The notes under the pieces were generated by a model that was given only the letters and a program-made list of their open reading frames with translations, was not told the DNA's origin and did no database searches. 64,000 nucleotides of DNA from NCBI RefSeq assembly GCF_036250675.1, contig NZ_CP109592.1:930001-994000 (forward strand). The letters are read 5' to 3'. How positions within the stretch are numbered: position 1 is the stretch's first letter; every line of letters starts with the position of its first letter. This document shows, piece by piece, positions 1-64,000 of this stretch. Made by a program: the position numbers and the translations under genes. This DNA is from Streptomyces sp. NBC_01689 (GTDB lineage: Bacteria; Actinomycetota; Actinomycetes; Streptomycetales; Streptomycetaceae).

Positions 1-736
1 GCACCCAGACCTCGAAACTGAGCGCGTCGAAGGCCGGGTTGGACAGACTCGCGCACCGCGCGTCCTCAGCCAGGCGGATCGGGCCGGGACGAGCCAGGCG
101 CAGCACGCCGGCGTCCCGTACCTCGACGCCCTTGGGGCGGCCCGTGGTGCCCGAGGTGTAGAAGAGGAAGGCCACGGGGTCGTCGCCGCCCGAGACGGAA
201 CCCGTACCGGTACGGCCACCGGTACGGGTGCCGGTGGCCGGCTCGTTGCCGAGGCGGTCCGCGAGCCGGTCACCCCGGCCGACGTCCGCCACGGGCTCCG
301 CCGAGGGGCCCGCGCCGGTCGTGTCGAGGAGGTCCGCGGCGTGCAGGTGCCGCACCGCCGCGGGGACCTCCGGGTCCTCCGTGTCGGTGTCCAGCACGAG
401 GACGCGGGCTCCGGAGTCGTCGAGAATGTGGCGTCGGCGCCCGGCCGGGCTCTGCGCGTCGAGCGGCACCACGGTGGCACCGGCCCGGCGGATGCCGAGC
501 ATCACGCACACCAGTTGCCAGGAGCGGGGCAGCCGCACCGCGACCGCTTGCCCCGGGCGGACGCCGTGCGCGCGCAGACCTCGGGCCATGGCCAGGCTGC
601 GGCGGTCCAGTTCCGCGTAGTCGAGGGCGCGCTCGCCGTCGATCACGGCGGTGGCGGCGGGACGGCGGCGGGCCTGCGCGAGGACGGCGTCGGCGAGCGT
701 CGGCGGCTGCGCGGCGCCGGGGTCCTGGTCGTTCAT
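1..736 (-). CDS. AMP-binding adenylation domain of an NRPS or stand-alone ligase (partial, 5' end only)
   Basis: The first 245 residues are in the window; the rest runs off the left edge. The protein starts directly with an adenylation domain, with no condensation or carrier domain before it. Seen: the A2-like KAG-type region (IRRAGATVVPLDAQSP), core A3 FYTSGTTGRPKGVEV near residue 195, and an A4-like FDALSFEVW just before the edge. Adenylation domains activate an amino or aryl acid as the acyl-AMP. The ATG shares its A with the TGA of the upstream NRPS gene (TGATG), so the two are translationally coupled and probably act in one assembly line. A Gly/Thr-rich stretch (GTRTGGRTGTGS) just before A3 is an unusual insertion. 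Whether a thiolation domain follows cannot be seen. Confidence 0.85.
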   Translation of the reverse strand, partial: MNDQDPGAAQPPTLADAVLAQARRRPAATAVIDGERALDYAELDRRSLAMARGLRAHGVRPGQAVAVRLPRSWQLVCVMLGIRRAGATVVPLDAQSPAGRRRHILDDSGARVLVLDTDTEDPEVPAAVRHLHAADLLDTTGAGPSAEPVADVGRGDRLADRLGNEPATGTRTGGRTGTGSVSGGDDPVAFLFYTSGTTGRPKGVEVRDAGVLRLARPGPIRLAEDARCASLSNPAFDALSFEVWV

Positions 737-3700
737 CACGCCTCCTCCCCGGGGGTGGCGAACACCGCGCCGAGCGCGGCGAGTTCCGTCTCGATCTGCC
801 GGGCCACGTGCGGGACCTCGGTGTTCTCCAGGACTTCCCAGTGGTCACAGTCCAGTGGCTCGACGCGGAAGTCGCCCTCGGCACGCCGTTGCCAGAAGGC
901 GCGGACGTCCGAGACGTACACCGGATCGGGCTCGCCGCCGACCGCCTGGACCAGGACCAGCCGCGCCGCCGACGGGGCCGGGACGTGGTCGCGGGCGGTC
1001 ATCCGGTTGTGGTTGTAGATGCGGAAGTACTGGTCGATCTGTTCGTCGTCGATGCCCGGGTACATGCCGTTGAACTTCACGAGCTTGTCCTTGAACTCGG
1101 CCAGGTCCACGGGCTCGACCGCCGCGCGTGCCGCGGGATCGTCGGTGGCCTGGGTGTCGAGGAGCACCACACCGACGCCGCGGCGGCCGGCCCGTGCCAG
1201 ACGGCGTCCCATCTCGTGCGCGACGAGACCGCCGTACGAGAGCCCGGTGAGGACGAGGGGACCGTCGCCGAGCGGGGCGACGAGCCGGAGGTAGGCCTCG
1301 GCCATGGCTTCGACGCTGGGCAGGAACTCCTCCCCCGGGTTCACCCCCGGGGACTGGATGCCGTACAGGCCGACCTGTTCGGGCAGGGTCGCGGCCAGGG
1401 AGAGGTAGCAGAACGCGGTACCGCCGGCGGGGTGGACGCAGATGACGTTCCCCTGGCCGGAACCGGCCCTGAACTCGATGAGGTTGCTGGGCGGGGGGCC
1501 CGACCGCTCCTGCCGGACGAGTCCGCCGAGCGCTTCGATGGTCGGGTGGAGCATCAGGTCGCGGACCGGGATCGTGGCGCCGAGGCGGTCGCGTACGCGG
1601 TGGGCCATCTTGATGGCCGAGAGACTGGTGCCGCCGATGTCGAAGAAGCTGTCGCTGATGCCGATGTCGGGGAACAGCAGGATCTCCCGCCATATCTGAT
1701 ACAGCGTCAACTCAATGTGGTCGCGCGGGCTGGCCGTGTTGACCTGGCCGAGGACGGTCTCCCCCGCCTGGCGCAGCAGGGCCTCCCGGTCGAGCTTGCC
1801 GTTGCGGCTCAGCGGCAGGGACGGCATCTCGACGACGACCGCCGGGATCATGTAGTCGGGCAGTCGGTCGGCCAGGGCCGCGCGCCACTCGTGCGGTGCG
1901 CGGGCGGGAGTGTCGCCGCGGCCGACGCCCGCGACGAGCCGGGGCTCGGCGGCCGACTCCCGGTCCAGCAGCACGGCGGCCTCACGCACTCCCGGCACGT
2001 CGAGCAGGGCGGCCTCGACCTCGGCCGGTTCGATGCGGAAGCCGCGCAGTTTGACCTGGTCGTCCGCGCGTCCGAGGTACACGGCGGTCCCGTCGGGCAG
2101 CCGTCGGGCGAGGTCCCCGGTCCGGTAGACACGCTCACCGGGGACGAACGGGTCGGGCAGGAACCGCTCGTCGGTCAGGTCGGGCCGGTGCAGATAGCCC
2201 GCGGCGAGGCTCGCGCCACCGAGGTACACCTCTCCGGCGACGCCCACCGGCACGGGCTGCATCCGGTGGTCGAGCAGGTACAGCCGGGTTCCCGCGAGGG
2301 GCCGGCCGATGGGGCAGGGCCGGTCGAGCGGCTGCGGGTCGTAGTGGGCCGTGCTGTAGAGGGTGGCCTCGGTCGGCCCGTAGCCGAAGCAGATCCGCAG
2401 TCCGGGCAGATGCTGCCGCATGCGGTGCAGCGCCGCCTCGGGCAGGGACTCCACGCCGGTCAGCACCTGACGCAACGCGAGTCCGTGCAGCCGCTTTCCG
2501 GGATCCTCGTCGATCCACCTGATGTAGGACGGGGGCAGGAAGGCCTGCACGACGCGGTGTTCGCGCATCCAGTGCAGCAGCGCTTCGGGGTCGCCGCGCA
2601 GGTCGTCCGGGACGAGATGGAGTTCGCCGCCGGTGGTGAGCGGCATCAGCAGCTCGTGCACGGAGGCGTCGAAGCCGATGCTCGACCACGCGGAGGCGGC
2701 TTCACCCGGCGCGGAGCCCATCCGGGTCAGCCAGTTGTCGAACAGGTTGATGACACTGCCGTGGGTCACCGCCACGCCCTTGGGGCTGCCGGTCGAGCCG
2801 GAGGTGTAGATCACGTACGCCAGCCGCTCCGGATCGTGGTCCGGCCGGGGCGGTGCCAGGTCGTCGGCGGCGGCCTCGACCTCCGTGAGGGCGCACCAGT
2901 CGGCGGGCCGGTCCGCCTCCGGCCGGTCGCTGAGGACCAGGGCGGGCCGCGCGTCCCGCACCATGGCGGCGAGCCGCAGCCGTGGCTGCGCGGGGTCCAG
3001 TGGCAGATAGGCGGCGCCCGCCTTCAGGATGGCGAGAGCTCCGACGACGTATCCCGTGGAGCGTCCGGTGTGGAGGCCGACGACCTGGCCGGATCGCACC
3101 CCGCGCGCCGCGAGGGCCCGGGCGAGGCGGTCGCTCCGCCGGTCCAGGGTGGCGTAGTCGAGCACCTCGTCCTCGCACACCAGCGCCGTCCGCGCCGGAC
3201 GGAGCCGCACCTGCTCGTCGAAGCGGGCGAGGAGGCCGGGCGTCGCGGGCACCGGGTCCGTTCCCTCGGCGGCGTCCCAGTCGGCGAGCAGTTCCCGCCG
3301 CTCCCGCCCGTCCATCAGGTCCAGCGTGTCGACCGGTGCGTCCGGCCGTTCGGCCATGTCGGCCAGCAGGTGGCGCAGTTGGCGTACGTAGCGCTCCGCG
3401 GTGTCGTGGTCGAACAGCGCCCGGGCGTAGTCGAGATGCCCGACCGTGCGCCCGTCCGACTCGGTGACGGACAGGGCGAGGTCGAACTTCGCCGGTGCGT
3501 AGGAGATGTCGAGCGGTTCGGTGTCGACGCCCGGCAGGCTCAGCAGGCCGCCGCGTTCGGGCACCCAGGCGCACATCGTCTGGAAGAGGGGGGTGTGGGA
3601 GACACTCCTCGGCGGGTTGACCAGTTCCACGATGCGTTCGAGCGGCAGGTCCTGGTGGTCGAGGGCGGCGCGCAGGACGGCCCTGACCCGGAGCAGGGCC

Positions 3701-4737
3701 TCGGCGGCATCGGGGGTGTCGGAGAGATCGACGCGCAGCGGGAGGGAGTTGACGAAGAAGCCGATGAGTCCGGCGGCGTCCCCGCGCGGGCGATTGGCCG
3801 TCGGCGTGCCCACGACGACGTCGTCGCGGCCGCTCAGCCGCGCCATCAGGAGGGTCCATCCGGTCAGGACGGCGACGAAGAGGGTGCCGCCGTGGCGTCG
3901 TGCGAGTGCGCGCAGGGCGGCGGTCAGGTCGGCGTCGAGGGTGAACTCGACGCGTCCGCCGCGCAGATCCTGTTCCGCCGGGCGCGGCCGGTCGGTGGGA
4001 GGTCCGGTCAGCGGCGGCGCTCCACGCAGGGTCTCGCGCCAGTGGTCCGCCTCGGCGGCGAGCTCGCCGCCGAGGACGCGGGCGCGCTGGGCGCGGGCGT
4101 GGTCCGCGTACTGGATCGGGAGTGCGGGCAGCGGGTCGGGGTCGCCTTCGGCCAATGCGGTGTAGAGCGTGCCGAGTTCGCGCATCATCACGTTCATCGA
4201 CCGGCCGTCGAAGACGGTGTGGTGCATCGTCAGCAGCAGGACGTGGTGTCCGGGGGCGAGGATGACGAGCCGGCCGCGGCCGAGCGGGCCCCGCGCGAGG
4301 TCGAAGGGGGCCGAGACCTCCTCCAGCCGGAGCGCGTCGAGCCGGGCCTCGGCGTCTGCCACGCCGGAGAGGTCGTCGGTGGTGAGCGGGAACCCCGCGC
4401 CCGGCGGGCCGATCCGCTGGTAGACCTCTCCGTCGACGGCCGTGAGGCGGGTGCGCAGCACCTGATGGCGGTCCACCACAGCGTCGAGGGCCCGGGCGAG
4501 GACGGCACGGTCCAGAGGGCCGCGCAGCGTGAAGGCGATCGGCTCGTTGTACGCCTCGTTCGCGCCCGGCAACTGGCAGAGGAACCAGAGTCGTTGCTGG
4601 GCGAAGGAGGCCGGGGCGAGGTCGGAGGGGTCCGGCCGCTCGGACACGGGACCGTCCTCGGACACGGGGCCGTCCTGGGACACTGGGTCCACGAGTCGGT
4701 GGGGCGTGGGGACGTGGGGGGGCTGTTGCACCGACAA
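736..4737 (-). CDS. Nonribosomal peptide synthetase termination module, C-A-T-TE
   Basis: The 1333-residue protein has four domains. The condensation domain covers about 40-470 (catalytic HHTVFDG at 172-178). The adenylation domain covers about 500-985 (YTSGSTGSPKG near 643, GYGPTEA near 784, NGKLDRE near 978). The carrier domain is at 1005-1075 (GGTSL; phosphopantetheine Ser1037). The type I thioesterase covers about 1085-1333 (GLSYGG, Ser1166; Asp1193; His in DCDHWE near 1303). The specificity pocket read by alignment to GrsA is about D-A-H-F-L-G-G-L-Y-(K): an alpha-amino acid, but I cannot name it. The TE suggests this module releases the product. Start is TTG with GGGAAGAG upstream; GTG six bases inside is the alternative. 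The N-terminus has a small tandem repeat (DGPVSE). The partial adenylation gene follows with TGATG overlap. Confidence 0.95.
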   Translation of the reverse strand: MSVQQPPHVPTPHRLVDPVSQDGPVSEDGPVSERPDPSDLAPASFAQQRLWFLCQLPGANEAYNEPIAFTLRGPLDRAVLARALDAVVDRHQVLRTRLTAVDGEVYQRIGPPGAGFPLTTDDLSGVADAEARLDALRLEEVSAPFDLARGPLGRGRLVILAPGHHVLLLTMHHTVFDGRSMNVMMRELGTLYTALAEGDPDPLPALPIQYADHARAQRARVLGGELAAEADHWRETLRGAPPLTGPPTDRPRPAEQDLRGGRVEFTLDADLTAALRALARRHGGTLFVAVLTGWTLLMARLSGRDDVVVGTPTANRPRGDAAGLIGFFVNSLPLRVDLSDTPDAAEALLRVRAVLRAALDHQDLPLERIVELVNPPRSVSHTPLFQTMCAWVPERGGLLSLPGVDTEPLDISYAPAKFDLALSVTESDGRTVGHLDYARALFDHDTAERYVRQLRHLLADMAERPDAPVDTLDLMDGRERRELLADWDAAEGTDPVPATPGLLARFDEQVRLRPARTALVCEDEVLDYATLDRRSDRLARALAARGVRSGQVVGLHTGRSTGYVVGALAILKAGAAYLPLDPAQPRLRLAAMVRDARPALVLSDRPEADRPADWCALTEVEAAADDLAPPRPDHDPERLAYVIYTSGSTGSPKGVAVTHGSVINLFDNWLTRMGSAPGEAASAWSSIGFDASVHELLMPLTTGGELHLVPDDLRGDPEALLHWMREHRVVQAFLPPSYIRWIDEDPGKRLHGLALRQVLTGVESLPEAALHRMRQHLPGLRICFGYGPTEATLYSTAHYDPQPLDRPCPIGRPLAGTRLYLLDHRMQPVPVGVAGEVYLGGASLAAGYLHRPDLTDERFLPDPFVPGERVYRTGDLARRLPDGTAVYLGRADDQVKLRGFRIEPAEVEAALLDVPGVREAAVLLDRESAAEPRLVAGVGRGDTPARAPHEWRAALADRLPDYMIPAVVVEMPSLPLSRNGKLDREALLRQAGETVLGQVNTASPRDHIELTLYQIWREILLFPDIGISDSFFDIGGTSLSAIKMAHRVRDRLGATIPVRDLMLHPTIEALGGLVRQERSGPPPSNLIEFRAGSGQGNVICVHPAGGTAFCYLSLAATLPEQVGLYGIQSPGVNPGEEFLPSVEAMAEAYLRLVAPLGDGPLVLTGLSYGGLVAHEMGRRLARAGRRGVGVVLLDTQATDDPAARAAVEPVDLAEFKDKLVKFNGMYPGIDDEQIDQYFRIYNHNRMTARDHVPAPSAARLVLVQAVGGEPDPVYVSDVRAFWQRRAEGDFRVEPLDCDHWEVLENTEVPHVARQIETELAALGAVFATPGEEA

Positions 4738-5881
4738 AGCTGGCTCTTCCCGTCTGCAGGGGTACTGGTTTCGAGAGTCACGGATGCTGTTCGGTCGGTA
4801 CGCGCGTCAGGGAGACGTCACTGTCGTGCCCTGCGTACCGTTCGGAAGGAGCGTCGCCGGGGGATGCCCCGGCCTCGGACGGCTCCTCGGGGGAGCGACG
4901 GGTGGTGCGGCGGTCGCCGCCCCGCCGCGCGGAAGGGGAACGAAGGGAGATGCCGGGTGCGGCGGGCCGGGAGCCCGGATGCCGCCGCCGGGGGGACAAC
5001 GTTGCCAGGGGGTAACGGACCCCTGCCCGTATCACCGCCATCCGGCATGTTCCGTACCAGCCTTCTCGCTCAGGGCGCCGCTCGAACACCGGCACGCCGT
5101 CCGACCACGGGGCCGAAACCGGCCACCGGGATGCACGGCGATAATTGATCAGCTCACGAGAGCCTGTCAATGGCCCCTATTTCAGGGTCGCCGAAATCCC
5201 CGAGCCGCCGCGTGCGCATGCGGGTCGCGGATTCTCCGCCGGTTCACCAAATAAGCGTCAAGTCACGGGAGGCGCCTCTCCGTATCGACCGTCTTCCCCG
5301 GCGGGGCCGAATTAACAGATGTGATTTCGCGGGCCCGGGATCCGCGCCGGGGGCTTTCGGCGCCGGAAGCCGACAGGCCCGCGGACGGGGTCCGGCCGGT
5401 CCTCGTGACACGGGTTCACCAGTTCGTTAGCGCCGTCGGAGTACCAGCTCGGCTACTACGGAGCGATCGCGTCCGGGTGCCCGGGACCGCCCTCGCCGGC
5501 CCCGGACACCTCTCCCCCGCCCTCGCGGATTGCGAGTGCGACGCACCCATTGGACGGACTTCGCGGCACGGCCGGCCGGGTCGCCCATTGGTCGCGGTGA
5601 ACCCCCTCGGAAATCCATGGTTTGACCACGTCGGGAAAAGGGGAGCGATCTATTTTTCCGCCGCTTCTCGTTTTCGCGGACACCCGCCCGCGAAATACAC
5701 GTTTAGCGGACCACAAGCGTCCATATCACGCTCCGTGCGCCCAAGGGTGCACGGAATGCGGAAAACGGTCATAGGGTGACGGGAGCGGAGGTCGGTGATC
5801 CACACGGCCCTCGCGTCGCCGCTCGCGGCGCGCAGCGACCATACTGGGAGCGCACGCCGCCTCCCACCCGCAAAGTGACTC
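4738..5881. other. Long noncoding region upstream of the NRPS genes
   Basis: About 1.14 kb between divergent genes with no convincing coding sequence on either strand. Open frames here have no recognizable protein features and atypical composition. The part from about 5140 to 5780 has visibly more A/T-rich runs than its surroundings (e.g. around 5145-5190 and 5625-5720). It probably holds the NRPS promoter and control sites, but no specific operator could be defined. Confidence 0.5.
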
Positions 5882-7174
5882 ATGCCCAAGTCCAGCACCG
5901 CCCGCCCCACCGCTCCGGACACCGTCTGGCTGGCCCGAGGACGCCAGGCCGGGCCCGCGCCGCAGGAGATCCTCCGGGAGAACCTGCGGAGACTGAAGGC
6001 CGACGGGACGATCTTCGACTACGCGGAGACCGGGAACACCACGGAACCCGACGCGCACGTCTTCGAGGCACGCTGGGTCGTCGACGACACCGTCACCGTA
6101 CGGGCCCGCCTCACGACCGACGGACGCCCGCACGTGGACGAGGAGCGGCGCTGGACGCTGGCCGCCGAGGCGGAGCGGCCCTGGGACCTCTCCTGGTCCT
6201 CCCCCGCGACGATGTTCTGGCCCGCGGACGGCGAGGTCGTCCGCTGGGACCGTGACGTGGTCGGCGATCTCGCCCTCCAGGACATCAACCCCCTTCCCCA
6301 GGAGGACAAGGCGCTGCGCCGGCTGCTGCGCGAGGCCGCCCAGCACAGCTGGAGCATCAACGTGGTCGTCCACGAGGCGATGACGACCGACGAGCGCGGC
6401 CGCCTGCCCCTGGTGCGCCTGCTGCCGCCCGCTCTGCGTCACCGCGTGGTCGAACACCGCGCCGCGCCCGACCAGTTCCAGGCCGTCAACTGGGCCCTGT
6501 ACGACCTGGGCGTACGGGTGCCGCGCGGCGGTGCCGTGATCCTGCCCGGTTCACCCGCCCGGACCGGTTACACGGAAGGGGACTTCACCGTGCGCAGTGT
6601 CTTCCTCGACGGGTCGGAGCCGACGGAGCTGCTGGAGAAGGTCGTTGGGTTCGCCGCTCTGCCCCGGCCGTTGAACGGCGAGGCGGACGAGGCCGTGACC
6701 GCGCTCCGGGAGAAGTGGCAGCTGCTGACGATGGAGGAGGAGCTGGAGCGCGCCCGCGCGCTGGTGGCCGCCTACGCCGAAGCGCTCGAGGCGATGACCA
6801 GGTCTCGTGACCAGTACCGCGAGGCGACCGAACTCGCGCATGCGGCACTCGCCGAGATCAAGGAATTCCGCGGGGCGGCGTCCCGTGCCCAGGCTTCGTC
6901 CGGCGACATGGACGGGGGTGGGCTGCCGCAGCAGCTGACCCGGACGTTCCAGCGGTTCACCGGGGCCATCCGCCCCCGCCGTGCGCGCGGCGAGGTCGCC
7001 GCCCCGGCTGCGGGCACGCCCGGGGACGGGCCCCACCCGTCCGGGGACGGTCTCGACACGTCCGGGGACGGGTCCCTCACCCCCGGGGCCGGACCGGGCG
7101 CGGCCGCGGACCGGCTCCGCACGTCCGGGGACGGACCGAGCACGTCCGGTGACGAGCACGGCACGGCCGGGTAG
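5882..7174 (+). CDS. Hypothetical protein with coiled-coil region and low-complexity C-terminal tail
   Basis: 430 residues of unknown function. About 1-270 looks globular and soluble, with no signal peptide or membrane segment. Residues about 285-335 are rich in Ala, Glu, Arg and Leu and probably coiled-coil. The last 50 or so residues are a degenerate GDG/SGDG repeat encoded by a DNA tandem repeat and are probably disordered. ATG start with only a weak ribosome binding site. It stands alone, divergent from the NRPS genes and convergent with the GPP34 gene. No function assigned. Confidence 0.75.
   Translation: MPKSSTARPTAPDTVWLARGRQAGPAPQEILRENLRRLKADGTIFDYAETGNTTEPDAHVFEARWVVDDTVTVRARLTTDGRPHVDEERRWTLAAEAERPWDLSWSSPATMFWPADGEVVRWDRDVVGDLALQDINPLPQEDKALRRLLREAAQHSWSINVVVHEAMTTDERGRLPLVRLLPPALRHRVVEHRAAPDQFQAVNWALYDLGVRVPRGGAVILPGSPARTGYTEGDFTVRSVFLDGSEPTELLEKVVGFAALPRPLNGEADEAVTALREKWQLLTMEEELERARALVAAYAEALEAMTRSRDQYREATELAHAALAEIKEFRGAASRAQASSGDMDGGGLPQQLTRTFQRFTGAIRPRRARGEVAAPAAGTPGDGPHPSGDGLDTSGDGSLTPGAGPGAAADRLRTSGDGPSTSGDEHGTAG
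7018..7170 (+). repeat. Degenerate tandem repeat encoding a Gly/Asp/Ser-rich tail
   Basis: Copies of a short unit around CGTCCGGGGACGG occur at irregular 20-30 base spacing at the 3' end of the hypothetical gene. They encode TSGDG-type motifs. Copy number is likely to vary between strains. Confidence 0.7.
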
Positions 7175-7214
7175 ACGTACGACCGTGCGGGCCGTCCCCG
7201 GACGCCCGCGGAGC

Positions 7215-7820
7215 TCAGGCTCCGCGCCACACGTTGGCGAACGCCGCGTTCTCGAAGGACCGGCGTCGCCGTACGGCCTCCAGTTCCATGACCGCGTCGT
7301 GGACGGCGGCCAGTACGGTCGTCACCGCGTCATTGGTGACCACCGCCTCCTCCTCGGTCTGCTCGCTCTCGATGCCGACGGCCGCGGCGAGGGCGAGGAT
7401 CACCGGCTCGTCCGCCGCCCAGCGGTGCAGGGCACGGCGGCGGGCCGCCGATTCGGCCACCGTCGTCCGGGGGGCCGCGAACGACATCCGGCGGCGGCGT
7501 TCCCGCGTCAGCTGCCCGTCCTCCTCCAGGACGGCCGTGTAAGCCGCGAACAGGTCGCGTCCCCTGCGCCACAGCCAGTCGTCGACCGTCTCGTACGGAG
7601 CTTCCCGGTCGAGCGAGGCCACGGCCTCGGCCAGGAGCCGGTCCTCCGGCACGGCGTCCCCGGCCGGCACCACCCGGTCGCCCGTCAGGGTGACGGCCCG
7701 CGTGCCCAGGAGATCGATCAGTTCGGCGCCGGCCAGCGCGAGGGACAGGTCGCCCTGCCCCACCGGCCCGCTCGGGTCCACTTCGATGGCGATGATCAAG
7801 AGGTCCTTGGCCGTGGTCAT
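7215..7820 (-). CDS. GPP34 (Golgi phosphoprotein 3-like) family protein
   Basis: 201 residues. It begins TTAKDLLIIAIEVDPSG and continues LALAGAELIDLL, the N-terminal signature of bacterial GPP34 proteins. WLWRRGRDLFAAY and the C-terminal helical region fit the same family. The eukaryotic founder binds phosphatidylinositol-4-phosphate; the role in Streptomyces is unknown, possibly peripheral membrane association. A longer open frame exists, but the ATG at 7820 has GGGAG eight bases upstream and matches the family N-terminus, so I start there. Monocistronic. Confidence 0.88.
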   Translation of the reverse strand: MTTAKDLLIIAIEVDPSGPVGQGDLSLALAGAELIDLLGTRAVTLTGDRVVPAGDAVPEDRLLAEAVASLDREAPYETVDDWLWRRGRDLFAAYTAVLEEDGQLTRERRRRMSFAAPRTTVAESAARRRALHRWAADEPVILALAAAVGIESEQTEEEAVVTNDAVTTVLAAVHDAVMELEAVRRRRSFENAAFANVWRGA

Positions 7821-8067
7821 GAAGGGATCTCCCACAGGGTCGTCGCCGGCGACAGGTCGCTGAGCAGGTGTCCTGGTACCGCACGGACAACGGACGGGCA
7901 TCCGGTGTACGGCCGCACGGCACGCTCCGACGTCGTCGTCGGCCGCCGCGGCCACGGATCGGACCGCCGGGCCGACGGGCGTCGGGTCCGGCCGTGGTGG
8001 CCTCCAGCACTCGGACTCTAGCGTCCCCGCCCGTCCGGGGCAGTCCGGGAGGGCGGACGACACGACG

Positions 8068-8101
8068 ACGCCCCCCGCGCCGGACGGGGCGCGGGGGGCG
8101 T
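8068..8101 (-). terminator. Intrinsic-type hairpin downstream of the SGNH hydrolase gene
   Basis: A perfect 14-bp stem (ACGCCCCCCGCGCC with its complement) and a 6-base loop lie 36 bases after the hydrolase stop codon. There is no U-tract, as is usual in Streptomyces. Confidence 0.75.
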
Positions 8102-8136
8102 TCGGCCGGCGCCCGTGACGCCGCGGCGGTGCGGAC

Positions 8137-9063
8137 TCAGTGCCGGTGCCCGCCGCCCTTGGACAGCTGCGCGAGAACCGCCCTGGCCATGGCCGCCTCG
8201 CCCTTGGCGTTGGGGTGCGCGGGGGCCGCGGGTGAGGCGGGCTTCAGCGGCTCGATCCAGCGGTCGGCGGGCGCCTTGCACATGTCGTGTCCGACCGTGG
8301 GCTTGTAGGTGTCGACGTAGCCGGCGTGGTGGAACAGCGCCACGGCGCGCATCACCAGGTTGAGCCGCTTGCCCACGTCACGCAGGTAGGGGAAGTCTCC
8401 CGCGGCGAACGGGACGGACGGGTAGCAGCCGCTGCCGTCGTCCGGCAGGAGGTCCGGATAGCCGACCACGAGGACACGGGCGTGCGGGGCCCGGTCGTGG
8501 ACGGCGCGCAGCACCCGCGCCAGCTTGGGAGCCGTCTGCAGGATGCTCAGGGTCAGCTGGTCGACACCCGTCGCGTTGTAGTACTGGCGGCAGGGGGCGC
8601 CCGTCAGGTCCTTCGCGCTCAGGGCGGCACAGGTGCCGATGATGGAACTGAAGCCGACGTCGTTGCCGCCGATCTGCACCGTCACCAGGTCCGTGGAGCG
8701 TCCCAGCGCGTTGAGCTGGGGGCCGTTGGTCCCCTGGGCCTTCCACATGTTCTCGGTCGTCGCCCCGCTGCAGCTGACGTCCGTGAAGGTGCCCGGCTTC
8801 CGCGCGGCCGCGACCAGCGAGGGGTAATTCTGGTCGGACCGGGCGCAGTTCGCGTCGACCTGACGGGGTATCAGCGGACCGGAGGTGTAGGAGTCGCCGA
8901 GCGCCACGTACTTCTCGCCCCGGTGTCCGTGCCCTCCGTCGGCCGCGGCGGGGGACGCGGCGACGGCCCCCAGGAGCAGGACGCCGCAGCCGAGGGCCGC
9001 TCCCACCGCGAGGGCGTGCCGTCGTCGTGGGGCCGTGCCGCTCGGGACCATGTGATGGTTCAT
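8137..9063 (-). CDS. Secreted SGNH/GDSL-family lipase or esterase
   Basis: 308 residues with a signal peptide: RRRHA, then a hydrophobic run ending near AASPAAADG. Block I is GDSYTSGPL (nucleophile Ser), block III is QIGGNDVGF (oxyanion Gly/Asn), and block V is a C-terminal DRWIEP...HPNAKGEAAMA with the catalytic His. Several Cys residues probably form disulfides, as in extracellular Streptomyces SGNH lipases. It should hydrolyse ester bonds of lipids outside the cell. The ATG at 9063 is chosen over an upstream in-frame start because GGAGGA lies six to seven bases before it. The ending GGGHRH is His-rich. Confidence 0.92.
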   Translation of the reverse strand: MNHHMVPSGTAPRRRHALAVGAALGCGVLLLGAVAASPAAADGGHGHRGEKYVALGDSYTSGPLIPRQVDANCARSDQNYPSLVAAARKPGTFTDVSCSGATTENMWKAQGTNGPQLNALGRSTDLVTVQIGGNDVGFSSIIGTCAALSAKDLTGAPCRQYYNATGVDQLTLSILQTAPKLARVLRAVHDRAPHARVLVVGYPDLLPDDGSGCYPSVPFAAGDFPYLRDVGKRLNLVMRAVALFHHAGYVDTYKPTVGHDMCKAPADRWIEPLKPASPAAPAHPNAKGEAAMARAVLAQLSKGGGHRH

Positions 9064-9186
9064 CAACTCTCCTCCGTCGTCGCTGACACAGCAAAGCCCG
9101 GTCAGGGCCCTCGCCGACGCTCCGGCCACGCCGGGCGCCACCACGGCCAGGAGAACGCTGCCCTTGCGGATTCAACATCGCTTGTA

Positions 9187-9198
9187 TACCGGCCGGTA
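9187..9198. promoter_or_regulatory. Palindrome TACCGGCCGGTA in the region upstream of the SGNH hydrolase
   Basis: A perfect 12-bp palindrome lies about 124 bases upstream of the hydrolase start, within the 540-base gap 9064-9600. It could be an operator. Nothing else in that gap is recognizable apart from the ribosome binding sites of the flanking genes. Confidence 0.35.
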
Positions 9199-9600
9199 GG
9201 GCGCTGGAACAGAGGTCTGACAGGGGCAGCTCGGACGGGCCGGACAGGCCGCCGCTCCGCTTCACGGGAAGGGCCCCCGGGGCCCGGGAGGCGTTTCCTT
9301 CCCTCGCGCTCACTCGTTGTCCGGGCATGTCACCAGCTGATCCGATCAACGAATCACCAGTTCAGGGTTCGCGGCGCAGGGCATCGACCTCGGCGCCGAC
9401 GGCGTCCGCGGGACCGGTGGCGAGGCGCGGCAAGGACGTCACGAGCGGGATTCCGGAACGCCGGGACGCGGCCGGGCGCGGCCCCGCCGGCGAGCACTCC
9501 GGGTGGGCCAACCGATGGGCCACCGTGATTTTCTGAGCGGGCGGGGCCGGGCACCGTCGCCCGGCGGGAGTTTCCGCACACCGCGTGCCGAGGAGAAGCG

Positions 9601-9936
9601 ATGGAGACATGGTCGGTCGCCGCCGACGGGGGCCGCCCCGACGGCAGGAGCTGCTCCCACCTGGAGTGGGTGGTGCCGGCCATCGAGGCGTCACCCGGGA
9701 GGGGCGGACCCGCTGGCACCCCGGCGGGCTGCGCGGAGTGCGTCGCCCGGGGGCAGCGGTGGGTGCACCTGCGGCTGTGCCTCACCTGTGGTCACCTGGG
9801 CTGCTGCGACAGTTCCCGCGGGCAGCACGCCACGGCGCACTACGAACGGACCGGGCATCCGATCGCCCGGTCGGCGGAGTACGGCGAGACCTGGGCGTGG
9901 TGCTACAGCGACGAGGTCTTCCTCGAACACCGCTGA
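9601..9936 (+). CDS. UBP-type zinc-finger protein
   Basis: 111 residues. The Cys/His pattern CSHL...CAEC...WVHLRLCLTCGHLGCCDSS...HATAHYERTGHPIA is that of the ZnF-UBP fold (C-x2-C, C-x2-C, then His pairs). In eukaryotes this domain binds the ubiquitin C-terminus; in actinomycetes it occurs as small stand-alone proteins of unknown role. The start is set by GAGGAG seven bases before the ATG. No clear operon partner; the FUSC gene follows 180 bases later on the same strand. Confidence 0.85.
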   Translation: METWSVAADGGRPDGRSCSHLEWVVPAIEASPGRGGPAGTPAGCAECVARGQRWVHLRLCLTCGHLGCCDSSRGQHATAHYERTGHPIARSAEYGETWAWCYSDEVFLEHR

Positions 9937-10115
9937 GACGGCCGGCGCCACCCGCCACCGCGGGCACCGCCATCGATCCGGTCCCCGCCCCTCGGCACCG
10001 CTCCCGGGACACCGTCGCGGACCGGCGGCCCGGAGCCCCGCGCGGCGGCGAGGTGGCCGACCCGTGCCATGCTGGGAGACGCTGATCATGGCGGAGAGCG
10101 GGGACGGAAGGCAGC

Positions 10116-12443
10116 GTGAGGACAGCGACACGGCCGCGCCGGACAAGGATCTGGGACCGATTCGAGGCATCGGATCCCGGGCTGCTGAGGCTCATGGCGG
10201 GGCTGCGGACCGTGGGCGCCATCGCACTCACGCTCGCCGTCCTGGCCGTCCTGAGCGCGAATGTGACGCACATGGTGGCCGGAGCCATGGCGGCCATGGT
10301 CGGCACCTTCGCCGTCAAGGACACACAACGCCGCGGCCAGGCACTGACGCTCCTGCTCGGACTGCCCGTGGCCCTGGCCGCGATGACGCTCGGTGCCCTG
10401 CTCAACAAGACCGTCGTGGTGGGCGACCTCTTCTTCATCGCGCTGATCTTCGCCGCCGTGTACAGCCGCCGGTTCGGCGACCGCGGGACGGCCCTCGGCC
10501 TCATCGGGTTCCAGGTCTACTTCGTCTCGCTCTTCGTCCGGGCCACCTTCTCCGCGCTGCCCGGCCTGTGCGTCACGCTCGCCGTGGCGTTCGTGTGCAG
10601 CGCGCTGGTGCGGTTCGTCGTCGTGCCGGAGACGCCCGAACGCGTCCTGCACCGGCTGCGCAAGGCGTTCCGTGCTCGCCTGGCCCAGCTCGTGTCCGCG
10701 CAGATCGACCTGCTCGACGCCGGGCCCGACCGTGCCGAGAAGGCCCTGGAGGATCTGCGGCGTCACACGGCCCGGCTCCACGAGAGCGCCATGATGATCC
10801 AGGGCCGGCTGGCCGAGGGGACCAGCGACAGCGCCACCGCCTCGCTGGTGCAGCGCCGGGTCGCCGACGCCGAGATCGCCGCCGAGCGCCTCGGCGTGCT
10901 CCTGCTGACCGCCCGCAGCGCGCGACGGGCCGACACGCTCACCCTGCATCTGCCGCACGCCCCGGTGCCGGAGCCCGGCAACCGCCTCCGGGCCCAGGAC
11001 TCCGTCACCGCCACCCTGCGCCGCGACCTCGACGCGCTGCGCCTGCTGGTCCAGCGCCCGATCACCGACGACCGCGGCACCGCGCTGGCCCATCTCCGCA
11101 ACCGGCTCCTCGGCTACCGCGAGGAGGAGAACCTGCCGCAGGCCTCCACGGCTGTCCAGGACGTGTTCCGCGGCATCGGTGAGACGGCGCGCTCCGTGAT
11201 GGGTCTGCGGCTGGCTCTCGACGGGCCTCAGGACGAGTCCGACGACACGCCCTCGACTACTCGTTCCCGCGAGGAACTGGACGCCGAGAACCTGTCCATC
11301 GCCGGGTCGGAGGAGGCCGAGCGGGAGGAGAGCGAACGGGGGGACGGCGGGCCGAGGGGCTGGGAGCGTCCGACGACGCGGACCGCGGTCCAGGTGGCGG
11401 TCGGCTCGGCGCTGGCCATCGTCGGCGGCGAGTTCCTCTCCAGTCAGCGCTGGTACTGGGCGGTGCTGACCTGCTGGGTCGTGTTCCTGAACACGGCCTC
11501 CACCGGGGAGATCCTCGTCAAGGGCTACCGCAGGCTGATCGGCACCGTCCTCGGGGTCGTCGCCGGGGCCCTGCTGGCGGGACTGGTCGGCACCCACACC
11601 TGGACGGCGTTCGGGCTCGTCCTGCTGTTCATCTTCGCCATGTTCTTCACCGCGCCGCTGTCCTACGCCCTGATGTCGTTCTTCGTCACGGCGATGCTGG
11701 GTCTGCTGTACACCCTGCTCGACACCTACAGCACCGCGGTGCTGGTGCTGCGCATCGAGGAGACCGCGCTGGGTGCCGTCTGCGGGGTCATCGCGGCGGC
11801 GCTGATCCTGCCGGTGCACACCGACCGCCGGACCGACGAGCTGCTGGCCACGGTGTTGCGCCGGCTCGGTGACGTCACCGGCGCGGCGGTGGACCAGCTC
11901 AGCGGCGGCCCCTCGCTCGACCTGCTGGACCGGGCGCGTGACCTCGACAAGGCGCTGGACGATCTGCGGTCCTCCGTGCAGCCCCTGACCCATCCGATCA
12001 CCCCGCTGCGGTCCCGCCGCCAGACGGCGCGCTATCTGGTGGCCCTCCTGGAGACGTGCGCCTATCACGCGCGGTCCCTCGCGGCGACGGCGGAACTTCT
12101 CCCCCACAGCAAGTCCGTCGCCGCCGATCCGCGGCTGAGGAGGGCGGGCCGGCGCATCGCGCACAACATCGAGGTCCTCGTCGCCCGCGTGGAGGACGAC
12201 GACACGGAGGGGGTGGCCGAGACCGGCGCCAGTCTCGCCGCCCTGCTGGAGCCGGACGGGACGGACGGCCCGCGCCACGACCGGGTCACCACCCGGGTCA
12301 TCCGGCATCTGCAGCGGCTGGACGAGGGCGTGGTCGGCCTGGCCCGACCGCTCGGCGTCCCCGTCTCGACCGGCGAGGCCGTCGCCGCGCCGGGAACCGC
12401 GTCGTCCCGGCAGACCACGTCGTCCGGAGGGCCCGCGGCGTAA
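10116..12443 (+). CDS. FUSC-family integral membrane protein (putative aromatic acid or small-molecule exporter)
   Basis: 775 residues in two halves. The N-terminal membrane cluster (about residues 25-170) starts LMAGLRTVGAIALTLAVLAVL. A soluble helical section of about 170-420 contains an acidic linker near 400. A second membrane cluster (about 430-590; WYWAVLTCWVVFLNTA, then YRRLIGTVLGVVAGALLAGLVG) carries the FUSC/ArAE signature. The C-terminal section is cytoplasmic and helical. Family members export aromatic or fusaric acids. GTG start with AAGG four bases upstream; an ATG 28 bases earlier is in another frame. Alone in its transcription unit. Confidence 0.85.
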   Translation: MRTATRPRRTRIWDRFEASDPGLLRLMAGLRTVGAIALTLAVLAVLSANVTHMVAGAMAAMVGTFAVKDTQRRGQALTLLLGLPVALAAMTLGALLNKTVVVGDLFFIALIFAAVYSRRFGDRGTALGLIGFQVYFVSLFVRATFSALPGLCVTLAVAFVCSALVRFVVVPETPERVLHRLRKAFRARLAQLVSAQIDLLDAGPDRAEKALEDLRRHTARLHESAMMIQGRLAEGTSDSATASLVQRRVADAEIAAERLGVLLLTARSARRADTLTLHLPHAPVPEPGNRLRAQDSVTATLRRDLDALRLLVQRPITDDRGTALAHLRNRLLGYREEENLPQASTAVQDVFRGIGETARSVMGLRLALDGPQDESDDTPSTTRSREELDAENLSIAGSEEAEREESERGDGGPRGWERPTTRTAVQVAVGSALAIVGGEFLSSQRWYWAVLTCWVVFLNTASTGEILVKGYRRLIGTVLGVVAGALLAGLVGTHTWTAFGLVLLFIFAMFFTAPLSYALMSFFVTAMLGLLYTLLDTYSTAVLVLRIEETALGAVCGVIAAALILPVHTDRRTDELLATVLRRLGDVTGAAVDQLSGGPSLDLLDRARDLDKALDDLRSSVQPLTHPITPLRSRRQTARYLVALLETCAYHARSLAATAELLPHSKSVAADPRLRRAGRRIAHNIEVLVARVEDDDTEGVAETGASLAALLEPDGTDGPRHDRVTTRVIRHLQRLDEGVVGLARPLGVPVSTGEAVAAPGTASSRQTTSSGGPAA

Positions 12444-12508
12444 CGGAGACAGGAGCCGGGGGGCCGCCCGCTCCCCGAGGCGTCCGGACGTCCCGCCGCG
12501 TGTGCGGG

Positions 12509-13195
12509 TCAGGCGTGCCGGCCGCCGGTGCCCGCTTCCTCCCGCAGCCGGCTGCCGAGCCGGTGCAGCCCGCGCCGGGCGTGGCTCTTGACCGTCCCGA
12601 GGGGCCACCCGGTGAGCTGCGCGATCTGGGTGTGCGTGAGGTCGTCGTAGAAGGCGAGGCTGAGTGCCCGGCGCTGCGGGGCGGGCAGCCGGGCCAGTTC
12701 GCGGCGGAGGAGGACCCGGTCGAGTGCCCTGTCGGCCGGGGACACGGAGTCGTGGGCGCTCACGGTCATCGCCGCGCCCGCCGCCGCCACGAGGTCGGCG
12801 CGCCGGGTACGGGCCGTCAGCGCGTCGGCGATCTTTCGGCGGGTGATCCCGACGAGCCAGGCGGCGAGGGCGCCGCGCTCGGGCGAGAACCCGGTCCGTC
12901 CCCGCCACGCGGCGAGGAAGACCAGCTGGGTGACGTCCTCCGCCTCCGCGGCGTCCCCGAGGGAACGCCGGGCCAGGGTGTACACGAGGCGGCCCCAGCG
13001 GTGGTACGCCGCGGCGAGGCACTCCTCGTCGCCGGCGGCGAATCCGGCGGCGAGCTCCTCGTCACCCGGCTGCTCGCCACCCGCGCCGGGCGACTGCCGG
13101 GACCCGGACCTCTCCCCCGCGGCGCCGGCGGTCGGCTCGGCAGACCCGGACAGCTCGGTCCGCTCGGTCCGCTCGGTGGTCTGCTGTGCGGTCAT
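12509..13195 (-). CDS. ECF-type sigma-70 family RNA polymerase sigma factor
   Basis: 228 residues. Region 2 (LAAAYHRWGRLVYTLARRSLGD...AEDVTQLVFLAAWRG) and region 4 (LPAPQRRALSLAFYDDLTHTQIAQLTG, then GTVKSHARRGL) are complete, with no region 3, as in ECF sigmas. An N-terminal extension of about 55 residues includes TERTERTE, encoded by 9-bp repeats. GAGGAG eight bases upstream supports the ATG. No anti-sigma gene is adjacent, which is unusual for this type. It is divergent from the DUF2236 oxygenase across a 337-base region with repeats, so the two may be co-regulated. Confidence 0.92.
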   Translation of the reverse strand: MTAQQTTERTERTELSGSAEPTAGAAGERSGSRQSPGAGGEQPGDEELAAGFAAGDEECLAAAYHRWGRLVYTLARRSLGDAAEAEDVTQLVFLAAWRGRTGFSPERGALAAWLVGITRRKIADALTARTRRADLVAAAGAAMTVSAHDSVSPADRALDRVLLRRELARLPAPQRRALSLAFYDDLTHTQIAQLTGWPLGTVKSHARRGLHRLGSRLREEAGTGGRHA

Positions 13196-13331
13196 GGTGA
13201 CTGCTCCTCGTGCCGGGCGGAATCAGCCCCGACTCCGGGACGGTCCGCCCCGCCGTCAGGGCTTGCCGTCCCGGAGGTGTCGGGGGCCCCAGTCGTTCGG
13301 AGCCGTTCCGTCCCGGCCACCATGCTGAGAT

Positions 13332-13371
13332 TCGATGCACGGCGGCAACTTGCATCGACTCTGCATCGACT
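13332..13371. promoter_or_regulatory. Repeat cluster (TGCATCGA x3) in the sigma/oxygenase divergent promoter region
   Basis: TGCATCGACT occurs at 13351-13360 and 13362-13371, a direct repeat with an 11-bp period. An inverted copy of the core, TCGATGCA, lies at 13332-13339. The site is about 155 bases upstream of the sigma gene start and 160 upstream of the oxygenase start. Tandem 11-bp repeats are the operator type reported for CarH-like cobalamin MerR regulators, and such a regulator is encoded at 16794. The link is an inference. Confidence 0.5.
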
Positions 13372-13458
13372 AACTCGCATCCAAGGGCGTGCGGGGCACG
13401 GAATGCGTCACGGGACGGTGCTGCGTCCCCGCTCGACGGGACAATGGACCGTGGTCCC

Positions 13459-13490
13459 CGGGCCTTCCGCCGTCGACGGCGGAAGGCCCG
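13459..13490. promoter_or_regulatory. 32-bp perfect palindrome in the leader of the DUF2236 gene
   Basis: The arms (16 bp each, CGGGCCTTCCGCCGTC and its exact complement) meet with no spacer, 42 bases before the ATG. It is either an operator for a dimeric regulator or, in RNA, a strong leader hairpin acting as an attenuator. Confidence 0.6.
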
Positions 13491-13532
13491 CACGGCGGGA
13501 CCGACGGGAACACCGCCCGACGGAAGGCCACC

Positions 13533-14423
13533 ATGACGAGACCGACCGGAGCGCATGGCTCCAGCCTGCGCGAACGCCTGGGCGACAGCCTCTTCGCCCG
13601 GGTGGCGGGACCCGATGGCCCGCAGAACCGCGCCCGGATCCACGGCACACCCGGACCCCGGTGGTTCGGCCCGGACCGTCCCGTCCGCAGGGTGCACGGG
13701 GACGCGTCGATGTTCATCGGCGGACTCTCGGCCCTGCTGCTCCAGTCGCTCCACCCGCTCGCCATGGCCGCCGTGTCCGCCCACTCGGGCTTCCGGGGCG
13801 ACCCCTGGGGCAGGCTGCAGCGCACCAGCACGTTCCTGGCGGTGACGACGTACGGCACCGCCGACAGCGCGCGGGAGGCCTGCGACCGGGTGCGCGCGGT
13901 CCACGAGCGGGTGCGCGGGATCACCGGCGACGGCACGCCGTACCACGCCTCGGACCCGCGACTGCTCGGCTGGGTCCACCTCGCGGAGACGGACAGCTTC
14001 CTGCGCGCGCACCAGCGTTACGGCGCCCGGCCCCTGTCCGGCGCCGAGTGCGACGCGTACGTCGCGGACACCGCCCGGGTCGCCGTCGCGCTCGGCGTCC
14101 CCGACCCGCCGACCGACCGCGCGGAGCTGGCGGCGGGACTGAACGCGTACCGGGGCGAGTTGCGGGCCACCGCGGAGGCGCGGGCCACGGCGCGGTTCCT
14201 GCTGCTCGAACCGCCCGTGCCCCTCGTCGCCCGGGTGCCGTACGGGGTTCTCGCCGCCAACGCCGTCTCCCTGCTGCCCTCCTGGGCCGCCGCGGAACTC
14301 CGCCTGCCCCGGCTCCCGTTGGTGGACGGGCTGTTCGTACGTCCCCTCGGCGGGGCGGTCACCTCGGTGGTGCGGTGGGCGCTCGCGCCGTCACGGAGCA
14401 GGCTGCACTCCGCCGTCGAGTGA
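13533..14423 (+). CDS. DUF2236 / MpaB-type oxygenase-like protein
   Basis: 296 residues. The N-terminal half has the family features: ARIHGTPGPRWFGPDRPVRRVHGDASMF, then LLLQSLHPLAMAAVSAHSGF, where conserved His residues are thought to bind heme or metal in latex-clearing/MpaB-like relatives. A later WVHLAETDSFL is also conserved. It may be an oxygenase acting on hydrophobic substrates; substrate unknown. No signal peptide. The ATG at 13533 has GGAAGG five bases upstream, so I prefer it to an upstream in-frame start. The gene is preceded by the 32-bp palindrome and the 11-bp repeats. Confidence 0.83.
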   Translation: MTRPTGAHGSSLRERLGDSLFARVAGPDGPQNRARIHGTPGPRWFGPDRPVRRVHGDASMFIGGLSALLLQSLHPLAMAAVSAHSGFRGDPWGRLQRTSTFLAVTTYGTADSAREACDRVRAVHERVRGITGDGTPYHASDPRLLGWVHLAETDSFLRAHQRYGARPLSGAECDAYVADTARVAVALGVPDPPTDRAELAAGLNAYRGELRATAEARATARFLLLEPPVPLVARVPYGVLAANAVSLLPSWAAAELRLPRLPLVDGLFVRPLGGAVTSVVRWALAPSRSRLHSAVE

Positions 14424-14545
14424 CGGACCCACCGGTACGTGACGTGGCCGGATCCGTACGTCGAGGCGGCCGAACTCCTCAAGTCCGGGTACCGGGCGGG
14501 TCAACCCCCCGGCGCCGGAGCGCGAAGGGCGTCAGACTGTCCGGC

Positions 14546-16579
14546 GTGTTGAGAAATCTGCCCGAAGCTCCGCCCGGTTTCGTCGGACGCCGCGACGAAC
14601 TCACCCACCTCACCGAGGCCCTGGGCCGGCACCGGGTGGTCACCCTGACCGGGATCGGCGGTGTGGGCAAGAGCCGTCTGGCGCTGCACACGGCGGAACA
14701 CGTCCTGCGCACCGGCGCCCGCGGGGTGGCCTGGGCCGACCTGTGGCCCCTCCAGGACGACCGGCTGCTCGTCGCCACCCTGGCCGACGCGCTGGACTTC
14801 TCCGACCACACGACCACCGTGCCGCTGGACGCATTGGGCACCTGGCTGGCGGACAAGGACGTCCTGCTGGTGCTGGACTCCTGCGAACACCTGATCGCGG
14901 CCTGCCGTCCGGTGATCACCGGTCTGCTCGCCGCCTGCCCCGCGCTGAGCGTGCTCGTGACCAGCCGGGAGCCGCTCGGCCTGCCCGACGAACACGTCGT
15001 CCCGGTGGGGCCGTTGCCCCCGGCCACCGACGCCGTGGAACTCTTCTGCCGCCGGGCCTCCGACGCGGGAACGGCGTTGACGGCCCCGGCTGACCTGGTG
15101 ACCGTCGCCCGGCTGTGCCGACGTCTTGAAGGGATGCCGCTCGCGCTGGAGTTGACCGCGGGACAGCTCTCGCACCGCACGCTCGGGGAGGTCGAGCGGG
15201 AGCTCGGGTCCCGGCTGGACATCGCGGTGGACGACGGGAACGCCCTGCCGTCCGGTCCCGCGCGGCACCGGGCGGTGCGGACCTCGGTCGGCTGGAGTCA
15301 CGAACTCTGCACGCCCCAGGAGCGTCTGCTGTGGGCCCGTCTGTCCGTGTTCCGTGACGTGGTCGACGCGGACACGGTACGCGCCGTGTGTGCCGGGGGC
15401 CCGCTCCTCGCCTCGGACGTGGACCGGGCCCTGGCCGGGCTCGTACGGAAGTCGGTGCTGTCGCGCCACGGCGGCCTCCACCGGATGCTCGACACCGTCC
15501 GGGAGTACGGACGCATGTGGCTCGACGAACTCGGCGAGAGCGCAGAGCTGTCGGACCGGCACGCCCGGCACTTCCTCGAGCTGGCCCGGCACGCCGACGC
15601 GGGCTGGCCGGGGCCGGAACAGGCCCGCTGGTACGGGCGGATCGACCGGGCGAACGCCGATCTGTGCGCAGCGCTCGACCATCTGCTGGCCGTCCGGCCG
15701 AACGCCGCGCTCGAACTCGCCGGTCTGGTCGGCTTCTTCTGGAGCTGCTGCGGACATCTGCGGGAGGCCGCCTCGTACTTGGAGGACGCGCTCGCCCTGT
15801 CCGACGAGTCCGGGCCGGCCAGGACCAGGGCCATGTGGGCGCTCGGCATCACCCGTGTCCTGCGCGGCGAGCGTGACCCCTCGCGCACCCTCGCCGGACA
15901 CTGCCACCGGCGCGCGCAGGCCCAGGATGACGACGAGGGCCTCCTGCTGGCCGCGTATCTGCTGGGGCTGACCCATCTGCTCCAGGGTCTTCCGATGACG
16001 GCGCGGAGCGAGGTGGACCGGGCGCTGGCGACCATGGGCGGGCCGCCGTTCTCCTCGATGGGGCGCGCGATGTGCCGGCTGGTGCGCGTGTTCGCCCTGA
16101 CCGCGGAAGGACTGCTCAAGGAGGCGCGCACGGAGGCTGAGAGACTGCGGGCCGACTGTGCCGAGTTCGGCGAGTGGTGGACCCGTTCGTACACGGACTA
16201 CCAGCTGGCGCTGATCTCCCTCTTCGAGGACCGGCCCGAGGACGCCACCCGCCACGCGCTGTCGATGCTGGACGGGAAGCGGCACATCGGCGACAGCTTC
16301 GGCCTCGCCCTCGGCCTGGACCTGCTGGCGTCGGCACTCGCCGCCCGGGGCGACGCGGAGACGGCGGTCGCCGCGTACGGGGCCGGGGAGGTGTACTGGT
16401 CCGCCGTGGGACATCCGCAGCGCGGAACGCCGGAGCTGGGCCCGGTGCGTGAGCGGTACGAGGACACCGCCCGCTCGCTCCTGGGCGACGCGTACCAGGA
16501 GGCCAGCCTGCGGTCGGTGCTCTGCGACCCCGAGGTGGTGGTGCGGGCGCTGCTCGACGGCCCCGTCCGGGACTCCTGA
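14546..16579 (+). CDS. STAND/NB-ARC ATPase of the LuxR/AfsR-like class lacking a DNA-binding domain
   Basis: 677 residues. It begins LPEAPPGFVGRRDELTHL, the usual N-terminus of Streptomyces signal-transducing ATPases. Walker A is GIGGVGKS (36-43), Walker B is DVLLVLDSCEH (about 112-122), and VLVTSREPLGLPDEHVV is the sensor region. About 330-677 is helical TPR-like. Close relatives often carry a LuxR HTH at the C-terminus; here the protein stops at RALLDGPVRDS with none. It must act through another protein or be a decayed regulator. The GTG start is chosen by family N-terminus; no good ribosome binding site, and the open frame extends well upstream. Confidence 0.8.
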   Translation: MLRNLPEAPPGFVGRRDELTHLTEALGRHRVVTLTGIGGVGKSRLALHTAEHVLRTGARGVAWADLWPLQDDRLLVATLADALDFSDHTTTVPLDALGTWLADKDVLLVLDSCEHLIAACRPVITGLLAACPALSVLVTSREPLGLPDEHVVPVGPLPPATDAVELFCRRASDAGTALTAPADLVTVARLCRRLEGMPLALELTAGQLSHRTLGEVERELGSRLDIAVDDGNALPSGPARHRAVRTSVGWSHELCTPQERLLWARLSVFRDVVDADTVRAVCAGGPLLASDVDRALAGLVRKSVLSRHGGLHRMLDTVREYGRMWLDELGESAELSDRHARHFLELARHADAGWPGPEQARWYGRIDRANADLCAALDHLLAVRPNAALELAGLVGFFWSCCGHLREAASYLEDALALSDESGPARTRAMWALGITRVLRGERDPSRTLAGHCHRRAQAQDDDEGLLLAAYLLGLTHLLQGLPMTARSEVDRALATMGGPPFSSMGRAMCRLVRVFALTAEGLLKEARTEAERLRADCAEFGEWWTRSYTDYQLALISLFEDRPEDATRHALSMLDGKRHIGDSFGLALGLDLLASALAARGDAETAVAAYGAGEVYWSAVGHPQRGTPELGPVRERYEDTARSLLGDAYQEASLRSVLCDPEVVVRALLDGPVRDS

Positions 16580-16793
16580 ACCGACTCCGGTCGGGAGCGG
16601 CCGTCTTCGTGCATCCGCGCGGGCCCCGGGCGGCGAAGTACCGGTGAACCGGGCGGACCGCCGCTCCCGGACGGTGCTCGAATCGAGGCGAACCACTGGT
16701 GACGATCCGCTGTCTCCGCCCACCGGGGCGCCTCACGACGCCGTGCTCCCGGACCCAGGCGCCGCCCGGCGTCGTCCCCCTGGGGGCCGCGCC

Positions 16794-17828
16794 GTGGACG
16801 TGAGCGCGCAGGCCCCGCCGCACGGGACGGAGGCGGGGGTGACCACCGGTTCCCTGGCCCGGAAGCTCGGCGTGTCGCCGACGACGCTGCGGTCCTGGGA
16901 CCGCCGCTACGGGATCGGACCCGCGCTGCGGACCGACGGCCGCCATCGGCGGTGGACGCCCGAGGACGTGGCCATGCTCCAGGAGATGTGCCGCCTCACG
17001 GCCGCGGGACTGCCGCCCGCCGAGGCCGCCCGCGCCGCGAAGGAACGGGCGCGCGGCCGCGCGCGCTCCCCGGCGCTCACGCTCCCGGGGCTCCCCGCCG
17101 GATCGCCGGCTCCCCCCGCGCCTCCCGTGAGGCCGGCCTGCCCGCCGGGCGCCATGGCCTCGCGGTCGGGCACCGGACTGCCGCTCGGGGACGCGTGGCA
17201 GGAGTGCCGGGGCCTCGCGCGCGCCGCCGTACGACTGGACGCGGCGGCCGTCCAGGGCCTGCTGACGGCCGCGGTCCAGGCGCACGGGCTCGCGACGGCC
17301 TGGACCGAGGTGATGGTGCCCACGCTCCGTGCGGTCGGCAGGAAGTGGGAGTCCTCGGGCGACCGGTACGTCGAGGTCGAGCACCTGCTCACCTGGCACG
17401 TCTCCGCCACCCTCCGCCATCTGTACGTGTCGGCGGCCCGGACGGCATCGCCGGGGGCGCCGCCCGTCCTGCTGGCCTGCCTTCCGGACGAACCGCACAC
17501 GCTGCCCCTCGAAGCGCTCGGCGCGGTGCTCACCGAGCGCGGGGCACCGGCCCTGATGCTCGGCGGTGCCGTGCCCGCCGAGGCACTGATCGCGGCGGTA
17601 CGGCGGGTCGGTCCCTCGGCGGTGGTGCTGTGGTCGCAGTCGCGCTCCACGGCGAACCTGCCCCTCGCCCGGCATGTCGCCGGGACACGATGGGGTGTAC
17701 GGGGAGCGCGGACGCACAGCCGGGTCCTGCTCGCCGGTCCCGGCTGGGACGCGGACCCGGGGCCCGGACTGCTGCGGCCGGGTCTGCTGGACGAGGCGCT
17801 GCGGATGCTCGTCGCGCCGGAGCGTTAG
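16794..17828 (+). CDS. MerR-family regulator with a cobalamin-binding-like sensor domain
   Basis: 344 residues. The winged-helix MerR domain is at 16-85 (LARKLGVSPTTLRSWDRRYGIG, then GRHRRWTPEDVAML), followed by a Pro-rich linker (about 90-125). A helical cap resembling B12-binding_2 follows, with W185 and EH at 196-197: W-x10-EH, one residue longer than the usual W-x9-EH. The Rossmann-like domain starts near 225 and has DEPHTLPLEALG; His235 sits where DxHxxG-type proteins bind cobalt, but the final Gly is Pro. LitR/CarH proteins of this architecture repress light-induced genes using adenosylcobalamin. Start GTG with GGGGG upstream; a second GTG lies two codons inside. Cobalamin binding is plausible but the motifs are degenerate. 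Confidence 0.82.
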   Translation: MDVSAQAPPHGTEAGVTTGSLARKLGVSPTTLRSWDRRYGIGPALRTDGRHRRWTPEDVAMLQEMCRLTAAGLPPAEAARAAKERARGRARSPALTLPGLPAGSPAPPAPPVRPACPPGAMASRSGTGLPLGDAWQECRGLARAAVRLDAAAVQGLLTAAVQAHGLATAWTEVMVPTLRAVGRKWESSGDRYVEVEHLLTWHVSATLRHLYVSAARTASPGAPPVLLACLPDEPHTLPLEALGAVLTERGAPALMLGGAVPAEALIAAVRRVGPSAVVLWSQSRSTANLPLARHVAGTRWGVRGARTHSRVLLAGPGWDADPGPGLLRPGLLDEALRMLVAPER

Positions 17829-18007
17829 CCGCCCGGCACGGTTGGCGGCGGTCGCGTCGGCCGGCCCTCCCCTCGTCCGGCAGCCTGTCACGGGTACCGC
17901 GGCCCTGGTTCAACGGGCCTCGTCGTGGACGGTTCAGGACCTGCCGGAACCCCGGCCGAAGGCTTGCCGGACCCGCTCACAGCTGTCCCGTGCGTGTCCG
18001 GGGCGGG

Positions 18008-19213
18008 TCACGACTTGAGGAACTCCGCCAGTCCGTCCAGGAGCCGTGCCACGTCGCCCTGGTCGTTGTAGGGCGCGAGCCCGACGCGCAGGCCGCCGGT
18101 GTCGCCCAGTCCGAGGTGCCGCGACGCCTCCAGGGCGTAGAAGGAGCCCGCGGGCGCGTGGACGCCGCGCTCCGCCAGGAAGTGGTAGGCCTCCGCCGCG
18201 TCGCGCCCGTCGAAGGTCAGGAGCAGGGTGGGCGTGCGTTGGCCGGCCCGGGAGTGGACCGTGACGCCGTCGAGTGCCGCCAGTCCGGATTCCGTCAGGT
18301 CCCGCAGCTCGCGCTCGTGCCGGTCGATCGACTCGAGCGCGGAGCGGAGGCGCGCCCGGCGTCCCTCCGCCGGGCCGCTGCCGAGACCGGCGAGCAGGTC
18401 CACGGCGGCCCGGGTGCCGGCGAGGAGTTCGTAGGGCAGCGTCCCCAGTTCGAAACGCTCCGGGACCAGGTCGGTGGACGGCAGCAGCTTGTCCGGCCGC
18501 AGTGTCTCCAGCAGATCCGTGGAGGCCGCGAGCACTCCGTGGTGCGGGCCGAGGAACTTGTAGGGCGAGCAGACGAAGAGGTCGGCGCCGAGCTCCGCGA
18601 GGTCCACGAAGGCGTGCGCGGCGTAGTGCACCCCGTCGACGTGGAGCAGGGCGCCCGCGCGGTGGACCAGCCGGGCGATCGCGGGGACGTCGGGGATCGT
18701 CCCGATGAGGTTGGACGCGGCGGTCACAGCGACCAGCCGGGTCCGCTCGGTGAGCAGGTCGCCCACGGCCGACGGGGGGAGTTCGCCCGTCTCCGGATCG
18801 AAGTCGGCCCACCGGACCACGGCACCGGCACTCTGCGCGGCCTGCAGCCAGGGGCGGATGTTGGCATCGTGGTCGAGACGGCTGACCACGATCTCGTCGC
18901 CGGGCGCCCAGTCCTTCGCCAGCGTGCGGGAGAAGTCGTACGTGAGCTGGGTGGCGCTGCGGCCGAAGACGATCCCGGAGGGGTGCGCGCCGAGCAGGTC
19001 GGCCATGGCCCGCCGGAATTCCCTGACGAGGGTCTCCGCGTTCACCTCTCCCGGGGCGACGCTGCCCCGGACCGAGAGGGGGCTTTCGAGCGCGCCGGCG
19101 ATCGCCGCGACGACGGGGGCGGGCATCTGGGTGCCGCCGGGGCCGTCGAAGTGGGCGAGTCCGGCCCGCAGGGCGGGGATCTGGGCGCGCAGCGCACCGA
19201 CGTCAAAGGTCAA
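18008..19213 (-). CDS. Cysteine desulfurase-like PLP-dependent aminotransferase class V
   Basis: 401 residues. Fold-type I PLP enzyme: DGPGGTQMP at the N-terminus, SRLDHDANIRPW, LLHVDGVHYAAHAFVDL and SPYKFLGPHHG, where the Lys forms the PLP aldimine. The arrangement matches the cysteine-desulfurase-like subfamily of class V aminotransferases rather than true IscS/SufS; the substrate is uncertain. I start at TTG 19213 because GAGGAGGAG sits seven bases upstream and the family N-terminus begins there. An in-frame ATG at 19312 would add a low-complexity Gly/Arg/Ala stretch and lacks a ribosome binding site. Confidence 0.83.
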   Translation of the reverse strand: MTFDVGALRAQIPALRAGLAHFDGPGGTQMPAPVVAAIAGALESPLSVRGSVAPGEVNAETLVREFRRAMADLLGAHPSGIVFGRSATQLTYDFSRTLAKDWAPGDEIVVSRLDHDANIRPWLQAAQSAGAVVRWADFDPETGELPPSAVGDLLTERTRLVAVTAASNLIGTIPDVPAIARLVHRAGALLHVDGVHYAAHAFVDLAELGADLFVCSPYKFLGPHHGVLAASTDLLETLRPDKLLPSTDLVPERFELGTLPYELLAGTRAAVDLLAGLGSGPAEGRRARLRSALESIDRHERELRDLTESGLAALDGVTVHSRAGQRTPTLLLTFDGRDAAEAYHFLAERGVHAPAGSFYALEASRHLGLGDTGGLRVGLAPYNDQGDVARLLDGLAEFLKS

Positions 19214-19465
19214 CTCGGGCTCCTCCTCGGCGACGTCGGCTCCCGCCCCGTCCGCACGGACACGTCCGGGAGGCGACCGCCCGCGGGCGCGGGCACCGTC
19301 GGCGACGATCATCGCAGGCCGTCGCGTGCCCGGGAAGACGGGACCGCGTTCCCGGCCCGCGGGGACCCGCCCGGTCCCGCGGGCGGACGCCGTGCCGGCA
19401 GGCCTCCGGAGTGCCGATGGACCGGGAGGGCCGCCCGTGCCCCGGGGAAGCCCGACGACGGTCCG

Positions 19466-19960
19466 TCACGTCAGGGGGACGAGGACCCGGATGGTCTTGC
19501 CGCCGCCGGGGGACGGTTCGACGGTGACCTCGCGGGCGAGCCGGAAGATCAGCGGCCAGCCGTACCCGTTCGGCCGGTGCCCCTCGGGAATCGACGCGAA
19601 GCCGAAGGCTCCGGCCGGCACGATGTCGCTGTTGTCGCGCACGGCCAGCCGGATGCCCCCGTCGGTCGGTGTGGCCCGGAATCCGGCCAGTCCCCCACCG
19701 TGCCGGATGGCGTTCGTGACCAGTTCCGAGACGACCAGGAGCAGGTCCACGACGGCTTCCTGGCGCACCCCGGCTCCAGGTCTCCCGTACTCGTCCACGA
19801 GGTCCCGCACGTACCGGCGTGCCGCCGCGGGGCTCGTCACCTCGGCCGCCCGGGCCTCGAAGGAGGCCGGCGGCGAGGCGGGCGGCCCGGTGAGAGTGGC
19901 CCGCTGGAGTGCGTCGTTCTGGTCCGTGATGGTGATGTCCCTGCGTTCGGCTGCTCTCAT
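19466..19960 (-). CDS. Anti-sigma regulatory serine kinase-like ATP-binding protein (HATPase_c, RsbW/SpoIIAB type)
   Basis: 164 residues. The N box is LLLVVSELVTNAIRHGGG and the G1 box is LAVRDNSD. GYGWPLIFRLA stands where kinases have GxGLxL, so the lid is divergent. Proteins of this type bind a SigB/SigF-class sigma factor and release it when an unphosphorylated STAS antagonist competes. The STAS gene lies 46 bases upstream on the same strand; a candidate target sigma is at 26170. The ATG at 19960 has GAGGAAA four bases upstream. An upstream in-frame start is less likely. Confidence 0.88.
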   Translation of the reverse strand: MRAAERRDITITDQNDALQRATLTGPPASPPASFEARAAEVTSPAAARRYVRDLVDEYGRPGAGVRQEAVVDLLLVVSELVTNAIRHGGGLAGFRATPTDGGIRLAVRDNSDIVPAGAFGFASIPEGHRPNGYGWPLIFRLAREVTVEPSPGGGKTIRVLVPLT

Positions 19961-20006
19961 ACGGTTTCCTCGCGGGTCGCGCCCTGCCACGGGAGGTCGG
20001 CGGTCC

Positions 20007-20378
20007 TCATCGCCCGGCCGTCGGGTCCGGCACGCTCATCGCCGTCTCCACGCTGTCGGCGAGGACGAAGAAGCCCTCCGTACCGGTCACGTCGAACAGC
20101 CTCCGGACGATGTCTCTGAAGGGCCCGCACACCACCATGAACGTGCCGCAGGCCCGATGGGCGCGCTGCGCTTCCAGGAGGACGTGCAGGATCGACGAGT
20201 CCGCGAAGAGGGTCCCCGACAGGTCGACGACCGTGCGCGCGGCGCCCACCCGTCGTGCGAGATCAAGGGTTTCCTCCAGTTGGGGCGCGCTCTCGTGGTC
20301 GATGTCGCCGCCGACTCGTACCACGAACGCGTCTTGGGCCTCCGCGTACGTGACGGTGGCCTCCAACTCGTCGGGCAT
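20007..20378 (-). CDS. STAS-domain anti-sigma factor antagonist
   Basis: 123 residues, one STAS domain: VVRVGGDIDHESAPQLEE at the start, and TVVDLSGTLFADSSILHVL with the conserved DSS where SpoIIAA/RsbV are phosphorylated. The protein should bind the kinase-like anti-sigma factor encoded just downstream (46-base gap) and free the sigma factor when dephosphorylated by a PP2C enzyme such as 21983-23731. Start at 20378 preceded by AAAGAG; a longer in-frame start at 20414 has GGAAGG with no spacing to the ATG. Confidence 0.88.
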   Translation of the reverse strand: MPDELEATVTYAEAQDAFVVRVGGDIDHESAPQLEETLDLARRVGAARTVVDLSGTLFADSSILHVLLEAQRAHRACGTFMVVCGPFRDIVRRLFDVTGTEGFFVLADSVETAMSVPDPTAGR

Positions 20379-20588
20379 CTGAACACTCTTTCTGGTCTGG
20401 TGGTGCGACGGCATCCTTCCGGCCGCGCATCACGGGCATCACATGTCCCCTGTGCGCTTCGGCACGGGAAAAGTATCCGGATGCACGCCTTGGGACACGA
20501 CGTCCAGTCCGTGGGACCGGGCCGTGCGGCGGCCGCGCCGCGTACCGCCGGCGGCGCCGGGCCCGGGGGTTGCTCTCGGCGGCCGCCA

Positions 20589-20954
20589 TCAGGCGGGCTG
20601 CCTCGGCGGCAGGCTCCGGTAGTAGGTGCCGACACGGGCGAGGTATTCGGGGTCCAGCGTCTCGCTGTCGGTCCGGAAGCGCGGAGCCGACTTGATCTCG
20701 TCCCTGGTGCATGCCATCGTCACCTTCTGCGCCTGCGAGTCGATGTCCGCGACGACGCCCACGGGTACGAGGACGCTCTTCCCGAACACCCACACCCCCG
20801 TGTCGACGACGAGATGGCGCATCCCGGAGTCGTCGGCCTGCCGGTCCACATGCCCTATGGTCCCGTCCGTCGCCTCGACGGCGTAGCCCGTGAGGTCCTG
20901 CGCCTCCGGGCTGCGGAAATGCGGCGCGTACGACCAGATTCTCTCGATCGTCAT
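20589..20954 (-). CDS. PRC-barrel domain protein
   Basis: 121 residues. DLTGYAVEATDGTIGHVDRQ and MRHLVVDTGVWVFGKSVLVPVGVV are the PRC-barrel fold as in photosynthetic reaction-centre H subunits and RimM. Stand-alone PRC-barrel proteins are common in Streptomyces stress clusters; role unknown, possibly protein-protein contact. GGAGGAAGAAAAG directly before the ATG fixes the start. It sits between the two STAS genes, apparently in its own unit. Confidence 0.85.
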   Translation of the reverse strand: MTIERIWSYAPHFRSPEAQDLTGYAVEATDGTIGHVDRQADDSGMRHLVVDTGVWVFGKSVLVPVGVVADIDSQAQKVTMACTRDEIKSAPRFRTDSETLDPEYLARVGTYYRSLPPRQPA

Positions 20955-21162
20955 CTTTTCTTCCTCCTGCGTGGCCGGTTCGCTCGGCCGGAACCTCACC
21001 CGTGGGGACACCCGGCGGAGAGAGCACGCGGGAGGGGGAAAACCTCTCCAGCGTGCTCCAGAGCTGCAGTTACCCTGCTATCCGGATCGCATTCGGCGGA
21101 AATCCCGGTGCGCGGGCGTATTCGCCGTGGCGCGTGACCGCCGCGTACGGCTGTTCGATGGA

Positions 21163-21591
21163 TCAGCCCGTACCGGGCCGCTGCTCACCTGCCGGCCGGT
21201 CCGCGGGCTGCTGCTCGACGGGGCCTTGCTCACCGGGGATCCGCGCGCGGGGGGCGGTGAGGTGGTGGAGCGTCCCGGTGACGTTCAGGAGCCGTTCCAG
21301 GACGGGGGGACGCTCGTCCAGATGGAGGCGGACGCCTCCCAGGTCCGTCATCCGACGGATCATCAGCAGGGTCGACAGGCCCATGGTGTCGATGGTGTCG
21401 AGTGCGGAGAACTCGATACGCAGGTCGGCCGGTTCTCCGCCGGTGTCACGGTGCTCGCCGAGCCACCGCTCGACGGTCTTCAGCAGTTCGTCGGACGACT
21501 CGAAGTCGAGGTCTCCGGCGACGTGGACCAGGACGGTGCCGGCCTCGGCCTCGACGGTGAGCGTGAGCGGTGTGGGATGCGAAGGGGTCAT
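21163..21591 (-). CDS. STAS-domain anti-sigma factor antagonist-like protein
   Basis: 142 residues. The STAS core is about 8-105 (GTVLVHVAGDLDFESSDELL; SALDTIDTMGLSTLLMIRR). At the usual phosphorylation position the residue is Thr (DTMGL) rather than Ser. The last 30 or so residues (PRARIPGEQGPVEQQPADRP) are a disordered tail. The ATG overlaps the stop of the preceding cobalamin-cap gene by ATGA, and that gene in turn overlaps the PP2C gene, so the three are one operon and probably one switch. Confidence 0.85.
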   Translation of the reverse strand: MTPSHPTPLTLTVEAEAGTVLVHVAGDLDFESSDELLKTVERWLGEHRDTGGEPADLRIEFSALDTIDTMGLSTLLMIRRMTDLGGVRLHLDERPPVLERLLNVTGTLHHLTAPRARIPGEQGPVEQQPADRPAGEQRPGTG

Positions 21592-21986
21592 GCGGGCTTT
21601 CCGGGGCCGGGGAGTCGGGGTGTCGGGGCTCGGCCGGCGAGCGCCTCACGCGCCCGGGCCGGGGTGAGGAGGCCTCGCGAGGTCTCGTTCCGTCGGCCGG
21701 GGCGGGGGGCCGGCGCGGCGACGACCGCCTCGTGGATCGCGATGGCGGTGTGTTCCTGTGCAAGGGTGAGCCGGTTCGCCGGCCATGTCGCGCCGGACCT
21801 CACCTGTGCGGGGGCGATCGCGTCGAGGAGGACGGACTCGGCGCCGGTGGCGGGTCCTTGGGTGTCGGAGACCGTGGTGGTGGCACCGTGCTCGTCTCCC
21901 GGGCGGACCGCCGTCCACCGGCGTTCCCGGACGTGTTCGAGCAGGGTGCCGCCCTGCTGTTCGCCGGGGAGGGACAGACGCGTCAT
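21588..21986 (-). CDS. Orphan cobalamin-binding cap-domain protein (B12-binding_2-like), Rossmann half missing
   Basis: 132 residues. About 14-92 matches the helical cap of methionine-synthase-type cobalamin proteins: LLDAIAPAQVRSGATWPANRLTLAQEH with the intact W-x9-EH motif (W68, E78, H79). In full-length relatives a B12-binding Rossmann domain of about 130 residues or more follows, but here the protein ends in a basic Pro-rich tail (about 95-132). It overlaps the PP2C gene upstream (ATGA) and the STAS gene downstream (ATGA). With no DxHxxG domain, direct cobalamin binding is doubtful; it may be a remnant or a partner-binding module. Confidence 0.72.
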   Translation of the reverse strand: MTRLSLPGEQQGGTLLEHVRERRWTAVRPGDEHGATTTVSDTQGPATGAESVLLDAIAPAQVRSGATWPANRLTLAQEHTAIAIHEAVVAAPAPRPGRRNETSRGLLTPARAREALAGRAPTPRLPGPGKPA

Positions 21987-23731
21987 GCGGTGTACCTGCC
22001 CCGGGTGTGCCCGTTCACCGCGCTCAGGTGCGCGTGGTGCGGCGCCGTGACCGCCACGGTCGCCATGTCGTCGTGGGCGCCGCGCCCGACCCACTGCGCG
22101 GCGAGCATCTGGACGTGCTCGACGACGGCCTCGGCGGGCAGGCCGGCGCACCGGGCCAGCGCGGACTCGAGCCGCTCGACACCGAACAGCTCGTCGCCGA
22201 GCGGCCCGCCCCGGCCTTCGGTGATGCCGTCGGTGAAGAACAGGCAGGTCTCCCCCGGGGCCAGTTCGACCCGCGCGGTGGTCGAGCTGATGTCCCAGAA
22301 GGCGCCGACCAGGGTCCCCCGTGTCCCCACCGTCTCGACCGTGCCGTCGGCCCGGACGATCAGGGGCGCGGGGTGACCGGCACTGGTGACGCGCAGCCGC
22401 ACCGTACCGCCGCTGCGCACGACGGAGGCCAGGGCCAGGGTGACGAAGCGGGTGTGATGCGAGTTCATCAGCGCCCCGTTGAGCAGTCCGAGCAGCCGCT
22501 GGTGGTCGTCGGCCAGCGGCAGGAGCGCCTGGACCGTGTTGCGGACCTTGCCGGTGAGCACCGCCGCGTCCAGTCCCTTGCCGCACACGTCCCCGAGGAC
22601 GACGAGGGCCTCCTGCCCCTCGTCGGTGCCGGGGTGGACGTCGTAGAAATCGCCCCCCACGCGGTCCGCCTGGCCGGAGGGGAGGTACTTCCCGGCGAAC
22701 TCCACGCCGTGCACGCTGCGGAGCTGGGGCGGCAGCAGTTCACGCATCAGGGTGGTCGTGATGGCCGCCTGCTCCGCGTACATGCGCGCCGCGGACATGG
22801 CGGCCCCCGCCCGGGAGGCGAAGAGGCGGGCGAAGACCTCCTCGCTCTCGGTGAACGCCGACCGGCGCCCGGAGCGCAGCAGGACGAGCGCACCCGCCGG
22901 GACTCCGTGGCCGGGCAGGGGTGTCACGACGGCGGAACGGACCGGGCCGGTGAACCCGTCCGGGACGGCCCACTCGGGAACGGCGGCGGGATCGATCCAG
23001 CGTGACGGCACGGGCGGGAACCCGCGCAGGGCGTCGGTCAGACCGGGCAGTTGTTCCAGGTCTGCCTGGACCTGCCGGTGCACCACGTCGCCGTCGGGTC
23101 CGCAGTACGTCAACTGCGCCTTCCGCCCGCGCGGTGGTGCCACGATCACGGCGGCGTCGGCGAGGTGCTCGGCGGCCAGGCGAGCGGTGATCTCCATGCA
23201 GCGTTCGGCGTTCAGTGACGACAGCAGCGCGCTGGAGGCTCCGGCCAGAAAGGCGGTGCGCCGGCGCTCGCTCGCGAGGGCGTCCTCGGCAAGGCGCCGG
23301 TCGGTGTCGTCGACCAGCCACCACATCACGTCACCGCTGTCCGTGCGGGTAGGACGGGCTTCGAAGGTCCGGTCGCCGACTGCTCCGTGGGCGGGGGACG
23401 CGGGGGGTCCGGACTCCGCGTCCCCGCTCTCCTCGTCGGGCGAGCCGGCTCCGGCGTGCGCGTCCGCGATCCACTCCGGGACCACACAGCGCAGCCAGGC
23501 GCCGGGAACGGCGGCCGGGAACAGGGCGGCCGCCGCGGCGTTCACTTCGACGACATCACCGGACGGGTCGGCGATCAGGACGGGGTAGGGGGCGGCGCCC
23601 CACGCCGTATCGGAGGTGATACCGCGCGGGCCGGCGGGAGGCTGCTGGGAAGTGTCCACGAGCGAGGGCGCGTGACTGCGTGCCCACAACCTTCTTTCCG
23701 AGAACGAGAACAGTTTCCTTGCGGCAACCAT
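21983..23731 (-). CDS. PP2C/SpoIIE-type serine phosphatase with PAS and GAF-like sensor domains
   Basis: About 582 residues. The N-terminal PAS-like domain (WGAAPYPVLIADPSGDVVEVN) is followed by a GAF-like region (AGASSALLSSLNAERCMEITARLAAEHLADAAVIV). The C-terminal PP2C domain has the motifs LLPPQLRSVHG, RVGGDFYDVHPG, LVVLGDVCGKGLDAAV, VTSAGHPAPLIV, LFFTDGITEGRG and AHDDMATVAV. The metal-binding Asp residues are present. It should dephosphorylate STAS antagonists in response to a signal sensed by its own domains, activating a SigB/F-type sigma. Start uncertain: ATG 23731 chosen, an in-frame start at 23770 is possible and neither has a strong ribosome binding site. First gene of a three-gene overlapping operon. 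Confidence 0.9.
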   Translation of the reverse strand: MVAARKLFSFSERRLWARSHAPSLVDTSQQPPAGPRGITSDTAWGAAPYPVLIADPSGDVVEVNAAAAALFPAAVPGAWLRCVVPEWIADAHAGAGSPDEESGDAESGPPASPAHGAVGDRTFEARPTRTDSGDVMWWLVDDTDRRLAEDALASERRRTAFLAGASSALLSSLNAERCMEITARLAAEHLADAAVIVAPPRGRKAQLTYCGPDGDVVHRQVQADLEQLPGLTDALRGFPPVPSRWIDPAAVPEWAVPDGFTGPVRSAVVTPLPGHGVPAGALVLLRSGRRSAFTESEEVFARLFASRAGAAMSAARMYAEQAAITTTLMRELLPPQLRSVHGVEFAGKYLPSGQADRVGGDFYDVHPGTDEGQEALVVLGDVCGKGLDAAVLTGKVRNTVQALLPLADDHQRLLGLLNGALMNSHHTRFVTLALASVVRSGGTVRLRVTSAGHPAPLIVRADGTVETVGTRGTLVGAFWDISSTTARVELAPGETCLFFTDGITEGRGGPLGDELFGVERLESALARCAGLPAEAVVEHVQMLAAQWVGRGAHDDMATVAVTAPHHAHLSAVNGHTRGRYTA

Positions 23732-23843
23732 CTCGTGCCGGGCCGCATCACTGCAAGTCGCCCACCACAAGTCTCGTCAAGCCCCACGGGCGCACCCCGT
23801 TCGGCGTATCCTCCGCTCCCCCGCCCCTCCGGCCCCACCGGTG

Positions 23844-24020
23844 TCAGCGCCTGCGACCGCGGGCCGCCCAGCCGCTGCCGATCCCGGCCACGTGCAGGGC
23901 GAGCAGGGCCAGTCCTATGAGCATGACATTCGTTGACGTGAACACGTCATTCGTAGAGATGTCCGCGGCGTTGATCAGGAAAGCGATGAACAGCAGGACC
24001 GCCGCGACGATGCCGAGCAT
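23844..24020 (-). CDS. Small two-helix membrane protein
   Basis: 58 residues: MLGIVAAVLLFIAFLINA, then a short polar loop with several Thr/Asn/Asp, a second hydrophobic segment (VMLIGLALLALHVAG) and a basic end WAARGRRR. GAGGAGACATC before the ATG fixes the start. Small proteins like this are frequent near Streptomyces stress genes; function unknown. Confidence 0.75.
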   Translation of the reverse strand: MLGIVAAVLLFIAFLINAADISTNDVFTSTNVMLIGLALLALHVAGIGSGWAARGRRR

Positions 24021-24196
24021 GATGTCTCCTCTTCCGAAGTGATGATGACGTCCGGATGCCCCCAACACGCCGGCCGACACAACTTCGCCGCCGCCCTTGC
24101 CGCGGCCTGCGAGCAATGCGGTCATTTCGGACCACGGGAGACCGGAGGCGCGCCCGGCGACGGAGACATCCCCGCCGGGCGCACCCCGGCGCGCCG

Positions 24197-24766
24197 CTAG
24201 GAGACGGCGGGTTCAGCCGTCCCCTCGCGCTCCGGGGCTCCCGGCTCCCCGCCCGCGCCGGTCGCCCGCCAGCGGTCCTCCTCCCGGACGACGAGCCCCT
24301 GGTCCGCCAGCCCCTTCAGGTGCCGCAGGACGGTGGCCTCCTGGAAGCCGACGGCCGCACAGAGTTCGTCCAGACCGGACCCCTTCACACCCGCGCTCGC
24401 CAACTGCTCCCACGTACGTACCGCGTGACGGCTCAGCCCGCTCTCCCGCACCCTCCGCAGGACCGCGGGGTACTCCTCGCCCCCCTGGCTCTGCCCGGGA
24501 AGCGGCGCGTGGGCGGGCGTCGACACGCCCTCGTCCCCGTGACGCGAGGTCTCGTGGCCGGCGCGCGCCTCCGCACGTCCGGCCGCCGGCTCCCCACGGC
24601 CCGCCGCCTTCTGCTCACGGCCGGCCGGCGACGTCACCCGGCCCGCCGCCATCTCCTCACGACCGGCCGTCGCCGGTGGCACGGCTCGCGGCGCCCCGGC
24701 CCGTCCGACCGGACGCGGCGTCATGTTCACCGTGCGGTGCCTGCGCCCCTTGCGATGTCGGCTCAT
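24197..24766 (-). CDS. Winged-helix (MarR/ArsR-like) DNA-binding protein with a repetitive N-terminal region
   Basis: 189 residues. The C-terminal third is a winged helix: LSRHAVRTWEQLASAGVKGSGLDELCAAVGFQEATVLRHLKGLADQGLVVREEDRW. About 30-85 is a degenerate AAGR/PAGRE repeat, basic and probably disordered, which could add nonspecific DNA contact. The first residues (SRHRKGRRHR) are also very basic. GAGGAACCG before the ATG sets the start. Target unknown; divergent from the Dps gene, which it might control. Confidence 0.75.
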   Translation of the reverse strand: MSRHRKGRRHRTVNMTPRPVGRAGAPRAVPPATAGREEMAAGRVTSPAGREQKAAGRGEPAAGRAEARAGHETSRHGDEGVSTPAHAPLPGQSQGGEEYPAVLRRVRESGLSRHAVRTWEQLASAGVKGSGLDELCAAVGFQEATVLRHLKGLADQGLVVREEDRWRATGAGGEPGAPEREGTAEPAVS

Positions 24767-24970
24767 CGGTTCCTCATCTCCGCATCGACGATGCTCACGC
24801 ATGGACAACGAGCCAGTCGGCAGAAAGCCGTTCAGCCGTTCGAATGACACTTGCGGTCGCTCGCGGCGGCTCGGCACGGACCGGCAGCGGCGTCTCCAGG
24901 GAAAGGTGTGACCCACAGCAACCGGGGCACTCGCGGTCCTGGAGGTTGATACCGATCGGCTCCCCTGATC

Positions 24971-25198
24971 GTGGTTCTTCCGCTCGCCCTTCCGCTGTTC
25001 GGCGCCGACCTCGCCGTTCAGCCGCTGTGGCGGATCGCCGTCATCGTGCCGGCCGTATGGCTGCTCGGTTTCGTGGGACGACCCGGGGCGCCCGGCGGCC
25101 GCCGTGGTCGCCGATACCACTGGTGGCCACGCCGCCGGCACGGCATCCGCGAACCTCCCGCAGGGACATACGATACGAAAGAAGGAAAGAGGGACATC
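24971..25198 (+). pseudogene. Degenerate small hydrophobic-protein gene, in frame with dps
   Basis: The frame encodes LPLALPLFGADLAVQPLW, RIAVIVPAVWLLGFVGRPG, then a basic RRGRRYHWW end. This resembles a conserved 55-residue Streptomyces hydrophobic protein as I recall it. Here it has no own stop (WW where relatives end) and continues in frame for 20 more codons into dps. The expected start is also disturbed: GGAGG is followed by TTGATACCG in a different frame about 24 bases before the hydrophobic stretch. Either a decayed gene or a rare leader fusion to Dps. Confidence 0.45.
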
Positions 25199-25774
25199 AT
25201 GGCCTCTGTCACGACCCCGAACTACACGATTCCCGGGATCAGCACGAGTGACGGCGGCAGGATCATCGATCTGCTCCGTACCCGGCTGCACGCTCTCAAC
25301 GACCTCTCCCTCACCCTGAAGCACATTCACTGGAATGTCGTGGGCCCGCACTTCATCGCCGTGCACGAGATGCTCGACCCGCAGGTGGAGGCCGTACGGG
25401 GCATGGCCGACGACACCGCCGAGCGCGTCTCCGCCCTCGGCGGCGTGCCGCAGGGCACACCGGGGGCGCTGGTGGCCGAGCGCACCTGGGACGACTACAG
25501 CGTCGGCCGGGCGGACGCGATCGCCCATCTCGGCGCCCTCGACCTGGTCTACACGGGGATCGTCGAGGAACACCGCGCGGCCGTCGCCGAGATCGGCAAG
25601 ATCGATCCGGTGACCGAGGACCTGCTCATCGGACAGCTGCGCGCGCTGGAGCAGTTCCAGTGGTTCGTGCGCGCCCATCTCGAGAGCTCCGGCGGAACCC
25701 TTTCGAACGCCACCGCCCGGACGGAGGGTCAGGCGGCTGAGCTGGCCGGCCGCAGCGGTGAAGGGCAGCAGTAG
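25199..25774 (+). CDS. dps: Dps-family DNA-binding ferritin-like protein
   Basis: 191 residues. HIHWNVVGPHFIAVHEMLD and MADDTAERVSALGG carry the inter-subunit ferroxidase residues (His, His, Asp; the Glu position is Asp in MLD). Dps dodecamers oxidize and store iron and protect DNA in stress. The N-terminal tail of about 15 residues and a C-terminal tail of about 25 are polar. Start supported by GAGGGACATC; the frame is open upstream into a hydrophobic stretch. A 19-bp terminator hairpin follows 17 bases after the stop. Fits with the neighbouring stress sigma genes. Confidence 0.92.
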   Translation: MASVTTPNYTIPGISTSDGGRIIDLLRTRLHALNDLSLTLKHIHWNVVGPHFIAVHEMLDPQVEAVRGMADDTAERVSALGGVPQGTPGALVAERTWDDYSVGRADAIAHLGALDLVYTGIVEEHRAAVAEIGKIDPVTEDLLIGQLRALEQFQWFVRAHLESSGGTLSNATARTEGQAAELAGRSGEGQQ

Positions 25775-25791
25775 GGAGGGGACGCTCCCCC

Positions 25792-25834
25792 GGGCGAGGG
25801 CCCGGACCCGTGCGACGGGTCCGGGCCCTCGCCC
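25792..25834 (+). terminator. Strong hairpin after dps
   Basis: A perfect 19-bp GC-rich stem (left arm 25792-25810, right arm 25816-25834) with a 5-base loop TGCGA, without a U-tract. About 335 bases of noncoding sequence follow before the sigma factor gene; they probably carry its promoter, but I could not identify one with confidence. Confidence 0.85.
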
Positions 25835-26169
25835 CATCCCGGCGCGGGGCGCCGGGTGCCGGCGGCCCCGCGCGGGGCCGGCCCGGCCGCGTACGGTGGC
25901 GGTGCCGGACCCGCTCCCCGACCACGCGGCCGGGAGCTCGTTCCCGGCGCACCGCCCGACCGCCGGCCACGGGTCGGACGCGCTCCCCCGGCACGGTCAC
26001 CCGCCGGAACCGGGTGCATCCGGCGGGCCAGTGAGGCCGGAAGGGGTGCTGGGAGACATGCGGGCGCACCCCGGACGAACAAGTTCCAGAATTTCGTGGT
26101 GTCGGCCGGCATGACTCGCATAAGGCAGGGCAGACGAGCCGTGTCTTCAGTTCCTTCGGACGATGTGGG

Positions 26170-27060
26170 GTGGATCGCATGGCAGCCGTGACGGCAGCGA
26201 TGGCAACGGACACGGCGCGGCACGCGGTGACGACCGAGGGGGAGTCGCTCCCTCTCATCGACGAGCCTCTGAAGGTGAGCCCGAAGGACGCGCGCACCCT
26301 GTCGCGTCAGTTCTTCGACCGGCTGGCCGTGCTGGAGGAAGGCACCCACGAATACCAGTACGCGCGCAACACCCTCATAGAGATGAACCTCTCCTTGGTG
26401 CGGTACGCGGCGGCACGCTTCCGCAGCCGTAACCAGGACGAGATGGAGGACATCGTCCAGGTCGGCACGATCGGCCTCATCAAGGCCATCGACCGGTTCG
26501 AGCTGACCCGCGAGGTCGAGTTCACCTCCTTCGCCGTGCCCTACATCGTCGGTGAGATCAAGCGCTTCTTCCGCGACACCAGTTGGGCCGTCCACGTGCC
26601 CCGGCGTCTGCAGGAGGCCCGTATCGAGCTGGCCAAGGCGACGGAGGAGCTGCGCACGCGCCTGGGCCGGACCCCGACCACGCGTGAGCTGTCCGAGCTG
26701 ATGTCCCTCTCCGAGGAGGAGGTCATCGAGGCCCGCAAGGCGTCCAACGGCTACAACTCCTCGTCCCTGGACGCCGCGCTCACGGCCGACAACGGCGCGG
26801 ACGGCGAGAGCGTCCTGGCGGACTTCATCGGCGAGGACGACCCGGCGCTCGAACTGGTCGAGGACTTCAACTCCCTGGCGCCGCTGATCGCCGGTCTCGA
26901 CGAGCGGCAGCGTCGCATCATCCACATGCGGTTCGTCGAGGAGCGCACCCAGGCCCAGATCGGCGAGGAGCTCGGCATCTCGCAGATGCACGTCTCGCGC
27001 CTGATCACCCGCATCCTCAAGCGGCTGCGCAGCGGGCTGCTCGACCCGTCGGTCGCCTGA
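26170..27060 (+). CDS. RNA polymerase sigma factor of the SigB/SigF/SigG family
   Basis: 296 residues. Region 2: NLSLVRYAAARFRSRNQDEMEDIVQVGTIGLIKAIDRFE. Region 3: FTSFAVPYIVGEIKRFFRD and RRLQEARIELAKATEEL. Region 4: LDERQRRIIHMRFVEERTQAQIGEELGISQMHVSRLITR. This is the stress and sporulation class controlled by RsbW-like anti-sigmas and STAS antagonists, which are encoded at 19466-21591. GTG 26170 is used; ATG three codons later is equally likely. A long palindrome follows 26 bases after the stop. Confidence 0.93.
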   Translation: MDRMAAVTAAMATDTARHAVTTEGESLPLIDEPLKVSPKDARTLSRQFFDRLAVLEEGTHEYQYARNTLIEMNLSLVRYAAARFRSRNQDEMEDIVQVGTIGLIKAIDRFELTREVEFTSFAVPYIVGEIKRFFRDTSWAVHVPRRLQEARIELAKATEELRTRLGRTPTTRELSELMSLSEEEVIEARKASNGYNSSSLDAALTADNGADGESVLADFIGEDDPALELVEDFNSLAPLIAGLDERQRRIIHMRFVEERTQAQIGEELGISQMHVSRLITRILKRLRSGLLDPSVA

Positions 27061-27085
27061 CACCCCGGGCTCCCTCCAGGGGCCC

Positions 27086-27143
27086 TCGTGCCGTGGCTGT
27101 TGCCCGCACCGGAATTCCGGTGCGGGCAACAGCCACGGCACGA
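27086..27143 (+). terminator. 58-bp perfect palindrome downstream of the sigma factor gene
   Basis: Both 29-base arms are exactly complementary with no spacer; the centre is CCGGAATTCCGG. In RNA it would form a very stable hairpin and is most simply the terminator of the sigma gene. It is unusually long and perfect. Confidence 0.8.
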
Positions 27144-27566
27144 CGCGTTTCTGATCAGCCCGCGCCTACGGGACATGTCACCGGAGATGTCGCGCCGCCT
27201 TCGCCCGTGCGCCCGCCCAGCACAGAGCGCGGCCCCGCCCGCAGCCGGGGGGTGGCTGAGGACGGGGCCGGGGGCTCGGGGTCGCCTGGGGGGGGTGGCT
27301 TCCTCGAGCGGTCTGTGATTGCGGGTGCCCCGCCCGAAGCGAAGCATGCGCGGCAATTCAAAGAAGTCCGGACCGCAGGACTCGGAGCAGGCGGCGCGGA
27401 GCGCCGGCCGGGCACCTGGGTCCGCGGTGGCGCTCCCGCCGGTTCCGCCCGGGCGGGGGCGGGACCGGCAGGAGCGCTCCGGCTCCGGAGCCGTACGAAC
27501 CAGGCGCCGTCGCATCCCCGGCGCGGAGCGGTCCGCGTATCCGTCGGCGAACCGCCGCTCGGTGGG
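27144..27566. other. Region without a supported gene
   Basis: About 420 bases between the palindrome and the end of the EF-G-like gene. Open frames on both strands have no recognizable features. Confidence 0.5.
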
Positions 27567-29138
27567 TCAGCGCATCGGTGTGCCGTGGGGCGCCGTGCCC
27601 GACGCCGGGGCGTGACCGGCGGGCCGGGTGGTGAAGACCCCGCGGCCCCGGGTCCGGCTGCGCAACCGCGTCGCGTAGCCGAAGAGCTCGGCCAGCGGCA
27701 CGACGGCGCTGATCACCACGGCGCCCCCACGCGGTACGGAGCCGGAGACCTGCCCGCGGCGTGCCGCGAGGTCGCCGAGCACCGCGCCCACGGCGTCGTC
27801 GGGCACGGTGACCGTGAGATCCACCACCGGTTCCAGCAGCACCATCGAGCAGGCCCGCAGCGCCTCCCGCAGCCCGTTCCGTCCGGCCGTGCGGAACGCC
27901 ATCTCCGAGGAGTCCTTCGGATGGGTCGATCCGTCGGTCAGTACGACGCGCACCCCGGTCACCGGGTTGCCGCCGAGCGGACCCTCGGCGAGCGCGTCCC
28001 GGCATCCGGCCTCCACGGCGCGGACGTACTCCTGAGGTACCCGCCCGCCGACCACGGCCGAGCGGAACGCGAACCGTGCCGCGCCGTCGTCGGCCACGTC
28101 GCCGGGGGTGTCCCGGCCGGCCTCCAGCGGTTCCACATCGATGACGACATGGGCGAACTGGCCCGCGCCGCCGTCCTGCTTGACGTGCCGGTGGACCAGC
28201 CCGGACACCCCGCGCACGACGGTCTCCAGGTAGGCCACCCGCGGCCTGCCGACACGGATCTCCAGCCCGTGGGCCCGCCGGATCTTCTCCACCGCCACCT
28301 CCAGATGCAGTTCCCCCAGACCCGACAGCACCGTCTGACCGGTCACGGGATCGGTACGGACGACCAGCGACGGGTCCTCCTCGGCCAGGCGGGCCAGCGC
28401 CGGCATCAGGCGGTCCGCCTCGGTGGTCCCGCCGGCCTCGACGGCCACCGAGACGACCGGTTCGGCGACCGTCGGCGGTTCGAGTACCAAGGGGGACCCG
28501 GGTGCGGTCAGCGTCGACCCGGCGCGGGCCGACTTCAGCCCGACGACCGCGACGATGTCCCCGGCCACCGCCCGTTCCAGCGGGGCGTGCCGGTCGGCCT
28601 GGACCCGCAGGATCCGTCCGATCCGCTCGACGCGCCCGGCGCCCGACTCCCACACCGTCTCCCCCTTCCCGACCGTTCCCGAATAGACCCGCAGGTACGT
28701 CAGCCGTCCCGTGCCGGTGGCGCTGACCTTGAACACCAGTGCCGTGAACGGCGCCCGCGGGTCGGCGGCCCGTTCCCGTTCCGCGCCGTCGCGGGTGCCG
28801 CGCACCGCGGGGACGTCCAGCGGCGAGGGCAGATAGGCCACCACCGCGTCCAGCAACGGTTCGACTCCGCGGTTGCGGTAGGCCGAGCCGCACAGCACCA
28901 CGACGCCGTCACCGGACCGGGTCAGATCGCGCAGGGCGGCGACCAGGGTCGGCACGGTGACACTTCCCTCGGCGCAGAACTCCTCCAGCGCGGCGGGGTG
29001 GAGTTCCGCCACCGCCTCCTCCAGCAGTCGTCGTCGGCGCTCGGCCTCGGCGCGCAGCGTCTCGGGCACCGGGCCTTCCTCGGGTGTGTCGCGGCCGTCG
29101 GTCCAGACGGACGCCCGCATGCGCGGCAGGTCCTCCAC
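27567..29138 (-). pseudogene. EF-G-like translation factor lacking the GTPase domain
   Basis: 523 residues equivalent to EF-G from within the first domain to the C-terminus: VVLCGSAYRNRGVEPLLDAVVAYLPSP, the domain II beta-barrel (FTALVFKVSATGTGRLTYLRVYSG), domain III (VLSGLGELHLEVAVEKI), domain IV (GAGQFAHVVIDVEP) and domain V (SVPRGGAVVISAVVPLAELFGYATRLRS). Homology continues in frame a little upstream of the GTG (LRGLPIGTESGFTGV), but the G1-G4 motifs (AHxDxGKT, NKxD) are absent and the next gene ends at 29308. It therefore cannot hydrolyse GTP as EF-G does. Most likely a 5'-deleted EF-G paralogue (fusA2/ribosome-protection type). The retained frame is open over 1.5 kb, so recent loss or residual use is possible. 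Confidence 0.75.
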
Positions 29139-29307
29139 GCCGGTGAAGCCGGACTCCGTACCGATCGGCAGACCGCGCAGTTCCTCGCGTTGCGGGCCAG
29201 GATCGTGCTGCGCTGCGCGGAGGGCGGGACGAATCAGCAGCCGGCGGCGCCGCGCCCCGGGCGGCCGTGGCGGCTTCCCGGGGGCGCGGCGTGCGGGGTG
29301 AACAGTC

Positions 29308-32300
29308 CTACTCGGTGTGGCTTTTGACGATGTGCAGGGACACCGGGACCGGTGCCACCCAGTACGGGATGTCGCCGCGCAGGATCACGGACGCCGTCCA
29401 GTCACCGGGTCGGCCGAGCTCGCGCGCGTCCAGCGTCACCGTGAACGACGTGCTCTGCCCGGGCCGCAGCCTGAGCTGGTGCACGCTCTCCGACAGCCAC
29501 GGCACGTCCGACTCGGTCTGGTCGTAGCCAGGGAGCAGGTCCGCCGTGGCCACCGGGATCGGGAAGCGGGACTGGGCGCTGCCGCCCACCCGGTACATGC
29601 CGGGCGCGGCTCCGCCCCGGTAGACGGCGGTGGGCGCGTCGGGCAGCCTGCGCCAGGTGTCCGTGCCGGGGTCGTAGGCGTAACCCTCGGCGGTGAGCAC
29701 CCGGTTCACGCCGACGCGCTTGAAGCCGCCGGACACCAGGAGCTGTCCGTCGGCGGCGGCGTGGACGCCCGCCGCCAGGCCGACGGGCATGTCGGCGATG
29801 GGCTGCCAGCTGTCGGACGCCGGGTCGTAGACGTAGCCGGCGCCGGTCTCGACGTAGTCGTGGGTGCCTCCCGCGCAGTACAGCTTGCCGTTGACAGCGC
29901 CGCACGCGCCCCAGCCGATGGACTGCGGGTAGTCGGCCGCCTCGGACCAGACGCCGAAGCGCGGGTCGAGGACGTACACGCTGCCGAAACAGTCGGTGTT
30001 GTCGCAGCCGCCGACCACGTAGAGCCGCCCGTCGAGCACCGCGCTCGCGGACCCGAACCGGCCCTCGGGCATGTCGGGGCCCTTCGTCCAGGTGCCGTGG
30101 ACCGTGTCGTACACCTGTGTGGTGCGGCTGACGACCTCGTCGGGGCCCCAGCCGCCCGCGGTGTACAGCCGTCCGTCGATGAGGCCGTGCGCGGTGGCCT
30201 GCCGGGGCTCCGGGGCGTCGGCGCCCCGCGTCCAGGCGCCCGCCGACGGGTCGTACACATAGAGCTCGGCGGAGGGGGTGAAGCCGTCCGACGTGCCGAG
30301 GGCGGAGTAGACCTTGCCGCCGAGGCTCTCCACCGCGTTGTCCATCACGGGGGCGGGGAGGTCCGGCAGATGCTGCCAGGACGTGCCCGGACCGGAGGTG
30401 CCGGGACCGGTTCCGGTGCGCTCGCCGATGCGGACGGTCGCGGTGGCGGTGCCGGTGTTGCGTACGGTCACCTTCCGCGTCACCGTGCCGTGCGGGGTGG
30501 TCGTCGCGTCGATCCGTCCGGCGCCGACCGCCAGGCGTCCGGCGTCGAGCACGAACGAGGTCTTCGCGACGGCGTCCCGGGCCACGGTGGCCTTGCCGGA
30601 CGCGTCGCGGTAGGAGGGTTTGGCCGCCGTGAAGGCGTGCCGGCCGCCGCCCGGGACGAAGAGCCGGTAGAGGCCGTCGCCGACCCGCGGGTCGCCGGTG
30701 GTCGCCAGGGTCGGCGCCGAGGCCCCGCCGCCGCTCACCGTGGCGCCGATCAGACCCCGTCGGGTGTTCGCGTCGGTGACGGTACCGCTGAGCACGCCGC
30801 CGGGGACGGGCTTCAGGACCCGCTCGGCGACCGTGACGTCGTCGACGGCCCAGAGCATGCCGGGGCCGGTGAAGTGGAAGCGCACCTGTACCGCACGCTC
30901 GCCCGCGTACTCGGTCAGCGGGATCTCCACCCGGCCGGTTCCCCACAGCTGCGTCTGGTGCCACACCGTGGTCCAGGTCCGGCCGCCGTCGGTGGTGACG
31001 TCCACGTCACCGACCTGGTCCCCGGAGCCCTCGTAGTCGGTGTCGAAGGCGAGTTCGGGGTCGCCGGTGCGGCGCAGGTCGTGGACCGGGCTGATCAGCT
31101 GGGTGTCGAGCGCGGTGTCCCAGCCGGCGTGGTCGTTGTCCGCGACCGCGAAACCGCCGGTGCCGCCGGTGTTGTTGCCCCGGCCGCCCGGATCGTCGAA
31201 GGACCAGCCCTTGGCCGTGGCGGGCGCGTCGACGACGCTCCAGCCCTGCGGCGCGCCGTCGGTGGCGTCGAAGGTCTGGGTGTCGACGGTGTCCACGCGG
31301 AGGCTGTACGCCGGGTTGCCCTCGGCCCAGGTGTCGGCCGGCAGCGCCACGCCGACACGCTGGTCGGCGGTGCCCACGGCCACCTTCTTCACCAGGGACC
31401 GGTAGTCGCTGTCGTCGCTGACGACCCGCAGCGTGTACGTCTGCCTCTCGGGCAGGTCGAGCCGGTAGGCGCCGGTGTAGGCGTCCGACCAGACGGGTGC
31501 GCCCGGCACGCCGTCGACGCTGATCCTCGCGTGCAGCGGCCAGCCGTGGCCCGAGCCGTCGGTGACGGTGCCGGAGACCCGGTGGGTGGCGAGCTTGCGC
31601 AGGGCGAAGTCCGCGGTCACGGCGGTGTTGTCGCCAACCTGGACGTCGGCCGCCTTGCCGGAGGCGTAGCCGTAGGCGGCGACCTGGACCTGGTGGCGGC
31701 CGACCGGAAGCGGCAGGGTGTAGCGGCCCGCGCTGTCGGTGGTGGCGGTGTAGACGCCGGAGGTCACCTTGGCCGCGGCGAGGGGTGCGCCGGTCGCCGT
31801 GTCGGTGACCTTGCCGGAGAGCGTGCCGTGCGCGCCCATGCGGAACGCCGAAAGGCCGTCAGGGGTGCCGAGGCCGGTCGGGCCGTCATAGCCGGTGCCC
31901 GCGGTGCACAGGTACGCCGGGGAGCACTTGCCGTTCGACCCCTTCGTCACGTCGTGCAGCCCGGCGCCGGAACCGGCGTACGGGTAGGCGTTGGGGTACG
32001 TCCCGGCGACCGGGGTGCCGGCGTTCGCGTACACGCCCGCGATGATCGGGGCCGAGGCGCTCGTGCCGCCGATGACGCCCCAGCCCCCGGACTGCCCGTA
32101 GGTGTCGTAGACGGCGACGCCGGTGGCCGGGTCGGCCACGGCGGAGACGTCCGCGACGCTGCGGCCCGCGCAGCCGGTGTCCTTCTGGAAGGCCGGCTTG
32201 GGCTCGTAGAGGGAGCAGCCGGAACCGGTGCCGGCGCCGTCGTGGCTCCACACGGACTCGGACCAGCCGCGCGCGGTACCCGAATCCTTGGTGAGGGTCG

Positions 32301-33120
32301 TGCCGCCGACCGCGGTGACGTGCGGCGACGCGGCGGGGTAGGCGACGCCGTAGTCGCTGTCACCGGCGGAGGCGACGATCGCGACGCCCGGGTGGTCGAA
32401 GTGCACGTCCCCCGCCGACTCCGCGGGGTCCTCGGGGAAGAACGCGTAGTTGGAGCCGTAGGAGTTGGAGACGTACCCGGCGCCGAGTGCGACCGCCTGG
32501 TCGACAGCGGTGCCCAGGTCCTCGGAAGAGGCCCGGTCCGCCTCGACCAGCACGATCCGCGCGTTGGGGGCGACGGCGGAGACCATGTCCAGGTCGAGCG
32601 AGATCTCACCGGCCCAACCCGGGTCGGGATCCGGGTAGTCGGTGCCGCCGCGCTGGTCCACCTTGGTGAAGCAGCCGTTGGCCTTGGTGCAGGCCGGCAG
32701 CCCGTACTGCGCGCGGTAGACGGCGAGGTCGGCCTCGGCGTTGGGGTTGTCGAAGGCGTCGACGATGGCGATGGTCTTGCCCGCGCCGCCGTCCGAGGGC
32801 AGGTCGTAGGCGCCGCGCAGATCGGCCGGGCCGAATCCCCGAGGGGCCGCGCCGGCCGTCCGCAGACCCTTGTGCGGGGTGATGTCGGTGCGCCGCAGGC
32901 CGAAGCAGGTGAACTCGTGCGGCTTGGGCGGACCGCACAACGGCTCGGCATGGCCGGGCAGTTCACGTGTGACCGTGAAGGGCTTCGCCGTCTTCTCGGG
33001 GGCGTCGGCCTGAGCGGGGACCTGCACGCAGAGCGCAGCCAGAGCGGCGGTGCTCAGGACCGCCGCGGCGGCCTTCGGCCATCTTCGCCCGCGAGGCTCG
33101 GATCTCCGGGATATGAACAA
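29308..33120 (-). CDS. Secreted S53-family (sedolisin) peptidase with Ig-like and kelch-repeat C-terminal domains
   Basis: About 1270 residues. Signal peptide with RGRRWPKAAAAVLSTAALAAL and a cleavage region near VPAQADA. Catalytic residues of the S53 type: Glu172 and Asp176 in GEISLDLDM, Asp254 in SAGDSDYG, and Ser354 in GGTSASAP. Two or three carboxypeptidase-regulatory/Ig-like modules follow (e.g. LSGKVTDTATGAPLAAAKV near 430 and VLSGTVTDANTRRGLIGA), with a beta-sandwich (SVVDAPATAKGWSFDDPGG). At least five kelch repeats (LYTAGGWG, LYVVGGCD, LYCAGGTH, LLVSGGF) lie around 960-1200. The propeptide is short for S53. TTG start with GAGGAG five bases upstream. Probably an extracellular protease whose C-terminus binds substrate or surface. 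Confidence 0.9.
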   Translation of the reverse strand: MFISRRSEPRGRRWPKAAAAVLSTAALAALCVQVPAQADAPEKTAKPFTVTRELPGHAEPLCGPPKPHEFTCFGLRRTDITPHKGLRTAGAAPRGFGPADLRGAYDLPSDGGAGKTIAIVDAFDNPNAEADLAVYRAQYGLPACTKANGCFTKVDQRGGTDYPDPDPGWAGEISLDLDMVSAVAPNARIVLVEADRASSEDLGTAVDQAVALGAGYVSNSYGSNYAFFPEDPAESAGDVHFDHPGVAIVASAGDSDYGVAYPAASPHVTAVGGTTLTKDSGTARGWSESVWSHDGAGTGSGCSLYEPKPAFQKDTGCAGRSVADVSAVADPATGVAVYDTYGQSGGWGVIGGTSASAPIIAGVYANAGTPVAGTYPNAYPYAGSGAGLHDVTKGSNGKCSPAYLCTAGTGYDGPTGLGTPDGLSAFRMGAHGTLSGKVTDTATGAPLAAAKVTSGVYTATTDSAGRYTLPLPVGRHQVQVAAYGYASGKAADVQVGDNTAVTADFALRKLATHRVSGTVTDGSGHGWPLHARISVDGVPGAPVWSDAYTGAYRLDLPERQTYTLRVVSDDSDYRSLVKKVAVGTADQRVGVALPADTWAEGNPAYSLRVDTVDTQTFDATDGAPQGWSVVDAPATAKGWSFDDPGGRGNNTGGTGGFAVADNDHAGWDTALDTQLISPVHDLRRTGDPELAFDTDYEGSGDQVGDVDVTTDGGRTWTTVWHQTQLWGTGRVEIPLTEYAGERAVQVRFHFTGPGMLWAVDDVTVAERVLKPVPGGVLSGTVTDANTRRGLIGATVSGGGASAPTLATTGDPRVGDGLYRLFVPGGGRHAFTAAKPSYRDASGKATVARDAVAKTSFVLDAGRLAVGAGRIDATTTPHGTVTRKVTVRNTGTATATVRIGERTGTGPGTSGPGTSWQHLPDLPAPVMDNAVESLGGKVYSALGTSDGFTPSAELYVYDPSAGAWTRGADAPEPRQATAHGLIDGRLYTAGGWGPDEVVSRTTQVYDTVHGTWTKGPDMPEGRFGSASAVLDGRLYVVGGCDNTDCFGSVYVLDPRFGVWSEAADYPQSIGWGACGAVNGKLYCAGGTHDYVETGAGYVYDPASDSWQPIADMPVGLAAGVHAAADGQLLVSGGFKRVGVNRVLTAEGYAYDPGTDTWRRLPDAPTAVYRGGAAPGMYRVGGSAQSRFPIPVATADLLPGYDQTESDVPWLSESVHQLRLRPGQSTSFTVTLDARELGRPGDWTASVILRGDIPYWVAPVPVSLHIVKSHTE

Positions 33121-33304
33121 GTCAACTCCTCTTAACGTCTTGCCTGCAGCAGCACACTCCGTGCCTGATGCGGTGACCGGTCCGGCCTGCCGGGAGCCCG
33201 ACGCGTACGACGCGGCGCCCCGATGACCTTTTCCAGCCACCGAACTAGATCAGTGAGTTGCAGATACATCCAGAAAAGTTCGCAAGAACTACTGCTTTTT
33301 TGAC

Positions 33305-33322
33305 TTCACTTGACCAAGTGAA
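33305..33322. promoter_or_regulatory. Palindrome TTCACTTG-N2-CAAGTGAA upstream of the protease gene
   Basis: 8-bp perfect arms around AC, about 185 bases upstream of the protease start, in a comparatively AT-rich stretch. Probable operator of a dimeric repressor. Confidence 0.5.
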
Positions 33323-33421
33323 ACGAACGGAACACGGATCGAGAGCGCGAGACTGTGCCCCGCGCCCCCGCGCCCCCGACCCGGTTCCGAGGCCTGGCGC
33401 CCGCCGCCACGAGCCGCGGAC

Positions 33422-33650
33422 TCAGGCGGCGATCGACAGCGGACCGCCCCCTGAGTCGAGCGAGCGCGGGATCCGCGCCTCCTCCTTGCGCGCCGAGGCA
33501 GGGGCGATACGGCCACCCGCGCGACGGAGGGCGAGACCGGCCAGGTCGTCGGCGGTCTCGTCGAGTTCGTGTCCGATGTGCCCCTGGAACCAGCGGACCT
33601 GGACGCGGGTGCAGTGCCGCAACAGGCGGTGATCACGCCCCCGGCGACGA
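33422..33650 (-). pseudogene. C-terminal fragment of an RNase H-like protein
   Basis: The frame encodes VQVRWFQGHIGHELDETADD, followed by LAGLALRRAGG. This matches the conserved end of RNase HI (W-V-x-GH-x-GH-x-x-NE-x-AD). The N-terminal catalytic DGS/E/D part is not present upstream in any frame. The fragment ends with a normal stop at 33422. It marks the start of the decayed island. Confidence 0.6.
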
Positions 33651-33976
33651 TCGTGTCCGCGGGAACGATCTCGGAGGGACCACCGCACCCTCAGGCCTCA
33701 GCCGCGCTTCGCGTACGAACGTCAGCCGCCATCGGATGCCGTCACGCGCCCTCGACACGATCAGACGCGCTCGGGCACCGCGACGACGAGCGGGCTCCTC
33801 CAGAAATCGCGTCGCCGGGTGAGACTGGTTGCCGCGAGTGTGACGGCGCGACGGCTTCGCGACCCCCATGCCCTCCGTGGCGGTGATTCCGCAGCTCTCA
33901 CCTGTTCGGGAGGTAGCGGTCGAGCAGGGCCTCGAGCTCATCGATCCATGCCTCGGTCTGATGGAACTGACGGACC
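33651..33976. other. Decayed intergenic sequence before the IS3 element
   Basis: No intact gene. On the minus strand a short end VRQFHQTEAWIDELEALLDRYLPNR-stop (stop near 33898) abuts the IS boundary and looks like the tail of an interrupted coding sequence of unknown type. Confidence 0.4.
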
Positions 33977-34042
33977 TGAGGTGACCCCGGCGGTGTGGAC
34001 ACACCGACAATGGATCTTGCAGATCCGAGGAAGGGTGTCCTG

Positions 34043-34366
34043 GTGGGACGGAAGTCTCCGTATCCGGAGGAGTTCAGGAACGATGCCGTCGCGCTGTACC
34101 GCTCGGCGGGCGGGAAGCGCACGTATGCGGCGGTCGCGGCGGACGTCGGGGTGACCGGCGAGACGCTGCGGAGCTGGGTGCGCCAAGCCGACGAACACGC
34201 CGGCCGCGATCACGGTTGTGGCGAGCAGAGCGTGGAGGGCCGGGAGGAGGAACTGGCCCGGCTGCGGGCGGAGAACGGCCGACTGCGCAAGGCCGAGAAG
34301 GAGTGGGAGCTCGAGCGGGAGATCCTGCGCCGGGCGGCGGCCTATTTCGCCAAGGAGATGAAGTGA
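34043..34366 (+). CDS. IS3-family transposase OrfA
   Basis: 107 residues. SPYPEEFRNDAVALYRSAGGKR, then an HTH (YAAVAADVGVTGETLRSWVRQ) and a leucine-zipper-like end ELARLRAENGRLRKAEKEWELEREILRRAAAYF, standard for OrfA. GTG start with AGGAAGGG upstream. The stop overlaps the OrfB GTG (GTGA), where a programmed -1 shift normally makes OrfAB. Confidence 0.85.
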   Translation: MGRKSPYPEEFRNDAVALYRSAGGKRTYAAVAADVGVTGETLRSWVRQADEHAGRDHGCGEQSVEGREEELARLRAENGRLRKAEKEWELEREILRRAAAYFAKEMK

Positions 34367-35263
34367 AGACCCGCCGCTGGGACTTCGTCTCCGCCCATGC
34401 CGAGACCTTCGGCGTCCAGCGGATATGCCGGGTCCTTCGGGTCTCGCGCTCGGGCTACTACCGGTGGATCGCCGGTGCGAAGACCCGCCAGGAGCGGCAG
34501 GCCGCCGACGACGCCCTGCTCGTGGAGATCCGTGAGGTCCACACCGAGCACAAGGGAACCTATGGTGTCCGGCGCGTCCATGCCGAACTGCGCGGCTTCG
34601 GGCGCACCGTCAACCGCAAGCGCATCGAGCGGCTGATGCGACGGCACGGCGTCGAGGGACGGCACCTGCGGCGCCGCAAGCGCACCACCGTCCCGGACCG
34701 GCTCGCACCGCCCGCCCCGGACCTCGTCCAACGCCGGTTCACCGCCGCCCGGCTGGACGAGAAGTGGTGCGGCGACATCACATACGTGCAAGTCGGCGGG
34801 ACATGGCTGTATCTCGCCTGCGTCATCGACATCTGCTCACGCCGGGTGCTCGGCTACTCGATGGGCCACCCACATGCGCGCCGAACTGGTCATCGACGCT
34901 CTGACGATGGCGGTCGCAACCCGCGGCGGCAACGTCACCGGAGTGATCTTCCACGCGGACAGGGGAGCCCAGTACACGTCGGCGGCGTTCGCGCAGGTCT
35001 GTGACCGTTTCGGGATCCGCAGGAGCATGGGCCGGGTCGGCTCGAGCTACGACAACGCCCTCGCCGAGTCGTTCTGGCAGGGGCTCAAGAGGGAGACGAT
35101 GCACCAGCGGATGTTCTCGACGGTGCGTCAGGCGAGGCTGGAGATCTTCCAGTGGCTGACCTACTACAACGCCCGACGGCGCCACAGCGCCCTCAACTAC
35201 CTCTCGCCAGCCGAGTTCGAACAGCAGCACCAGCGAGGACGTAAACTCACACTCGCCGCATGA
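34363..35263 (+). pseudogene. IS3-family transposase OrfB, frameshifted
   Basis: First part (about 168 residues): RICRVLRVSRSGYYRWIAG, DEKWCGDITYVQVGGTWLYLACVIDICSRRVLGYSMG, carrying the first catalytic Asp. Near 34868-34880 the frame shifts by one base and the rest (AELVIDALTMAVATRGG, HADRGAQYTSAAF, SSYDNALAESFWQGLK with second Asp and Glu) is in another frame. Restoring one base gives a normal 300-residue OrfB. Probably inactive. Confidence 0.85.
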
Positions 35264-35295
35264 ACCCCTGTGTCCACACTCCGGGGGACACCTCA

Positions 35296-35350
35296 CCCAC
35301 TCCTGATCGGTGAGTTCATGGCGACGTATCACCCCACCATGATCCACCAT
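35296..35350 (-). pseudogene. 5' remnant of an IS5-type transposase cut by the IS3 element
   Basis: MVDHGGVIRRHELTDQEWV is a typical N-terminus of Streptomyces IS5-like transposases. The frame runs into the right inverted repeat of the IS3 element; the remainder is not found on the other side. Confidence 0.5.
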
Positions 35351-35495
35351 CCGATGATCTTTGAAGACGGACCCTAGTACGAGCCACCGTTCGAGGCCAG
35401 AAGAAAAAGAACAAGCTGAGAGCCTGTGTCTGAGCCTGGCATGCCAAGCGGGTCTTCCCTATTTATGCCGTGATCTTTCGCCAGTTCCCGGCACA

Positions 35496-37670
35496 ATGGC
35501 CGCTATGGGACATGGGGGGGCTGGCGGCAGACCAAGACGTGTGAGTGTGTGGTACCTGGTGTTGTTCGTGTCGGGCTCGGCCGTGGCGCTGGGACTGTCT
35601 GAGATCTACGAACTGGAAACACCCGCGATTGCCGTTGGAGTGGTGCTGGGCCTGCCTGCGGTCTACCTCGCCTGGGCAGCCTTCCGTGCCGACCGGGTGG
35701 AAGCGGCCGCCATCGACGAAGACACGGCCGCCGTGAAGCTGGCCGAGGCGGTCACGAAGTGGTTGAACGAGGAGGCGCGCTTTCGCCGCATCTACGAATC
35801 TCGGCCGTTGCCGGTGGCCTGGCGGGCAGCGGCCGAGGACTTGACGGAGCACTGGCCGGATGTGGCGGATTTGGCTCGGTCCTGGCCGGGGGGAGGGCCC
35901 GGCGACCAGGCCCAGTGGGCGCAGGACGCTGCAGGGCTATCTGGGCAGGATGCCGAAATCGGCGACATTTTCTTTGGAAAGGTGCCCACCCGCCGACTGG
36001 TGATCCTCGGGGAGCCTGGCGCAGGCAAGAGCGTGTTGCTGGTCCGGTTGCTCCAAGACCTCATGGGACGCCGCAGCGACGGCGACCCGGTGCCCGTTCT
36101 GTTCTCCATCGCCTCCTGGAACCCCCGCCAGCCGTTGAAGGATTGGCTGGCCGAACAGTTGCGGCGGGAGTATGAGCGCCTGAGTAACACCGCGCCAACT
36201 CTGCTCACCACTCCCCGAGAGGGTCCCGGTGACCTGGCACAGGCACTGGTCGACCACGGCCGGATCCTGCCTCTGCTCGACGGCTTCGACGAACTTCCCC
36301 CCGACCTGCACCCGGTAGCGCTCAAGGCCCTCAACTGGGCGCTGCCCACCGATCAGCCCCTGGTCCTAGCCAGCCGAACCGCTGCCTACCGGACTGCCGT
36401 GGCCGCCCACCCTGATACCTGGATGGGTATCAAAGGTGCTGCTGCCATCCAGTTGCTCCCCCTGGAGCCGCCGCACGCAGCGGCCTATCTGCGCCGGGGC
36501 GCCGACGCGCGCGCCGCTCGCCGGTGGGACAGGGTGATCGCCTGCCTGGGCACCGATACCCCAGTTGGGCAGGCATTGAGCACCCCGCTGGGCTTGTTCC
36601 TGGCTCGTACGATCTACGCCCCTACCCCACAAGCCGCATCCGTACTCGAACCCCCGCATCCGGACGAACTGTGCAACACCAGGGTGTTCCCCACCCGCGC
36701 CGCCGTATACACCCGCCTGTTCAACGCCTTTATCCCTGCTGCCTATGGCCCCGACCATCGCCGGCCACCCCGCTGGTCTGTTGGCCAGGCTCAGCAGGCC
36801 CTCGCTGTCCTTGCCCGGCATCTGGAAGCACACCGGGGAGGCAGTACCGATCTGGCCTGGTGGGAACTCGGTTCCACGGCCCCTTCAGCGCCTCAGTTCC
36901 TCACTGCGGCGCTTGTGCCCGGCCTCATCGGTGCTGTCACGGTCGGTCTCGTTGTGGGCGTCAGTTTCGGGTTCGTGCTGGGGCTTGTTGGGATGCTGGC
37001 CGGTGGCATCGTGGCCGCGTGCGCCTCCCTCTACGGGTTCGACAGCGCACTACCGGGGCAATACCCAAGCCGCCGATACCGCTCCGGCCTAATGCTTGGG
37101 CTCATGGCGGCTCTCGTAACAGCGCTTCTTGCGTATGTGTTCGTTGGTGGCCGGGCTGCCCAGTACGTCGGCGTGATCGTCGGAGCCGCGTTCGCGGCCT
37201 TGGCAGGAGAGTTGACCTTGGGAAGGGCTGACCTGGCCGAGAGGGTCGGTCCGGAGGTCCTGATTGCACAAGATCGCCGTAGCTTCTTCCAGATCGTGCT
37301 GATATACTCTCTCGGCTTCGGGCTCCTAGGCGTGTTTCTGTGCGGGCTGACGGGCCCATTTCCGGGCATACCGGCGTTCGGGATCGGTGGAGGGCTGGCC
37401 GTCGGGCTCACTGCTGGATTCGCGTACGGATTCGCTGCCGGATGCAGGGAGACGGCATGGGCGGCGTTCGCTGTAGCAACGGCCTGCCTCACGGTGTCGA
37501 GCCGACTCCCATGGTCGTTGATGGGGCCTTGGTCGTTGATGGCGTTTCTCCAGGACGCCCATGAGCATCGCGGCGTTCTGCGCCAAGTCGGTACGGTCTA
37601 CCAGTTTCGCCACATCGACCTGCAACGACATCTCGCCCGGCAACAGCGTGGATCCCAATCTGGCCCTTGA
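35496..37670 (+). CDS. Membrane-anchored NACHT-domain NTPase (STAND family)
   Basis: 724 residues. Two N-terminal membrane helices (about 17-64) precede the NACHT domain: Walker A GEPGAGKS (172-179), Walker B LLDGFDE (260-266), and LVLASRTAAYRTAV. From about 465 there are at least six hydrophobic segments (LVPGLIGAVTVGLVVGV, LMAALVTALLAYVFVG, VLIYSLGFGLLGVFL), so both ends are membrane-embedded. Such proteins are common in Streptomyces; some NACHT proteins defend against phage, but no effector domain is visible here. ATG 35496 chosen from composition; no strong ribosome binding site. Codon use and GC are less extreme than in neighbours, and it lies between IS elements, suggesting transfer. 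Confidence 0.82.
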   Translation: MAAMGHGGAGGRPRRVSVWYLVLFVSGSAVALGLSEIYELETPAIAVGVVLGLPAVYLAWAAFRADRVEAAAIDEDTAAVKLAEAVTKWLNEEARFRRIYESRPLPVAWRAAAEDLTEHWPDVADLARSWPGGGPGDQAQWAQDAAGLSGQDAEIGDIFFGKVPTRRLVILGEPGAGKSVLLVRLLQDLMGRRSDGDPVPVLFSIASWNPRQPLKDWLAEQLRREYERLSNTAPTLLTTPREGPGDLAQALVDHGRILPLLDGFDELPPDLHPVALKALNWALPTDQPLVLASRTAAYRTAVAAHPDTWMGIKGAAAIQLLPLEPPHAAAYLRRGADARAARRWDRVIACLGTDTPVGQALSTPLGLFLARTIYAPTPQAASVLEPPHPDELCNTRVFPTRAAVYTRLFNAFIPAAYGPDHRRPPRWSVGQAQQALAVLARHLEAHRGGSTDLAWWELGSTAPSAPQFLTAALVPGLIGAVTVGLVVGVSFGFVLGLVGMLAGGIVAACASLYGFDSALPGQYPSRRYRSGLMLGLMAALVTALLAYVFVGGRAAQYVGVIVGAAFAALAGELTLGRADLAERVGPEVLIAQDRRSFFQIVLIYSLGFGLLGVFLCGLTGPFPGIPAFGIGGGLAVGLTAGFAYGFAAGCRETAWAAFAVATACLTVSSRLPWSLMGPWSLMAFLQDAHEHRGVLRQVGTVYQFRHIDLQRHLARQQRGSQSGP

Positions 37671-37767
37671 GCTTGATGTCCTTGCTGGGAATGCAGACCG
37701 GCTGCCCAGTCGGGGATTCCCAGCGGTCGCTCTCGGTTCACACGGTGCTCGTATGGGCAGGGACGGG

Positions 37768-38676
37768 ATGCCCCGGCTGCGGCTGGTCGTGGTCACGGAC
37801 GACGATGCGCGGCCGCGGTTGTGTCGGGGGTGCGGTGGTCCGCTGATGCCGTCGGCGAAGGTGACGGCGGTGTTCTGCTCGTCGGCCTGCCGGTCGCGGC
37901 ATTGGCGGCGGATGCGGCGGGCTCGGGCGAGCACCGAGGCGGTCCAGGCTGGTGTGACATCCAGGTGTCCGGAGTGCGGGGCGTCGTGGACGGTCGGGGT
38001 CGAACGTCCTGCCTCGGCAGTGTACTGCTCTCCCGGCTGCCGCAAACGGGCCTGGCACAGGCGGCGCGCGAAGGTCGACTCCCCGGAGAGCGTCCAGGAG
38101 AAGGTCGAAGCGATCCACGACCTGGCCACCGACGACGCGGTCGCGGCCGTGGTGACCACCGACTTCCTGCGCCGTCCGGCAGTCGCCGACAAGGCCATGG
38201 CCGATGACACGGCCCGGCACGCGGTCAACGAAGCCCAGTTCGACCGTTTCCGTCAGCAGGCCCAGTTCGTTCACGAGGAGGCTGCCCCGCAGCTCCAGCG
38301 CATGGAGCACAGCGCCCTGCAGGAGGCCCGCCCCGCCGGACTGACCGTCACCCAGCTGATGGCCGCCACCGAACGCACCCGCGCGCAGATCCACACCGGG
38401 CTCGCGCACCTGCGCCAGGTCGCCGCCGCGCGTGGTCTGCCGCCCGTGACCTGGGACAGGAAGTGGGGATATCGGCTGCTGGACGACGCGCCGGAGGTGT
38501 GGATCGGCTACGAGCGGGCTTTCTTCGGCACCGTGCACCACCGCGTCGCCAACTTCATCGCCGGGATCCTCCTACCGCACCAGACCAAGACCCCCGACGA
38601 CCCCTATATCCGCACCGTCATGGCGCAGATGGGCGCGATCGAGTCCACCCTTCAGCTGCTGGCCAACCTGGAGTGA
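37768..38676 (+). CDS. Zinc-ribbon / RacP-like putative DNA-binding protein
   Basis: 302 residues. Two CxxC...CxxxC clusters (CRGCGGPL...FCSSACRSRHW and CPECGASW...YCSPGCRKRAW) look like treble-clef zinc fingers. A middle helical part (TDDAVAAVVTTDFLRRPAVADKAMADDTARHAVN) resembles plasmid-type regulatory proteins. The C-terminal winged-helix-like region (ARPAGLTVTQLMAATERTRAQIHTGLAHLRQVA; DPYIRTVMAQMGAIESTLQLL) matches what is annotated as RacP in streptomycetes. Start at 37768 with AGGGA upstream; 37753 is an alternative. Function unknown; its family and setting fit an integrated plasmid or mobile element. Confidence 0.68.
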   Translation: MPRLRLVVVTDDDARPRLCRGCGGPLMPSAKVTAVFCSSACRSRHWRRMRRARASTEAVQAGVTSRCPECGASWTVGVERPASAVYCSPGCRKRAWHRRRAKVDSPESVQEKVEAIHDLATDDAVAAVVTTDFLRRPAVADKAMADDTARHAVNEAQFDRFRQQAQFVHEEAAPQLQRMEHSALQEARPAGLTVTQLMAATERTRAQIHTGLAHLRQVAAARGLPPVTWDRKWGYRLLDDAPEVWIGYERAFFGTVHHRVANFIAGILLPHQTKTPDDPYIRTVMAQMGAIESTLQLLANLE

Positions 38677-38757
38677 ACCAGAGCAGGAAGGCAGGCAACA
38701 GGCCGCGACCGCACCGCAGTTGGCTCCTGACCCTCAGATCGCGGCCCCACCCTCGTG

Positions 38758-39613
38758 ATGCTGCCGAACTACCGCTACCCCTCCGACACCAGTGACGTGG
38801 AATGGTTCCTGCTGGAGCCCCTTCTCCCCGTTCCCGCATGCCAGACCCCCAAGGGCGGCGCCCCGGAGAAGTGGCCCCGGCGCCGTGTGGTCGACGCGAT
38901 CCGCTACATCACCGACAACGGGGCGAAGTGGAGGGCGCTGCCTGCCGACTTCGGCATCCCCTGGCGCACCGTGTTCGGGTACTTCGCTCGCTGGGCGAAG
39001 GCCGGCGCTCTCAAGCGGATCCTCGACCAGCTCCGCCGACGGCAGCGGCTGCGCCGTCGACGCTGTCCCTGGCCGGTCCGGGTGATCGTGGACTCCCAGT
39101 CCGTCAAAGGCGCGGAGACGGTGTCGAACGCGACGCGCGGATACGACGCGAACAAGCATATAAATGGGCGGAAGCGGCATCTCCTGGTTGACCAGGACGG
39201 CCTGCTCGTCGACCTGCTCGTCACCCCCGCCGACGTTCAGGACCGCGACGCGGCCCGCATCCTGCTCACCCGCCTCCACGCCGAGCACCCCGAAATCGTC
39301 CTGGTCTGGGCGGACAACGGCTACGGGGGCGAGGAGTTCAGCACCTGGGCCCGGGACACCCTGGGCATCACGATCAAGGTCGTTCCCCGCCCCAAGGACG
39401 CCAAGGGCTTCGTTCTGCTGCCGAAGCGGTGGGTGGTGGAACGGAGCAACTCGTGGACCATGCGGGCCCGGCGCAACGCGAGAGACTACGAACGTCTGAT
39501 GTCCCACGCCGAAGGCCCACATCCAATGGGCATTCACCACTCTCATGACCCGGCGCCTGGCCCGTCCCCGCCGCCAGACCGAGGCACCGACGGTCACCCT
39601 CGCAGCCGCATGA
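38758..39613 (+). pseudogene. IS5-family transposase, frameshifted near the C-terminus
   Basis: YPSDTSDVEWFLLEPLLP begins a typical IS5-type transposase. DDE motifs: VDSQSVKGAE, WADNGYGGEEF, VVERSNSW. At about 39511 an extra G (GAAGGCC) shifts the frame; the expected ending AHIQWAFTTLMTRRLARP is in the other frame and stops at 39613. In the shifted frame the open frame runs on to 39726. Clear terminal repeats were not found. Confidence 0.82.
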
Positions 39614-39727
39614 AGACCAGCGCGCTGCTGCTGCCGTTCGGAGCGGCGACCATCGACGCCCAACCGAACGGCAAGTGGGATCACTACCACCCTTCACACG
39701 CTGCGACCTGCGAAAAGAGGATGTGAA

Positions 39728-40245
39728 ACAGCTTCTCACCGGTGACCGAGGGGATGGTGACCCGGGTAGCGGTCGGCCGGTACAGGGCGTCGTAGGAGCC
39801 GATCTGGCTGATGTACGACTTGCCGGCGGTGCCGGATCCGCCGACGTAGCGGATCGCTGAGGTCGGCTTCCCCTTCATCAGGGAGTCATAGGTCCACCTG
39901 GCGAGCTGGTGGTCGGCGTCCTGGACGGTGCCGTCGTACAGGCCGGTCTTTCGGCCAAGGACGTCGTAGGTGTAACTGAGGGTCTTCGCGTCTTTGGTGC
40001 CGACGGCGGTGGTGGTCGAGGCGACCTGATCGACGTCGTTGTAGACGGTGTTGGTCGTGCCGGTGTCCGGGTCACTGGAGGAGGTGTTGCGGCCCATCAG
40101 GTCGTAGCCGTAGGACCAGGTGTTGCCGTCATTGTCGACGACCTCTTTGAGACGGCTCTTCTGGTCGTAGTTGTACTTGATGGACGTGTAGGAGCCCGAC
40201 GGGCTGCCGCTGTCATACTGTCGGGTCTCGGTGGTACGGCCAAGT
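39728..40245 (-). pseudogene. Internal fragment of an RHS/YD-repeat protein
   Basis: One open frame of about 170 codons with YD-type repeats: YTSIKYNYDQKSRLKEVVDN, NTWSYGYDLMGRNTSS, LSYTYDVLGRKTGLYDG, YISQIGSYDALYRPTATRVTIP. Rhs/Wap proteins are large secreted or polymorphic toxins. Neither the N-terminal nor the variable C-terminal part is present: the IS3 element at 40246 cuts one end and unrelated sequence (IS5 area) the other. Confidence 0.8.
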
Positions 40246-40277
40246 GAAGCTTCCCCGTGATCTTGGACACTCGATGC

Positions 40278-41158
40278 TTACGCTGCGAGGGCGCGTCCTT
40301 GCTCGTGTCGCTGTCGGGTCTCCAGCAGGGTGAGGTAACCCCAGACCGGATGCCTGCGCAGACGCTTGCGGTTATAGAAGGTCTCGATGAAGGCGAAGAT
40401 CTCCGCGCGGGCACTGGCCCGGTCGGGCCAGCGGCGGGTTCCGATCTCCTCCTTCAACAGTGCGAAGAACGACTCGGCGGCGGCGTTGTCGAAGCACAAG
40501 CCGGTGCGCCCCATGCTCTGCCGGAGCCTAAGCCGGCTTATCTCACGGCGGAGTTCGTCGGAGGTGTATTCACTGCCGCGGTCCGAGTGGGCGATGCATC
40601 CGGGCTGGAGCCGACTGCGTCCGGCGGCCATCCTCAGCGCATCCACAATCAGGGATGCGCGGTGGTGGTCGGCCATCGAGTAGCCGACGATCTCGCGGGT
40701 GGCGAGGTCCAGCCAGGTCGCCAGATACAGCCGGCCCTCGTCGGTGGGGATGTAGGTGATGTCGCCGACCACCTTCATCCCCGGCGCACTCGCGGTGAAG
40801 TCGCGGCCGAGCAGGTCCGGGGCGGGCACCGCCCTTTTCGCCGGGCGGGTCAGGCTGCGGCGCTTGCGCCGTGTGACGCCGCTGATGCCGCGTTCACGCA
40901 TGACGCGCTCTATGCGCTTGCGGTTGATCCGGTGTCCGAGCCGCCGCAGCCCGGCATGGATCCGCGGCACCCCATAGGCACCGCGGGAGGCGCGATGCAG
41001 CACGGTGATCTCGTGGGCCAGGGCGTCGTCGGCGGCCTGCTTCGCCCGCCGGCCAGCCACGCGTAGAAGGAGGAGCGGACCACCTTCAACAGTCGGCACG
41101 ACAGAGCAACATCGTGGGTGGTCTTCTCCGCCTCGATGAACGCGTACACCTCGCTCAC
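40278..41158 (-). pseudogene. IS3-family transposase OrfB, frameshifted
   Basis: The N-terminal part (SEVYAFIEAEKTTHDVALSC, RLLKVVRSSFYAWLAG) is in one frame. From about 41050 the sequence continues in another (RRAKQAADDALAHEITVLHR, KVVGDITYIPTDEGRLYLAT, HSDRGSEYTSDEL, GLCFDNAAAESFFALLKEE). The DDE residues are all present in the second frame. A single-base indel near 41050 explains it. Confidence 0.85.
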
Positions 41159-41460
41159 CGATCGCTCTCCTTCGCGAAGAAGACCGCCGCTTTTCGCAGT
41201 ACCTCGATTGTCTCCGCCTGCTCGGCGGCCACCCTCCGCAGCCGGCGCAGCTCTTCGCGCTCGGCCGTCGTCAGTTCTCCCGGCGCCCCCTGCCCGCGGT
41301 CGGTCGCATCCTGCTTGACCCAGTTCCGCAGTCCCTCGGCGCAGACCCCGGGCCGGCGGGCCACCTCGGTCACGGTCTTCCCGGACGAGTGCACGAGCGC
41401 GACCGCGTCCCGTTTGACCTCCTCCGTGTACTGCCTGCTGCGGTTGCTCTTACTTCCCAC
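41155..41460 (-). CDS. IS3-family transposase OrfA
   Basis: 101 residues: RQYTEEVKRDAVALVHSSGKTVTEVARRPGVCAEGLRNWVKQ is the HTH; REELRRLRRVAAEQAETIEVLRKAAVFFAKE is the zipper. Overlaps the OrfB start by four bases. Intact as read. Confidence 0.85.
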   Translation of the reverse strand: MGSKSNRSRQYTEEVKRDAVALVHSSGKTVTEVARRPGVCAEGLRNWVKQDATDRGQGAPGELTTAEREELRRLRRVAAEQAETIEVLRKAAVFFAKESDR

Positions 41461-41633
41461 CTGGCACTACTTCCTCTGGAACCTCATGTCCCAGTCTCCA
41501 GGTGTCCACGATCAAGGGGAAGGTTCCCGGGCGACTGGCGGTATCGATGCTGACCTGGTCTAACGCGTCACGTAAGCGTTCGGGACGTGCTCGGATCGGG
41601 GCATCGGAGAGCCGCTTGGCACAAGAGACGCTT

Positions 41634-43847
41634 TCAGGTGGCCAAGATCGTCACGCGGTCGAGCTGGACAGCCGTCGGCGACGAGGCGATGGCGCCGACC
41701 GCGTCCTTCGACCGGTCGTCCGCCACCTCTCCGAAGATCGTGTACTGCCCGTTCAGATGGGGCGCCGGAGCAAGGGTGATGAAGAACTGGGAGCCGGTGC
41801 TGTCCCGGCCCAGATTCGCCATGGCCAGTTGGAACGGCCGCTCAAATGAACGGTCCGGATGGATTTCGTCGGGTATCCGGTATCCGGCGCTGCCTTGCCC
41901 AGTGCCCAGCCGATCGCCGCCCTGGACGACAAAGCCCGGCACACGGCGGTGGAAGACCGTGCCGTTGTAGAAACCGCCCTCTCCGGTGGCCCCGGTCAGG
42001 GGGTCGGTCCAGGTGCGGCTTCCGGTAGCCAGGCCCACGAAGTTGTCCGCGGTGTAGGGGGCTTCGTCGGGGCGCAGTTCGAGGTGGATGTCGCCGAGCT
42101 CGGTGCGCAGGACCGCGGCAAGGGATCGGTAGGTCCTCAAGGAGGAGGAGAAGGGACGGCGGGCAGGCGTCTGGCGAATCCGTACTGGGGAGTCGCGCAG
42201 CGGGTCACTCAGGGGGGCGAACACGCCCCGGTCGCTGCGGTCGCCGCATCCGACCGTGCCCGGTGCGTTTGCGTACAGGCCGGTTGCGCTCCATCCCGAT
42301 GGGTCGGTACGGACCTCAGCCGGCGCGGCCGGGCGCGACCCGAGCCACATCGGATGGCCCTCCGCCGAGTCGAGGCGCTGTGCCTGCCACAGTTCCCCTA
42401 CTTCGGCCGAGGCGTGGGTCAGCAGGGTGTCGAGATCGGTCGCCGCTTGGGCGTCCAGCACCTCACGCATGGTCGTTGTGTCGTGGTACTTGTCGAAGAG
42501 CGAGCCGTTGTTGTGCTCCAGGGTGAAGCACTGGTCGACGAAGACCCGGTCGGGCAGCTCGTGCCGGACGTAGCGCCGGACCATGGCGGCCACCGGTGCC
42601 CACGCTTCTCCGCCGAACTCGACGCCCGGACCGGCGAATGCCTCCGTGGCGAGCTGCAGCGCCCGACCGTGGCCCATCTCGCGGCGCAGCCGTTGCCATG
42701 TGACACGGCTGTCGCCCTGGTTGATCTCCGTGATGAAGTCCGCCAGTTCCTGCGGATGGTGGTGCGTTCTGGCTCGTTCGTAGTGTCCGAGCTCGTTGCC
42801 GATCACGTTGTCCAGATGCCCCGCCAGTTCAGCGCACAGATGGGGCAGCCAGCGGAACAGTCGTGCTCTGGCCGTGCGGTCGCCCGCCGCGGTCAGCCAT
42901 TCCAGCAGGTAGAAGTCGGCGGCGAGCGAGGAGGGGTCGACGGAGTCGACGAACCAGCGCGGGCTGTGTGCGGCGAGGTTCTCGGCCATCAGGGTCAGGG
43001 CTTCGGCGCGGTCGACGTCGCCGTCGAGGTATCGGGGCCAGTGCCGTTCGGCTACGGAGTACAGGCGCGCGTAGCGCCACTTGGTGCCGAGTACGTCGGC
43101 ACAGGGACGGTGGGCAAAGTCCACCGCCCGTACCAAATGGCCGGCGGTCATTTCCACGAGGATCTTGGTGAGGAGAACCCGCAGCCGGCGCTGGTATGGA
43201 GAGCTACCGGGCATGCGGCGGACCAACTCGGTGGACAGGTGGCAGTCGGGGACGGCCCCGGATTTCAGCTGCGCCCAGCCCAGCATGGTCAGGACGGCGT
43301 CCGCGAGCGTCGATCCACGGAAGCGGCGGCAGTCAACGTAGACGCCCGTGGCTTTGCCCGCGTCGACCAGGAAGCCCGTGGCTGGCGGGGCGGGCGCGAG
43401 CGGCACGAGGTGGAGGTCCAGCGTCCGCTCAGTCTCGTTGGTGCCCAGCGCCGCGCAGAGGGGAGCCAGGTAACGCTCGGGCGGGAGGAAGTCGTTGATC
43501 TCCGCAGTCGCCTGCTTGCGGACGTCCTCGAACCGGTGGAGCGCCTCGGCGAGGGTCGGCGCCGCGGCGGTCAGCGCGGTGGTGACGAGTTCCGTTCCGG
43601 GACGAAGGCGGTCGTCGTCGACGAGGGCTATGAGGTCCTCCGGTTGGCGGGCGGCGGCCAGGAACGCGGGCAGGCCGGAGCCGACGGTCCGCGCCCATGA
43701 CCGCAGTCCGTCAAGGAACGGGTCCGTCTCCGGGGTGACCGGCCGGGGCAGGAAGTTGGGCTCCCAGGAGCCGGTGCGGCCGATCAGCTCGCGCTGCAGG
43801 GCGAGTGCGAGGTCGAGGGTGGTGCTGCGCTTCTGACGGAACTTCAC
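41634..43847 (-). CDS. Large RiPP-cluster protein with a C-terminal cyclophilin-type peptidyl-prolyl isomerase domain
   Basis: 737 residues. About 1-560 has no domain I recognize; it is soluble and helical, with an acidic FVDQCFTLEHNNGSLFDKYHD segment. About 575-737 is a cyclophilin: LGDIHLELRPDEAPYTADNF, GTVFHRRVPGFVVQGGDRLGTG, RPFQLAMANLGRDSTGSQFFITLAP, LNGQYTIFGEV, with the catalytic Arg of FHRRVPGF and QGGD kept. Cyclophilins of this size are not usual in Streptomyces. GTG start overlaps the preceding nucleotidyltransferase stop (ATGTGA), so it is the last gene of the radical SAM operon. Likely role: folding or presenting the precursor peptide during modification. Confidence 0.8.
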   Translation of the reverse strand: MKFRQKRSTTLDLALALQRELIGRTGSWEPNFLPRPVTPETDPFLDGLRSWARTVGSGLPAFLAAARQPEDLIALVDDDRLRPGTELVTTALTAAAPTLAEALHRFEDVRKQATAEINDFLPPERYLAPLCAALGTNETERTLDLHLVPLAPAPPATGFLVDAGKATGVYVDCRRFRGSTLADAVLTMLGWAQLKSGAVPDCHLSTELVRRMPGSSPYQRRLRVLLTKILVEMTAGHLVRAVDFAHRPCADVLGTKWRYARLYSVAERHWPRYLDGDVDRAEALTLMAENLAAHSPRWFVDSVDPSSLAADFYLLEWLTAAGDRTARARLFRWLPHLCAELAGHLDNVIGNELGHYERARTHHHPQELADFITEINQGDSRVTWQRLRREMGHGRALQLATEAFAGPGVEFGGEAWAPVAAMVRRYVRHELPDRVFVDQCFTLEHNNGSLFDKYHDTTTMREVLDAQAATDLDTLLTHASAEVGELWQAQRLDSAEGHPMWLGSRPAAPAEVRTDPSGWSATGLYANAPGTVGCGDRSDRGVFAPLSDPLRDSPVRIRQTPARRPFSSSLRTYRSLAAVLRTELGDIHLELRPDEAPYTADNFVGLATGSRTWTDPLTGATGEGGFYNGTVFHRRVPGFVVQGGDRLGTGQGSAGYRIPDEIHPDRSFERPFQLAMANLGRDSTGSQFFITLAPAPHLNGQYTIFGEVADDRSKDAVGAIASSPTAVQLDRVTILAT

Positions 43848-44935
43848 ATCGCTCCCCAATGTCCGCCCGTCTCGGTGAGCAGACCCGCTTCCCGCAACTC
43901 GGTCGTGATGCGCCGGCACCGCTCGTCGGTCAGTCCGGCGAACGCGGGCGCCTCCTTCGACAGTCGCAGCGAGTGCTCGGTGACGGTCTGCGCAGAACGC
44001 CCGTCGCTCAGGCCCCAGACCAGCGCCGCGTCGGGCGGCAGGCGGAAGTGCCGGCCAGCGGGCTGGACCAGCGTCACCATGTCGTCGTAGGCGCGCGGGA
44101 GAAACGCTGGGGACCTGCGCAGCGGACCGCTCCCCGCGGGCCAGGCGGGCCAGCGGGAGACGTCGACGCCCTGCCAGCCGAGGGTGGCCGTGGCGATCAG
44201 GCAGGTCTGGGCGAACGACGTCAGCGCGGTCAGGCCTGCATAGGGGTCGACGGCCAGGGGGTCGTCCCGCAAGAGCCGTTGGAACTCCGGGAAAGGGAAC
44301 CCGTCGGGGCCGCTGCGGGCGAGCTGCCGCCACACCCATTTCTCGCCGAAGTAGAGGTCCCCGCCTGCCGCGGCCAGCGCCTTCCCCGCGCACACGAGGG
44401 CGCGCCGACCGGCGAGCGCGGCCGCGTCCAGGTCGGACGGGTCGTCCGACTGGCGCAGTCCGAGGCAGTCCTCGGCCGCGAAGAACGCGGCGAGCATCCA
44501 GTTGTTCATGACCAGTCGGGAGAGCCGCAGAGGATGCTCGTCGAGTCGTTTACGCAGCGCGGCCAGCGTGCCCGAGTCGGTCACGATGTCACCGGTGCGC
44601 AGCCGGACGGTCAGCGCGATCTCACGGTCCGACAGCGTCTCCCCCGCCGGGTCCGAGTGCAGTCCCGTGCCAAGGACTCGGTCGACGAGCGACTCCAGGG
44701 TGTCCAGGGAGAGATGCTGTACGTCGACACGGATGTCGTCGGCGAACATCTGCTGCCGTTTCTCTCCCGCCGGGGCGCCGACCAGATAGACGTCGATGTC
44801 GCTGGTGGCGCTGCCCAGCCCGACTGCCGAACTGCCGGCGAGGAACGCGGCGTCCGCGTGTGTCGACGCGGCCAGGCGGGACACGATGCTCCTGCCTAGG
44901 CGCACTCGGTCTTGGGCCGATGCAACTGCTGTCAT
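43844..44935 (-). CDS. Nucleotidyltransferase-domain protein of the RiPP cluster
   Basis: 363 residues. The N-terminal Pol-beta-type domain has GSSAVGLGSATSDIDVYLVG: GS at 34-35 and the metal-binding pair Asp46/Asp48. A helical middle resembles aminoglycoside-nucleotidyltransferase-like proteins (LVMNNWMLAAFFAAEDCLGL). The C-terminal region (about 300-360) is a small winged helix (RRITTELREAGLLTETGGHW). Such enzymes transfer NMP to an alcohol, amine or protein. ATG 44935 with GGAGG nine bases upstream; 34 bases after the radical SAM gene and overlapping the next gene. In this setting it may nucleotidylate the peptide or a partner protein; no direct evidence. Confidence 0.82.
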   Translation of the reverse strand: MTAVASAQDRVRLGRSIVSRLAASTHADAAFLAGSSAVGLGSATSDIDVYLVGAPAGEKRQQMFADDIRVDVQHLSLDTLESLVDRVLGTGLHSDPAGETLSDREIALTVRLRTGDIVTDSGTLAALRKRLDEHPLRLSRLVMNNWMLAAFFAAEDCLGLRQSDDPSDLDAAALAGRRALVCAGKALAAAGGDLYFGEKWVWRQLARSGPDGFPFPEFQRLLRDDPLAVDPYAGLTALTSFAQTCLIATATLGWQGVDVSRWPAWPAGSGPLRRSPAFLPRAYDDMVTLVQPAGRHFRLPPDAALVWGLSDGRSAQTVTEHSLRLSKEAPAFAGLTDERCRRITTELREAGLLTETGGHWGAM

Positions 44936-44969
44936 GCGCTCATCCCTCCTTGGCACGGGGCCACGACGG

Positions 44970-46889
44970 CTACCAGCCGGGGTTCTCCGGCAGTGCGAGC
45001 CCGAGGTACTTGCTGTCGTCCGACACCATCACGTCGGCGCGACAGCACTGTTCGAGGAAGGCCGTCACCTCGTCCTCGGAGACTGACACGTCATGTGCCG
45101 CCAGCAGGCGGGCGATCGCCGCCGCTGAACGGGGCGCGTCTCCGCAGGCTTCGTAGGCTTCCGCCTTCCAGCCCGCGAGGACGGCCCGCTTGGGCTGGTC
45201 GGTCCTGCGGTCGATCAGCGTCAGCTTCCCGGGCAGCCGCTGGTAGACGAGGCTGGGCTTCGACTCGGCGAAGCGGGTCTGCCATGTGGAGACGGCGGCG
45301 TTTAACGCGGTGACCGTCTCGTGGGACACGGTGCCGGACGCCTCGTAGTCGAAGAAGTACGCGATCTTCTCGGGGTCCAACGAGGCCGGGTAGACATGGC
45401 CGTAGCTGGCCCGGGGCCGGACCTTGTCGATGGGGAAGGACGGGTCGGTGAAATAGGGGCTGAAGCGTTCCAGCCAGATCCTTCCGCAGCCCCCGGGCGG
45501 CTGCAGATGGTGCAGAAGCGGGAGCAGGCGCAGCTGCTCGGCGTAGTCTTCCTCGGTCTCCCCCGGGAATCCCGCCAGGATGTTCCAGGCCACGTCGATC
45601 CCGTAGTAACCGGCCCATTTCAGGAGCCGGATGTTGATCAGCTTGCTCGCGCCCTTGCGCATCAGTTGCAGCACATGGGTGCTGAGGCTCTCGATGCCGG
45701 GCTGGATGCGGAGGATCCCGACGCTTTTCAGGGTCGCAAGCTGCTCCCGGGTGAGATTGGCCTTCACCTCGAAGAAGAGGTTCACGTCCCAGTGCTCTCG
45801 GGCCAGCAGCGTGCAGAGCGACGAGAAGTACCCCATGTCCAGGATGTTGTCGACGGTGTCGACATGCACCACCGGGTAGTCGCGCAGCAGCGCGCTGAGC
45901 TCGGTGAACGCGCGCTCGCCGGACTTGGAGCGGTACGCCATGCCGAGCGCGTTGAGACCGCAGAAGGTGCAGTGGTGTTTCTGGCCCCACCAGCATCCCC
46001 GGGAGAACTCGACCGGCAGTCGTACGGGCGCCCGGCCGAGCAGCCGGGCGCGGTCGAAGCGCTCCAGCCAGGCGAAGTAGTCCCGATAGTCCGGGGTGGG
46101 AAGGTCGTCGAGGGCCTGCGGACGCTGCGCGTCGGCGGCCTGCGGCGCGTGCGTGGTGGCATGCCGCAGGACGCCGGTAATCGGGGTGTCCGTGCCGTCG
46201 GCGATGTTCTTCAGCAGGGCGGGGAACACGATGTCGCCCTCGCCGGCCACCACGTAGTCGAGCCAGGGCAGCTTCCTCGCGTACTCGGCGCCCATCTCCC
46301 CGTCGAAGTTGGCGCCTCCGTAGACCAGGGTCACACCGGGGTGGAATTCCTTGATCTTCCTCCCCAGTGCGAGGGACGCCGTGTTCTGCATGAACGTGGA
46401 GGTGAACCCGATGACGTCGTACTCTCCCCACACCGGTTTGGCCGCGCATGCGGCGATCCAGTCCGGCAGCGTCTTGCGGCGCATCTCCACGAGGTCCTCG
46501 AGGCCTTTTCCGGTGAGCTCGTCCCAGATGGACTTCACTTCCGGATATTCGGCGAAGTAGTCGTCGTCCGGGGTCACTTCGCCGAACGCGGCGTAGGAAA
46601 AGAGCCACTCCCCCATCAGGTGCAGCCGTTCCGAGGCGACGTTGGCGATGGTGTCGTAGGCCTTGCTGCCGAAGAAGGAGGCGAACTCGATGTTGAGGTA
46701 GTGGCTGTCGCACTCGTGCCCGGCCTCGCGGGTGATCGACTGCAACAGTCCGCACTGGATGGAGGGCGCATGGATGCGCGCCCAAGGCATGTTGATCAGG
46801 GCGACACGCAGAGCCTTGCCGGGCGGTGAAGCGGACGCCGCGTGGTCCGCTTCGGTCCGCACGGCCAGGGGCAGGCGGATGATGCTCAT
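44970..46889 (-). CDS. B12-type radical SAM RiPP maturation enzyme
   Basis: 639 residues. N-terminal B12-binding-like Rossmann domain (about 27-240: VALINMPWARIHAPSIQCGLL, YDVIGFTSTFMQNTASLALG, VTLVYGGANFDGEMG), then the radical SAM barrel with FSRGCWWGQKHHCTFCGLN: Cys299, Cys307, Cys310 bind the [4Fe-4S] cluster in a C-x7-C-x2-C pattern. That pattern and the order of domains are typical of the family called ribosomal peptide maturation radical SAM protein 1. A C-terminal region of about 110 residues may bind the leader peptide. It probably alkylates or otherwise modifies the 46-aa peptide encoded upstream. ATG with GAGGGGAAACCG; 30 bases after the permease gene. Confidence 0.92.
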   Translation of the reverse strand: MSIIRLPLAVRTEADHAASASPPGKALRVALINMPWARIHAPSIQCGLLQSITREAGHECDSHYLNIEFASFFGSKAYDTIANVASERLHLMGEWLFSYAAFGEVTPDDDYFAEYPEVKSIWDELTGKGLEDLVEMRRKTLPDWIAACAAKPVWGEYDVIGFTSTFMQNTASLALGRKIKEFHPGVTLVYGGANFDGEMGAEYARKLPWLDYVVAGEGDIVFPALLKNIADGTDTPITGVLRHATTHAPQAADAQRPQALDDLPTPDYRDYFAWLERFDRARLLGRAPVRLPVEFSRGCWWGQKHHCTFCGLNALGMAYRSKSGERAFTELSALLRDYPVVHVDTVDNILDMGYFSSLCTLLAREHWDVNLFFEVKANLTREQLATLKSVGILRIQPGIESLSTHVLQLMRKGASKLINIRLLKWAGYYGIDVAWNILAGFPGETEEDYAEQLRLLPLLHHLQPPGGCGRIWLERFSPYFTDPSFPIDKVRPRASYGHVYPASLDPEKIAYFFDYEASGTVSHETVTALNAAVSTWQTRFAESKPSLVYQRLPGKLTLIDRRTDQPKRAVLAGWKAEAYEACGDAPRSAAAIARLLAAHDVSVSEDEVTAFLEQCCRADVMVSDDSKYLGLALPENPGW

Positions 46890-46919
46890 CGGTTTCCCCT
46901 CGGGTCTGGGCAGCATCAG

Positions 46920-47744
46920 TCACTCGAAGTCGTCGTGGCCGTATCTGCTCGCGCGCCGGGCCTGGAGGAGGATCGACAGCGCGGCGAGGACGGTGAACCC
47001 GAGACCGGCGGCGACCTCCAGGCCCAGGTCGCCGAGCCACGGCCTGCCCTCCATCCCCGCGCGGACGGCGTCCAGGCCGTGCCGCGCCGGCAGCACCTGG
47101 CCGATCGCGTCCACCCATCCCACCCGGCCGGGCGGGACGATCGCGCCGCTGCACAGCATGACCAGGTAGGACAGGACGTTCGGGGCCACCACGTCGGCCC
47201 GTTTGCCGACCGTCATCGTCGCCCCGGCGAGCCCCAGCACGCTGAGCGTGAACGCGATCAGCGCGTACACCCACGCCCAGGGCAGCAGTCGCAGGGCGAA
47301 GTCCGTCATGCCGAGCAGGGGCGCCGCGATTGCGCCCTGGACGACCAGGAGGACCCAGCCCATGACGGGGTAGGGCAGCACCCGGGCGATCTGGGTGACG
47401 GTGGGCGACAGCGCGCCGGTGCGGACCCGCGCGAAGGTGGCGTACTGCTTGTCCAGGACGGGCACGGCGACCACGCCGTTGACGTTGGTGCTGCTCAGCG
47501 CCAGCACCAACGATCCGGCGAAGGCGTACTCGCGATGTCCGGGACCCGCGAGGACGCCCGCGAGCGTCGTGAAGAACAAGATCTGCAGGACCCCGCGCGG
47601 CAGGGTCGCGCCGAGCAGACCGGCGGGCGTCTGGAGCACCCGGTACTCCAGCCAGCCCATGCGGGCCGCCTCGGCCGACCGCCAGGCCAGGGAGGCGCGG
47701 GCCGGGGCTGCGGCGTGCGAGGGGGCGATGTCATGCGAGGTCAA
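46920..47744 (-). CDS. ABC-2 type exporter permease subunit
   Basis: 274 residues, about six membrane segments (e.g. VLQILFFTTLAGVLAG, LLPWAWVYALIAFTLSVLGLAG, VAAGLGFTVLAALSILL) and the ABC-2 signature near LSYLVMLCSGAIVPPGRVGW. TTG start with GGAGGGGA upstream, overlapping the previous permease by 14 bases. With the ATPase and second permease it forms a heterodimeric exporter, probably for the matured peptide. Confidence 0.85.
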   Translation of the reverse strand: MTSHDIAPSHAAAPARASLAWRSAEAARMGWLEYRVLQTPAGLLGATLPRGVLQILFFTTLAGVLAGPGHREYAFAGSLVLALSSTNVNGVVAVPVLDKQYATFARVRTGALSPTVTQIARVLPYPVMGWVLLVVQGAIAAPLLGMTDFALRLLPWAWVYALIAFTLSVLGLAGATMTVGKRADVVAPNVLSYLVMLCSGAIVPPGRVGWVDAIGQVLPARHGLDAVRAGMEGRPWLGDLGLEVAAGLGFTVLAALSILLQARRASRYGHDDFE

Positions 47745-48498
47745 GCGTCCCCTCCTTCCGGGACCTCTCGACGGACCGGCGGTAGGCGAAGCCCGCGGCG
47801 GAGAAGTAGGCGAGGGTCAACAGCATCGCGACGCCCAGCGGGGCGAGCGTGACGCCCCCGGTGCTCGCATCGACCAGACAGTCCTTGATCCAGTGCAGGC
47901 TGAGCAGTTCGGGCGCCCAGCGCAGCCACTCGGGCAGCGCGTCCGTGGGGATGAGCAGTCCGCCCAGGGCGAAGACCGGGTACATCAGCGCGTGGGACCA
48001 CACCAGCCCGTTGCGGGTCACCAGGAAGAGGCAGGACACCAGCGCCCCCAGAGCGGTGCCCGAGCACACCAGCACCACGAGCGACACGACGGCCCACGCC
48101 GGGTGCGACACGCTCAGCGGCAGCTCCAGCGCCGCCGCGGTGACGCCGGTGCTGACGAGGATCGCGCCGACGCTGGTGACGGTGGCGCCCAGGCTCTTGC
48201 CCAGCAGCACCAGGTAGGGCGACCAGACTCCGGAGACACAGCGGGCCAGGGTGCCGAAGGTGCGCTCGCGGCGCAGGACTCCTCCGCTCATCCACACCGT
48301 GGAGCCCCACAGCGCGGTCAGCATCACGGCCACGATGAGTTCGGCCGCGCCGTCGGAGCCGGGGCGGCCGGTCTCCACCGCGATGACCAGGAACACGGCG
48401 GGCAGCATCCCGGAGTTGACCAGCAGCAGCGGATTGCGTTGCATGGCCCGCTGCTCCATGCGGAACGCGGTCAGGAACATCCACGCGGCGCCCCTCAC
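47731..48498 (-). CDS. ABC-2 type exporter permease subunit
   Basis: 255 residues, about six membrane helices; GVLRRERTFGTLARCVSGVW and YPVFALGGLLIPTDALPEW are typical of ABC-2 permeases. GTG start within the ATPase stop (GTGA). Pairs with the downstream permease. Export or self-immunity for the RiPP product. Confidence 0.85.
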   Translation of the reverse strand: MRGAAWMFLTAFRMEQRAMQRNPLLLVNSGMLPAVFLVIAVETGRPGSDGAAELIVAVMLTALWGSTVWMSGGVLRRERTFGTLARCVSGVWSPYLVLLGKSLGATVTSVGAILVSTGVTAAALELPLSVSHPAWAVVSLVVLVCSGTALGALVSCLFLVTRNGLVWSHALMYPVFALGGLLIPTDALPEWLRWAPELLSLHWIKDCLVDASTGGVTLAPLGVAMLLTLAYFSAAGFAYRRSVERSRKEGTLDLA

Positions 48499-49475
48499 TT
48501 CACTCCACCGACCTGGCGGCCGTCGGCCAGGCGCGCGGCCACGTGCGAGTAGACGTCCTCCAGCCGCACCGGGTCGATGCGCACGTCCAGCACGCTGACG
48601 TGCACCAACGCCTGCTCCAGCAGGCCGAACGAGCCGACACTCCAGTCGCGGACGTGCAGCCGGAGGGTCCACGACTCGTCGGCCACCTCGACGCCGCCGA
48701 CGGCGATGTCGGGGGACGACAGGGCGCCGCCGTCGGGCGGGCTGCCGGTGCCGCGCACGGTCACCGTGGCGGTGTAGCCGGCCTGCCGGGCGAACTCCTC
48801 GACTGGTAGGTCCGCCGCCAATGTGCCGTCCGCGAGGATGATCACCCGGCTGGCGAGGCGTTCGATGTCGAGCAGATAGTGGCTCGTGAGCAGGACCGAG
48901 ACTCCGGTGTCGCGCAGGCGGGCGACGGTGCCGCGCAGCCGTTCGGCCTCGACCGGGTCGAGGCCCACGGTCGGTTCGTCGAGCAGCAGGACGCGCGGCT
49001 CGGCGATCATGCCGATGGCGATGTGGAGGCGCTGGCGCATGCCCTTGGAGTACGTCTCCACCGCGCGGTCTGCCGCGCCGACCAGGCCGACCTCCTCCAG
49101 CGCGGCGTCCAGCTTCGCGCTCAGGCCGCGCCGGCCCACGCCGGCGAGCATGGCGAAGAACCGCAGGTTGTCGCGGCCGTTCAGCTTGGCGTAGAGGCCA
49201 CGGTCGCCGCCCAGCACGACGCCGGTCATACGGCGCACCTCGCGCAGATCGCGGGTGACGTCGTGGCCGAAGATCCGGGCGGCACCGGCCGTGGGCAGCA
49301 GCAGGGTGGCGAGGATCTTGGTGAGGGTGGTCTTGCCCGCGCCGTTGCTGCCCAGCAGGCCCACGATCTCGCCAGCCCCGACCTGGAAGCTGACGTCCCG
49401 CAGGGCCACGAGTTCGCGGCCGCGGTCGATGAAGATACGGCCGAGCCGTTCCACGACGATCGCCGGCTCGCTCAA
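48495..49475 (-). CDS. ABC transporter ATP-binding protein
   Basis: 326 residues. Walker A GSNGAGKT, Q-loop region TGVVLGGDRGLYAK, signature YSKGMRQRLH (variant of LSGGQ: YSKGM), Walker B RVLLLDEPTVGLDP, and switch His in LLTSHYL. A C-terminal extension of about 80 residues is as in multidrug and antibiotic exporters of the DrrA type. TTG start overlaps the PPDK-like stop (TTGA). Powers the two permeases that follow. Confidence 0.92.
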   Translation of the reverse strand: MSEPAIVVERLGRIFIDRGRELVALRDVSFQVGAGEIVGLLGSNGAGKTTLTKILATLLLPTAGAARIFGHDVTRDLREVRRMTGVVLGGDRGLYAKLNGRDNLRFFAMLAGVGRRGLSAKLDAALEEVGLVGAADRAVETYSKGMRQRLHIAIGMIAEPRVLLLDEPTVGLDPVEAERLRGTVARLRDTGVSVLLTSHYLLDIERLASRVIILADGTLAADLPVEEFARQAGYTATVTVRGTGSPPDGGALSSPDIAVGGVEVADESWTLRLHVRDWSVGSFGLLEQALVHVSVLDVRIDPVRLEDVYSHVAARLADGRQVGGVK

Positions 49476-51787
49476 CGCCCCGCCCCCGTCGGATGAACGT
49501 CCGTCGCTCCTTGTGCGACGGCGGCCCGCGCGGCGGCGAGTCTGGCCAGCGGGATCCGTGGCGGCGCGCACGAGACGTGGTCGAAGCCCGCCTCGGCGAA
49601 GAACCGCACGGCCGCCGCATCGGCCGCCTGCTCGCCGCAGACGCCGAGCGTGATGTCGGGGCGTACGGCCCGTGCCTCGGCAGCGACCTGGCGTGCCAGG
49701 GTCCCGACCGCCTCGACGTCCAGCCGGGCGAAGGGGGATTCGGCGAGGAGGCCCACGTCCTGGTAGGCGGGCAGCAGGTGCTGTTCGGCGTCGTCGCGGG
49801 ACAGGCCCCAGACAAGTGCGGTGAGGTCGTTGGTGCCCAGAGACAGGGAGTCCGCACGGCGGGCGATCGACCCGGCCAGCAGCGCGGCCCGCGGGGTCTC
49901 GATCATGGCGCCCAGCGAGATGCCCGCCTGGGCCCGGGAGGTTCCCAGGTGGGCGCAGACGTCGTCGAGCATGCCCCGGACGAAGTCCAGTTCCGCCGGC
50001 GCGCTGACCATGGGGACCAGGAGTTCGGGCCGCGGGTCCCGGCCGGCGCGGCGCAACGCGAGGGTCGCTTCCACCAGCGCCTTGATCTGTACGGCCGTCA
50101 GCGCCGGGAGCAGGACTCCCATCCGCACGCCGCGCACTCCCAGCATGGGGTTGTGCTCGTGCAGGCGGCGGGTTATGTCGAGGCGGTCCCGGTCGGCGGG
50201 GGCGCCCGTCGCCGCCGTGGTCAGGGAGAGTTCGGTCAGGTCGGGGAGGAACTCGTGGCGCGGGGGGTCGAGCAGACGGATCGTGACAGGCCGTCCGTCC
50301 ATCGCGGCAAGTATGTCCGTGATCTCCGCCCGCAGGAGGGCGTGCACGGTGGCGAGGTCCTCCGACATGTCGGGACCGGGCCGGGCCATCAGGACCCGTT
50401 GGAGCATCTGATGGCGCTCGCCGAGGAACATGTGCTCGAGCCGGCACAGTCCCACGCCGTCGGCGCCCAGTGCCCGCCCGGCGGCGGCGTCCGCGCCGGT
50501 GTCGGCGTTCACCCGCACGGCGATGCCGGGCAGCCCCGACAGCGCCTCGTCCAGCCAGCCGGGCAGCTCCGGAGCGACCTGCCCTTCGGCGGTGGGCCCC
50601 GTGCGGCCGCCGAGGTGGATCACTCCGGCGTGGCCGTCCACCGTGACCAGGTCGCCGGCGCGGACGGTGTCGCCGTGCCTGGTGCGCAGGACCTTGGCGT
50701 CGGCGTCCAGGACACCGTCGACGAGGGCGGCGACGGCCGGCAGTCCCAGTCCGCGCGCCACGACCGCGGCGTGCGACGTCTGTCCGCCCCGCTCGGTGAC
50801 GACGGCCGTCGCGGCCAGCAGACCCGGAAGATCCTCCGGCCTCGACTCGGTGAGGACCAGCACCGGCTGCCCGCCGTTCGCCTGCGCGGCAACGGCGTCG
50901 GTCGCGCTGAAAACGACGGTGCCGGAGGCGATGCCGGGCGACACGCCGAGGCCGCGCGCCGCCACGGGCAGATCGAGGGATTGCGCCACCCCAGAACGCG
51001 CTTGTTCGACGTCCAGCGGCTCCACCAGCGACACCGCCTGCGCGGGGGTCAGCCGGCCGCGTTCGTACCGGGTGGCCACAGCGTGCAGGAGAGCGGCACC
51101 GCGCAGGGATGCTCGGGTGCTTGTGACGATGTGGGACCTGCCCTCCTCGACGAGGAACTCCACCCTCGCCGGCCAGTCGAGTTCGGCCTCGGCGGCCTGG
51201 ACCGCCTCCCGTACCTGCGGGCCCCAGGGCTGCGTGTCGATCAGTTCGGCGAGATCCGCGCCGCCCGCTGTCAGCAGCTGGGCTCCTGATCCCCCGGCAA
51301 GAAAGGAGCCCGTCACGCCGGGCCGGCCGGTCGACGGATCGCAGGAGCAGGCGAGTCCACTGCCTCCGTCAGGGCCGCACCACAGCGGCTGTCGCCCGAG
51401 CCCGAACTGGGCCGGACCGGTCTCGGCCCTGGTCAACGCCCGCACCAAGGCGGTTACTTGCTCGAGCGGGTGGTCCGGCAACGCGGCACCGGGGTCCGCG
51501 ACGGCCAGCGCGGCGGTCAGTTCGGCCCGGCGTGCCGCGGCAAAGCCGTCACCGGCGAGCCCTACCAGCCACTGGTAACTGGCAGGGCTCAGACCGAGAA
51601 ACGACAGACAGCTTCCCTTCAGGCAGGGAAGCCATGCTGTCAGGAAGACGGGGCGCTTCGCACTCCCGAGACGACGGTCGGGATCGAGCGTGACGATCGC
51701 CTCATGAATGGTGTCGTCAGCGGCGTCGACCGGCAGCCACAGCACTGAATCAGTAGAAAAGACGACCGGCAGACGATCCATGACCAC
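49472..51787 (-). CDS. PEP-utilizing (pyruvate phosphate dikinase-like) enzyme with degraded ATP-grasp half
   Basis: About 771 residues. The swivelling phospho-His domain is intact (GGQTSHAAVVARGLGLPAV, His339). The C-terminal PEP/pyruvate barrel is intact: GADGVGLCRLEHMFLG, TIRLLDPPRHEFLP, LGTNDLTALVWG, GVCGEQAAD with the proton-donor Cys near 717, and FDHVSCAPPRIPLARLA. The ATP-grasp part is short and altered: no KGxNL start, and the usual SRDPxTG and LQTR motifs read SCDPSTG and VTSTR, so the Gln before TR is lost. It may use PEP as donor and phosphorylate something else. Start uncertain: GTG 51787 (GGGGA eight bases before) preferred to 51802 or 51868. First enzyme gene after the precursor. 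Confidence 0.82.
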   Translation of the reverse strand: MVMDRLPVVFSTDSVLWLPVDAADDTIHEAIVTLDPDRRLGSAKRPVFLTAWLPCLKGSCLSFLGLSPASYQWLVGLAGDGFAAARRAELTAALAVADPGAALPDHPLEQVTALVRALTRAETGPAQFGLGRQPLWCGPDGGSGLACSCDPSTGRPGVTGSFLAGGSGAQLLTAGGADLAELIDTQPWGPQVREAVQAAEAELDWPARVEFLVEEGRSHIVTSTRASLRGAALLHAVATRYERGRLTPAQAVSLVEPLDVEQARSGVAQSLDLPVAARGLGVSPGIASGTVVFSATDAVAAQANGGQPVLVLTESRPEDLPGLLAATAVVTERGGQTSHAAVVARGLGLPAVAALVDGVLDADAKVLRTRHGDTVRAGDLVTVDGHAGVIHLGGRTGPTAEGQVAPELPGWLDEALSGLPGIAVRVNADTGADAAAGRALGADGVGLCRLEHMFLGERHQMLQRVLMARPGPDMSEDLATVHALLRAEITDILAAMDGRPVTIRLLDPPRHEFLPDLTELSLTTAATGAPADRDRLDITRRLHEHNPMLGVRGVRMGVLLPALTAVQIKALVEATLALRRAGRDPRPELLVPMVSAPAELDFVRGMLDDVCAHLGTSRAQAGISLGAMIETPRAALLAGSIARRADSLSLGTNDLTALVWGLSRDDAEQHLLPAYQDVGLLAESPFARLDVEAVGTLARQVAAEARAVRPDITLGVCGEQAADAAAVRFFAEAGFDHVSCAPPRIPLARLAAARAAVAQGATDVHPTGAGR

Positions 51788-51857
51788 GCGCTGAATCCCC
51801 ATCCCCAAGGGCCGAGGCCCGGCACCGTTTCCGGTGGTGAACCTCTGGTGACAACAG

Positions 51858-51879
51858 GCCCCCGGCACAGGCGGGGGGC
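51858..51879 (-). terminator. GC hairpin between precursor peptide and first enzyme gene
   Basis: GCCCCC/GGGGGC stem (51858-51863 with 51874-51879) and a 10-base loop, 18 bases after the precursor stop. In RiPP operons such a weak hairpin commonly attenuates transcription so the precursor is made in excess. Confidence 0.5.
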
Positions 51880-51896
51880 GGGTTGACGAGCGGACT

Positions 51897-52037
51897 TTAC
51901 CGGCTCACGAACTCCGGGCGGACACCGAGCAGGTACACACGGTCGTCCAGGTCAGCGGCATCCTCCGGGGCGATCGGAGAGAACTCCAGCTCGGCCAGGT
52001 CGGCGAGCTCCTCGACATTCGAGTTTGTTATGTCCAT
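51897..52037 (-). CDS. Putative RiPP precursor peptide, 46 aa
   Basis: Short ORF in the right place: first gene, immediately upstream of the PPDK-like and radical SAM operon, with a hairpin after it. It begins MDITNSNVEELADL and ends VYLLGVRPEFVSR. The N-terminal 30 residues are acidic and helical (many Glu, Asp, Leu), like a leader; the C-terminal stretch has Tyr, Leu, Val, Arg, Phe and Ser suited to modification. There is no Cys, no Thr beyond position 4 and no GG-type cleavage site, which argues against a lanthipeptide or sactipeptide. ATG with GGAG very close; TTGTGG-N17-TAGCGT upstream could be its promoter. Bounded upstream by an in-frame TAG. Confidence 0.7.
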   Translation of the reverse strand: MDITNSNVEELADLAELEFSPIAPEDAADLDDRVYLLGVRPEFVSR

Positions 52038-52228
52038 GCTCCGACGCTAACAGCGAGCACTTCTGACCACAAGGTGAACTCCTGGTGTCCACAGGGAAGT
52101 TGACGAGAATCGACTCCACGGAACGCACGGGACGTCTGGTCGTCGCTGCTCACCCAGGAACACCCCCGGATGCGTCCGGCCGACATTTTCCAGCCATTCG
52201 CCGAAGGAATTCGCAAAGCCTCCGGACT

Positions 52229-52843
52229 ATGCTCACGCGGGTGCGGATTACCAAGTACACCCATTCCTGTGTCCGGTTGGAGCACGACGGCGGTGGCACG
52301 CTGGTCATCGATCCCGGCGTCTGGAGCGAGACCGAGGCACTCGCCGGCGCGGACGCGGTCCTGGTGACCCACGAGCACAACGATCACGTCGACCTGTTGC
52401 GGCTGAAGGGGCTGGGCGTGCCCGTCTACGCCCCCAAGTCGGCGCGGATCCCGGGCCTGGACTTCACCGGCGTCGTCCCCGGCGAGGAGTTCACCGCGGC
52501 AAGCTTCCGGGTGACCGCCCAGGGCGGGCGGCACGCGCGCATCTACGGCGACCTCCCGGACTGCGCCAATCTCGGCTACCTCGTCGAGGACCGCGTCTAC
52601 CACCCCGGGGACTCCCTGTACCCTCCCGACCGACCGGTGGAGACCCTGCTGGTTCCCCTGCAGGGGTCATGGATGAAGACGGACGAGGCCATCGACTTCG
52701 TCCGCGCCGTCCAGCCGGAACGGGCCTACGGCATCCACGACGGGCAGATCAACGAGCGGGGCCTGGGCAGCCTCAACGGCTGGCTCGCCGACGAGTGTGG
52801 CGACTGCTACCGCTGGCTCCCGCCAGGCTCGTCCGCCCGATGA
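52229..52843 (+). CDS. MBL-fold metallo-hydrolase
   Basis: 204 residues. VTHEHNDHVDLLRLKG carries the HxHxDH zinc motif; later YHPGDSLYPP and AYGIHDGQIN give the other metal ligands. The pattern resembles UlaG/UPF0173-like hydrolases. No signal peptide. ATG 52229 or GTG 52241; neither has a strong ribosome binding site, and the frame is open upstream. Divergent from the RiPP precursor (about 190 bases between starts) and overlapping the phosphatase that follows. Role in the peptide pathway possible but unproven. Confidence 0.85.
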   Translation: MLTRVRITKYTHSCVRLEHDGGGTLVIDPGVWSETEALAGADAVLVTHEHNDHVDLLRLKGLGVPVYAPKSARIPGLDFTGVVPGEEFTAASFRVTAQGGRHARIYGDLPDCANLGYLVEDRVYHPGDSLYPPDRPVETLLVPLQGSWMKTDEAIDFVRAVQPERAYGIHDGQINERGLGSLNGWLADECGDCYRWLPPGSSAR

Positions 52844-53433
52844 CCGAGTCGTCCGCCCCCGTCCTGTTCACTGTCGCCGGTCCGCGGGGACCGGGGCGCC
52901 TGAGCACCATGGTCCGGCCCCGCGGTCACGGGCTCCTGGCCGCCGACATGGCGGCCCTGCGCGGCGCCGGCGCCGACATCCTCGTCTGCGCCCTCCCCGA
53001 CGCTGAGCGCGCCGAACTCGGGCTCACCGACGAGCCCCGCCTCGCCGTGGCCGCCGGGCTGCGGTTCGTCGCCCTGCCCATCCCCGACTTCACGGTCCCG
53101 TCAATCCCCGTCGTGCTGCCGGCGCTGCGGGAGCTCGCCGCGGAGCTGCGGGCCGGCGCCCATGTCGTGGCGCACTGCCGCTGCGCCATCGGACGGTCCT
53201 CCCTGATCGCGGTCTCCCTGATGATCCTCTTGGACATCGCGCCGGAGGCCGCCTGGACGGCCATGGAACGAGCCAGGGGGACGAGGGTGCCGGACACCGA
53301 GGAGCAGCGCGCGTGGACGCTGGAGTTCTTCCGCCTCGTCTCCGCTGGTGGGCAGCACCCCGGTCGGCACCGCGCGGCCGGGGAGCTGGAGCGTCCGTCC
53401 CCAGCGGACCCTCAGCAGCCGTCGGCCCGGTGA
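52840..53433 (+). CDS. Dual-specificity/tyrosine phosphatase-like protein
   Basis: 197 residues. Active site HCRCAIGRSS fits HC-x5-R-S (Cys nucleophile, Arg for phosphate). The general-acid region PIPDFTVPS precedes it. ATG overlaps the preceding stop (ATGA), so it is cotranslated with the metallo-hydrolase. The C-terminal 25 residues are low complexity. A phosphatase beside a dikinase-like enzyme is suggestive, but the two are on opposite strands. Confidence 0.83.
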   Translation: MTESSAPVLFTVAGPRGPGRLSTMVRPRGHGLLAADMAALRGAGADILVCALPDAERAELGLTDEPRLAVAAGLRFVALPIPDFTVPSIPVVLPALRELAAELRAGAHVVAHCRCAIGRSSLIAVSLMILLDIAPEAAWTAMERARGTRVPDTEEQRAWTLEFFRLVSAGGQHPGRHRAAGELERPSPADPQQPSAR

Positions 53434-53650
53434 TCGCCGGCCTCGTGACCACCGTCTTGCGGCGCCCCGGGCGTGCCTGACGGCGTCGGCACTGCGCCCG
53501 GCGGTTCGGGCGCCGACGCGGGCAGGTGGGCGTCGTCCTGCCGGGCGGTGCTCAGTAGCGCGGAGCGGCCATCGGCGGGGGCGAAGCCGATGGCGCGCAG
53601 CAGCGGAGTCGTCAGAGCCGTGGTGATCAGGGCGACGAGGGTGAGAACCC
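53412..53650 (-). pseudogene. C-terminal fragment of a cation/proton antiporter
   Basis: GVLTLVALITTALTTPLLRA, followed by IGFAPADGR, is the last membrane helix and end of a Na+/H+ exchanger-type protein. The upstream membrane domains are missing; homology stops near 53650. Overlaps the phosphatase 3' end. Confidence 0.6.
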
Positions 53651-53854
53651 CGCCGCACGTCGCGGGACGCGACACCGCCCGTTTGCGGCTGGGTCGGGCC
53701 GGGGCGCGTTACTGGCCTTGCGACCAGTCCGTTTCCCCGACCCGCCCGCCGCGTGCCCGTGCGTGTCTCCACGCAACGGGCGCTCCACGTGCCTTGGCCG
53801 GTGGTCAGCTACCGATGCTGTGGGGTCGTATTCGCGCGCGCCTAGGCCCACCCT

Positions 53855-54045
53855 CTTTCCAAGGTCCTGATCTCGATGCCGGGAATCGGCGTCAGGACCG
53901 GAGCCGTACCCTCACCGAGGTCGGTGACGGCAGCGCCCTCCCAACCGCCGACCACCTCTCCGCCTATGCCGGACTCGCCCCGGCGACCCGCAGCTCCGGG
54001 TCCTCGATTCGCGGCAAACAGCCCTCCAAGAGGCGGATTCCTCGC
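53855..54045 (+). pseudogene. IS110-family transposase fragment
   Basis: MPGIGVRTGAV in one frame continues, after a shift near 53915, as LTEVGDGSALPTADHLSAYAG and SSGSSIRGKQPSKR, the C-terminal Transposase_20 region of IS110 elements. Both ends are lost. No gene is seen from 53651 to 53854 or from 54046 to 54336. Confidence 0.7.
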
Positions 54046-54336
54046 GAGAACCGTCCTCTCCCCCACCCCCCACCATCACCCTGAAGCGCCGACGTCGAGA
54101 AGACCGACACGCTCCCGCCGAGAACGACAGCTGTCGCCGGAGTAGTCCCTGCCGGGCGAGCCCTGACCATAGGTTCCGGTCGCAGAGGGTGTCGACTCGG
54201 CCGCCGCGCCAGCGCAGACCCTCGACAGGTTCCGGCGGAGCCGTTGGTAGAGATCTTCATCCGCGTCGCTCTCGCTGTTGAATCGTTTCCCGGTCAGGGT
54301 GGGTCGTCAGCAACGCCAAATTGGCAGGATGCAGCC

Positions 54337-54639
54337 ATGCCCGAGTACACGATCAGCACACAGAGCGGAAGCGACTGGGTCGCCTTGCCCGCTGGGAACC
54401 TCTCCCATCACCTTGTGCCAAAGTCGCTGCAATGCAAGATCGTGGACGACACGGATGTGTTGACCTTTCGCGCTGGCAAGGCCGTCGCCAGCGTCTCTTG
54501 GGAACTCGCGGGTACCTGGTACGTCTCCGTCGAAGGCGCCGAATCGTCCGGACTGGCGGATCTGATCGCTGCCAAGGTCGCACAGCAGCTTGGTGACGCG
54601 ACCGGACAGCAGGCCGTTCATCACAAGGTCACTGACTGA
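54337..54639 (+). CDS. Hypothetical protein
   Basis: 100 residues, mixed alpha/beta composition, no membrane segment or recognized domain (EYTISTQSGSDWVALPAGN; VSWELAGTWYVSVEGAESS). ATG with an AGGA-containing stretch upstream. Lies alone in the decayed zone; lower GC than surrounding core genes. Confidence 0.55.
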   Translation: MPEYTISTQSGSDWVALPAGNLSHHLVPKSLQCKIVDDTDVLTFRAGKAVASVSWELAGTWYVSVEGAESSGLADLIAAKVAQQLGDATGQQAVHHKVTD

Positions 54640-54911
54640 CGGGCCTCCCTCATCAGCGTCACCCTCGACCGCGGACACGAACACCGCACACCAACAGGGG
54701 CGGGCTCGGGCGGTCGACCCCGAACGCCGGCAGACGGCAGGCCGAGGACCAGAACGGTTCGGCCAAGATCCACGGCCCCTCGTGACCGACCTGCTGAGGT
54801 CACAGGTCGAAATCCGGCGACAGCCAAGGCGTCCGCCGGGCAGACTCGGCCTTTGGACCCCGCCGACCGGCGGTACCTTCGCCGACGGTGAACGAGGAAA
54901 AGAGCTCCCTG

Positions 54912-55370
54912 ATGACCGCATTCCAGTGCCGTAGCTGCCACCGTGCGGTAACGCGGACGGTCGCTGAGCGGCCCCTGCCGGCCGAAGACGTGGATGAAGG
55001 GTGGTACCGACCGGAGGCATCGCCCCCGGACGCGGGCGGGCATTCAGCACTCCCTATCGTCCGGATGCCCCCGGGAACCTTTGCCATCGATCCCGACCCC
55101 TCCGGACCGCCCTACGTACTGGTCGAGTTGTCCGGCTTCCTGGTCGAAGCCGGCCCCCATGGCACCATCGTGCTCAACCCCAGCGACAGTCTCGGCCTGG
55201 AGGCACACCCCGACATCGTGATGCGCCGCGGCTACTGCTGTGGCATGGACGGTGAGTGGGGGCCCAACCTCGCATGCACCTGCGGCGAGATCATCGCCAC
55301 CCTCTACTCAGACTGCTATCAAGTCCAAGAGCTGAGGCTGCAGCCCGACGCCGTCGACCACTGCGCATGA
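54912..55370 (+). CDS. Hypothetical protein with Cys pairs
   Basis: 152 residues. CRSCHRAVTRTV near the N-terminus and GYCCGMDGEWGPNLACTCGE later give several Cys pairs that could bind zinc. Start at 54912, with GAGGAAAAGAG upstream; GTG 54888 is the alternative. Function unknown. Confidence 0.6.
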   Translation: MTAFQCRSCHRAVTRTVAERPLPAEDVDEGWYRPEASPPDAGGHSALPIVRMPPGTFAIDPDPSGPPYVLVELSGFLVEAGPHGTIVLNPSDSLGLEAHPDIVMRRGYCCGMDGEWGPNLACTCGEIIATLYSDCYQVQELRLQPDAVDHCA

Positions 55371-55679
55371 CCGCCAAGAGACAATAATCTTGGGTACCTT
55401 CGTCCGCATCGAGGTGCTACTCCAACGCCGTGACCTGGTCGTCGGCCCCAGACTGCAACAGCCCATCCCGCAACTCGGCGGCGCAAAGAGTCATCGAGCA
55501 CAGCGTGCGCGGCAGCGCCGCGGGCCAACGGTACTGGAACAGCTACTACCAAAGGATGGTAGAGCAACTCGTCCGCTCGTCTGCCCTCGACGGCAACTGA
55601 TCGCCGCATACGGTTCCGGGGCCGGACAGGTGTTCCGTGGCAGGACATAGATAACAAACTACCGGCAATACTTTCGGAT
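55371..55679. other. Region without a supported gene
   Basis: About 310 bases between convergent hypothetical genes. No coding sequence or structure I can support. Confidence 0.4.
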
Positions 55680-56003
55680 CTACAGCCAGATGCACTCGTC
55701 GATGACGATTTGCGGGTCGGTCGTGCGAGGAGTGAAAACATACCGTAGCCATCCCCGTCCATGATCGAAGTACAGGACGTGAGCGCCGCTGGGGCGCGTG
55801 GACTGGACGGGTTCGACGCTCATGCCAGCGGGAAGATCTGCAGCTACATCGAGGCCCCGGAAGTACGGGTCTTTGGCTATGACCAACTCAGCCCGAGCAG
55901 CGTCAACCAGGGTGCGCGCCGATGCTGGGAGGGCGTTTCTGTTGTCTTCGGCTTCCTTCGTCCAGTCTGCCTGCCAGGGCGGTCCCATAAATCCGTCTGT
56001 CAC
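55680..56003 (-). CDS. Hypothetical protein, toxin-like partner of the DUF6247 gene
   Basis: 107 residues. The C-terminus (HVLYFDHGRGWLRYVFTPRTTDPQIVIDECIWL) resembles the beta-sheet of RelE/ParE-type toxins only loosely. GTG start overlaps the preceding gene by GTGA. Last gene of a three-gene operon. The toxin-antitoxin idea rests on size, overlap and the upstream palindromic operator. Confidence 0.55.
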   Translation of the reverse strand: MTDGFMGPPWQADWTKEAEDNRNALPASARTLVDAARAELVIAKDPYFRGLDVAADLPAGMSVEPVQSTRPSGAHVLYFDHGRGWLRYVFTPRTTDPQIVIDECIWL

Positions 56004-56347
56004 TGGCCGGGTTCCACCCCACTGGCTTCGCGGCGCAGTCGTCCCGCTTGCTCTACGAGGCTCTTAGCTCGGGCGCTATCCGTGGCTTGGGAAGCCTCGT
56101 CCTCCAGGCTGTGGACTCTGTTCTCGAGTTGCGGGTCCCGGGCAAGGGCGAACTCTGCCCACCAGCGGGCCATGAAGGCCGGCACGGGGGCCAGGTCGTA
56201 AGTGTCGGCGATCTTCTCACGCCAGTTATTGTCGAAGTCAGGAAGGAGCTTGGGCGTGTGCTGTGCGATAGCGGCCCGCAGTGCCTTAGGTGTGCGTTCG
56301 GGCATGCGGGGAATTGGTCCCTGCATGCCCACGGTGGAAGCGGTCAC
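56000..56347 (-). CDS. DUF6247-like protein, possible antitoxin
   Basis: 115 residues. PERTPKALRAAIAQHTPKLLPDFDNNW, APVPAFMARWWAEFALARDP fits the DUF6247 family as I recall it; the end is helical. Members usually sit directly before a small partner gene, as here (4-base overlap). Function not established. Confidence 0.6.
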   Translation of the reverse strand: MTASTVGMQGPIPRMPERTPKALRAAIAQHTPKLLPDFDNNWREKIADTYDLAPVPAFMARWWAEFALARDPQLENRVHSLEDEASQATDSARAKSLVEQAGRLRREASGVEPGQ

Positions 56348-56374
56348 TGTGCATGCTCCTTCAAGGCCATGAGA

Positions 56375-56800
56375 TCAGGCAACTAGAGGTTCGGCTGTCA
56401 CGCCGTCGGCTCCGTTGCTGTCAGATGGGGGCTGTGCGGTCAGGGCGTCACGCTGAGCGGTAGTGATCATGCGGGCGTAGGCATGAATGTCGCCGCGGGC
56501 GTACGCATCCAGCAGAATCTCGCAGAGAGCGGACATGGAGCGGACCGCATCCTGTGTGCGTCGCTCGTCGACACGAGACCACAAATCGTTAGTCGCGAAG
56601 ACACTTCGACCACGACGATTCCCCGCGCCGGAATCGGGGGTGACGCGTGGTAGAGGCAATGTTCCGGCGGCGTACTCGGTAAGAGCGCGACGCATGATCC
56701 ATGTGAGGGTCAGGCCCTCTGACTGAGCCCGTGCTCCGGCAGCCTCCCACACCGGCTGCGCAACATTGGGTGCACGTTCCACCTCTCCTGCTGCGGGCAT
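56375..56800 (-). CDS. Hypothetical protein, first gene of a TA-like operon
   Basis: 141 residues. Two similar helical stretches (LTLTWIMRRALTEYAAGTLP and SMSALCEILLDAYARGDIHAY) may be ribbon-helix-helix-like. A palindromic operator lies 12 bases upstream of its start, consistent with autoregulation. DUF6247 gene follows after 27 bases. Confidence 0.55.
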   Translation of the reverse strand: MPAAGEVERAPNVAQPVWEAAGARAQSEGLTLTWIMRRALTEYAAGTLPLPRVTPDSGAGNRRGRSVFATNDLWSRVDERRTQDAVRSMSALCEILLDAYARGDIHAYARMITTAQRDALTAQPPSDSNGADGVTAEPLVA

Positions 56801-56811
56801 GTTGCACTCCT

Positions 56812-56836
56812 ATCGGTAGCTTTCGATACTACCGAT
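56812..56836 (-). promoter_or_regulatory. Operator ATCGGTAG-N9-CTACCGAT upstream of the TA-like operon
   Basis: Perfect 8-bp inverted repeats with a 9-base spacer in an AT-richer promoter area, 12-36 bases before the first start codon. Position fits repression by an operon product. Confidence 0.6.
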
Positions 56837-57087
56837 GCACACGGTACTACGGATCGCATCGGTACGGTGCCAGAGGAGTCATCCGACAGGGATACAACTG
56901 GAGCGACACCACTCACCGCGGGCGCCCTCATCACCACCTGACATAGCGAAGTGGAGGGGACCGTGGGTGGGTCCAGGACCGGACGGGTTCCGGGGGTGGT
57001 GCCCGTACGGGTCAGGAAGTCGCGGTCTTCGGGTGGCGTCCCGTCGCCATCCGCCTCGGGAAGAGCCCTGCGGCAGGGCGGAGTCCA

Positions 57088-57123
57088 CGGTGCGTGGCGG
57101 CCGTGATGGGCCGCCACGCACCG
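57088..57123 (-). terminator. Hairpin downstream of the lamin-tail fragment
   Basis: Perfect 15-bp stem (CGGTGCGTGGCGGCC and complement) with loop GTGATG, 53 bases after the stop at 57176. The rest of 56837-57175 shows no gene. Confidence 0.75.
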
Positions 57124-57175
57124 CCGTTCGGTGCTTGTGTTGGTGACCGGCCCAATGGTCACGGATGGACGGGGG

Positions 57176-57460
57176 TCAGAGGCGGCGGTCGTGGTAGTTG
57201 CTGTTGTAGCCGCCGCGGTGATGGCGGCCCCAGGAGGCGTCGTCGATGAACCGGCCGTGGTCGTTGCGGAGGGTGGCGGTGTCGGAGCGGTTGTCCCAGA
57301 CGTAGTTGCGGCGGTCCTGGCAGACGTCGCGGTAGGTGTCGCGGCCGACACCGACGTGGACGCGGACCGTGGAGCGGCCGTCGAGGCGGTAGTGGCGGAA
57401 GGTGTAGGTGTGGCCGTCCTCGTCGGACAGGGTCCAGCCATCCAGGTTTCGGGCGCCTGT
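57176..57460 (-). pseudogene. C-terminal fragment of a lamin-tail-domain protein
   Basis: NLDGWTLSDEDGHTYTFRHYRLDG, STVRVHVGVGRDTYRD and NYVWDNRSDTATLRNDHGR match the lamin tail beta-sandwich of secreted Streptomyces proteins. The first strands and signal peptide are missing; upstream sequence leads to the IS630 element at 57511. The normal stop and terminator remain. Confidence 0.65.
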
Positions 57461-57510
57461 CCGGCGGAACGATGCGTCGGGATACAGGACAGGCGCAGAG
57501 GAGCGGCAGT

Positions 57511-58666
57511 TACTGACCTTCAAAGCGTGGTGTCGGTGGGGCTGACGGGTCATGATCCCTGCGGTACGCCAAGTGCATGAGGTATGCGCAAGGGGGCGGG
57601 CTGACCGACGAACGGCGGGCCTTTCGCGAGAAGTTGCGGCTGGAGGCGGCTGAGCGCTTCCAGCAGGGCGACGAGAACGCGGTCATCGCTCACGACCTGC
57701 GGGTCAGTGTCCGGTCGGTACAACGGTGGCGCAGGGCCTGGTCGCAGGAGGGGCCGAGAGCCCTGGCCTCGAAGGGGCCGGCGTCCTTGCCGTTGCTCAG
57801 CGACGAACTCTTCGCCGTCCTCGAGCGAGAGCTGCTGAAGGGACCGGTCGCGCATGGCTGGCCGGACCAGACCTGGACGCTGTCGCGGATCAAGACCCTG
57901 ATCGGGCGCCGGTTCCACAAGAGCTACACCGTCCAGGGTGTCGCCGCGCTGCTCAAACGGCATGGCTGGACCTGCCAGGTTCCCGCTCGTCGTGCTATCG
58001 AGCGAGACGAGGCGGCCGTGGCCGGCTGGATGAAGGAGACCTGGCCCCAGGTGGAAGGACCGTGGCGGCGCTCGACGCCTGGCTTGTCTTCGAGGACGAA
58101 GCCGGATTCTCGATGACGCCGCCGACCACCCGCACCTGGTCCCGCCGCGGCCACACTCCGGTGGTCCGCGTCCGGGGCCGTTCCCGTCGCCGCTTATCGT
58201 GGCCGCTCTGGCCTGCTACAAGACCGGTGAACCCTCGCGGCTTATCTACCGGCCCTGCCCGGACGCCCGGCCCGACGGGCGCAAAAGCTTCTCCTGGAAG
58301 GACTACCGCGACTTGATCCAGACCGCCCACCAGCAGCTGGGCGGCCCGATCGTGCTGGTCTGGGACAACCTCAACACCCACCTCACCGCCGGCATGCGGC
58401 GCTACATCGCCGACCGCGACTGGCTCACCGTCTTCCAACTGCCGCCCTACGCACCCGACCTCAACCCGGTCGAGAACATCTGGTCCGTCCTGCGACGCAC
58501 CACCACGGCCAACCGCGCCTTCGCCGACCCCGATGACCTGATCACTGCCGTCCGGCGCGGATTACGCCAGCTCCAGTACCGTCCCGATGTCCTCGACGGC
58601 TGCCTCACCGGCACCGGGCTCCGACGCCAGCCACCATAACGACATCACGCATTCAAGGAATCAGTA
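57511..58666 (+). mobile_element. IS630-family insertion sequence
   Basis: 1156 bp between TA dinucleotides. Ends are related inverted repeats (TACTGACCTTCAAAGCGTGG left; TACTGATTCCTTGAATGCGT as complement of right), both starting TACTGA. The transposase is frameshifted twice. It lies between the lamin-tail fragment and the 3' end of the SDR gene. Confidence 0.8.
57577..58639 (+). pseudogene. IS630-family transposase with two frameshifts
   Basis: Three frames together give a normal 350-residue protein. N-terminal HTH (DLRVSVRSVQRWRRAWSQEG; YTVQGVAALLKRHGW) is followed near 58060 by a shift to AWLVFEDEAGFSMTPPTTRTW. A second shift near 58190 leads to ALACYKTGEPSRLIYRP, LVWDNLNTHLTAGM and YAPDLNPVENIWSVLRR. 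The DDE residues (EDEAG, DNLNTH, NPVE) are kept. Confidence 0.85.
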
Positions 58667-59575
58667 GGAAAGGTCCTTGAGTAGGGCGCGGGTCTCGGCG
58701 ACGATGCGGTCCTGGAATGCGGGGTCCTGGACCTGGGCGGAGCCGCGCATGGGGTGGCCCTTCTCGTCGTGGTAGACGCCCGTGTCCTTGGAGGTGTCGG
58801 TGAGAACGCCAGTGATCATTCGGGCAGCGCGCTTGGGGGTGCTACCGCCGGGCATGAGCGGGGCGAGCGGGCCGATGACGTAGGTGGCGAGCAGTTTCAG
58901 GACGGGGTTGGCGTCGCGGGCCAGGCCGGTGCTCGGGTTGAAGCCGGGTTCGACGGCGTTGAACCGCAGACGGGGGGTCTCTCGGGCGAAGGCGAGGACG
59001 GTGGCGAGGTTGGCCTGCTTGGAGGTGGCGTAGGCGTCGTAGCTGGGTTTGGCCGAGCCGCCGGGCTCCCAGTGGCCGTGCAGGCTGTCTTTGGCGGTGA
59101 GGTAGCGGGCGCCGCGGAATCCGGCCTTGACGGCGGGGCCGCGCTGGGGGTCTTCGACGGCCGAGCAGGTGAAGACGACGTTCGCACCGTCGGGCAGGTG
59201 CGGGATCAGGGCCTCGGTGAAGGCGAACGGGCCGAGGTGATTGGTGGTGAAGGCCAGGTCCCAGCCCTGGGCGGTGGTAGTTATGGCGGTGGGCATGATG
59301 CCCGCGTTGTTGAGCAGGCCCGCGATCGGCAGACCGAGCCCGGCGATTTCCTCCGCGGCGCGGCGCACACTCGCCAGGTCGGCGAAGTCGCAGACGACCG
59401 AGACGGCGTGGCCACCGGGCCGGGCGTTGATCTCGGCCTCGACCTCCTTGAGCTTGGCCGGGCTGCGCCCGACGAGCACGAGGGTGCCGTGGGCGGCGAG
59501 GTCAAGCGCGGTGCGCTGTCCGATGCCCGAGGTGGGGCCGGTGATGATCCATGCCTTGCGGGGCTGAGCGTTCAT
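58661..59575 (-). CDS. Short-chain dehydrogenase/reductase, 3' end modified by IS630
   Basis: 304 residues. TGPTSGIG (NAD(P) binding), NNAG, YATSK (catalytic Tyr and Lys). Retinol-dehydrogenase-like length. The last codons read TCC TAC TGA, where TACTGA is the terminal sequence of the IS630 element, so the stop codon is supplied by the insertion and a few native residues may be lost. Follows the TetR gene by 39 bases on the same strand and is likely its target. Confidence 0.9.
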   Translation of the reverse strand: MNAQPRKAWIITGPTSGIGQRTALDLAAHGTLVLVGRSPAKLKEVEAEINARPGGHAVSVVCDFADLASVRRAAEEIAGLGLPIAGLLNNAGIMPTAITTTAQGWDLAFTTNHLGPFAFTEALIPHLPDGANVVFTCSAVEDPQRGPAVKAGFRGARYLTAKDSLHGHWEPGGSAKPSYDAYATSKQANLATVLAFARETPRLRFNAVEPGFNPSTGLARDANPVLKLLATYVIGPLAPLMPGGSTPKRAARMITGVLTDTSKDTGVYHDEKGHPMRGSAQVQDPAFQDRIVAETRALLKDLSY

Positions 59576-59614
59576 GGCTGAAGGTCCTTTGTCGAAGGAT
59601 GCTGTGAGAGCGGG

Positions 59615-60208
59615 TCAGGTCCGGCCCGGTATGCCTGTTCCGGCCAGGACGCGCCACAGGGCTTCGAACGCGGTCTCGGCGTTGGCCGCGGCCCGGTCGG
59701 GATCCCGGATCATCTCGTCGATCGCGGCCTCGGCCAGGGCGTTGGCGAGGGTGAGGACGAAGCCGAGCGGCACGTCCCGCACCGGCCCGCCGGCCCGGGC
59801 GCGCTCCAGCAGATCGGCGATCCCTACCGAGACCAGGCCCACTTGCTGGTGACTCTCGTCGGTGATCTCGTCGGCGACCTGGAGCTGGGCCAGGACCCGG
59901 CGCTTGTTGGGATTGCCGGTCGCCCAGCGCGCCCAGTGCTCCCACATGTGACGCACCTGCTCGCGTGGCTCACCCCTGGGCGGAAGGCCAGCCAGTGACG
60001 CCTGGGCCATCTCGGTCTTGAGCGCGATGAACAACTCGTTGAGCAGCTGCGTCTTGGTGTCGAAGTAGGTGAACAGTGAGCCGTTGGAGACACCAGCCTC
60101 CTTCGCGATCACCGCTGTAGACGCTGCGCCAATCCCCTGGGAGGCGATGACGCGCGCGGCAGCTGACAGGATCGCCTGGCGCCGTTCCTCACTGCGTGGT
60201 CTGGCCAT
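59615..60208 (-). CDS. TetR-family transcriptional regulator
   Basis: 197 residues. HTH: RQAILSAAARVIASQGIGAA, then VIAKEAGVSNGSLFTYFDTK. The ligand domain is of unknown specificity. A 16-bp palindrome lies 18 bases upstream, so it probably represses itself and the SDR. Confidence 0.92.
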   Translation of the reverse strand: MARPRSEERRQAILSAAARVIASQGIGAASTAVIAKEAGVSNGSLFTYFDTKTQLLNELFIALKTEMAQASLAGLPPRGEPREQVRHMWEHWARWATGNPNKRRVLAQLQVADEITDESHQQVGLVSVGIADLLERARAGGPVRDVPLGFVLTLANALAEAAIDEMIRDPDRAAANAETAFEALWRVLAGTGIPGRT

Positions 60209-60225
60209 ACCCCCACCATATAAGA

Positions 60226-60241
60226 GAGTGACCAGTCACTC
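60226..60241 (-). promoter_or_regulatory. TetR-type operator GAGTGAC-CA-GTCACTC
   Basis: Perfect 7-bp arms, 18 bases upstream of the TetR start and next to TATA-rich sequence that could be the -10 region. Typical autoregulatory site. Confidence 0.7.
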
Positions 60242-60336
60242 AACCTGGCGCTCACTCGACACCGTGCGCCCGAAAGGGCTGCATGCGCGCCCCAGGCCGG
60301 TGGAGGCGGCAGCCCCGGCCTGGGGCGCTCCTTGGT

Positions 60337-60530
60337 CTACAGGGCGGTCAGAGCGTCGAGTTCGGCCAGAGCGTCGGTGGGCAGCATGAGGCGGGCTGCG
60401 GCGATGTTCTGCTGCAGGTGGGCGGCGGACGAGGTGCCGGGGATGAGCAGGATGTTGGACAATCGCTGCAGTAGCCACGCCAAGGCCACACCCCATCCTT
60501 GCCCTTCGCGCACGTCAAGGAATTCGCCCT
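60337..60530 (-). pseudogene. C-terminal fragment of an aldo/keto reductase
   Basis: VALAWLLQRLSNILLIPGTS, then HLQQNIAAARLMLPTDALAELD-type ending of AKR proteins (the G(T/S)S cofactor loop and last helix). Catalytic Tyr/Lys/His part is absent. Confidence 0.7.
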
Positions 60531-60677
60531 CCAAGGCCAGGGCCCAGGAGCTTGGCAGGCGAAATGAAGGGGTGCCACACCGTATCCCCGCCCACCACGA
60601 AAGCGGTTCCCGCCGACCTGTCAACAACGATGCGGGTCCATACAGGTAGTTCGTGGGATCCATGGACTCTGTCGATC

Positions 60678-61169
60678 ATGATTTTTCGTAACGCCTCGAG
60701 GAGGCTGGCTCTGTCCATGGGAACCGCCGCCTTCATGCTGAGCATCGCCGGCGCTCTGACGCCTGCATCCGCGGCAGGAGCCGATTGGGTGTTCTTCAGC
60801 GACGCCGACAACCAGAAGTGTCTCCTCGGGTCGACCGCAAGCAACAGGGCGTGGGTGGACACCGACTGCGGCGCCGGCCCGCTCTGGCACTGGGGGACGG
60901 AGTCGAACCAGTGGGACGGGCACACGATGAAACGGCTCGTGAGCAACGCCAACGGTGGCTGCCTCACGGCTGACTCCGGTGCTTCGAAGAACGACGTCTA
61001 CGTGGCACCGTGCGGCAACGGTCGAAGCGGACAGTTCTGGACGGCTGACGGCAAGTTCATGCAGAACCAGAACCACTCGTACCTCAGTTTCTCCGGCGTC
61101 GGTTCCGCCATCTATACCGTCACCACGTTCAATGAAGACACCTGCAAGTGGTTCGACTACGTGGTCTGA
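60678..61169 (+). CDS. Small secreted protein with ricin-type beta-trefoil features
   Basis: 163 residues. Signal peptide: RRLALSMGTAAFMLSIAGALTPASA. The mature part has paired Cys and beta-trefoil-like motifs (NGGCLTADSGASKNDVYVAPCG, SGQFWTADG; the QxW position reads QFW). Probably carbohydrate-binding and extracellular. ATG at 60678 chosen at the signal peptide; a GAGG lies inside rather than before. Confidence 0.65.
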   Translation: MIFRNASRRLALSMGTAAFMLSIAGALTPASAAGADWVFFSDADNQKCLLGSTASNRAWVDTDCGAGPLWHWGTESNQWDGHTMKRLVSNANGGCLTADSGASKNDVYVAPCGNGRSGQFWTADGKFMQNQNHSYLSFSGVGSAIYTVTTFNEDTCKWFDYVV

Positions 61170-61210
61170 CCCGGGTCTGCGTCGGCCCCCGCACCTCAAT
61201 GCGAGGTACC

Positions 61211-61439
61211 GTGACCGAATGCTTCCGGGCCCGGGCCGAAGCGCACCATCCAAGCCTTCGAAGGCGTCGATGACGATGCCCTTCTTGCCCAGCTACCACG
61301 CATCGAGGCCATCCGCCATCAAATCGACGACGACCTGCGCTCCTGGGTCGGCGAGGTCCGCCGCCGCGGCATGTCCTGGGACCGTATCGGCGCAGCCCTC
61401 GGGATGCGCCGTCAGTCCGCGTGGAAACGCTTCGCCTGA
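61211..61439 (+). pseudogene. Small helix-turn-helix protein gene with a single-base frameshift
   Basis: GTG at 61211 begins MTECFRARAEA. One extra C at about 61244 moves the rest (TIQAFEGVDDDALLAQLPRI; RGMSWDRIGAALGMRRQSAW) into another frame that has no start of its own. Deleting that base yields a seamless protein of about 75 residues of the type with a SWxxIGxALGMxRQxAW helix-turn-helix. Confidence 0.65.
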
Positions 61440-61679
61440 CACGACCAGTCCCGAGTCACACACCCGGATCTCCCGGGCTCGCACGCGTTCGACCGGGCCG
61501 CGTTTCTGCCCTCGTCGCAGCGGTCCGGTTCTTGACCGTCGGGAGGATCGAAGTCCGTCAGCGCCATCGCGCCCGGAATCCCGGGCGCGGCTCTTGGCGC
61601 GCGGCGTTGCCGGCCCTGCGGATGCCCCGGTCGGAACCGAGCAGGCCCGGCCCTGTCCGTCGACTCCGCGGGGCGCGGC

Positions 61680-62088
61680 CCTCATGCAGCGGGGGTGTCT
61701 TCCCGGTCCTGCCGGGCTGGCGCAGCATCGGCGCCTTCTTGGGACAGCCGGGCGATGCTGTAGCGACTGAGTATGCGGTGCACGGTGGAAGGGTTGAGCC
61801 CGAGCAGGTAGGCGATGCGGGCTGGGCCTCAGCGGCGCAGTACACGGACTTTGATGATGCGCCTCTCGGTCCGGGTCGGCGTGCGACTCGGACTGTGATG
61901 TGGGCGGCTGGCGCGATCCGTCATCCCGGAGGCCCCTGCTCGCGGTAGCGGTCGGCCCACCGCTTCGCCGTGGGGGGTGATACTTGGAATCGTTCAGCCG
62001 CGCGACGGAGCGGCCATTGATCATCGACCAGGCACTGCGCCAGGCGCAGGCGGCCGGTTGCGGTCAGGGGTGCGTTGCGGTGGGCCAT
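61680..62088 (-). pseudogene. IS481-family transposase remnant
   Basis: MAHRNAPLTATGRLRLAQCL, RRAAERFQVSPPTAKRWADRY is the IS481 N-terminus. A one-base shift at REQGPPG and an in-frame TGA (VLRR-stop-GPARIAYLLGLNPSTVHRIL) follow, and the catalytic core is missing. Confidence 0.75.
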
Positions 62089-62122
62089 GTGGGTCTATCC
62101 GGCTCGGAGGATGACGACGGCT

Positions 62123-62150
62123 GGGTGCACGAGTGGTGTCTCGTGCACCC
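62123..62150. terminator. Hairpin between the IS481 remnant and the oxidoreductase gene
   Basis: Perfect 11-bp stem GGGTGCACGAG/CTCGTGCACCC with loop TGGTGT, about 90 bases after the oxidoreductase stop. Likely its terminator. Confidence 0.65.
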
Positions 62151-62238
62151 GGCCGCGAGGTGGGCGCTGTCCGCGTTTGCGTGGCTTTGGGTGAAGCAGC
62201 TTGCAGCTCTTGGGGGTGGTGCGTACGGAGGTGCGCCC

Positions 62239-63201
62239 TCAGTTGTTGGTCAGGACTATGCGCTGGCTGGGCGAGATGTGCATGTCCCAGGCTTTGTGTA
62301 CTTGCTGCAGCGGAATGGCCACCGACTCGCCGGTCAGTGCGCCGGTGCTGATTTCATGGGCGAGCGTGGGCAGTTCGGCCAGGATGGCGTGGATGCCGAT
62401 GGATCCCTGACCGCTGCCGAGAAGGTTGAGGTTGCCTGCACGGAGGAATGCGGAGGGGAGAGAGATGTCCTGGCCGGCCATGGAACCGATCTGGACCCAG
62501 TGCAGCGCCTTTGATCGGTCGGTGCGTGCCTTGAGGAGCGCCGGGATGGCCTGTTCGGTGGGCCTGCCCCACAGGTAGTCGAGGACGATGTCGACGTCGC
62601 CCGCTTCGCGTCCGAGCACGTTCGCGATCTCCTCGTCACTGCCGTTGAGGGAGACAACCGCGTCGGCGCCGAGGTTCTTGAGAAGCTGCAGGCGCTCGGG
62701 TGAGCGGCCCGCTCCCACGACGCGTTCGGCGCCCACGAGTTTGGCGATCTGCACGGCAAGGCGTCCGGCGTTGCCGGTGGCGCCCAGGACGAGCACGCTG
62801 GCGCCGGGCTGGAAGCTCAGCCTGCTGCGCAGGGCCACCCAGGACGACATGCCGGGGTTCATTGCCGCCGCGACCGCGAGCGGATCGGTGTCGGCGGGCA
62901 GGGTGATGGCGCGCCGCCGGTCGACGACGGCCTGCTCGGCCATGGTGCCCACGGCGTCGTCCGAGACGACGAAGTACAGCAGCTCCCCATCGCTGGTGCG
63001 GCCCACGGCATCGATGCCCGGGACCATGGGCAGCAAGCCGTCGGAGGTGTAGTGAGAGCCGTCGGCTGCGGACCGCACACGCGGGTGCAGTCCGGCGGCC
63101 ACGACATCGACGAGGACCTCGTGCTCGCCCCGCGGGGAGGGGGTTGGGAATGTCTCATAACGAGGCGGAGCATCGAAGGACCTGACAACGGCCGCGTGCA
63201 T
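62239..63201 (-). CDS. Zinc-independent medium-chain quinone oxidoreductase-like protein
   Basis: 320 residues. GroES-like N-terminus, then Rossmann motif VLGATGNAGRLAVQIAKLVGA. The structural zinc Cys cluster is absent, as in quinone reductases. ATG 63201 with GGGAG seven bases upstream preferred to a longer open frame. A shared MarR operator lies at 63288-63307, so it is probably induced by an electrophile or quinone via the adjacent MarR regulator. Confidence 0.88.
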   Translation of the reverse strand: MHAAVVRSFDAPPRYETFPTPSPRGEHEVLVDVVAAGLHPRVRSAADGSHYTSDGLLPMVPGIDAVGRTSDGELLYFVVSDDAVGTMAEQAVVDRRRAITLPADTDPLAVAAAMNPGMSSWVALRSRLSFQPGASVLVLGATGNAGRLAVQIAKLVGAERVVGAGRSPERLQLLKNLGADAVVSLNGSDEEIANVLGREAGDVDIVLDYLWGRPTEQAIPALLKARTDRSKALHWVQIGSMAGQDISLPSAFLRAGNLNLLGSGQGSIGIHAILAELPTLAHEISTGALTGESVAIPLQQVHKAWDMHISPSQRIVLTNN

Positions 63202-63287
63202 ACGCGTCTCCCATCTGGGGTCCGGCATGTGAGCCGGCAGCGGATCAGGCACGCCATTCAGTACGTGCCACAAACTAATTTCGAAGA

Positions 63288-63307
63288 TAGTTTGCGGCAC
63301 GCACTAA
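63288..63307 (-). promoter_or_regulatory. Putative MarR operator upstream of the oxidoreductase
   Basis: TAGTTTGCGGCACGCACTAA, 18 of 20 identical to the site before the MarR gene (63875-63894, inverted). It also forms part of a longer inverted repeat, GTGCCACAAACTA at 63265-63277 against 63288-63300. Confidence 0.7.
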
Positions 63308-63399
63308 GTCAAATGGGTGTTTTGCCTGATCCTTGTGGACTGCGCTGGCTGCCGAGCGCGTCTACGTGCGGATATCCGACGCCGCAGGCAGCGAGCGAG

Positions 63400-63858
63400 T
63401 CAGTCGGCGTCGCGAGGGGTGAGAATCTCGGAAATGTGACCCACGAACTGCTGGCGGGCGTGGTCTGACAGCGGGGCAACGAGCCCGTTGATCTCCCGCT
63501 CGACGTCGCGCGCGCAAGCATTGACGAGGGCTCGGCCGCGGGTGGTGAGACTGACGGTGAAGGACCGCCCATCACGAGGATCCCGGGCCCGTTGGACAAG
63601 GTCGCGCTTCTCCGCGCGGGAGACGAGCCCCGTGGTGGACGACTTGTCCAGCCCGAGGTGGTCAGCCAGGGCAAGCATGCTCGGCTCGCGGTCGCGCAGC
63701 ACACCCAACATCCGGATCTGCACCACGGATAGGTCCCGCTCCGCGCCGACCTTTCCGAGGACCTGGTGCACCCGGAAGGACAGCTGAACGAGGGCGTCGA
63801 CTATGGCGTTCGCGGGAATGACGTCGGTCGCGTGCGCCGCCGCTTGCCTGCTGGTCAT
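63400..63858 (-). CDS. MarR-family transcriptional regulator
   Basis: 152 residues. Winged helix: SVVQIRMLGVLRDREPSMLALADHLGLDKSSTTGLVSRAEKR, wing RARDPRDGRSFTVSLTTRG. No redox Cys pair typical of OhrR is obvious; Cys in VNACARD is C-terminal. Operator 17 bases upstream indicates autoregulation; downstream target is the oxidoreductase 199 bases away. Confidence 0.92.
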   Translation of the reverse strand: MTSRQAAAHATDVIPANAIVDALVQLSFRVHQVLGKVGAERDLSVVQIRMLGVLRDREPSMLALADHLGLDKSSTTGLVSRAEKRDLVQRARDPRDGRSFTVSLTTRGRALVNACARDVEREINGLVAPLSDHARQQFVGHISEILTPRDAD

Positions 63859-63874
63859 GCGACCACTGTACCGA

Positions 63875-63894
63875 TTAGTGCGCGACGCAAACTA
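63875..63894 (-). promoter_or_regulatory. Putative MarR autoregulatory operator
   Basis: TTAGTGCGCGACGCAAACTA on the plus strand; reverse complement matches the oxidoreductase site at 18 of 20 bases. Imperfect palindrome around GCG-N3-CGC. Confidence 0.7.
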
Positions 63895-64000
63895 CATTGC
63901 CGTGAGGGTACATGTTGCCCTCGTCGCGAAGCCGGTCGATCGCCGCGTCCGCCCTTGTCGTACTGCGGTCCGGTCGACATCGCCGCTTCATCGGAGCGCC
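63895..64000. other. Window edge, no supported gene
   Basis: About 105 bases. On the minus strand a frame ADAAIDRLRDEGNMYPHGN ending at a TAA within the MarR operator could be the C-terminus of a gene starting beyond the window; too short to call. Confidence 0.3.

Follow-up and report, generated by a model that had tools for sequence, protein, structure and literature searches.

What does an operon make that sets a RiPP-type radical SAM enzyme beside a dikinase-like protein, a nucleotidyltransferase and a cyclophilin fusion? The locus in question belongs to Streptomyces sp. NBC_01689 (GCF_036250675.1) and lies in a stretch of 64,000 nt, referred to here as the window (NZ_CP109592.1, 930,001–994,000, forward strand). 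All eight minus-strand genes listed in an initial annotation are present between positions 41634 and 52037 of the window, and they form a real, RiPP-type operon. From its 5' end, this comprises a 46 aa precursor peptide (51897..52037), followed after 115 nt, taking the ATG at 51781, by a 769 aa putative PPDK-like, PEP-side phosphotransferase (49472..51781; alternative starts 51802 and 51868), a DrrA-like ABC exporter ATPase (48495..49475; PF00005, 2.1e-29; TIGR01188, 219.9 bits, under the cut-off of 312.45), two ABC-2 permeases (47731..48498 and 46920..47744; PF01061, 5.8e-13 and 3.6e-12), a 648 aa predicted B12-binding-type radical SAM RiPP C-methyltransferase (44970..46916), a nucleotidyltransferase (NTase; 43844..44956) and a 737 aa X-cyclophilin fusion (41634..43847). 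The junctions from the PPDK-like gene to the cyclophilin fusion are, in order, -4, -4, -14, +3, +13 and -4 nt. The limits originally given to the block did not hold, however, as in most close relatives it extends to about 53456 and takes in two divergent plus-strand genes that had been missed, one for an MBL-fold hydrolase (52229..52843; PF13483, 1.8e-19) and one for a DSP/PTP-type phosphatase with an HCx5R motif (HCRCAIGR; 52840..53433; PF22785, 29.6 bits, cut-off 27). Both are part of the Streptomyces block, the former being present in 9/9 close Streptomyces loci and in a further locus, L044, and the latter in 8/9 close Streptomyces loci and in both of two other actinobacterial loci.

Whether homologous operons might dispense with the short peptide was examined at 14 related loci with a cyclophilin-fusion protein (85 such proteins were among the matches listed), and it was found at every one of them. 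The leader carries DLAELEFSPI and the core is DDRVYLLGVRPEFVSR. Across the related loci the core motif is [DN]R[VTI]YL[LF]GV[HR], and residues M1, D13, L14, E16, F19, R33, Y35, L36, G38 and V39 are invariant in alignment A4, which covers 12 of the 14 loci. Among seven aligned Streptomyces copies, the varying codon sites comprise 20 third positions, against 7 first and 8 second positions. Since it recurs at all 14 loci examined and varies mainly at third positions, the precursor ORF is more than a chance reading frame, and, as in other RiPP systems, a precursor with conserved leader and core is genetically linked to the enzymes. The set of PPDK-like protein, full-length radical SAM protein and NTase is present at 13 of the 14 loci, the exception being L044, which keeps the peptide without an NTase or PPDK-like gene. 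As these proportions hold across Streptomyces and a second genus (that of G335), where gene order is rearranged, precursor and enzymes have been inherited together. In the divergent clusters, the radical SAM, NTase, X-cyclophilin and PPDK-like proteins are about 41–63% identical to those of the window.

The radical SAM protein scores 652.6 bits against TIGR03975 (rSAM_ocin_1), far over the cut-off of 281.85, so that its original description as RiPP-type was borne out; by this family assignment it is a RiPP C-methyltransferase. Its reported C-x7-C-x2-C motif was recovered as CWWGQKHHCTFC, a Cx7Cx2C at residue 308, and the B12-binding Pfam family scores 21.5 bits, under the cut-off of 32.1. The same motif has been described for the C-beta methyltransferases of polytheonamide and bottromycin, PoyC being responsible for valine methylation (PMC5682303). 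These pathways (PoyB/PoyC for polytheonamide) resemble the present operon in employing a Cx7Cx2C B12 radical SAM methyltransferase on a RiPP, but phosphotransfer, nucleotidyl-transfer and X-cyclophilin genes like those of the window go unmentioned in the relevant sections of that paper (PMC5682303). The NTase has the fold of aminoglycoside nucleotidyltransferases, its closest fold neighbours, together with the catalytic Asp motif; the MNT proteins of HEPN-MNT pairs are also among its neighbours, and Pfam NTP_transf_2 reaches 12.4 bits against a cut-off of 21. The initial annotation was right about the enzyme type but did not mention its C-terminal domain, whose predicted fold is RRE/PqqD-like. 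Because of this domain the NTase probably acts on the precursor peptide, which makes peptide modification more likely.

The dikinase-like enzyme proved to be so in part. It keeps the swivel His337 (PF00391, 2.7e-17) and the PEP-binding domain (PF02896, 7e-59), along with the motifs TSHA, RLLDPP, MIE, GTND and GVCGE. The ATP-grasp half is another matter: a Pfam scan gave no PPDK_N or ATP-grasp match in the protein, there was no PPDK_N position at the operon in the genome, and in alignment A3 the domain occurs in one of nine members, the canonical PPDK P0150 that was included as a yardstick. The best alignments to solved PPDKs begin at about residue 247 of 873, and positions K22/R92/D321/Q335, which we take to be the ATP-site residues in PPDK numbering, are not kept. 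The HPr-binding domain typical of PTS enzyme I is below threshold (PEP-utilisers_N, 16.7 and 16.9 bits, cut-off 24.4). Judged by its domains, the protein is a PEP-side half enzyme, with the ATP-grasp reduced to a relic, and is not a dikinase. It shares with pyruvate phosphate dikinase and enzyme I the swivelling phosphohistidine domain and PEP barrel, active-site residues included, but differs from both in lacking an ATP-grasp half or an HPr-binding domain over cut-off, and in having the X-cyclophilin as its apparent partner.

That partner was described at the outset as a 737 aa protein ending in a cyclophilin, and both its length and the C-terminal PF00160 domain (7.2e-36, over cut-off) were confirmed. 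On sequence comparison, however, the cyclophilin forms the tail of the protein, behind an N-terminal region of about 560 residues for which there was no consistent match in Pfam or NCBIfam and none among PDB sequences, whether with the sequence or with a profile; in a fold search with the 737 aa model the matches were taken up by cyclophilins. Viruses, too, have a portion of this region, domain X, which corresponds there to phrog_20946 (Vibrio phages and IMG/VR contigs). A single phage X found one viral contig, a phage-only profile found 4 and a combined alignment (A6) found 24, and an actinobacterial X profile found none. Of the 26 viral X loci from these searches, 13 are flanked by a PPDK-like ORF; the remainder are truncated contigs, long ORFs bearing X alone, or tandem X arrays.

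The reverse search, with a query built from X-linked loci, took the best 80 of 152 viral PPDK relatives. Within these 80, X accompanies 58 of the 65 PPDK-like proteins without a PEP domain, the other seven being on contigs that end within 1 kb, and none of the 15 with a PEP domain, three of which (L085, L093 and L120) have only 2.4–2.7 kb downstream; for 58/58 versus 0/15 in this best-80 sample, Fisher's test gives 6.9e-16. Seven of the 58 X-bearing loci were already known from the X search (L077, L097, L127, L128, L143, L151 and L153) and 51 are new, and the 80 loci form 60 clusters at 70% identity, four of them with PEP-domain members. In this best-80 sample, 57 of the 58 loci with X also have a PTP alongside it, and the phosphatase of the window matches a phage PTP adjoining a phage X (BLASTP, E 3e-6). 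In two viral proteins (L063 and L064), PPDK and X are fused in one reading frame, with X occupying the place that the PEP domain has in true dikinases. As X, among these 80 loci, lies beside PPDK-like proteins without a PEP domain and beside none that have one, and is fused to PPDK in these two proteins, it looks like the phosphate-acceptor station. The viral PPDK-PTP-X cassette thus has X, a swivel-His enzyme and a PTP in common with the block in the window, but its PPDK-like protein has the ATP half and is without the PEP domain, and a non-systematic look identified no radical SAM protein, NTase or precursor there. In the main text of a review of viral NAD/ADPr systems there is no mention of PPDK, dikinase, DSP-PTPase, cyclophilin or phosphohistidine (PMC9503650).

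We put at about one in two the probability that the operon is a RiPP cluster of a class not found described, in which phosphate would travel from PEP via His to an X-bound peptide that is also C-methylated and nucleotidylated. The RRE-like domain predicted for the NTase would grip the acidic leader of the 46 aa precursor, and the B12 radical SAM enzyme would methylate an unactivated core carbon, most likely that of the invariant Val of YL[LF]GV. Given the active-site residues observed, the PPDK-like protein may take phosphate from PEP onto its swivelling His and pass it to an acceptor held by X of the X-cyclophilin, most likely the precursor and probably its invariant Tyr35. The NTase could next add a nucleotide to the phosphorylated residue or its phosphate; product trimming or producer protection could be the task of the phosphatase and MBL-fold hydrolase, and export that of the ABC trio. 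More specifically, and tentatively, at odds somewhat below even, the phosphorylating machine would be a phosphotransferase split into three stations (PEP barrel, swivelling phosphohistidine and, in trans on the X-cyclophilin, X), working with RRE-guided nucleotidylation and B12 radical SAM C-methylation, its X being shared with a widespread and seemingly unnamed viral kinase/phosphatase cassette where it replaces the PEP domain of PPDK. If true, PEP-driven phosphotransfer and RRE-guided nucleotidylation would join RiPP chemistry, the nearly fixed core RxYLxGV would be a target for mass spectrometry, and there would be a first functional handle on X (phrog_20946), which in many viruses neighbours both a phosphatase and a dikinase-like enzyme.

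Several other readings of the same genes deserve consideration. The peptide could be C-methylated while the PPDK-like protein, X-cyclophilin and NTase make or attach a separate phosphorylated or nucleotide group, giving a microcin-C-like conjugate. This is unlikely, though a serious alternative: the NTase has the fold of nucleotidyltransferases that act on small molecules, and no peptide partner was identified beside viral X, but the predicted RRE-like domain of the NTase speaks against it, and in an ORF comparison no small-molecule biosynthesis gene was common to the divergent clusters. We also consider it unlikely, if conceivable, that the same enzymology turns the peptide into a conserved cofactor or signal, in the style of PQQ or mycofactocin, rather than an antibiotic. 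The core is nearly fixed, with R, Y, L, G and V invariant in 12 aligned precursors despite the divergence of the enzymes, as would suit such a role, but the distribution is very patchy (6/392 genomes of the genus) and the exporter trio is dedicated. Aminoglycoside nucleotidyltransferases inactivate drugs, and with these as the closest folds of the NTase, and a phosphatase and an MBL-fold hydrolase within the block, the NTase, phosphotransferase and phosphatase might cap the active peptide inside the cell, the cap being removed on or after export. Such self-protection seems rather improbable, as the predicted RRE-like domain points to a leader-bearing precursor and L044 has the peptide but neither NTase nor PPDK-like protein. 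Least probable by far is a non-RiPP reading, with the short peptide serving as regulator or antitoxin in a defence or signalling operon akin to the viral PPDK-X-PTP cassette; the sharing of X with viruses and the HEPN-MNT fold neighbours of the NTase are outweighed by the TIGR03975 score, the RRE-like domain, and the pattern of leader and core conservation. A PADLOC scan of six proteins likewise gave one weak match, of the NTase to PDC-M05A (E 0.0036).

The preferred reading, a phosphorylated, nucleotidylated and C-methylated RiPP, also has to be set against known classes. The gene set was not recognised as that of any RiPP class in open-licence literature, and, as no matching description was found there, the proposal that the chemistry falls outside described classes is supported. 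Lasso peptide clusters carry a B1/B2 protease and an asparagine-synthetase-like cyclase, and neither was present among the operon proteins scanned. Pseudomycoidin-type lasso peptides are likewise tailored by a kinase (PsmK) and a nucleotidyltransferase-like enzyme, PsmN, which acts on phosphorylated Ser and adds a hexose (PMC9266682); the operon differs in being without lasso cyclase or protease, in having a PEP-side PPDK-like protein as putative phosphate donor, and in an NTase with its own predicted RRE-like domain. Daptides were found via RRE domains and some of their clusters have nucleotidyltransferases, as here, but the class is defined by an oxidative decarboxylase, an aminotransferase and an RRE protein, all surveyed clusters contain the decarboxylase and aminotransferase (PMC10036551), and neither enzyme is among the operon proteins scanned.

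NTase matches were found in 13 genomes, only four of which represent close relatives within a cluster of this kind; for the other nine, contexts are listed for L023, L024, L025 and L027, L026, L028 and L029 were seen by tblastn only, and G078, G160 and G176 stand outside the counts. In G188 one stop is marked inside both the NTase and PPDK-like matches, yet the reading frames there are open over 382 and 738 aa, and G937, with a weak X match containing stops (E 2.4e-4), was excluded from the counts. Five further ORFs shared around the divergent clusters were taken as chance neighbours: a transposase, an ORF that lies antisense to the NTase gene, and three secreted enzymes, two of which match cutinases/PET hydrolases and arabinofuranosidases, the third matching those two over 120–140 residues. 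Plasmid-borne spread was also considered, but the N-terminal region of the X-cyclophilin had no match in the plasmid collection; the PTP alone had four and is thus not cluster-specific. Near the precursor, a promoter-like element on the minus strand (TTGTGG-N15-GTTAGC, 52046..52072) ends 8 nt before the ATG, which suggests a leaderless transcript; its hexamers, picked by eye, are kept in 7/7 Streptomyces copies (spacer 15–16 nt, 8–9 nt to the ATG), one copy having TTGAGG/GTTAAC and one ATTAGC. Just 3' of the precursor, also on the minus strand, a G+C-rich hairpin (51847..51887) folds in 6/6 Streptomyces copies, L021 being left out, at -13.1 to -21.9 kcal/mol and with differing stem sequences, and is possibly a partial terminator.

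The operon can be regarded as a RiPP cluster whose enzymology corresponds to no described class that we could find, and a bolder reading is that it shares a phosphotransfer module with viruses. Searches of open-licence PMC papers, with PMC10036551, PMC9266682 and PMC5682303 among those consulted, turned up no recognizable description of the gene set, and the main text of PMC9503650 contains none of the terms PPDK, dikinase, DSP-PTPase, cyclophilin and phosphohistidine. The eight minus-strand genes (41634..52037) stand as the initial annotation described them, but the conserved block was found to include two genes beyond these, since DNA identity extends to about 53456. A gap of 115 nt separates the 46-aa precursor from the gene for a PPDK-like enzyme (ATG at 51781), and the remaining junctions range from -14 to +13 nt.

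The window's genome is 9.96 Mb, and its close relatives in public records are Streptomyces. DNA identity with them starts at the stop codon of the X-cyclophilin gene (41630-41646) in all six loci compared, and its far end lies near 53456 in most (53456 in L016, 53454 in L017, 53453 in L020, 53361 in L019, 53343 in L021 and 52840 in L018), with short extra matches outside the block at 53565-53638 (L016) and at 39386-39497 and 58108-58667 (L018). Of the two additional genes, one (52229-52843) encodes an MBL-fold hydrolase and the other, which overlaps it, a DSP/PTP-type phosphatase (PTP; 52840-53433). The block is consistent with a mobile island because transposase genes flank it on both sides, one of IS3 type (40278-41460) and the other an IS110-type piece (53473-54084). 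Past the transposase that lies downstream of the operon, the window carries genes for a NACHT-domain protein (35361-37670) and a DUF6192 protein (37561-38676), and a minus-strand ORF at 39684-40097 resembles, by eye, a piece of an RHS-repeat protein.

Overall, 85 X-cyclophilin proteins were listed, and 14 loci encoding them were examined: the window and eight close Streptomyces loci (L016-L021, L168, L169), L022 with L030 (genome G188, of the window's genus), L044 (G803), and three from another single genus, L036 with L039 (G691), L037 with L040 (G655) and L038 with L041 (G335). The precursor is present in 14/14, and the PPDK-like enzyme, a full-length B12-type radical SAM protein (rSAM) and the nucleotidyltransferase (NTase) in 13/14. 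In G188 and the genus of G691, G655 and G335, the genes are reordered or spread over two strands; the set is therefore retained by more than shared position. Apart from chance neighbours, an ORF comparison revealed no further gene family common to the surroundings of these divergent clusters. The exception is L044, where the rSAM lacks its N-terminal half and the operon-type PPDK-like enzyme and NTase are both absent from the genome. Its reduced cluster (L044:9879-18625) carries a precursor with a longer tail, the C-terminal half of the rSAM only, X-cyclophilin, the ABC trio, an S9 prolyl oligopeptidase and an MBL-fold gene. The cluster family is rare, occurring in 6/392 genomes of the genus and 2/394 of the class (the window's own included in both), 3/160 of G335's genus, and 3/300 of G335's family, one of these three being a weak match with internal stops. 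Adjoining the rSAM, NTase and X-cyclophilin genes of G188 are an extra MbnB/TglH/ChrH-type RiPP enzyme, a second nucleotidyltransferase (NTP_transf_5) and an Exo_endo_phos protein (L022:3997-6008 and L022:9208-11295). Other NTases with a PqqD-like end were seen in two genomes. In G159, of the window's genus (L027:7516-12466; E 4.3e-4), the neighbours are ABC permeases and a second radical SAM protein, and the locus may be a RiPP cluster of its own; in G029 (L024:10332-13530; E 0.0085), the neighbours are ABC exporter genes.

Across seven aligned Streptomyces copies of the precursor, variable sites at codon positions 1/2/3 number 7/8/20. In the protein alignment (12 of the 14 loci, all but L168 and L169), the D, L, E and F of the leader DL.E..F are kept, as is the core R.YL.GV. 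A promoter-like hexamer pair occurs in 7/7 copies and, as it sits 8-9 nt 5' of the ATG, suggests a leaderless transcript; a hairpin follows the stop codon in 6/6 copies folded, both features being scored without a shuffle control.

The PPDK-like enzyme has strong PEP-binding (PF02896) and swivel (PF00391) domains, and its alignments to solved PPDKs begin at about residue 247 of 873. PPDK_N was found in only one of nine alignment members, the canonical PPDK P0150 included as a yardstick; canonical copies are present elsewhere in the window's genome. By PPDK site numbering, the swivel His and PEP-site residues are retained and the ATP-site residues are not, so that the PEP-to-histidine half reaction would be expected and the ATP half reaction would not.

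The first ~560 residues of X-cyclophilin, which include domain X, gave no PDB sequence match and no consistent Pfam or NCBIfam match, only isolated weak single-member matches. A match at 2.6e-14 to residues 336-492 of a 559-residue fragment came from phrog_20946, a PHROG of unknown function, and relatives occur in 32 Vibrio phage records. The gene order PPDK-like, ~160-aa protein, PTP, X was seen in 6/6 of those examined; the PPDK-like ORF of L047 was detected by HMM only, and the PTP of L050, annotated as hypothetical, was recognized at 5.5e-34 by an HMM built without it. IMG/VR yielded 26 X loci, of which 13 are flanked by a PPDK-like ORF. PPDK and X form a single reading frame in L063 and L064, where X stands behind the swivel domain at the usual place of the PEP domain. 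Four viral contigs (L068, L069, L070, L072) have five tandem X-domain ORFs followed by PTP, and their flanks show no PPDK-like ORF. Two other genomes of the phylum carry a cyclophilin-free X beside an overlapping PTP ORF (L166:8972-10811, L167:9225-10624), with no PPDK-like ORF in the DNA around it.

The reverse comparison began from viral PPDK-like proteins, using a query biased to the X-linked clade. Among the best 80 of 152 relatives, X accompanies 58/65 that are free of the PEP domain (7 of the 58 already known from the X search), the other seven having just 0-924 bp of DNA remaining downstream, and 0/15 with the domain, three of which have only 2.4-2.7 kb downstream; PTP is likewise found in 0/15. 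Fisher's exact test gave p = 6.9e-16 (58/58 vs 0/15), or 2.6e-11 with all 65 counted; the 80 loci are only partly independent, grouping into 60 clusters at 70% identity, four of them with PEP-domain members. In alignment A8, the 11 PPDK-likes from viruses retain the ATP-site residues; viruses thus have the ATP half and RiPP clusters the PEP half, with the swivel His and X common to both.

The proposed model is a modular swivel phosphotransferase with X as its acceptor station: ATP would feed it in viruses, and PEP in the RiPP cluster, where the acceptor would be the precursor. The invariant Tyr of the core is the proposed site, being its sole conserved hydroxyl residue. PTP accompanies X in 57/58 viral, 8/9 close Streptomyces and 2/2 further actinobacterial loci, and in 0/5 of the other X-cyclophilin clusters; where PTP is present, its occurrence fits a kinase/phosphatase pair. 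A precedent for a kinase and nucleotidyltransferase pair acting on a RiPP is the lasso peptide pseudomycoidin (PMC9266682).
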